A stretch of DNA of 25,631 nucleotides from a virus: IMG/VR virus record IMGVR_UViG_3300047376_000848, positions 1-25,631 of that record. One strand, 5' to 3'. The position numbers were made by a program, and so were the translations under genes. This document shows positions 1-25,631 of the stretch, one piece after another; position 1 is the stretch's first letter, and each line of letters opens with the position of its first letter. The notes beneath the pieces are model-generated. The model had not been told where the DNA came from. It worked only from the letters and a program-made list of their open reading frames with translations, and did no database searches.

Positions 1-1591
1 ATATAAGAGTGGCAGTAGCAGAACCACCTGACAGACTTGAAGAAACTGCATAGATATTTGCCGAATCATCGACAGTAAACGTTTGTGTCCAATCTATGCC
101 GCCTTCTGGCAACGCGCTCGGTGTTCCTTCAATGAAGTCGCTGAGAGTATTATGGAAACCAGCAGTGGTATTAACAAGACTATGCGCTGCAGAAATATAG
201 CGACTCGGGAAATCGTCAGGGTTCGTGATCGATACTGTAAACTCAGATGCAGGTTCATCCCACATTAGAGTCTCAGTAAAATTAGAGAACTCAGGAGAGA
301 ACGTTGCCAACTCTACTTCGAGTTGATTGTCAACGAAGCGTACTGCTCGAATAGAGTACTCGCTGGAATCTTCATGGAATATAGAAGTTGTTCTAAACTG
401 ATTCTGATCTCCGCTAGGCAACCAACCAAAGTAAGGGTGTTCTTCAGGTTCTTCATGCTCGCCGACATGGAAACCAAGTTCTACCAGTTTATCAACAACT
501 GCCGAGTCGTCTTTATCGTCGAATACGCTCGTCGGAAACTGAACATTATCGAGGAAACCAAGTTCTAGTATTTTGTTCGCTGTTTGCGAATCGCTCAGGT
601 TGTCGAATATACTAGGAGGGACAGTAACCGGAGGAACATTATTAATGAAACCAAGGTCAAGTATCTTTGAAAGAACTTCTGAGTCAGACTTTCCATCAAA
701 AATACTTGAAGAATGATGATGCGAACCGTTCTGGAATCCTAGGGTGATCAGTTTACTCGAGAGTTCCGAGTCCGTCATTCCCTCAACGTTATTGTCACCA
801 CCAGTCGTAACGCCAAGTCGAGCAATCGCATCACTGAGTGTTTCGACACGGAACTTTCGCTTTTGCGAGTCGAAGATAAGTATCGAACCGTCGTCAACTT
901 CTTTTTCTCTGATTGACTTGTATTCGACGTCGCGGTTGTCAAGTAACTGGAATGAACCACCGCCAGCAGCACCGCCGCCACCGACATTGTTTGATATCGT
1001 CGTTAAACGTTGAGTGATCCTCTGACTTGCTTCTTTCTCGAAGTCTGTGAACCGCTTGGTTAGATCCTCAGAAAGAGATAAGAACTTAGGTTCATAGTCC
1101 GGTGCCGCTTCGCCGCGATCGCCCTGAAGACCCTGTGGACCAGATGGTCCCATTGGACCGACTTCGCCGCGAAGACCTCGCTCGCCTTGTAAACCTTGAA
1201 GACCTTGAAGACCCTGTTCGCCTTTCTCTCCCCTGAGTCCTGGGAAACCGCGTTCCCCTTGAGGACCAGCAGGACCTATTGGTCCAGTATCGCCCCGCTC
1301 TCCTTGCTCACCAGAAACAAAGTTCTCGACGATCTGACCGCCTTTGACGACGACCTTTTCGCCTTTGATACCGCGATCGCCTTTATAACCTTTGTCACCG
1401 CGCTCACCTCTTTCTCCGCGCGCACCTTGTGGCCCGCGAGGACCACGAAGTCCCTCGGCAACTAATTTCGAAACGGTTTCCCCCAGTTTCGAATCGATCT
1501 CTTCTTGTAGTCGTTTTTCTTGCTTTTTTAGTTCTTCAGTTGTATAAGCAATGTTAAAAGCATAAACGACCTCTGGGTCTAGCTTTGACAT
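1..1591 (-). CDS. Collagen-like virion fibre protein, 3' end beyond window
   Basis: An open frame of 530 codons starts at the ATG at 1591-1589 and has no stop before position 2, so the C-terminus lies outside the window. The start lies 6 nt after the portal stop, with a weak AAGAG ribosome site, so it is probably co-transcribed with the portal. Residues 1-46 are charged and possibly helical (EELKKQEKRLQEEI). Residues 47-78 and 94-160 are Gly-X-Y collagen-like tracts (GPRGPQGARGERGERG; GDTGPIGPAGPQGERG), broken by a hydrophobic stretch around 80-93. A Gly-rich hinge follows near residue 200. Then come four degenerate repeats of about 30 residues, each ending in LGF (SSKLITLGF, LSKILDLGF, ANKILELGF, VDKLVELGF), and a beta-rich part. 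Collagen-like tracts in phages usually form trimeric fibres; a role as fibre or head/neck decoration is inference. T4 has scaffold and protease genes after the portal, so this neighbour is unusual. Confidence 0.85.
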   Translation of the reverse strand, partial: MSKLDPEVVYAFNIAYTTEELKKQEKRLQEEIDSKLGETVSKLVAEGLRGPRGPQGARGERGERGDKGYKGDRGIKGEKVVVKGGQIVENFVSGEQGERGDTGPIGPAGPQGERGFPGLRGEKGEQGLQGLQGLQGERGLRGEVGPMGPSGPQGLQGDRGEAAPDYEPKFLSLSEDLTKRFTDFEKEASQRITQRLTTISNNVGGGGAAGGGSFQLLDNRDVEYKSIREKEVDDGSILIFDSQKRKFRVETLSDAIARLGVTTGGDNNVEGMTDSELSSKLITLGFQNGSHHHSSSIFDGKSDSEVLSKILDLGFINNVPPVTVPPSIFDNLSDSQTANKILELGFLDNVQFPTSVFDDKDDSAVVDKLVELGFHVGEHEEPEEHPYFGWLPSGDQNQFRTTSIFHEDSSEYSIRAVRFVDNQLEVELATFSPEFSNFTETLMWDEPASEFTVSITNPDDFPSRYISAAHSLVNTTAGFHNTLSDFIEGTPSALPEGGIDWTQTFTVDDSANIYAVSSSLSGGSATATLI

Positions 1592-1597
1592 GGACTC

Positions 1598-3319
1598 TTA
1601 TCGCTCTTCGTCGTCTACCAATTTATTCATATACCGATTCATCGTCTCCATCAATTCTTCTTGCTGAGTCGGTATGTAACGATCGCCTTCTAGTTCGATC
1701 TCTTCGTTATAACAGTCTTGAGCGGTGTCCGAGTTCCCATCTTTATATAAAAAATGCTCTTCTTGTTGTTGAGGTTGCTGTTGCGGTTTTTCTTCTTGTT
1801 CTTCTTCGTCTCTAGGTTCTTCGCCAGCGATTTCCTTTTCCATATCCTTGATGTCGTCATCAGAGAGTCGTAGCACTGAACGCTGAACCCATTCTTTCGA
1901 GAAGTAATCGCCAACATACTGCGAAACTTGATCAAGCAACGCCATACGTTCGCGAAGAACTTCTGATTCTTTCAACTCTGTAAAGTGATTATCCTTCACA
2001 TAGTTGATGTAAATGTCGTCTTTCCATCCGTCCCAGTCTTGCTCGGTGATAATACCCTTGAGCAGTAACTGCTTGCGGAGAATCCCTAGGAACATCCAAG
2101 AGAAACGACGACGGAGTCGGTCAATAAACTTCTGGAACTTAATCTCATCCCTAGAAATTTCAGAAGAACGACCCAGTGAAAACTGTGCCTCTTGTTCCAG
2201 ACGGTTGACCGGAACATTGAGTGAACGATACAATCTCTTTTGAAAGTAGATGATATCGTCGATCTGCCCGAGGTTCTCGCCCCCAGGAAGCGTGGTGATT
2301 TCAGTACCGCGACCGTTCTCTCGGCGAGGCAACCAGAAATCTTCAAGCATTGACATATGCTTGCGGTCATCTTTGATCTGACCTGTGTTGGCATCGTACA
2401 CCAGTTTGTTACGGTACTTTGCCTGAATATCTTTCATGTACTGATCTGCCTTACCGCGTGGCAAGTTACCCACGTCGATATAGAAGATACGTCGCTCGGG
2501 CGCACGCGCGAGGCGGTAGATTACCAGAGAGTCTTCCATCATACGCAACTGGTTGATTGGTTTGAGCGCTTTATGAAGGTGGGAAAGTACCTTCTTTCTT
2601 GACTCATCCAATACACCAGATGACACATAACTAATTGCGTCAGTCGAGATACGAACTGCAGTATTAGTTGCCGCAGATGCTGTCGCCTTCGACGTTCCTG
2701 GTTTTTCTTCATACACATAGTATTCGTCGATCTTATCCACAATCTTAACGTTTGTCTTCGGATCTTTCTTATACTTGACTTCTTTTACTTTACGAATCTT
2801 CGCTGCATCAATATTACGAATCTCTTGAATACCTGCTTTGAGGTTTGATTCGTTTACTAACAGGTGATGCACCACACGACCGTCGACATACCATCCACGG
2901 AATATATCGTGTGCTAATTCGTTGAAGTCCAGCATTCCGACAACGCGGTCAAACTCTTCGCGAATCTGATCCTTAATTTTGTTGGGCGCTTCTACATCAT
3001 CGAGCGACAACTCTACTGAAGACTGCAACTCAGAAGCAGAGATTGCTTCGTTAACAACCTCTTCGATTGCCATGTCAACTTCAGGGTGTTGTGAAACGCC
3101 GCGATAGCGCATAATCAACTGGTGATTGTCTTTCGCCTGATCGCCTTCGATATTGATGTATTGACCATAGTAACCCGCTCCGCTAGTTACATAACCAGCA
3201 CCGTCAGGGTCAGTAGGTGGGACTGGAGAAGGTAGTTCTTTCTTCTCTCCTGTTTTTCCTTGTGCTTTTCGGAGTTCATATCCGAAAAGTTTGAATATAT
3301 TGTTCTGTTCCTCTGCCAT
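1598..3319 (-). CDS. 20: Portal vertex protein (T4 gp20-like)
   Basis: At 573 residues it is somewhat longer than T4 gp20 (524). The portal is the dodecameric ring at one capsid vertex through which DNA is packaged and ejected, and it docks the terminase motor. Recognisable gp20-family segments include MRYRGVSQHPEVDMAIEEV near the N-terminus, IFRGWYVDGRVVHHLLV, RMMEDSLVIYRLARAPERR, IFYIDVGNLPRGKADQYM and MLEDFWLPRRENGRGTEI followed by TTLPGGENLGQIDDI. The C-terminal 75 or so residues are acidic and glutamine-rich (EEQEEKPQQQPQQQEE), a low-complexity tail not typical of the core fold. The ATG at 3319 has a modest upstream purine stretch (GGGAAAG). The gene follows a terminator and a 195-bp gap, so it probably has its own promoter or depends on readthrough. 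Confidence 0.96.
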   Translation of the reverse strand: MAEEQNNIFKLFGYELRKAQGKTGEKKELPSPVPPTDPDGAGYVTSGAGYYGQYINIEGDQAKDNHQLIMRYRGVSQHPEVDMAIEEVVNEAISASELQSSVELSLDDVEAPNKIKDQIREEFDRVVGMLDFNELAHDIFRGWYVDGRVVHHLLVNESNLKAGIQEIRNIDAAKIRKVKEVKYKKDPKTNVKIVDKIDEYYVYEEKPGTSKATASAATNTAVRISTDAISYVSSGVLDESRKKVLSHLHKALKPINQLRMMEDSLVIYRLARAPERRIFYIDVGNLPRGKADQYMKDIQAKYRNKLVYDANTGQIKDDRKHMSMLEDFWLPRRENGRGTEITTLPGGENLGQIDDIIYFQKRLYRSLNVPVNRLEQEAQFSLGRSSEISRDEIKFQKFIDRLRRRFSWMFLGILRKQLLLKGIITEQDWDGWKDDIYINYVKDNHFTELKESEVLRERMALLDQVSQYVGDYFSKEWVQRSVLRLSDDDIKDMEKEIAGEEPRDEEEQEEKPQQQPQQQEEHFLYKDGNSDTAQDCYNEEIELEGDRYIPTQQEELMETMNRYMNKLVDDEER

Positions 3320-3400
3320 CGTTCTTTCCCAAAGATATAGTTCCTAAACGAAAACGCCCAAGGGACTACACCTCTGGTGAAATCTGAGCGCCCTAAAATA

Positions 3401-3408
3401 ATTTTATA
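3401..3408 (-). promoter_or_regulatory. Possible degenerate late promoter for portal
   Basis: The minus strand reads TATAAAAT, which matches the first six bases of the T4 late -10 box TATAAATA. It lies downstream of the gp19 terminator and 82 nt upstream of the portal ATG, where a promoter would be needed. The mismatches at the last two positions keep confidence low. Confidence 0.35.
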
Positions 3409-3475
3409 ACACAATTACATAAATTTTTTTCACGTTTCTCACTTGCCGCTCAGGCAACCCATTCAATATATTCAG

Positions 3476-3504
3476 TAAAAATGGTGGGGGGTTTCGCCCC
3501 CACC
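3476..3504 (-). terminator. Rho-independent terminator after gp19
   Basis: On the minus strand the stem GGTGGGGG pairs perfectly with CCCCCACC (8 bp) around a 6-nt loop CGAAAC and is followed by ATTTTTACTG. It begins 10 nt after the gp19 stop codon. It should end the gp18-gp19 transcript, which would match the need for more sheath and tube than portal. Confidence 0.88.
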
Positions 3505-3514
3505 TCATTTAGTT

Positions 3515-4042
3515 TTAACTTGTAGTATTGCTTTCCCAATACTGGTATGAGAATGAAACAGTAAACTGCTCAATCTCACCACGCGTGTCATAACTTAACT
3601 CGATTGGACTGAGTACTGTCGGAAACGCTCCACGTATATTTATACGCTTAATAACCGACTCGTCACGATCTAACTGTTCAACGATCAAATCTGACTGATA
3701 GTCAACTGGGTTGACCAGACCAGTGTTTGCCGCATGACCGTTAATACCGTTCATCCAACGCTCCATCGGATCACGTATACCAAAGTCAGTATCGTTGATG
3801 ATTGTTACTGTCCAATCTTCAAACGTTCGCTCCGAAGCAACTTTTAATTCGCGACCGCGAAAGTTTACTGGGAACGAACCAACACTTGACTGTGGTAACT
3901 GTGCCGCTTTACAAAGGAACGACGTAAGTTCTACATCACCGCCAGCATATGCAGGGTAGTTCAGTGTAACCTTGAATAGATTAGCACGAGCACCGCCGCC
4001 ACGGAGTTTTGACTTAAAGTCATCTACACCTAAAATTGCCAT
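3515..4042 (-). CDS. 19: Tail tube protein (T4 gp19-like)
   Basis: At 175 residues it is close to T4 gp19 (163). It forms the inner tube of stacked hexameric rings inside the contractile sheath. Family features visible are the N-terminal DDFKSKLRGGGARANLFKV, the LCKAAQLPQSSVG segment, the FRGRELKVASERTFEDWTV strand region, DPMERWMNGIN, and a C-terminal beta strand region ending FTVSFSYQYWE. The ATG at 4042 has a strong AAGGAG ribosome site on the minus strand about 8 nt upstream. It lies 11 nt after the sheath gene stop and before a strong terminator, so sheath and tube form a two-gene unit. Confidence 0.97.
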   Translation of the reverse strand: MAILGVDDFKSKLRGGGARANLFKVTLNYPAYAGGDVELTSFLCKAAQLPQSSVGSFPVNFRGRELKVASERTFEDWTVTIINDTDFGIRDPMERWMNGINGHAANTGLVNPVDYQSDLIVEQLDRDESVIKRINIRGAFPTVLSPIELSYDTRGEIEQFTVSFSYQYWESNTTS

Positions 4043-4053
4043 TTCTATTCTCC

Positions 4054-5826
4054 TTATACAATTCCAACAACTTCTTCGAAGTCTACGCCAGTTCTAACTG
4101 CTACAAAGTTCAATGTAACATAGTTGATAGAACGCGCAGGTTTCACGAAGATAGATGCGACGAATGAATTGTTGTCGATAACATCAGGCGTGTTGTTTGT
4201 TTCGTCACAAACCACACGGAAGTCCGTGATACCACGACGACCCTTGATCTCACGCAGGAATGGTTCTACAATGTTAACAAACTCAGCACGAGTAAACTCG
4301 TCGTTGAATTCGAACATAACACCTTGCGCTGCTTGCTTGATAGCACGCTCCATCACTAGGAACAAACGACGAACGTTGATTCGGTCGAATGCTGATGGGC
4401 GACCCAACTTAGTCTTATCTCCATAGAGCAGGATACCCTGACCAGGAAGGTTGACGATTGGGTTAACAGATGCTTTGTACAGTACATCGCGCTGAGACTT
4501 AGTTGCGCTGTATGCCAATGAAGTCACACCGAGGTATTGACCGCGTCGTGAACCTGCTGGTGAAAACCATGGCGCAGAACTAAAGTCAGTCGATGCCATC
4601 AAACCTGCAGTTGAAGATGCTGCTGGGATGAACGCATACTCATCATTGTACTTGTCATAAACTTTCAAGAAGTTATTATCGAGTACAAGATATGACGATG
4701 CTACCTGTGCGTCTGCGAATGCTTTGACTGAAGCGACAACTGTCGTTGGATTGTTTACACCAACAACCGCAGAACGGTGAGGTGAAGAAACAACAACACA
4801 ATCTTTACGATCTGTAGCAGTTGCCACAAGGTCAGTAATGATTGCTGTTTGATCTTCTTGATTTCCCATTTGAGGCGCGATCAAGAAATCTACCTGAATC
4901 GCATCAGCATCTTCGTATTGATCGAATGCTGTAATGTAATCGCCCTTACTGACTGTTACACCAGATTCACGGCCACCACGAGTAAGCGAGAAGTCAAGAA
5001 CAGTATCTGTACCAGAAGCGCTATCCCATGCTGCAGCAGAAGTCAACTCTGCATCCGCTAGATCCGCACCCCATACATATGACGAACGATCGTTCAATAC
5101 GTCAAGAATGTAGTTAGAAGATCCATCAACAGTCTTAGCATCTGTTGCCAATGAAACGAATGGGAATGTTTCTAGAACAGTACCCTTCGAACCAGTGAGA
5201 ACGCCGCCTTCGTCGACAACTACAACGTGCACTTCATCGTATGCATCAGCACCGTCAGAAGACAGAGCAGCAACGTAAGATGAAGTTGTTGGAGCAGCGT
5301 CGAACGCGCCAGAGTATGCCCAGTTTTCGAATGCTGAATCAGCAGCAATCCCTGCATCTGAATCAAATGCTGTTGCTGGACAAATAGAAACTGCTAGAGA
5401 GTTACCGACTGAACCAGGATACTTTGCAATGATCTGGTTGTCGGTGAAATCACCGCCATCAAACGTATCGCGGTTCTTGACCTGAATGTCGATCGCTTCT
5501 GCCGCCGAGTCTTGTGTAGTTGCAAAGGTTGCTGCCGCACTGTAGTCAGAATCTGCTACTGCGCGAGTTACAAAGGTGTTTGTAGAATATTTGAGGAAGT
5601 ATGCCGCAGACAAAAAGTCCGTGGAAGACGCTCCTCCTGAGAGAGAGGGTGCACCAAAATTCGCTGCCAATTCCGCTTCGTTACCGACAAGGATTGGTTG
5701 CTCCGCTGGTCCCCAATTAAAATCTCCGACTAACGCGCCAGTTGATGATGTAACTGCCGGAACAACACCCGACAGATCAATCTCTTTGACGACGATATTA
5801 GGAGACTCAGACAATTTGAGTGCCAT
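4054..5826 (-). CDS. 18: Contractile tail sheath protein (T4 gp18-like)
   Basis: It has 590 residues, against 659 in T4. The sheath polymerises around the tube and contracts during infection. The N-terminus (LSESPNIVVKEIDLSGVVP, then GALVGDFNWGPAEQP) and the C-terminal 110 residues (RRLFLVMERAIKQAAQGVMF, RAEFVNIVEPFLREI, GRRGITDFRVVCDETNN, VASIFVKPARSINYVTLNFV) are the conserved polymerising core. GQYLGVTSLAYSATKSQRD with NLPGQGILLYGDKT is also typical. The middle (about residues 90-290), rich in Asp, Ala and Ser, is the variable surface domain. The ATG at 5826 has an AGGA site 8 nt upstream, and an exact late promoter box lies 70 nt upstream. The gene pairs with gp19 downstream. Confidence 0.97.
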   Translation of the reverse strand: MALKLSESPNIVVKEIDLSGVVPAVTSSTGALVGDFNWGPAEQPILVGNEAELAANFGAPSLSGGASSTDFLSAAYFLKYSTNTFVTRAVADSDYSAAATFATTQDSAAEAIDIQVKNRDTFDGGDFTDNQIIAKYPGSVGNSLAVSICPATAFDSDAGIAADSAFENWAYSGAFDAAPTTSSYVAALSSDGADAYDEVHVVVVDEGGVLTGSKGTVLETFPFVSLATDAKTVDGSSNYILDVLNDRSSYVWGADLADAELTSAAAWDSASGTDTVLDFSLTRGGRESGVTVSKGDYITAFDQYEDADAIQVDFLIAPQMGNQEDQTAIITDLVATATDRKDCVVVSSPHRSAVVGVNNPTTVVASVKAFADAQVASSYLVLDNNFLKVYDKYNDEYAFIPAASSTAGLMASTDFSSAPWFSPAGSRRGQYLGVTSLAYSATKSQRDVLYKASVNPIVNLPGQGILLYGDKTKLGRPSAFDRINVRRLFLVMERAIKQAAQGVMFEFNDEFTRAEFVNIVEPFLREIKGRRGITDFRVVCDETNNTPDVIDNNSFVASIFVKPARSINYVTLNFVAVRTGVDFEEVVGIV

Positions 5827-5895
5827 AATCGTGTCCTTTTTTCGTTAAGTTATGATAAGATTTCATAATACGGTGTATTTCTTTCAATCATTGAT

Positions 5896-5903
5896 TATTT
5901 ATA
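5896..5903 (-). promoter_or_regulatory. T4-type late promoter for gp18-gp19
   Basis: The minus strand reads TATAAATA exactly, the T4 late -10 consensus read by the gp55-type sigma factor. It lies in the 88-bp gap between gp17 and gp18, predicting a leader of roughly 60 nt before the gp18 ATG at 5826. There is no obvious terminator after gp17, so gp18 may also receive readthrough. Confidence 0.8.
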
Positions 5904-5914
5904 CTTAACGACTT

Positions 5915-7528
5915 TTAGAGATCATACGGGTCGAACAGTTGCCACGGTTCGTATTTCATCCTTTCTTGGTCTTCAATTTGCTGAATGGCATCGCTTCCGT
6001 CGTCGATAAAACCGAACGGAACGATGTCGTCTTCGATCTGTTTCATCTGCTGCTCGAACATCATTTGCTTCAGGTTGATGTCTGTCATATCAGAGAACAT
6101 CTGGGTTGTGATAAAGTAACCCAGCATCACGAGGTTCATCATGAGATCGTCGTGGTTTCCTTCGCTCGCCTCGTACGACACTCCCTTGGATACAAAGGTA
6201 GATGCTTCGAGGATTGTCTGCTCGTCGATAATATCAAGTTTCTTTTCTTCAAGTAAATCTTTAATACCCGAGCAACCGAGACGCTTGACTCTCCGTGTCA
6301 TCTCAATACCAATGGCGTTCGCTTTTACGGCAGACTCTACGTGCACATTCTCGTATTCCAGATCGTAGTACAGACCGTTGCACACGACTGCGCCCTGATC
6401 GTTCGACTCAATTACAACGTATGCATTGTTGTATGCTTTCGCGATTTTATATATAATATCAGGGAAGAGTATTGGAGAAATAGTGTTGTTCCGATACGCA
6501 GCGACCTGACGAAACGGGCGTGTGGCAATGTCGATAACTGTAAAAGTCGAATAGTCCTGTCCTCTTCCTTTCGCTACGTCAACAGTCATGAGATACTCAT
6601 GATTTGGTTGTGTTTCTTCGTATACGTTGAGGCAACCATTCTCCAATACTTTGGTTGGTGGCAGTGCTCTAAGATTCAATAGGGTTTCTGCCCCAATCAA
6701 AGTATCCCCCGTTCCGAAGAACGTGTTTCCGAATTCCTGATCGAACTGCATCTGAGAGGTATTGGAAATCGTTTGGCGTTTCCATTCTTCATCTCGCCCA
6801 GGAACGTCCCACCAATTTACCGTGAATGCCTTGTACTCATTGACTTTCTGTACAGCACCTTCCCAGATCTTATGAAAGGTATTTCCTATTCCGTTCGCTG
6901 TAGAAGTGATAATAACTTTCGTGTCTTTACCAGAGGAGATAACAGGATAGGTCGAAGTGTAGAACTCAGCAGCACGCTCAACGAACGCAAACTCGTCCAG
7001 AAACAGAAGGTTAACAGACATACCACGAATAGAAGAACCACTAGTGGCAGCAGCAATAATGCGACTGTTATTACTAAACTCGATTGAACCTTTGTTAAGA
7101 GCACGGCAACCTGGCTGTAGAAAGAACGGTAGATTCTCAAGCGCCAAGGTAACTCGGGCGAGCATCTCTCTTGCTGTGGCGCCTTTATTAGCGAGTACAG
7201 CAATCGTCTTCTCAGGGTGAAATATAGCATACCATAATAGGTAAACAACGGATGAAATACTTTTACCGCTCTGTCGACAGGCGAGGACAATCGAGAAACG
7301 ATTGTCGTTAAAGTGGTCGAACATATTTTCCTGATACGGGTAAAGGTCAAAGTTGACGAGACCTTTGTCGAGCGATATAATTTTGACATATGTCCTCGCA
7401 AAATACGAAGGATCTTTCATACATTTGGCATACTCAACAACTTGCTCTTCAGTCCATTGTTGTTGTACACCATCTCGTTTTACATTAATATTACCAAGGT
7501 AACTATCATTCATCCTGATCGCTAACAT
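5915..7528 (-). CDS. 17: Large terminase ATPase/nuclease (T4 gp17-like)
   Basis: This is the DNA-packaging motor, with an N-terminal ATPase and a C-terminal RNase H-like nuclease. Using the ATG at 7528 (537 residues), I see Walker A CRQSGKS (84-90), Walker B LLFLDE (174-179), coupling motif TSTANG (209-214), first nuclease aspartate in MTVDVAKGRGQDYS (D317), the acidic VVIESNDQG (E374) and the last acidic pair in NHDDLMMN (D460/D461). All expected catalytic residues are present, and the length is near that of marine T4-like homologues (T4 itself 610). The reading frame allows a TTG one codon earlier and an ATG at 7513. I chose 7528 because AGAAGG lies 6 nt upstream, inside gp16. The gene overlaps the gp16 end by 23 nt, implying translational coupling of the two terminase subunits. 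Confidence 0.98.
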   Translation of the reverse strand: MLAIRMNDSYLGNINVKRDGVQQQWTEEQVVEYAKCMKDPSYFARTYVKIISLDKGLVNFDLYPYQENMFDHFNDNRFSIVLACRQSGKSISSVVYLLWYAIFHPEKTIAVLANKGATAREMLARVTLALENLPFFLQPGCRALNKGSIEFSNNSRIIAAATSGSSIRGMSVNLLFLDEFAFVERAAEFYTSTYPVISSGKDTKVIITSTANGIGNTFHKIWEGAVQKVNEYKAFTVNWWDVPGRDEEWKRQTISNTSQMQFDQEFGNTFFGTGDTLIGAETLLNLRALPPTKVLENGCLNVYEETQPNHEYLMTVDVAKGRGQDYSTFTVIDIATRPFRQVAAYRNNTISPILFPDIIYKIAKAYNNAYVVIESNDQGAVVCNGLYYDLEYENVHVESAVKANAIGIEMTRRVKRLGCSGIKDLLEEKKLDIIDEQTILEASTFVSKGVSYEASEGNHDDLMMNLVMLGYFITTQMFSDMTDINLKQMMFEQQMKQIEDDIVPFGFIDDGSDAIQQIEDQERMKYEPWQLFDPYDL

Positions 7529-7862
7529 CAATCACCTTCTCATCATTTTGTTGCAGTATTCTCTGCAGGTCAGTGGTACTTCCTATGAAAACATTATTAT
7601 TAGTGATTGCCTTTTGTTCTTCTTTCTTAGGATCGTTCGTAATTTCCATGTTCTTTTTATTTAGATCCATCAGTTTATCGGTCACATCAGCGATGTTCTT
7701 GATCATTCCGGAGAGCACTTCGAACGCACGTGGGTGCTCGCTCTCGCGCGCGACCTCCATCATTAGGTCCATCCCGCGTTTGCCGTTCTCGATCAAATCG
7801 AGATATGTATCTCGGGAAGTCTCGTAATCGTCTTTGATGTTTTTCTTATCTTGATCTGTCAC
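7506..7862 (-). CDS. 16: Small terminase subunit (T4 gp16-like)
   Basis: It has 118 residues, shorter than T4 gp16 (164). The small subunit assembles into a ring, helps select viral DNA and stimulates the gp17 motor. The sequence fits the gp16 core: DYETSRDTYLDLIENGKRGM, EVARESEHPRAFEVLSGMI, a central helical pair with coiled-coil character (IADVTDKLMDLNKKNMEI), and the C-terminal NNNVFIGSTTDLQRIL, a piece typical of this family. Initiation is at GTG (7862-7860), with GAGGGAG upstream at good spacing. The start shares GTGA with the TGA stop of the preceding large structural gene, and the C-terminus overlaps gp17, so the three genes are translationally linked. Confidence 0.94.
   Translation of the reverse strand: MTDQDKKNIKDDYETSRDTYLDLIENGKRGMDLMMEVARESEHPRAFEVLSGMIKNIADVTDKLMDLNKKNMEITNDPKKEEQKAITNNNVFIGSTTDLQRILQQNDEKVIDVSDQDE
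7535..7540 (-). promoter_or_regulatory. Ribosome site deciding gp17 start
   Basis: The minus strand reads AGAAGG followed by 6 nt and the ATG at 7528. It supports that ATG over the TTG one codon upstream and over the ATG at 7513, whose upstream AGG directly abuts the start. Confidence 0.65.
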
Positions 7863-10800
7863 GGTATTTCTCCCTCGCCTTCATATAGTTCAAATGCTTC
7901 AAGAAGCACGCTCCAACTGTCCGAATTATTCGAATTGGTTTTCTCTCGAACTTCGAATGTAACATAAAGATCAGCAGAGTAATTAGGATCAGTGACTGAA
8001 ACAGTCCATGTCCTATTTTGATCAAGAGATTCCCATGCCCCGAAACTTCCAGTAACTACACCAGAGTAATAATTTCGAGTCGCCCTGATTTCATAGTCAC
8101 CTGCGTTTGCAGGTAAATTTGTAGTTGGGTTTAACCAAGTCCCGACTGTGTTTGTGACGCTCTGATTAAACGGGTTTGAACTCATGATATCACCATCAGG
8201 TTCAAACCGAACTGTTGTTGTTACTGTTTGACTGGTTGACGTCGTAGTAATGCCAGAAGGCTTGCTTGAGATCTGTACCAAGTCAGTTTGAGTGGTGTCG
8301 TTAATATTAACGAGGCGATTTGCCAGCGTAGAACCTAAGTGTGAGTCAGAAACTTCGAACGTGTATGACTCGTCTTGCAGGTCATCGTTTTCTTCTATAT
8401 CGACACGGAATGTTCCGGAATTAGAAGATACACTAAATGTTCCTGTTGCTTCATAAGTGGCACTGAAATCGTCAAAGGTTGCAGGTTGGGCGAAGTGGAA
8501 ATCGTAACCAATTGGCAAAGAAGATAGCGGTATGGCACTACTCATCGTCACTCCTGATCCTGGAGAAATACCAACGATGGTACCAGGAATATCCGGAGTG
8601 TTAGATTCCATACCTGTTGCAAGGTTAGTTGTATCTTGCAAGTAAATGAAGAATGTTCCCTGCGGGCAGACCTGATCTGTTCTAACTGAGTATATATCTG
8701 TAGTCTTATAGTGGTATGTACCGTTCTGAATATTCGTCCCGCTGAAAGTGAAGTTAATTGTATCCCCTTCGTTTGCAGAGTCGTTTGTAAGGTCCGTAAC
8801 GAGCGTTGCAGCGATAGTATCATCTGACAGAGTAAATGTATCAGTAGAAACAATCATGCCGCTGTGACTGTTTATTCGTGCAGTAATTGTACCGAGTTGA
8901 TCTCCTTGACTGCTGTCAGAAGATATCGTGTCGAAATCAATGCTTGTACTACTACTCACCGACAACGTCTTTTGAGTTACAGGGAATCGACTCGTTACTC
9001 CTGAACCGGATATATCAAAGTACAAGAATTCAGTATCCCTAGTGTCAGCAGTTATCGTAGTCGTTAATGTCTCACCTTCTGTAATGTCTGGAGCAGTCAA
9101 CGTGTACTGTGGCGTAGATGTGTCTGATATTACAATCGTGGGTGATACTGCTAACGCGCCACTAGAAGGCGTCCTAGAAACATAAAAATTGAATGACTCG
9201 TTGCCTTCTCGGATCTTATCCTGCTTTAATGAAGTGATGATTATACCGCTGCCTCCAGAAACAGTAAATGCCTGTTTTGAAGAACTCGGTGCATACCCAG
9301 AAATAAAATCGTCACTGGTTATGTTTGCGCCTTGAATCCAATAGTAGTATTGATCGTCCGAGTCTGTTGTGTCAAAGGATGCGCTGTATGAAATATATGA
9401 CTCATCAATTTGATCACTATCAACTGTCAGATCATATGTTAGATTCCCGAGGATTGTATATTCCAAAGAAGTCAGTACAGTGCCTCCGGTAGAGGAGACG
9501 ACTGCCGTAAATGTCTCTGGAGTCAGATCGCCGTTGACTGCAAACTGTAGGACAGGGTCAGGAGAACTTGTTCCTCCGGAGATAGTTACAGTTTGTGGCG
9601 CACCAACTGTAGGAACTGTTCCGGTAAAGTCTGCGGCATCAGTTTCCCCAAGAGTGACATAGAAATTCACATCCGAGTCAGTAATGTTTGTACCACCAAT
9701 AGCATAAGAAACCGAATCGCCCTCAGCGGCAGTAAATGGCGAAGGCGTGATAGTGTAGACTGGATCCGCATCTAGCAAATTAAATCCATCATTATCAGTA
9801 AACCCAGAAGTAGATGTGAACGATACTTGCCCGTTAACAACTCCTTGGTATGCTGGGTCAAAAGATGTTCCTGATAGTGCGTAAGAATCATTGATCCCGC
9901 TTACCAAGAACGAACCAGAATTTGTAATAAGTCTGGAGTCTGAACTTGCAGCACCAGAAACGCTCCAGTTAATGGTCTCACCGATCGTGGTGGAATCCAC
10001 TGCAAGTTGAGCGACAAGGTCGTTACCCTCGACAATACTACTTACCGAAAGATTGAATGTCGGTGCAGTTTCTTGCAAGAAGATACCCGTCGATCCTTTC
10101 TGAATACCGCCAATTGCTTCTGTCTGTAGCGCAACTGTAAATGTTTCCAACTCAAACGGTATTGTGTCAACTTTAGTTCTCAATGTAAACGATCCGCTGT
10201 CGTTTGATATTGAGAACGGTTCAGCATCTATTACTGATGGCGGAGGAGTAACAAAATCAGCATCGTTTGTATTTCCGTGAACAACATAATAAAACAGCGT
10301 CGTGTTTCCGTTGTTAGGAACGTTTGTCCCTTGAATATTAAACGTGATCAACTCTCCTTCGTTCGGAGTAGAATTGCTTGGTGTTATAGTGTATGCTGAA
10401 ATAAGGTCTTGAAGATTGATCAACGATTCTGCTTTTGTTCTTCCCTCGTCATCTTTAACGATAACGTTGAACATTTCAGTGCCTTCCGTCTCGCTGGAGT
10501 CAACTCGAGTTGGAATCGAGAACCTACCGATCGCGGTTCCTGCACTGTCATTGATATCAAAATATCCAGGAGATAACTCGCTCGGCGGTGTCACCAAGAA
10601 ATCAGAATCTGATGTTGAAATGTGTGAGATATAATAGAACAGCGCGGATGTATTATCTGGAACATCCGAACCGATTAGTGTGAAATCAAACGCAGTCCCT
10701 TCGAAGTCAGTAGATGATGGAGAGATAGACATAGAATACTCTGGGGTTGGTCTGTCAGTAACCGCAGAGTCTTGCATCATAATACTAGCAATCGATGTTG

Positions 10801-11428
10801 TTTCGCCGTCAATTAATACTTCTCCGGCAAGATACATTCCTGCCGGATGCGCAAACGTTTTAAAGATTTCTTTCCACTGAGAAATCGGAATACCAACACG
10901 AACCAACAATGCAAACGTTTGATAGAGTTTATCGTCTGTCAGGTATCGTAAGGAATTTGGACCTATTTGCGATTCGGTATCGCCAATCTTAAATATATTT
11001 TCTTTTGGGTATATGACTTCAGCGTCCAAACCATAGAACGAACGAAAGAACCATTCGATAGCAAAACGAGTTCCCTTTGAACGGAACATAATACTTGAGA
11101 AGTTAGCAGCAGCACGTAACTGCGTTTCGCGTTCTTCTTCTGTAGCATTTGGTTTGGAGAACCCTTGAAAGTATGCTTCACCCAGAAGTAGTTCGTCTTC
11201 GATAAATGAAAGAAGAGTAATGTCGGTTTCGTTTATATCGCGAGAAGCGAATAGGTGGTTAAGCATCTCTGCCGAAGAACCGTCAGAATCCATGAAATCA
11301 TAATAACTTTCTAACAGAGAAATAAATTTTGGATAAGATGCTGCAAAGTATTCTGGAAGAATCCCTTGTATTTTTGCCGTACGAAGGTTTATGTGCCTTC
11401 GGTTTTTATCCAAAAAATGATTATGCAT
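7859..11428 (-). CDS. Virion structural protein with Calx-beta-like repeats
   Basis: It has 1189 residues. The first 230 or so form a distinct module (GILPEYFAASYPKFISLLES then YYDFMDSDG; FIEDELLLGEAYFQGFSKP; FRSKGTRFAIEWFFRSFYG; WKEIFKTFAHPAGMYLAGE) that I associate, from memory, with virion structural proteins of marine T4-like phages. It probably anchors the protein to the tail. Then follow about seven Ig/Calx-beta-like beta sandwiches of 100-115 residues starting near residues 228, 350, 458, 557, 665, 773 and 873. They show signatures such as YTITPSNSTPNEGELITF, YTITPSPFTAAEGDSVSY and NEGDTINFTFSGTN, with DADFVTPP or DAADFTG loops. A different C-terminal domain (about 1050-1189) ends the protein. 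It starts 2 nt after the preceding stop with a weak ribosome site and ends overlapping gp16. A tail or baseplate appendage role is inference. Confidence 0.85.
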   Translation of the reverse strand: MHNHFLDKNRRHINLRTAKIQGILPEYFAASYPKFISLLESYYDFMDSDGSSAEMLNHLFASRDINETDITLLSFIEDELLLGEAYFQGFSKPNATEEERETQLRAAANFSSIMFRSKGTRFAIEWFFRSFYGLDAEVIYPKENIFKIGDTESQIGPNSLRYLTDDKLYQTFALLVRVGIPISQWKEIFKTFAHPAGMYLAGEVLIDGETTSIASIMMQDSAVTDRPTPEYSMSISPSSTDFEGTAFDFTLIGSDVPDNTSALFYYISHISTSDSDFLVTPPSELSPGYFDINDSAGTAIGRFSIPTRVDSSETEGTEMFNVIVKDDEGRTKAESLINLQDLISAYTITPSNSTPNEGELITFNIQGTNVPNNGNTTLFYYVVHGNTNDADFVTPPPSVIDAEPFSISNDSGSFTLRTKVDTIPFELETFTVALQTEAIGGIQKGSTGIFLQETAPTFNLSVSSIVEGNDLVAQLAVDSTTIGETINWSVSGAASSDSRLITNSGSFLVSGINDSYALSGTSFDPAYQGVVNGQVSFTSTSGFTDNDGFNLLDADPVYTITPSPFTAAEGDSVSYAIGGTNITDSDVNFYVTLGETDAADFTGTVPTVGAPQTVTISGGTSSPDPVLQFAVNGDLTPETFTAVVSSTGGTVLTSLEYTILGNLTYDLTVDSDQIDESYISYSASFDTTDSDDQYYYWIQGANITSDDFISGYAPSSSKQAFTVSGGSGIIITSLKQDKIREGNESFNFYVSRTPSSGALAVSPTIVISDTSTPQYTLTAPDITEGETLTTTITADTRDTEFLYFDISGSGVTSRFPVTQKTLSVSSSTSIDFDTISSDSSQGDQLGTITARINSHSGMIVSTDTFTLSDDTIAATLVTDLTNDSANEGDTINFTFSGTNIQNGTYHYKTTDIYSVRTDQVCPQGTFFIYLQDTTNLATGMESNTPDIPGTIVGISPGSGVTMSSAIPLSSLPIGYDFHFAQPATFDDFSATYEATGTFSVSSNSGTFRVDIEENDDLQDESYTFEVSDSHLGSTLANRLVNINDTTQTDLVQISSKPSGITTTSTSQTVTTTVRFEPDGDIMSSNPFNQSVTNTVGTWLNPTTNLPANAGDYEIRATRNYYSGVVTGSFGAWESLDQNRTWTVSVTDPNYSADLYVTFEVREKTNSNNSDSWSVLLEAFELYEGEGEIP

Positions 11429-11430
11429 AA

Positions 11431-11883
11431 TTATTCAGGTCTTGTTGGCCAAAATACTTCATCTAAACTTCTGACATTATCTAGGTTTTCTGTAATATCT
11501 CTTAACCCTTGACGATATACTGCCCATTCAGATTTAGATTCTTCTGATAAACCAGTGTCATCTAGTCTTGTCCAATCAGATAAACGAAGGTGCTTATCTC
11601 TTATTAATCGTATGTCTGTTAACAAATCTTCAGCGCTCCAAGACCAAGAAGATGTTTCCGCGTCCCAAGTACAATAATCATTTGGTCGTGATTCTCTAGT
11701 TTGCCATTCAGTCCCATCCCAATAATGAGTCTCTACCCACTCTGCAGGGTTAGGAATCGGGAAATCTATGTGTACTACTGTTCTGCCACTGGAATCCAAT
11801 CCTTCTTCTGGGAGAACGCCAATAGCGTTCTGTAAGATGACGCATTCTTGTTCTCTTACATTTGCTACATGATATATTTTCAT
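11431..11883 (-). CDS. Tail assembly chaperone-like protein
   Basis: It has 150 residues. The C-terminal half has the pattern of phage tail (fibre) assembly chaperone proteins: IRLIRDKHLRLSDWTRLDDT, LSEESKSEWAVYRQGLRDI, and a terminal VFWPTRPE. In such families the protein is often encoded next to tail-fibre genes and helps fibres fold or attach; the family assignment (Phage_tail_APC type) is from the motif only. The N-terminal half has WVETHYWDGTEWQTRES, also common in these proteins. The ATG at 11883 overlaps the preceding stop as ATGA, with AGG upstream. The local sequence looks AT-richer than the flanking genes. Confidence 0.78.
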   Translation of the reverse strand: MKIYHVANVREQECVILQNAIGVLPEEGLDSSGRTVVHIDFPIPNPAEWVETHYWDGTEWQTRESRPNDYCTWDAETSSWSWSAEDLLTDIRLIRDKHLRLSDWTRLDDTGLSEESKSEWAVYRQGLRDITENLDNVRSLDEVFWPTRPE

Positions 11884-12632
11884 ATTAGTCTGCCTATTAA
11901 AATTTGTGATGATATTCTTAGACCATAACTTGTTGTGGTAATTGAGGTCGCACCAGATCTCAAGTCTTCTTCTTGAAGATCCTCATAGTGGTAATATGCG
12001 GCGCACATTAAAGTTCGAAATGCAGGGCGAGATATAAAATATGCAGCATTCCATCGGTCAAGTTCTTGCCCTTGTCTACTGCCACTAGGCCAAACGTAAT
12101 CATTACGGTTATAATATGTCCATGTAGCAGGAGTGATAGAATCTATTTTGCTTATAGACAAATATTCCCCAGAAGTTCCGTTCGGAAGGGCATTACATAC
12201 GTTTGTATTGTATATATCAGGGTATGAATAAGAATTTAAAATTTGAAAATGTTTGTCACTTAAAACGCCCCTTGAATCAAATTGTGTGCTACCATCCTCA
12301 TTGTAAATGACCAACCCATAGTCTGCTGTGCTGCCAATGTTGGCAGAAGGACAAATAACAAAATAATCTAAATTCGTTGATGTTTTTGTAGTAGAATTAA
12401 CAGGGTTGCCATACTTGAATTGATATGTATTTCCCGAAGAATTTTCAGCAAAATAGTATCGGTTTGCTTCAGATAAGTTAGAGTTAGTAGGTTTTACAAA
12501 TAAAATGTCCCCATTATTCAATGTAATTTCACTAGCAACGCCATAAGACCTTACAACATAACTGCTTAGTCCTTTGGTTGTATCAAACATTAACTGGCTT
12601 GATGAATTGTATACTTCTAATCCGTAACTCAT
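11880..12632 (-). CDS. Putative tail surface protein with YGL-type motifs
   Basis: It has 250 residues and no enzyme motif. Two copies of a short beta motif are visible: YGLEVYNSSSQLMFDTTKG at residue 3 and YGLVIYNEDGSTQFDSRG near residue 100. The pattern resembles small phage proteins of the DUF6453 type found near tail-fibre genes (recalled, not searched). The C-terminal part is rich in aromatic residues (WNAAYFISRPAFRTLMCAAY). The start overlaps the preceding stop as TAATG, with AGGA about 7 nt upstream, and the end overlaps the chaperone-like gene, so the three small genes form one translationally coupled block. A receptor-binding or tail-tip role is plausible from position only. Confidence 0.68.
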   Translation of the reverse strand: MSYGLEVYNSSSQLMFDTTKGLSSYVVRSYGVASEITLNNGDILFVKPTNSNLSEANRYYFAENSSGNTYQFKYGNPVNSTTKTSTNLDYFVICPSANIGSTADYGLVIYNEDGSTQFDSRGVLSDKHFQILNSYSYPDIYNTNVCNALPNGTSGEYLSISKIDSITPATWTYYNRNDYVWPSGSRQGQELDRWNAAYFISRPAFRTLMCAAYYHYEDLQEEDLRSGATSITTTSYGLRISSQILIGRLI

Positions 12633-13495
12633 TATCCAATCCTAAAAACCGTAAGGTCAAAATTTATACCAATAGTCGATGTATTGCTAACTGTTAAGGT
12701 ATTTCCTGAAACAGAAGCGCTTACTCTATCACCATCAGCACTAGAAGTAGGAATAATTGCCGCTGTAACTTTAGTTGGGTCGCCTACATCATCAATTGTA
12801 ACAGATTCGCTAGAGTTTGCACCTACAGTAAAATTGGTAACCGATATTGCTTCAGTATTTAGTATGACATGATAATCGTTTGCGAAAACAACATTTCCAT
12901 CTTCATTACGAATTTCTAATCCATATCCAGTATCTGAAGGAGAAGGTTCTGGCCATGTTTCAACAGGTTCGTATAATACTCCCAACGTATAGTATGTGTT
13001 ACTCCCCGACACATACTGTTGAGTGCCTTTATAGAAAGTTGTTCCTTCTTCGGTACGTTCATCAGTACTAGATGGACCAGAAAAACTTATCTGTTGCCCA
13101 TCAAAGCTAATAATGTGATAACCCACATCTGACCTATACCTCCAACTGAATTCGGGATATTCCAACCAATTTACTGTGCCAGATTCTGGCGATGGTTCTG
13201 GTTCTGGTTCTGGCGATGGTTCTGGTTCTGGCGATGGTTCTGGTTCTGGCGATGGTTCTGGTTCTGGCGATGGTTCAGAACCAGAACGGTCGACCGAATA
13301 TATTTTTCCACCGCCGTAATCAGTAAAATCAATTTCCCATGTAGTTGGTCTGGTGTAAGTCAGCCCGCCAATAGTATATGAAGTGCCACTGATGCTAACA
13401 TTTTCTGCTACATAAACATCATTCCACATAATAGAAGATGTGTCATTAGCGTTGACGCGCCAAAAATATGCTGGTGATTGTGCACTATATGCCAT
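12632..13495 (-). CDS. Modular tail-associated protein with Pro-Glu-Ser linker
   Basis: It has 287 residues in four visible parts. An N-terminal beta domain (residues 1-70) contains [20 protein letters not shown] and [21 protein letters not shown] low-complexity linker of repeated SPEPEP (about 73-105) follows. A second domain resembles the first ([20 protein letters not shown] and [19 protein letters not shown]), pointing to internal duplication. The C-terminal domain begins [14 protein letters not shown] near residue 190 and ends [19 protein letters not shown], like DUF6453-type phage proteins. No signal peptide or membrane segment is seen. The ATG at 13495 has only weak ribosome-site sequence and lies 18 nt after the large fibre gene. 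It probably works with the next gene, which shares the YGL motif. Confidence 0.7.
13184..13276. repeat. 18-bp tandem repeat encoding SPEPEP linker
   Basis: The plus strand has five nearly perfect units of TTCTGGCGATGGTTCTGG, with one extra 6-bp TTCTGG inserted after the first unit and the last unit incomplete. All changes keep the reading frame, since both 18 and 6 are multiples of three. The array is a likely site of slippage that would change linker length without frameshift. Confidence 0.93.
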
Positions 13496-13513
13496 TGTTA
13501 CATAAACTCATAA

Positions 13514-16500
13514 TTATTCGCCGTTAGCATTAAGTTCTGCTATTGTCAGGTTTCCAAGTTTCACTCGAAGCGTTCTGGTGCCTCCAGTAATTTCAAAAAT
13601 TTGAATAACATCTGGAGTAATGATAGTTTGACCACCGTTTTGTGATGCATCTACTATCGCAGAAGTCACAAACTTATCAGCAGTTACAGTCCCGTCTACC
13701 AGCAAATTACCATCAATAACTTCCTGTTGTTCTACCCAAGCGGATCCGCTGTAAATCCATACGGATTGTGCATCCGGAGCATTTAAGTCCCCTTGATAGA
13801 ACCACGCCTGATCGCCAGAGACAACATCACCGGCAGATCCTGCTGCCCCGTCAGCGTAGATACCTGTTTCCCATGCTTTCTGGGCATCGCTGTTACTGTT
13901 AGGAAGTCTGCCATCAGTACCGCTAGCATAATCAACGCCATCAACATCGATATGCCATCTTCCTGGTCCTCTTGAACCCTCGGTTGGCGCTGAACTTGTA
14001 CCGTCTACAATGATAGGAATAGTGATTTCGTCAACCTTCGCTAACGGACTACCGACCCACATTTCTGCACGAATCTGATCTGTGTTATCAGCAACAGTGT
14101 ACTGCCTTGACGCAGTCGCTCGAGAAGAACTTTGATGTTCTGACTCAGAACCGCCATCCGGAGTAACGTAAATGCGAATCTGACCATAGTTGCCTGTTGT
14201 TTGAGGATCGTTTCCAATTACTCTTGCCTGTGTAAAGGTAACTGCTGCAGGAGCATGTGTAGTTCCTGCTGTATCTTCACGAACAACCGCTGTACTTGAA
14301 AGCAAACGGTGTATCGTTAATGGATCAGGCGGATCAACTGGATCAGCATCTTCTCCGTCATTGACAACAGGGACTGTTTCCTCGTCAACTTTCGCACCGT
14401 CAACCCACATCTCTGTTCGAATCTGCTTGACGCCATCAGCAATGGTATACGACCTTGACTGCGCATCTCTACCCGAACTTGCATATTCAGATTCTGAACC
14501 AGCAGAGTTAGTGACGAAAATTCTCAATTCACCATAGTTTCCGTTGGTTTGTGCGCCATTACCGATTACTTTTGCCTGTGTAAATGTAACACTAGGAGGT
14601 ACGTGCGTCTCTCCGGCGAAATCTGCTTTGACTACATTCGCACTTGTTAGCAAACGATACACTACTGCCGGAGAACCGTTTTCACCTGCCTTTACTTTAG
14701 TCAACGTGAAGGTTTCAGTTCTACCAAGCGCAATAAAGGTGACAGTCGCAGTATCGACGTTCTTACCCATATGAGTAATAGTGATCGTTCTCCCGTCAGT
14801 GGAAATATCATAAGAGAAATTATCGTCAAGGTTCCCATTGTTCGTTCCAGTCGCTGGAACCTTAGTCCTTACAATATTTTCTGCAGTAGGAGTTACATCA
14901 TCAGCGCCATCATATACCGTAAATGTTGTGGTGGCGCCAGTGTAGTTGTACGGAACTCCATCATTGGCAGCGGCGATACTGTGATTTTCGTTGGTCAAGT
15001 CTGATACGAAACCAGAACCATCCACACCATCGATGGACTTAGCAATTGAATATTTTTTATCTAGAGTCAAATCGGCATCTGCTTTGGCAACTAATTCTTT
15101 CGGAACTGTCACTTCGAATACTGCTGATGCAACAAACGCAGTTTCTTCTAGAGAAGTAACAGAATACTCACCAGTAGCAGCGTCGATAGCAAAAACACCG
15201 CCAGTAGAATTAGCGTTATCCCAAGCGAATGAGCATTCGCTGGTAATCTCAGTTATGCCACGGAAGACCTTGAAGTTACCGCCAGCAGTGCTATAACTTC
15301 CATCCTTTGGATTCACTGCTGTTTTAGTCGAATCTGATTGATTGCGTAAGAACGGTTCAACGTGAGACTCGTTTGTCAAGAATCCAGTAATCGATGTGCC
15401 GTCTGCAAGACCATACATAGTGACGTAATCTCTTGCAACAACTGTAGTATAATCCGTGCCTTCAAATGCCTCAACAGTAATTACTGCAGTTGATTGTATG
15501 TCTGGTAATTGACCTTCCCCTGACAATATAACATAGGCATCACTTGTTGTGCCGCTCGCAGGTTTAATTTGCGTCTTGGTTGCACCAGGACCATCTTTGA
15601 CATAGAACTTATATGTAATTCCTGCATCAAATCCCTGTTGATCAACAACGTTAAATCTAAATTCTTGCCCAGCAATTGGCAGTCCATCTTCGCCATAGCG
15701 ATAGACCTGACCATTAACAGGTTCAAGTTTTACAGCACGCGCGTTTTGTCCGTTAACACCGCCATTTAGTCCAGGAGGACCACTTCTTCCGCGGAATGAC
15801 TTAGCAACTGAGAACTGCTTCTCGATGACAACATCTTCTTCAGTTGTCGGAATCATTGACGCAGGAACAGTAGCGGTCAACGTTGCTGAACCTTTCGGCG
15901 TAGATACCTCATCGAATGATTGCAGTCTGTATTTCCCAGGAACGTTATCATAGTTCATCAGAACATTGATTCCGGTGTTTTCGGTAATGCTAAAATCGCC
16001 TGACGTCAGATCACCAGTAATGTCAGTTGTTCCGAGATATACTTTAAACAGACCGCCAGCATCGTTCAGATGAATTTGATTACCGTCGTCATCCAGAATA
16101 ATTGGCAGCGAACCATCTGAGTCTGCTGGTTCAACGTGTGTTTCGTTAGTTAGGAATCCTGTAACTGAGAACCCGTTAGTAAGACCATACAGAGAAATGA
16201 TATCCTGAGCAACTTCTATTTCATTACCGTCTTCGTCAGTCTCATACATTTCGCATAGGAGAACTCGTACCTGCTTGACTGTCGGTTCTTCGTTGTCAGG
16301 AAGAGTAAAGTCCACCGAGTCGCTGTTCTGTAGTAATGCCTGTGGAGTTTCAAACGCAGCATCATTTTCAGTTGCGTTCTTAATTTTCCAGCGATAAGAA
16401 ACAGGACCAGTTACGTTTTCTGGTACTGCTTTGAAAGTTAGTTCGTCAAGTTCAACACCTTCTTCGTCATATCGAACAACCTGCCCGTTAAGCGGCAATA

Positions 16501-17644
16501 CTTTTACTGTACGAGCATTGATACCGTTCGCACCGTCTCGACCTGAACCACCGATTAGTTTAGCGATACTGTATTTCTTAGTTACTGTTATTCCGGTATC
16601 TGCATTAGGAATTAATGATTTCGGTACAGCAACATTCAGTTCAACACTACCCTTGTCTGTCGCCAGAGAATTGAATGAATTAATCTTGTACTCACCAGTT
16701 GAAAGGATTTCTGATGTGATACCAAGTTCAGTTCCTTTAGAATATGTTAGGCTGTTGTCGCCAGTGATATCTGTCACGCCAACGAAAACCTTTAAGAAAC
16801 CACCTGCATCTGTCAGATCACCAGTCAACTTACCGGCAGAGTCGGCAGGTTCGGTGTGTACTTCGTTCGTCAAGAACGCAGTTACAGCATCAATACCATC
16901 GACGCCGTCTTTGATGCCATAGACTGTTACATAATCGTTTGCTCTTTTATCTTCGCCAGAGGTAACAGTGACTTTGATGTTTTTGTTTTCATCATATTGC
17001 GGTTCATCGCCATCGGCAAGGAAAAATCTAGCAGAGTCTACGAAATGGGAAATAGAATTTTTAAGTTCGCCGTCGACAAAGAAATCAAAATTAATTTCTT
17101 CGACGCCAAAGTTCTCTGTTACTGCACGAAACTCCAGTGTGTCGTTTTCTGTAATTCCGTTCTTCTCATAACGGATTACTTGACCGCTCAGCGGTTCAAG
17201 TTTTACAAACGCAGGTGCTGAGTCTGCTGTGTCATCGTCTCGATTACCTAAGTCGCTGAGGTCGATATTACCTAATGTATGAGAAACATAGGAACGTACA
17301 GCACCTGCTGTAGGAAGAACAGAATCTTCAACCAAGAGATCATTTACATTATCGACGAATCCATTAACAGAGATATCTTTCGCATGATCCTTTAACATAC
17401 CGAATGTAATTGATCCGGTAGTTCGGATGTCACCGTCAAGGAGAATATCGTTGTTTACGATAAGGTCTTGATTGATAATGGCGTTTGGTCCATCGTCAGC
17501 GATATTCCTAGAGAGACCATAGAGGAGATCTTTCTTGCGCGTAACCTTAGTTTTGTTGCCGTCGCTTTTATCGTTAACAATCAGAACATCATCATCTGCT
17601 ACATCTCGGAGTTCGTCAAGTTGTGAAATTCGTACGTCTGTCAT
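13514..17644 (-). CDS. Large repetitive tail fibre-like protein
   Basis: It has 1376 residues. The N-terminus (ISQLDELRDVADDDVLIVND) matches an anchor motif common in T4-like structural proteins. Three homologous modules of about 240-260 residues begin near residues 146, 375 and 635 (VKLEPLSGQVIRYEKNG, VKVLPLNGQVVRYDEEG, VKLEPVNGQVYRYGEDG). Each includes FLTNExHxEPADS-like and KKYSIAKLIGGSGRDGANG-like segments with short Gly-rich, collagen-like breaks. A fourth, shorter unit begins near 880. Two further repeats (VVYRLLTSANVV near 995, IHRLLSSTAVV near 1108) precede a C-terminal part with GPGRWHIDVDG, YQGDLNAPDAQSVWIYSG and LLVDGTVTADKF, typical of tail tip or central fibre proteins. A late promoter box ends 33 nt upstream of the ATG. 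The role in attachment is inferred from architecture and from the chaperone-like gene downstream. Confidence 0.85.
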   Translation of the reverse strand: MTDVRISQLDELRDVADDDVLIVNDKSDGNKTKVTRKKDLLYGLSRNIADDGPNAIINQDLIVNNDILLDGDIRTTGSITFGMLKDHAKDISVNGFVDNVNDLLVEDSVLPTAGAVRSYVSHTLGNIDLSDLGNRDDDTADSAPAFVKLEPLSGQVIRYEKNGITENDTLEFRAVTENFGVEEINFDFFVDGELKNSISHFVDSARFFLADGDEPQYDENKNIKVTVTSGEDKRANDYVTVYGIKDGVDGIDAVTAFLTNEVHTEPADSAGKLTGDLTDAGGFLKVFVGVTDITGDNSLTYSKGTELGITSEILSTGEYKINSFNSLATDKGSVELNVAVPKSLIPNADTGITVTKKYSIAKLIGGSGRDGANGINARTVKVLPLNGQVVRYDEEGVELDELTFKAVPENVTGPVSYRWKIKNATENDAAFETPQALLQNSDSVDFTLPDNEEPTVKQVRVLLCEMYETDEDGNEIEVAQDIISLYGLTNGFSVTGFLTNETHVEPADSDGSLPIILDDDGNQIHLNDAGGLFKVYLGTTDITGDLTSGDFSITENTGINVLMNYDNVPGKYRLQSFDEVSTPKGSATLTATVPASMIPTTEEDVVIEKQFSVAKSFRGRSGPPGLNGGVNGQNARAVKLEPVNGQVYRYGEDGLPIAGQEFRFNVVDQQGFDAGITYKFYVKDGPGATKTQIKPASGTTSDAYVILSGEGQLPDIQSTAVITVEAFEGTDYTTVVARDYVTMYGLADGTSITGFLTNESHVEPFLRNQSDSTKTAVNPKDGSYSTAGGNFKVFRGITEITSECSFAWDNANSTGGVFAIDAATGEYSVTSLEETAFVASAVFEVTVPKELVAKADADLTLDKKYSIAKSIDGVDGSGFVSDLTNENHSIAAANDGVPYNYTGATTTFTVYDGADDVTPTAENIVRTKVPATGTNNGNLDDNFSYDISTDGRTITITHMGKNVDTATVTFIALGRTETFTLTKVKAGENGSPAVVYRLLTSANVVKADFAGETHVPPSVTFTQAKVIGNGAQTNGNYGELRIFVTNSAGSESEYASSGRDAQSRSYTIADGVKQIRTEMWVDGAKVDEETVPVVNDGEDADPVDPPDPLTIHRLLSSTAVVREDTAGTTHAPAAVTFTQARVIGNDPQTTGNYGQIRIYVTPDGGSESEHQSSSRATASRQYTVADNTDQIRAEMWVGSPLAKVDEITIPIIVDGTSSAPTEGSRGPGRWHIDVDGVDYASGTDGRLPNSNSDAQKAWETGIYADGAAGSAGDVVSGDQAWFYQGDLNAPDAQSVWIYSGSAWVEQQEVIDGNLLVDGTVTADKFVTSAIVDASQNGGQTIITPDVIQIFEITGGTRTLRVKLGNLTIAELNANGE

Positions 17645-17676
17645 TTTTCTGATAATCCCAAAAAATTATATACGGT

Positions 17677-17684
17677 TATTTATA
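17677..17684 (-). promoter_or_regulatory. T4-type late promoter for the fibre-terminase operon
   Basis: The minus strand reads TATAAATA exactly, 33 nt before the ATG at 17644 and just after the terminator of the giant gene. The predicted leader is about 25 nt. The genes that follow (fibre, three small proteins, Calx-beta protein, gp16, gp17) have overlaps or gaps of at most 18 nt, so this promoter may serve all seven. Confidence 0.85.
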
Positions 17685-17692
17685 CGTGTTAC

Positions 17693-17720
17693 AAAAGAAA
17701 AAGGGGACCGAAGTCCCCTT
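17693..17720 (-). terminator. Rho-independent terminator of the giant propeller gene
   Basis: On the minus strand AAGGGGAC pairs with GTCCCCTT around a TTCG tetraloop and is followed by TTTCTTTT. It begins 17 nt after the giant gene stop. The UUCG loop and eight perfect pairs make it a strong candidate. Confidence 0.92.
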
Positions 17721-17737
17721 GATTGAGTATGTTGTTT

Positions 17738-20700
17738 CTATGGTAATTCCATGATACCAACTTTAGATCCGAAGTAACCGCCATCATGACCCGAAAGTCT
17801 TCCGATCAGATTAAGGTTTCCGTCATAGAGATACACATCACCGTAGTTCGGACCTTCAGCGCTGCCTAGCCATTCACCGATAGCAATCAATTCATTACCG
17901 TCAGTACCATGAACTGCGATAGAACCCTTAAATTGTCCGAAGTAATTGGACTGACCAGTTATAGTTCCGACTGAATTACCATTCTTGTCATAAACATATA
18001 CATTAGAAGAACCTTCTGCGCCAACAACAATTCTGTTGCCAGAAACATCGATAGCAGAACCAAACTTCGCGTAATTACCTAAAGGCGAATCAATCTTCGT
18101 AATCAAACTCAGATTATGGTTGTAGATCGAAACGCTTCCTTTGTAGTTTGAGTTCGCACCTTGGTTATCGTAGAAACTTCCATCGACAACCCTGTCAGTA
18201 CTGACAGCAAGGTTTGCGCCAATCATTTCACTAGTAACACCATGAATTTGCGCTTCTTGGTTACCATTACTCAGACGATACTTCGTGATCTCACCAGTGT
18301 AAGTTCCGCCATAATCTCTGGTTCTATGACCTACGAAAATGTGCGAATTAGACATTGCCATGGAGTCTCCGATGAAACCGTCAGTCTCCGAACCAACTTT
18401 ATACCATTGCTGCGCGCCATTATTGTATACAACAACTCTTCCCCTATTACTATCTACACCAGACACTTTAATCGCAACATATGGATTACTCTGTTCTGGT
18501 TGAACTGCAATCCCCTGACCAAACAAGTGACCCATGTAACCAAGGGTATTCGGATCATATGTCCTGTCTATAATGCCGTTTTGAGCATTATAGACATACA
18601 CCTTTCCAATGTCCTTCGAAGAAGCTACAAACTTATTTAATCCAACACCAAATGCCATCACTTGATTCTGACCAGACAGATATTGATTAGAGTCGCTGGT
18701 TGGTGGTGTAATCTTAGTGAACGAATTATTTTCGTACATATAAACTGCACCAGCATTTGACCCTGCTTCATCATCATAGGCAGCACCCACAACGATCGTC
18801 TTTCCTGTCAACAATGGATGATCAGGCATCACCGACTCCTGAACTGTAAAGGCAGAAGTCGTCGTCGTAGCATTACCATTCGCATCAGTCGCAGTAAATC
18901 TCATTGAGAACGAAGTCGCTTCGCTTCCTGGCGTTACTGTGAACACGTTATCAGATTGTGCTACGGTAGTGCCGTTGAGTGCAGATGTTGGAGAAATATC
19001 AAATATCTTAACCACTTCTGATCCAAAAGTATCGCCTTCAGCACCATCAAACGCAGTCAATATCGTTGGTGTAGCAGATAAGTCGTTGGCGTCATAAACG
19101 TATGTGGAACCTGTATTATTATTATCACCATACGCCGCAACAACAATATTATCATCATTGACTGATACAGAGTATCCAAATCTATCATCTGAAGTTGGTT
19201 CATTTGTAGGATCTAGTCGACCCAGATAGAAACTTGAATTTGGATTTAGGTCATCTTGGTAATTCGCATATTCAGGAAGATTGGCCAGATCATAAACGTA
19301 AGCTTTGCTCTGGTCTGAAGCACCGACAACAAGTTTATTATCACTTAGTCCAACTGATACACCAAACTTATGGGATGCGTATCCATAAATTGTTGTTTCT
19401 GGGGTTGATGATAGATTATTGAGATCGTAAACATAAACAAGACCGGCAATCCACCCACCGACTGCAAGTTTTTCTTCGTTGGCGCTCAATGCTTTACCGA
19501 AGTATGCCGTAGTGCTCGCCTGATGCTCAATTTCAGTAACAAGAGATAATGAATCAATATCATAAACATAAACCGATCCAGCTCTATTACCGCCGTGATT
19601 ATTGAATGGATCAGAAACAAAGATATAATTCGAATTCGACGTAACTTTGTCACCAAAGTCATTTGTTTCGCCCGTTAATATCGTTGGAGTCGCAGTGAGG
19701 TCATTGGCATCATAGACATAAACTTTACCCACCGCTCTGCTAGAAATAATTACTTTATCAGAAGATGAGGTGACTGAATATCCAAATTTATTTCCTGATG
19801 CTCCATCAGGTGCAGTAATTTTTGTCGGCGAAATAGATAGATCAGTCATATCGTAAACGAAAGCTGCACCAGCATCGTTGCCTAACGTATCATCACCATC
19901 AGCAGTAACAATAAGGTTGTCTCCAATTATTTCGAAATCCCTTCCAAAGAAATTTGTGGCACCTGCTGGAGTATCTAACTTAGTCGGAGTTGCAGATAAA
20001 TCTGATGAGTTATAGATATAGACCGAACCATCGTATCCATCATCTCCAAGGGCGGCAACCACCACATAACCCGAAGATCCACCAAGAACCTCTTCAAACG
20101 ACCAAGTAATTGCGTCACCTTCTACATCAGATCCAGCAGCAGTAATTACCTCAGCATCTCCACCCGCACTTAACAAGTACGAAGATTCAATACCAGCAAC
20201 AACTGGTGCTTGGTTGACGTAATCCAGTGTGAAGTCAGAAGTTACTGAAGTCACATTGCCAGCAGTATCAGTTGCTTTAAAGGTCAACTGGAAGTCAGCA
20301 TCTTGCATTCCTGGAGTCACAGTGAACACGTTATCAGATTGCGCTACAGTAGTGTCGTTGAGTGCAGATGTAGAAGAAATTGCAGCAACTGATAAACCGA
20401 ATTGATCACTCTCAGCACCATCAAATGCTGTTAGTTTAGTTGGTTGCGCTGACAGATCATTTAGGTCGTAGACATAAACTGAACCAGAACTAGATCCTCT
20501 GTCGTCGTCAGCAATTGCACCAACGATGATCTTATCATCAGCAGCAGCAACTGTAACTCCGAATTGATCACCCGCAGCAGCATCAAACGCTGTCGTCTTA
20601 GTTGGTTGAGCAGATAGATCGTTGGCATCGTAGACATAGACTGATCCAGAGGTTTCTCCGTTGTCGTCGTCGAAATATGCACCAACAACTATCTTGTCAT

Positions 20701-23700
20701 CAGTAACAGCAACTGAACAACCGAATCTATCACCCGCAGCACCATCAAACGCAGTTAGTTTCGTTGGTTGAGCAGAAAGATCATTAGCATCGTAGACATA
20801 AACTGAACCAGAATCCGTCCCGTTGTCGTCATCAAAACGTGCACCAACGACGATCTTGTCATCAGTAACAGCAACTGAATTTCCGAATTGATCGCCCTCA
20901 GCACCATCAAAGGCAGTTAGTTTTGTTGGTTGTGCAGATAGGTCATTGGCGTCATAGACGTAAACAGAACCAGAGTTAGACCCATTGTCGTCATCAAGAT
21001 TTGCACCAACAACTATCTTATCAGCAGTAGCAGCAATTGAATATCCGAAGTAATCATTCGCAGCAGCATCAAACGCTGTTAGTTTCGTTGGTTGAGCAGA
21101 AAGATCGTTGGCATCATAGACATAGACCGAACCTGAATTAGATCCGTTGTCGTTGTCGAGATATACACCAACGAAGATCTGATCAGCAGTAGCAGAAACT
21201 TTAGAACCGAATCGTTCATCCGCAGCACCATCAAACGCTGTTAGTTTTGTTGGTTGTGCAGAAAGATCATTGGCGTCATAGACATAGACTGAACCAGAGT
21301 TAGATCCGTTGTCGTCGTCGAAAAATGCACCAACGACGATCTTGTCATCAGTAACAGCAACTGAACAACCGAAATGATCATTCGCAGCAGCATCAAACGC
21401 AGTTAGTTTAGTCGGTTGAGCAGAAAGGTCATTGGCGTCATAGACATAAACTGAACCAGAGTTTGTTCCGTTGTCGTCGTTATATGCACCAACAACCACA
21501 TAATTTGCACCAGAAATTACTTCCTCAAACGACCAAGTGATCGCATCACCTTCTGGATCAGTTGCAGCAGCAGTAATTACAGTGTCCTGACCTTGTGTCA
21601 GTGTATATGCTGCATCAATGCCAGCGACCGATGGTGCTTGGTTCTGGTAATCCAGTGTGAAGTCAGAAGTTACTGAAGTCGCATTACCTTCTGAGTCAGT
21701 CGCTGTAATGCGCAACTGGAAGTCAGCATCTTGCATTCCTGGAGTTACCGTGAACACGTTATCAGACTGTGATACAGTAGTGCCGTTGAGTGCAGATGAC
21801 GCAGAAATTGCAGCAATTGAATATCCGAAGTAATCATTCGCAGCAGCATCAAACGCAGTTAGTTTCGCTGGTTGAGCAGAAAGGTTGTTCGCGTCAAAGA
21901 CGTAAACAGAACCAGAGTCAGATCCGTTGTCGTCGTCGCCATATGCTCCAACAATGATCTTATCATCAGTAGCGGAAACTGAAACACCGAAGTAATCATC
22001 CGCAGCACCATCAAATGCTGTTAGTTTATTCGGTTGAGCAGACAGATCATTTGCGTCAAAGACATAGACTGAACCAGAATTAGTTGCGTTGTCGTCGTCG
22101 CCATATGCACCAACAAAGATCTTGTCGCTAGTAGTTGCAACTGAGGAACCGAAATAATCATCCGCAGCACCATCAAACGCAGTTAGTTTAGTTGGTTGTG
22201 CAGAAAGATCATTGGCGTCAAAGACATAGACTGAACCAGAATCAGTTCCGTTGTCGTCATCTCGTTGTGCACCAACGACGATCTTATCGGCAGTAGTAGA
22301 AATACTATATCCGAATTGATCACTCGCAGCACCATCGAATGCTGTTAGTTTCGTTGGTGTAGCAGAAAGGTCATTTGCGTCATAAACATATACTGAACCC
22401 GATCCAGATCCATTGTCGTCATCAACATATGCACCAACGACGATCTTATCGGCAGTAGTAGAAATACTATATCCGAACGAATCATTCGCAGCACCATCAA
22501 ACGCTGTTAGTTTTGTTGGTTGTGCTGACAGGTTATTTGCGTCAAAGACATAAACCGATCCAGTAAAAGAATTATCACCCCATGCACCAACAATTATCTT
22601 ATCGCCGTTGACAGCAACTGAGTAACCGAATCTATCCTCTGCAGCACCGTCAAACGCTGTTAGTTTGGTCGGTTGTGCTGAAAGATTGTTCGCGTCATAA
22701 ACGTAGACTGCACCAGTGTAATCCCCGTCGACAGCATATGCTCCGACAACGATGTTATCAGCAGTAACAGCAATTGAATTACCGAAACTATGGTAGGCAT
22801 CACCATCGAATGCTGTTAGTTTAGTTGGTGAAGCAGATAAATCATTCGCGTCATAAACGTAAACTGAACCAGAGTTAGATCCGTTGTCGTCATCAGCGTA
22901 TGCTCCAACAATCACATAACTTGTACCTGTCGCAACTTCCTCAAACGACCAAGTAATCGCATCACCTTCTGGGTCAGTTCCGATTGCTGTGATCACAGTG
23001 TCCTGACCTTGTGTCAGTGTATATGCTGCATCAATGCCAGCGACCGCTGGTGCTTGGTTGACAAAGTCATAAGCGAACGTTGATGTGACCGAAGTCGCAT
23101 TACCTTCGCTGTCGGTCGCTGTAATACGCAACGTGAAGTCAGCAGAAGCAGTTCCTGGAGTCACAGTGAATACGTTATCAGATTGTGTTACTGTGACACC
23201 GTTGAGACCTGAAGGAAGCGATGATATCGCTATTTGATTTCCAAACTTATCGCCCGCTGCGGCATCAGATGGAATAATTGTTGTCGGACTAACAGACAAA
23301 TCAGTCGCGTCATAAACAAAAACTGTATTGCTATCCGAGGCTCCGACGAAAAGACTGTTGTCGATTAACCTAATTGACGCACCAAGACCTCTTTGTGGTC
23401 CATCATTGATATCGCCGATTTCTTTATTTACTTTGACTGGTGCTGCAGAAAGATCGCTTCTATCAAATCTATAGAATGCTTCCCCTGGTCCCGCATTTGC
23501 GCCAACAAAAATATAGTCAGAATTAACTTCGATCGCATTACCGAACATTCTCATTCCTGAAATTCCGTCGTTCGCTTCGAGCACAGTCGGTGCGGCACCT
23601 AAGTTATTCGCATCATAGACATAAACCTTTCCAGCATTACTATTAGCGCGTTGAGATCCAACTATGATTACGTCGTCAAATACTCGAACGGTAGAACCCA

Positions 23701-25631
23701 TAAAACTGGATCCTGATTGAGTCAACTTTGTTGGTGTTGCAGATAGATTACTTACATCGTAAACATAAGCAGCACCATCAAAACTATTGTCATCATATGC
23801 TCCTACGACCATATAATTATCATCAGCGTCTATACTTGCCACGTATCCGTCTACGCCCACACCACCATATACAGAGTTATCTGGTGTTAACTTTGTTGGT
23901 GTTGCTGTCAGATCATTAATGTCATAGACGTAAATCGCTCCTGCTTCATCAGCAGCATCGTCATCATTTGGAGAAGTAATGAAAATGTAATTACTATTCG
24001 TGGCAACCGAATTTCCAAAACGATCGTCGGCACCACCTTCTTCTAATTTGATTGGTGCTGCAGACAAGTCTGTTAAATCATAGACATAGACTGAACCAGA
24101 GTTCACTTCAGGGTTGTCGTCATGCGCTGCACCAACTACAAGTTTGTTTTGAGATATAGAAACCGAATAACCGAATCGATCATGCGCTTCTGGTTCTGGA
24201 TTAGATAGTTTAATCGGTTGTGCCGATAAGTCGCTGGAATCGTAAACATAAACCGAACCCGAACTGGACGCAACGTCGTCGTCTGCATCAGCAGTAACAG
24301 CAATATATCTTGATCCTGACATTACCTCTTCAAACGACCAAGTGATCGCATCGCCTTCTGGATCGACCCCAGTAGCAGTGATCACAGTGTCCTGACCTTG
24401 AGTCAGTGTATATGCTGCGTCAATGCCAGCGACAGATGGTGCTTGGTTCTGGTAATCAAAGTCGAACGTTGGTGTGACCGAAGTTGCGTTACCTTCGCTG
24501 TCGGTCGCTGTAATACGCAACGTGAAGTCAGCAGAAGCAGTTCCTGGAGTCACAGTGAATACGTTATCAGATTGTGTTACTGTGACACCGTTGAGAGCAG
24601 ATGGTGCTGGGTATCCTACCATATCTCCTGTAAAGTTAGCATACTCTTCGGATCCAGCAATTTCTTGAGGAGCAGAACTTAAATCAGTTCCGTCGTATAC
24701 AAACAATCTGCCTGTGGAATTATTTACATCTGCTTCTCCAACAAACAGATTATCTCCAACGATTGCAAGGTCATCCCCGAAAGCACCACCAGCGCCGTCA
24801 TTAAGAACAACTGGTGCAGCAGAAAGGTCAGTCATGTCAAATACATGAACCGTGCGAGTGTTGCCGCGCTTTTGAACCATCAAATACTTCGAAGAAACTG
24901 CAAGGAATTTTCCAAAATAATCGTTGCTAGACCTGTTTGAAGCGGTCACAATCGCCTGAGGCGAAGACAAATCGTTGAGGTCATAGACATACACAGTTCC
25001 TGCATGCGTCAAACTTCCCTCATAACCGTATGCTGAACTGAACACTAAATGCGTTTCAGTGACTTCCATCCAACCGTTGTCTAAACTAACATTCATCGGA
25101 TTGTTTATAACTGTAGGTGCAGCAGACAAATCGTTAGTGTCCCAGACCTGCACTATACCATATGATTCGTTTAAAGCACGTTCTTGCGTTGCAAATAATT
25201 TGTTTCCTGCAACTTTAATAGTCTTAGCGAATTGTTCGTGACTTTTGGCACTGCTGGAATAAACTAACGTTGGACTCGCATTTAAATCGTTCAAATCATA
25301 AACAGTTATTTGACCAACATTGTTGTTTTGATCTGGTTGACCGACATATAGTTTATTGTCAAATAATGCAGTTGAATCAACTGAAGGGTTATTTGGTATT
25401 TCGATAGGTTCTGCAGATAAATCGCTAAGGTCGTAGACCCATGCAGTCGTTCCCGCCATACCTGCAAATTTTCCGCTACCAACAGACAACTTAGACAAAC
25501 CCTTCGGTAAGGTAGTCACAAGATTCATTGTAGATGAGTCATAAACCCGAGTATTGCTTCCATCTTTCACGAAAACGTATGATTCGCCCACTTCTTCAAA
25601 CGACCAAGTGATCGCATCACCTTCTGGATCG
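17738..25631 (-). CDS. Giant multi-propeller adhesin-like protein, N-terminus outside window
   Basis: At least 2630 codons are in frame, ending in TAG at 17738-17740. Coding continues through the right edge: the 13 codons before the GTG at 25591 read DPEGDAITWSFEE, the same motif found before the other inserted propellers, so that GTG is internal. Six blocks each carry seven FG-GAP-type blades (pattern YFGYSIAATADKIVVGA then DDDNGSNSGSVYVYD): A 24610-25591, B 23225-24322, C 21807-22933, D 20379-21517, E 19000-20086, F 17741-18809. Between blocks lie cadherin/Ig-like halves (QAPSVAGIDAAYTLTQGQDT and SALNGTTVSQSDNVFTVTPG). Asp-rich loops resemble the Ca-binding loops of integrin-type FG-GAP blades. 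No signal peptide or membrane segment is visible in the window. Promoter and N-terminal anchor lie outside it. A long virion fibre or adhesin is the best guess; a distal tail-fibre role is not proven. Confidence 0.88.
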   Translation of the reverse strand, partial: DPEGDAITWSFEEVGESYVFVKDGSNTRVYDSSTMNLVTTLPKGLSKLSVGSGKFAGMAGTTAWVYDLSDLSAEPIEIPNNPSVDSTALFDNKLYVGQPDQNNNVGQITVYDLNDLNASPTLVYSSSAKSHEQFAKTIKVAGNKLFATQERALNESYGIVQVWDTNDLSAAPTVINNPMNVSLDNGWMEVTETHLVFSSAYGYEGSLTHAGTVYVYDLNDLSSPQAIVTASNRSSNDYFGKFLAVSSKYLMVQKRGNTRTVHVFDMTDLSAAPVVLNDGAGGAFGDDLAIVGDNLFVGEADVNNSTGRLFVYDGTDLSSAPQEIAGSEEYANFTGDMVGYPAPSALNGVTVTQSDNVFTVTPGTASADFTLRITATDSEGNATSVTPTFDFDYQNQAPSVAGIDAAYTLTQGQDTVITATGVDPEGDAITWSFEEVMSGSRYIAVTADADDDVASSSGSVYVYDSSDLSAQPIKLSNPEPEAHDRFGYSVSISQNKLVVGAAHDDNPEVNSGSVYVYDLTDLSAAPIKLEEGGADDRFGNSVATNSNYIFITSPNDDDAADEAGAIYVYDINDLTATPTKLTPDNSVYGGVGVDGYVASIDADDNYMVVGAYDDNSFDGAAYVYDVSNLSATPTKLTQSGSSFMGSTVRVFDDVIIVGSQRANSNAGKVYVYDANNLGAAPTVLEANDGISGMRMFGNAIEVNSDYIFVGANAGPGEAFYRFDRSDLSAAPVKVNKEIGDINDGPQRGLGASIRLIDNSLFVGASDSNTVFVYDATDLSVSPTTIIPSDAAAGDKFGNQIAISSLPSGLNGVTVTQSDNVFTVTPGTASADFTLRITATDSEGNATSVTSTFAYDFVNQAPAVAGIDAAYTLTQGQDTVITAIGTDPEGDAITWSFEEVATGTSYVIVGAYADDDNGSNSGSVYVYDANDLSASPTKLTAFDGDAYHSFGNSIAVTADNIVVGAYAVDGDYTGAVYVYDANNLSAQPTKLTAFDGAAEDRFGYSVAVNGDKIIVGAWGDNSFTGSVYVFDANNLSAQPTKLTAFDGAANDSFGYSISTTADKIVVGAYVDDDNGSGSGSVYVYDANDLSATPTKLTAFDGAASDQFGYSISTTADKIVVGAQRDDDNGTDSGSVYVFDANDLSAQPTKLTAFDGAADDYFGSSVATTSDKIFVGAYGDDDNATNSGSVYVFDANDLSAQPNKLTAFDGAADDYFGVSVSATDDKIIVGAYGDDDNGSDSGSVYVFDANNLSAQPAKLTAFDAAANDYFGYSIAAISASSALNGTTVSQSDNVFTVTPGMQDADFQLRITATDSEGNATSVTSDFTLDYQNQAPSVAGIDAAYTLTQGQDTVITAAATDPEGDAITWSFEEVISGANYVVVGAYNDDNGTNSGSVYVYDANDLSAQPTKLTAFDAAANDHFGCSVAVTDDKIVVGAFFDDDNGSNSGSVYVYDANDLSAQPTKLTAFDGAADERFGSKVSATADQIFVGVYLDNDNGSNSGSVYVYDANDLSAQPTKLTAFDAAANDYFGYSIAATADKIVVGANLDDDNGSNSGSVYVYDANDLSAQPTKLTAFDGAEGDQFGNSVAVTDDKIVVGARFDDDNGTDSGSVYVYDANDLSAQPTKLTAFDGAAGDRFGCSVAVTDDKIVVGAYFDDDNGETSGSVYVYDANDLSAQPTKTTAFDAAAGDQFGVTVAAADDKIIVGAIADDDRGSSSGSVYVYDLNDLSAQPTKLTAFDGAESDQFGLSVAAISSTSALNDTTVAQSDNVFTVTPGMQDADFQLTFKATDTAGNVTSVTSDFTLDYVNQAPVVAGIESSYLLSAGGDAEVITAAGSDVEGDAITWSFEEVLGGSSGYVVVAALGDDGYDGSVYIYNSSDLSATPTKLDTPAGATNFFGRDFEIIGDNLIVTADGDDTLGNDAGAAFVYDMTDLSISPTKITAPDGASGNKFGYSVTSSSDKVIISSRAVGKVYVYDANDLTATPTILTGETNDFGDKVTSNSNYIFVSDPFNNHGGNRAGSVYVYDIDSLSLVTEIEHQASTTAYFGKALSANEEKLAVGGWIAGLVYVYDLNNLSSTPETTIYGYASHKFGVSVGLSDNKLVVGASDQSKAYVYDLANLPEYANYQDDLNPNSSFYLGRLDPTNEPTSDDRFGYSVSVNDDNIVVAAYGDNNNTGSTYVYDANDLSATPTILTAFDGAEGDTFGSEVVKIFDISPTSALNGTTVAQSDNVFTVTPGSEATSFSMRFTATDANGNATTTTSAFTVQESVMPDHPLLTGKTIVVGAAYDDEAGSNAGAVYMYENNSFTKITPPTSDSNQYLSGQNQVMAFGVGLNKFVASSKDIGKVYVYNAQNGIIDRTYDPNTLGYMGHLFGQGIAVQPEQSNPYVAIKVSGVDSNRGRVVVYNNGAQQWYKVGSETDGFIGDSMAMSNSHIFVGHRTRDYGGTYTGEITKYRLSNGNQEAQIHGVTSEMIGANLAVSTDRVVDGSFYDNQGANSNYKGSVSIYNHNLSLITKIDSPLGNYAKFGSAIDVSGNRIVVGAEGSSNVYVYDKNGNSVGTITGQSNYFGQFKGSIAVHGTDGNELIAIGEWLGSAEGPNYGDVYLYDGNLNLIGRLSGHDGGYFGSKVGIMELP
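20379..21517. repeat. Propeller D: 162-bp blade repeats
   Basis: Seven blades of 54 codons lie in tandem. For example, GCAGTTAG at 20751 and 20913 is spaced exactly 162 bp. Conserved pieces in plus-strand order include ACCATCAAA, GTTGGTTG and CATAGACAT. All seven blades end in YVYDANDLSAQP or YVYDLNDLSAQP. Together with propeller C this is the most homogeneous part of the window. Confidence 0.9.
21807..22933. repeat. Propeller C: 162-bp blade repeats
   Basis: Seven blades similar in DNA and protein to propeller D, with a few shorter variants: two blades near 22560 and 22710 have shortened Asp loops (GDNSFTGS and VDGDYTGA). Several units carry YVFD in place of YVYD. The close match to D suggests a recent whole-propeller duplication or gene conversion. 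Confidence 0.88.

Follow-up and report, generated by a model that had tools for sequence, protein, structure and literature searches.

Seven-bladed propellers nested in series within the Ig-like domains of a putative phage fibre protein and evidence for their exchange between scaffolds

The DNA under study, referred to here as the window, is a stretch of 25,631 nucleotides corresponding to positions 1 to 25,631 of the IMG/VR virus record IMGVR_UViG_3300047376_000848. A fibre gene that is cut by the contig edge lies next to tail and packaging genes of the same orientation, and the following features were identified:

1598-7862, minus strand: T4-like packaging and tail block with terminase small and large subunits, tail sheath, tail tube and portal (PHROG)
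7859-11428, minus strand: protein with baseplate-wedge-like N-terminus and long repeat extension (PF23786)
11431-11883, minus strand: tail-fibre-assembly-like protein (phrog_4912)
13514-17644, minus strand: 1376-aa tail protein, the next gene downstream of the fibre gene
17738-25631, minus strand: fibre gene, truncated at its 5' end by the contig edge, with five propeller-holding Ig-like domains plus a terminal propeller, 2630 aa seen
24449-25630, minus strand: nested unit 1; Ig N-half fragment 25589-25630, propeller 24602-25588 (seven blades), Ig C-half 24449-24601
23060-24448, minus strand: nested unit 2, for which an AlphaFold model was obtained; Ig N-half 24323-24448, propeller 23213-24322, Ig C-half 23060-23212
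21644-23059, minus strand: nested unit 3; Ig N-half 22934-23059, propeller 21797-22933 (apparently recently amplified blades), Ig C-half 21644-21796
20216-21643, minus strand: nested unit 4; Ig N-half 21518-21643, propeller 20369-21517 (near-identical 162-bp blades), Ig C-half 20216-20368
18833-20215, minus strand: nested unit 5; Ig N-half 20087-20215, propeller 18986-20086, Ig C-half 18833-18985
18981-20110, minus strand: putative exchanged cassette, 1130 bp identical to unit 6 of the relative L011, in the Ig scaffold of L011 unit 7
17741-18832, minus strand: terminal seven-bladed propeller, not nested, at the fibre tip

The fibre reading frame comprises 2630 codons, runs from 25630 to 17738 on the minus strand, remains open at the window edge and terminates with a stop codon at 17738-17740. 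As the contig ends inside unit 1 and the gene runs off it, five nested propellers and one terminal propeller represent the minimum for this protein, and the chain upstream of the window edge may be longer than what is seen. With a contractile tail and a packaging block in the window (PHROG matches), the virus qualifies as a T4-like (Kyanoviridae-related) myovirus, and the terminase closest to that of the window belongs to phage C48C1 (74%). Three further observations concern the remaining genes. A collagen-like tail fibre fragment (2-1591) runs off the other contig end, a short tandem repeat of 6/18-bp units (13184-13276) encodes a PEPSPEPEP stretch in a 287-aa protein (12632-13495), and in the gene at 7859-11428 a baseplate-wedge/Hc2-like N-terminus is extended by about 900 aa made up of beta-rich repeats, which is unusual for a core tail protein.

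Relatives of the fibre gene were gathered by searching IMG/VR with the inter-propeller segment (linker profile A1); an earlier scan of viral contigs with peptides of the whole protein had been too specific and returned none. The relative L011 is full-length (4241 aa) and contains seven nested units. Its fibre gene is flanked by neck Hc2 and sheath stabilizer genes upstream and by a tail protein gene downstream. The start of the 1376-aa tail protein gene of the window is 96% DNA-identical to the gene that follows the L011 fibre, and the two fibre loci are therefore syntenic. The location of the L011 fibre near the neck gene fits the hypervariable host-recognition cluster of marine T4-like myophages, which adjoins the gp14 neck gene (PMC7029224). 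The N-termini of the relatives' fibres are conserved (MRFRHLTSA), a sequence feature that would be expected of an anchor, while the N-terminus of the window's own fibre lies beyond the contig. The fibre tips differ: the window fibre ends in a propeller, that of L011 in a laminin-G domain and that of L012 in one resembling a cupredoxin. No psbA gene that might hint at the host was found in the fragments searched.

Counting the C-strands of the [VI]YVYD type yielded seven in each of six blocks of the fibre protein and 42 in total, as the original prediction had stated. Five of the six blocks start directly after D(P/V)EGDAITWSFEEV and end directly before S(A/G)LN(G/D)xTVxQSDNVFTVTP, with 329-383 residues between these segments in the five copies, so that the borders proposed earlier, SFEEV and (S/P)(A/G)LN(G/D)xTV, are present in all five. 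The C-terminal block of 364 residues likewise contains seven FG-GAP C-strands and lies outside any Ig-like domain, which bears out the assignment of five nested propellers and one terminal propeller. The profile search that had been proposed as a check gave a score of 865 bits for PF14312 (FG-GAP_2) against the fibre protein (cut-off 23), so the blade profile is met, and 31 matches to PF14312 were found in the window DNA. A phmmer search of the fibre protein against the PDB gave no match, and PHROGs contains no family for it. The DxDxDG calcium motif of alpha-integrins and VCBS propellers has no match in the 2630 aa, even when D or N is allowed at the acidic positions. The protein is therefore filed as an FG-GAP-type propeller protein and not as an integrin, and calcium-dependent, integrin-like binding is not claimed.

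The six propellers differ in the similarity of their blades. In block 3, blades are spaced at 51-54 aa and share a mean blade-blade identity of 73%; in block 4, the spacing is 54 aa and the identity 78%, and in both blocks the DNA has a tandem period of 162 bp. The blades of blocks 1, 2, 5 and 6 have diverged to 29-39% identity, and the fibre gene is thus not one runaway tandem repeat. Judged from these identities, the protein appears to be a mixture of freshly amplified (blocks 3 and 4) and old, diverged propellers.

The domain that hosts the propellers is a Big_9/cadherin-like domain of approximately 93 residues, and the five blocks sit between its two halves. Empty, i.e., contiguous, copies of this domain with approximately 0-10 residues between the halves were found 41 times in the collected loci, some of which are near-duplicates. 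The L012 reading frame combines six occupied and three empty Ig copies in one polypeptide, where an empty WSFAEV-LNGGVP-SGLNGTAITQ can be compared with an occupied WSFEEV-371 aa-SQLNGVTVTQ, and phage C48C1 carries one empty copy in one protein and two occupied copies in a neighboring gene. The empty copies match Big_9 (PF17963) over its full length (1-89/89) and the occupied copies align to the empty ones, in line with a Big_9/cadherin-like Ig domain. Of the evidence for nesting, these empty sites weigh most. Since the linker between two propellers is itself contiguous and, at 93 aa, of domain length, the arrangement could also be read as tandem and not nested; each C-half would then pair with the next N-half as an Ig domain in circular permutation and link the propellers like a string of beads. 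This possibility is hardly tenable, as contiguous copies invariably run from N-half to C-half and match Big_9 end to end, and as a permuted domain would leave an orphan half at each end of an array: the arrays of C48C1, L011 and L012 open with an N-half and close with a C-half, and the L013 array likewise opens with an N-half and that in the window closes with a C-half. In addition, the strand order of the occupied model described below equals that of the empty domain.

Structure prediction, which had likewise been suggested as a check, was carried out for unit 2 and for an empty domain. The AlphaFold (AF2) model of unit 2 (pLDDT 87.4, pTM 0.82) shows an integrin-like propeller whose insert is composed of 28 strands, equivalent to seven four-stranded blades. 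Strands B, C and D of one blade come first and the A strand of that same blade comes last, so that the predicted ring is closed in a 3+1 manner. This strand order agrees with the proposal that part-blades at both ends complete the ring as in integrins, and the model was read as a closed seven-blade propeller and not as an open solenoid. The empty domain (pLDDT 94.1, pTM 0.85) is predicted to have strands at 5-7, 12-14, 21-28 and 35-41 before the insertion point and at 55-59, 62-66, 72-82 and 87-96 after it; the corresponding strands of occupied unit 2 are 5-7, 12-16, 21-28 and 35-42, followed by 419-423, 426-430, 436-446 and 451-460. The strand starts after the insert (55, 62, 72 and 87 in the empty form; 419, 426, 436 and 451 in the occupied form) are consequently displaced by a constant 364 residues. 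In Foldseek searches, the top PDB matches of unit 2 were integrin alpha chains, and the top folds for the empty domain were SraP and cadherin modules. Both models describe single chains, and the statements on sheet pairing and ring closure rest on the order of the strands, the Foldseek matches and the offset between empty and occupied form, not on inspected coordinates. The earlier claim that the flanks form one Ig-like domain is upheld, as the insert-free domain exists, matches Big_9 and is predicted to fold as one sandwich with equal strands and spacing. Empty forms, matched models and strand register together support true nesting of the propellers in the Ig domain.

In comparisons across phages, the Ig halves are the conserved part, with means of 72% and 63%, against a mean of 38% for the propellers. 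Propeller 5 of the window departs from this pattern, as it is 100% identical to that of L011 unit 6 over 1130 bp, whereas the surrounding Ig halves are only 57/58% identical. Instead, the Ig arms around propeller 5 share exact runs of 128 and 71 bp with the last L011 unit (unit 7), and the 1130-bp cassette has its borders within the codons for ITWSFEEV and SALNG. One deletion alone could not bring the unit 6 propeller to lie between the two halves of the unit 7 scaffold, while a replacement with two crossovers could. Among IMG/VR contigs, only L011 closely shares propellers 5 and 1 of the window. In a second case, the propellers of L013 unit 2 and L011 unit 7 are 92% identical at the amino acid level and their Ig halves 67/57%. 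The siblings L012 and L013 are 87% identical in DNA over 5.2 kb upstream and 89% over 1.4 kb downstream, yet the propellers of their second nested unit are unrelated despite the same Ig domain. The nested unit that directly follows their shared un-nested propeller is also swapped, and L013 carries the propeller of L011 unit 1 at this position. Within the window, the linker DNA between units is 67-89% identical with exact runs of up to 108 bp, so that homology for recombination is present.

Assembly errors in repeat-rich metagenomes might mimic such exchange: all close relatives are metagenomic contigs, and an erroneous join at conserved Ig DNA could in principle account for the block of 100% identity. 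However, the left junction between L011 and the window shares only about 20 bases, which is shorter than the usual assembly k-mers. Two more cases involve non-identical propellers (about 95% DNA identity) on contigs with different metagenome identifiers, and the swap between L012 and L013 places an unrelated propeller between flanks of 87% and 89% identity. An artefact is therefore considered very unlikely, and, as far as sequence comparison can tell, the propellers behave as exchangeable whole cassettes between Ig scaffolds and phages. Separately, two adjacent in-frame stop codons (TAG TAA, L012:14618-14623) were noted in the last nested propeller of L012, after which the frame is intact to the cupredoxin-like tip; they may reflect a sequencing error, a pseudogene or a real truncation.

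In a tree of the Ig core, the occupied copies group together with three changes, on a short alignment and with many forks left unresolved. A single origin of the occupied copies was not rejected (p-AU 0.41), and repeated independent insertion of propellers is therefore not claimed. The simplest history is that a propeller was inserted once into an empty Ig domain of a phage and that duplication and cassette exchange came later. No nested units were detected among 84,980 cellular species at the sensitivity used, only empty or more distant Ig domains, and several of these matches lie on contigs sized like virus records filed in MAGs. Phages S-SCSM2R, Phosso, S-MbCM6, nt-1 and S-H9-1 have propellers and lack this Ig scaffold. 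Other arrangements were encountered among the loci. Several reading frames of L020, L025, L029 and L032 encode an empty Ig domain followed by a C-terminal seven-blade block, with such genes side by side, possibly an un-nested precursor arrangement. A giant 3901-aa reading frame (L019:4298-16000) contains one nested propeller near its N-terminus and then very long YTRTR(x)S repeats. The cyanophage isolate S-MbCM6 (L061, KJ019064 50873-71941) encodes a structural protein of about 7,000 aa between gp6 and gp9, with one FG-GAP propeller adjoining a laminin-G-like segment. Similar FG-GAP propellers, some with collagen repeats, exist in giant viruses (pithovirus, mimivirus, yasminevirus and medusavirus) according to BFVD matches of the unit 2 model.

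Taken as a whole, the best explanation, which is considered probable, is that the gene provides a T4-like marine myovirus with a long adhesive fibre, in which an Ig backbone carries side propellers that are exchanged as cassettes. The architecture, the empty and occupied forms and the exchange are read from sequence and the folds are predicted, whereas location on the virion, host binding and homologous recombination as the route are inferred. The backbone would be a string of cadherin-like Ig domains, and in each occupied domain the loop that follows strand C would carry one entire seven-bladed propeller of the integrin type, placed at the side like a charm on a bracelet. Because the 3+1 strand closure sets both ends of the insert side by side, the sandwich would fold as it does with a short loop. 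Binding to host surface structures, probably sugars, is the most likely role of the propellers, which would thereby provide multivalent contact; the variable tip domain may add one more contact. The conserved Ig DNA flanking each propeller may serve as homology arms, by means of which propellers could be duplicated, moved and exchanged as in-frame cassettes with the backbone undisturbed.

A fibre with several lateral heads and a tip is an inference, and gene neighborhood and domain content are the only support for a role on the virion or in receptor binding. Thus, the propellers could instead be structural spacers or decoration, with the host recognized by the tip alone (propeller, laminin-G or cupredoxin-like). 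Tips do vary between phages, the DxDxDG metal site is missing and no catalytic or lectin signature was found. This alternative is nevertheless judged unlikely, as whole propellers have diverged to 22-50% and change places on a conserved Ig backbone, which is the pattern expected of recognition modules. In integrin propellers, the D-A and B-C loops form the ligand-binding face. Variation within the blades of the fibre is high in these same loops, though also in strand A. The most likely interpretation remains a fibre for multivalent host recognition that recombination in the Ig arms has diversified, with binding, host and ligand inferred in the absence of data. Ligand, host and virion proteomics data are lacking, and this counts against it together with the absent DxDxDG motif and the metagenomic origin of all close relatives; a monomeric bead chain would also be unusual for a phage fibre. 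The more specific reading that the conserved Ig backbone with its fixed loop acts as a rack, on which complete propeller heads change position within a phage and pass between phages via Ig-arm recombination as a dedicated means of diversifying phage adhesins, is regarded as evenly poised. If true, a single fibre would give each phage an individual set of many binding specificities.

Several known systems resemble parts of this architecture. FG-GAP/alpha-integrin propellers (PF14312; integrin alphaV, alpha4 and alpha5) share the seven blades, the FG...GA frame and the 3+1 closure and are the top structural matches. Integrins, however, have DxDxDG calcium loops, which the window fibre lacks, and an N-terminal propeller head followed by Ig-like domains, in contrast to propellers inserted in Ig domains in series. 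A virion structural protein of cyanophage S-TIM5 (H6WG31, 407 aa) belongs to the same propeller family with the same strand register (B first, A last) and aligns with the unit 2 model over 389 columns at 2.9 A, but is a single stand-alone propeller without Ig scaffold. In prolyl oligopeptidase, which was among the Foldseek matches of unit 2, a seven-bladed propeller is inserted within another domain; there, the host domain is an alpha/beta hydrolase with a single insert that gates the enzyme. The muzzle protein gp44 of crAss001 is a phage tail protein that also joins a seven-bladed propeller and Ig-like domains by insertion, but in reverse, with the Ig domains inside the propeller, and it is a single-copy structural tail component (PMC10172136). 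T4 Hoc and other phage Ig-like strings form a string of variable Ig-like domains on the virion (PMC10385173), but decorate the capsid and are without propeller inserts.

A close counterpart is WJE88002 of phage C48C1 (Kyanoviridae), annotated only as hypothetical, which has two nested units and an N-terminus (MRTRHLASA) similar to the MRFRHLTSA of the window's relatives. It differs in having only two units and no terminal propeller, and the empty Ig domain resides in a separate protein. No description of WJE88002 was found in the literature searched, nor was serial nesting of propellers in Ig domains with whole-propeller exchange at fixed borders. The original prediction that no phage fibre with this nested plan had been described thus stands with regard to published descriptions and has to be qualified slightly with regard to deposited sequences. 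Ig strings, phage FG-GAP propellers, reverse nesting (crAss001 gp44; PMC10172136) and modular fibres are already known. What goes beyond the first reading is that the nested layout recurs in related phages and that propellers are, by all appearances, exchanged between Ig scaffolds.

Continuous amplification of propeller blades is an established process (PMC9218822), which the window fibre extends to a phage fibre that would mix young and old propellers. It also offers a natural example of a propeller inserted in a beta-sandwich without breaking the sandwich, which is useful for protein design. The usual view of tail-fibre evolution is tip swapping; here, large folded domains are nested serially at one fixed loop. 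As the propellers appear to be exchanged as units with traceable borders, the link between recognition module and host range would become testable module by module.
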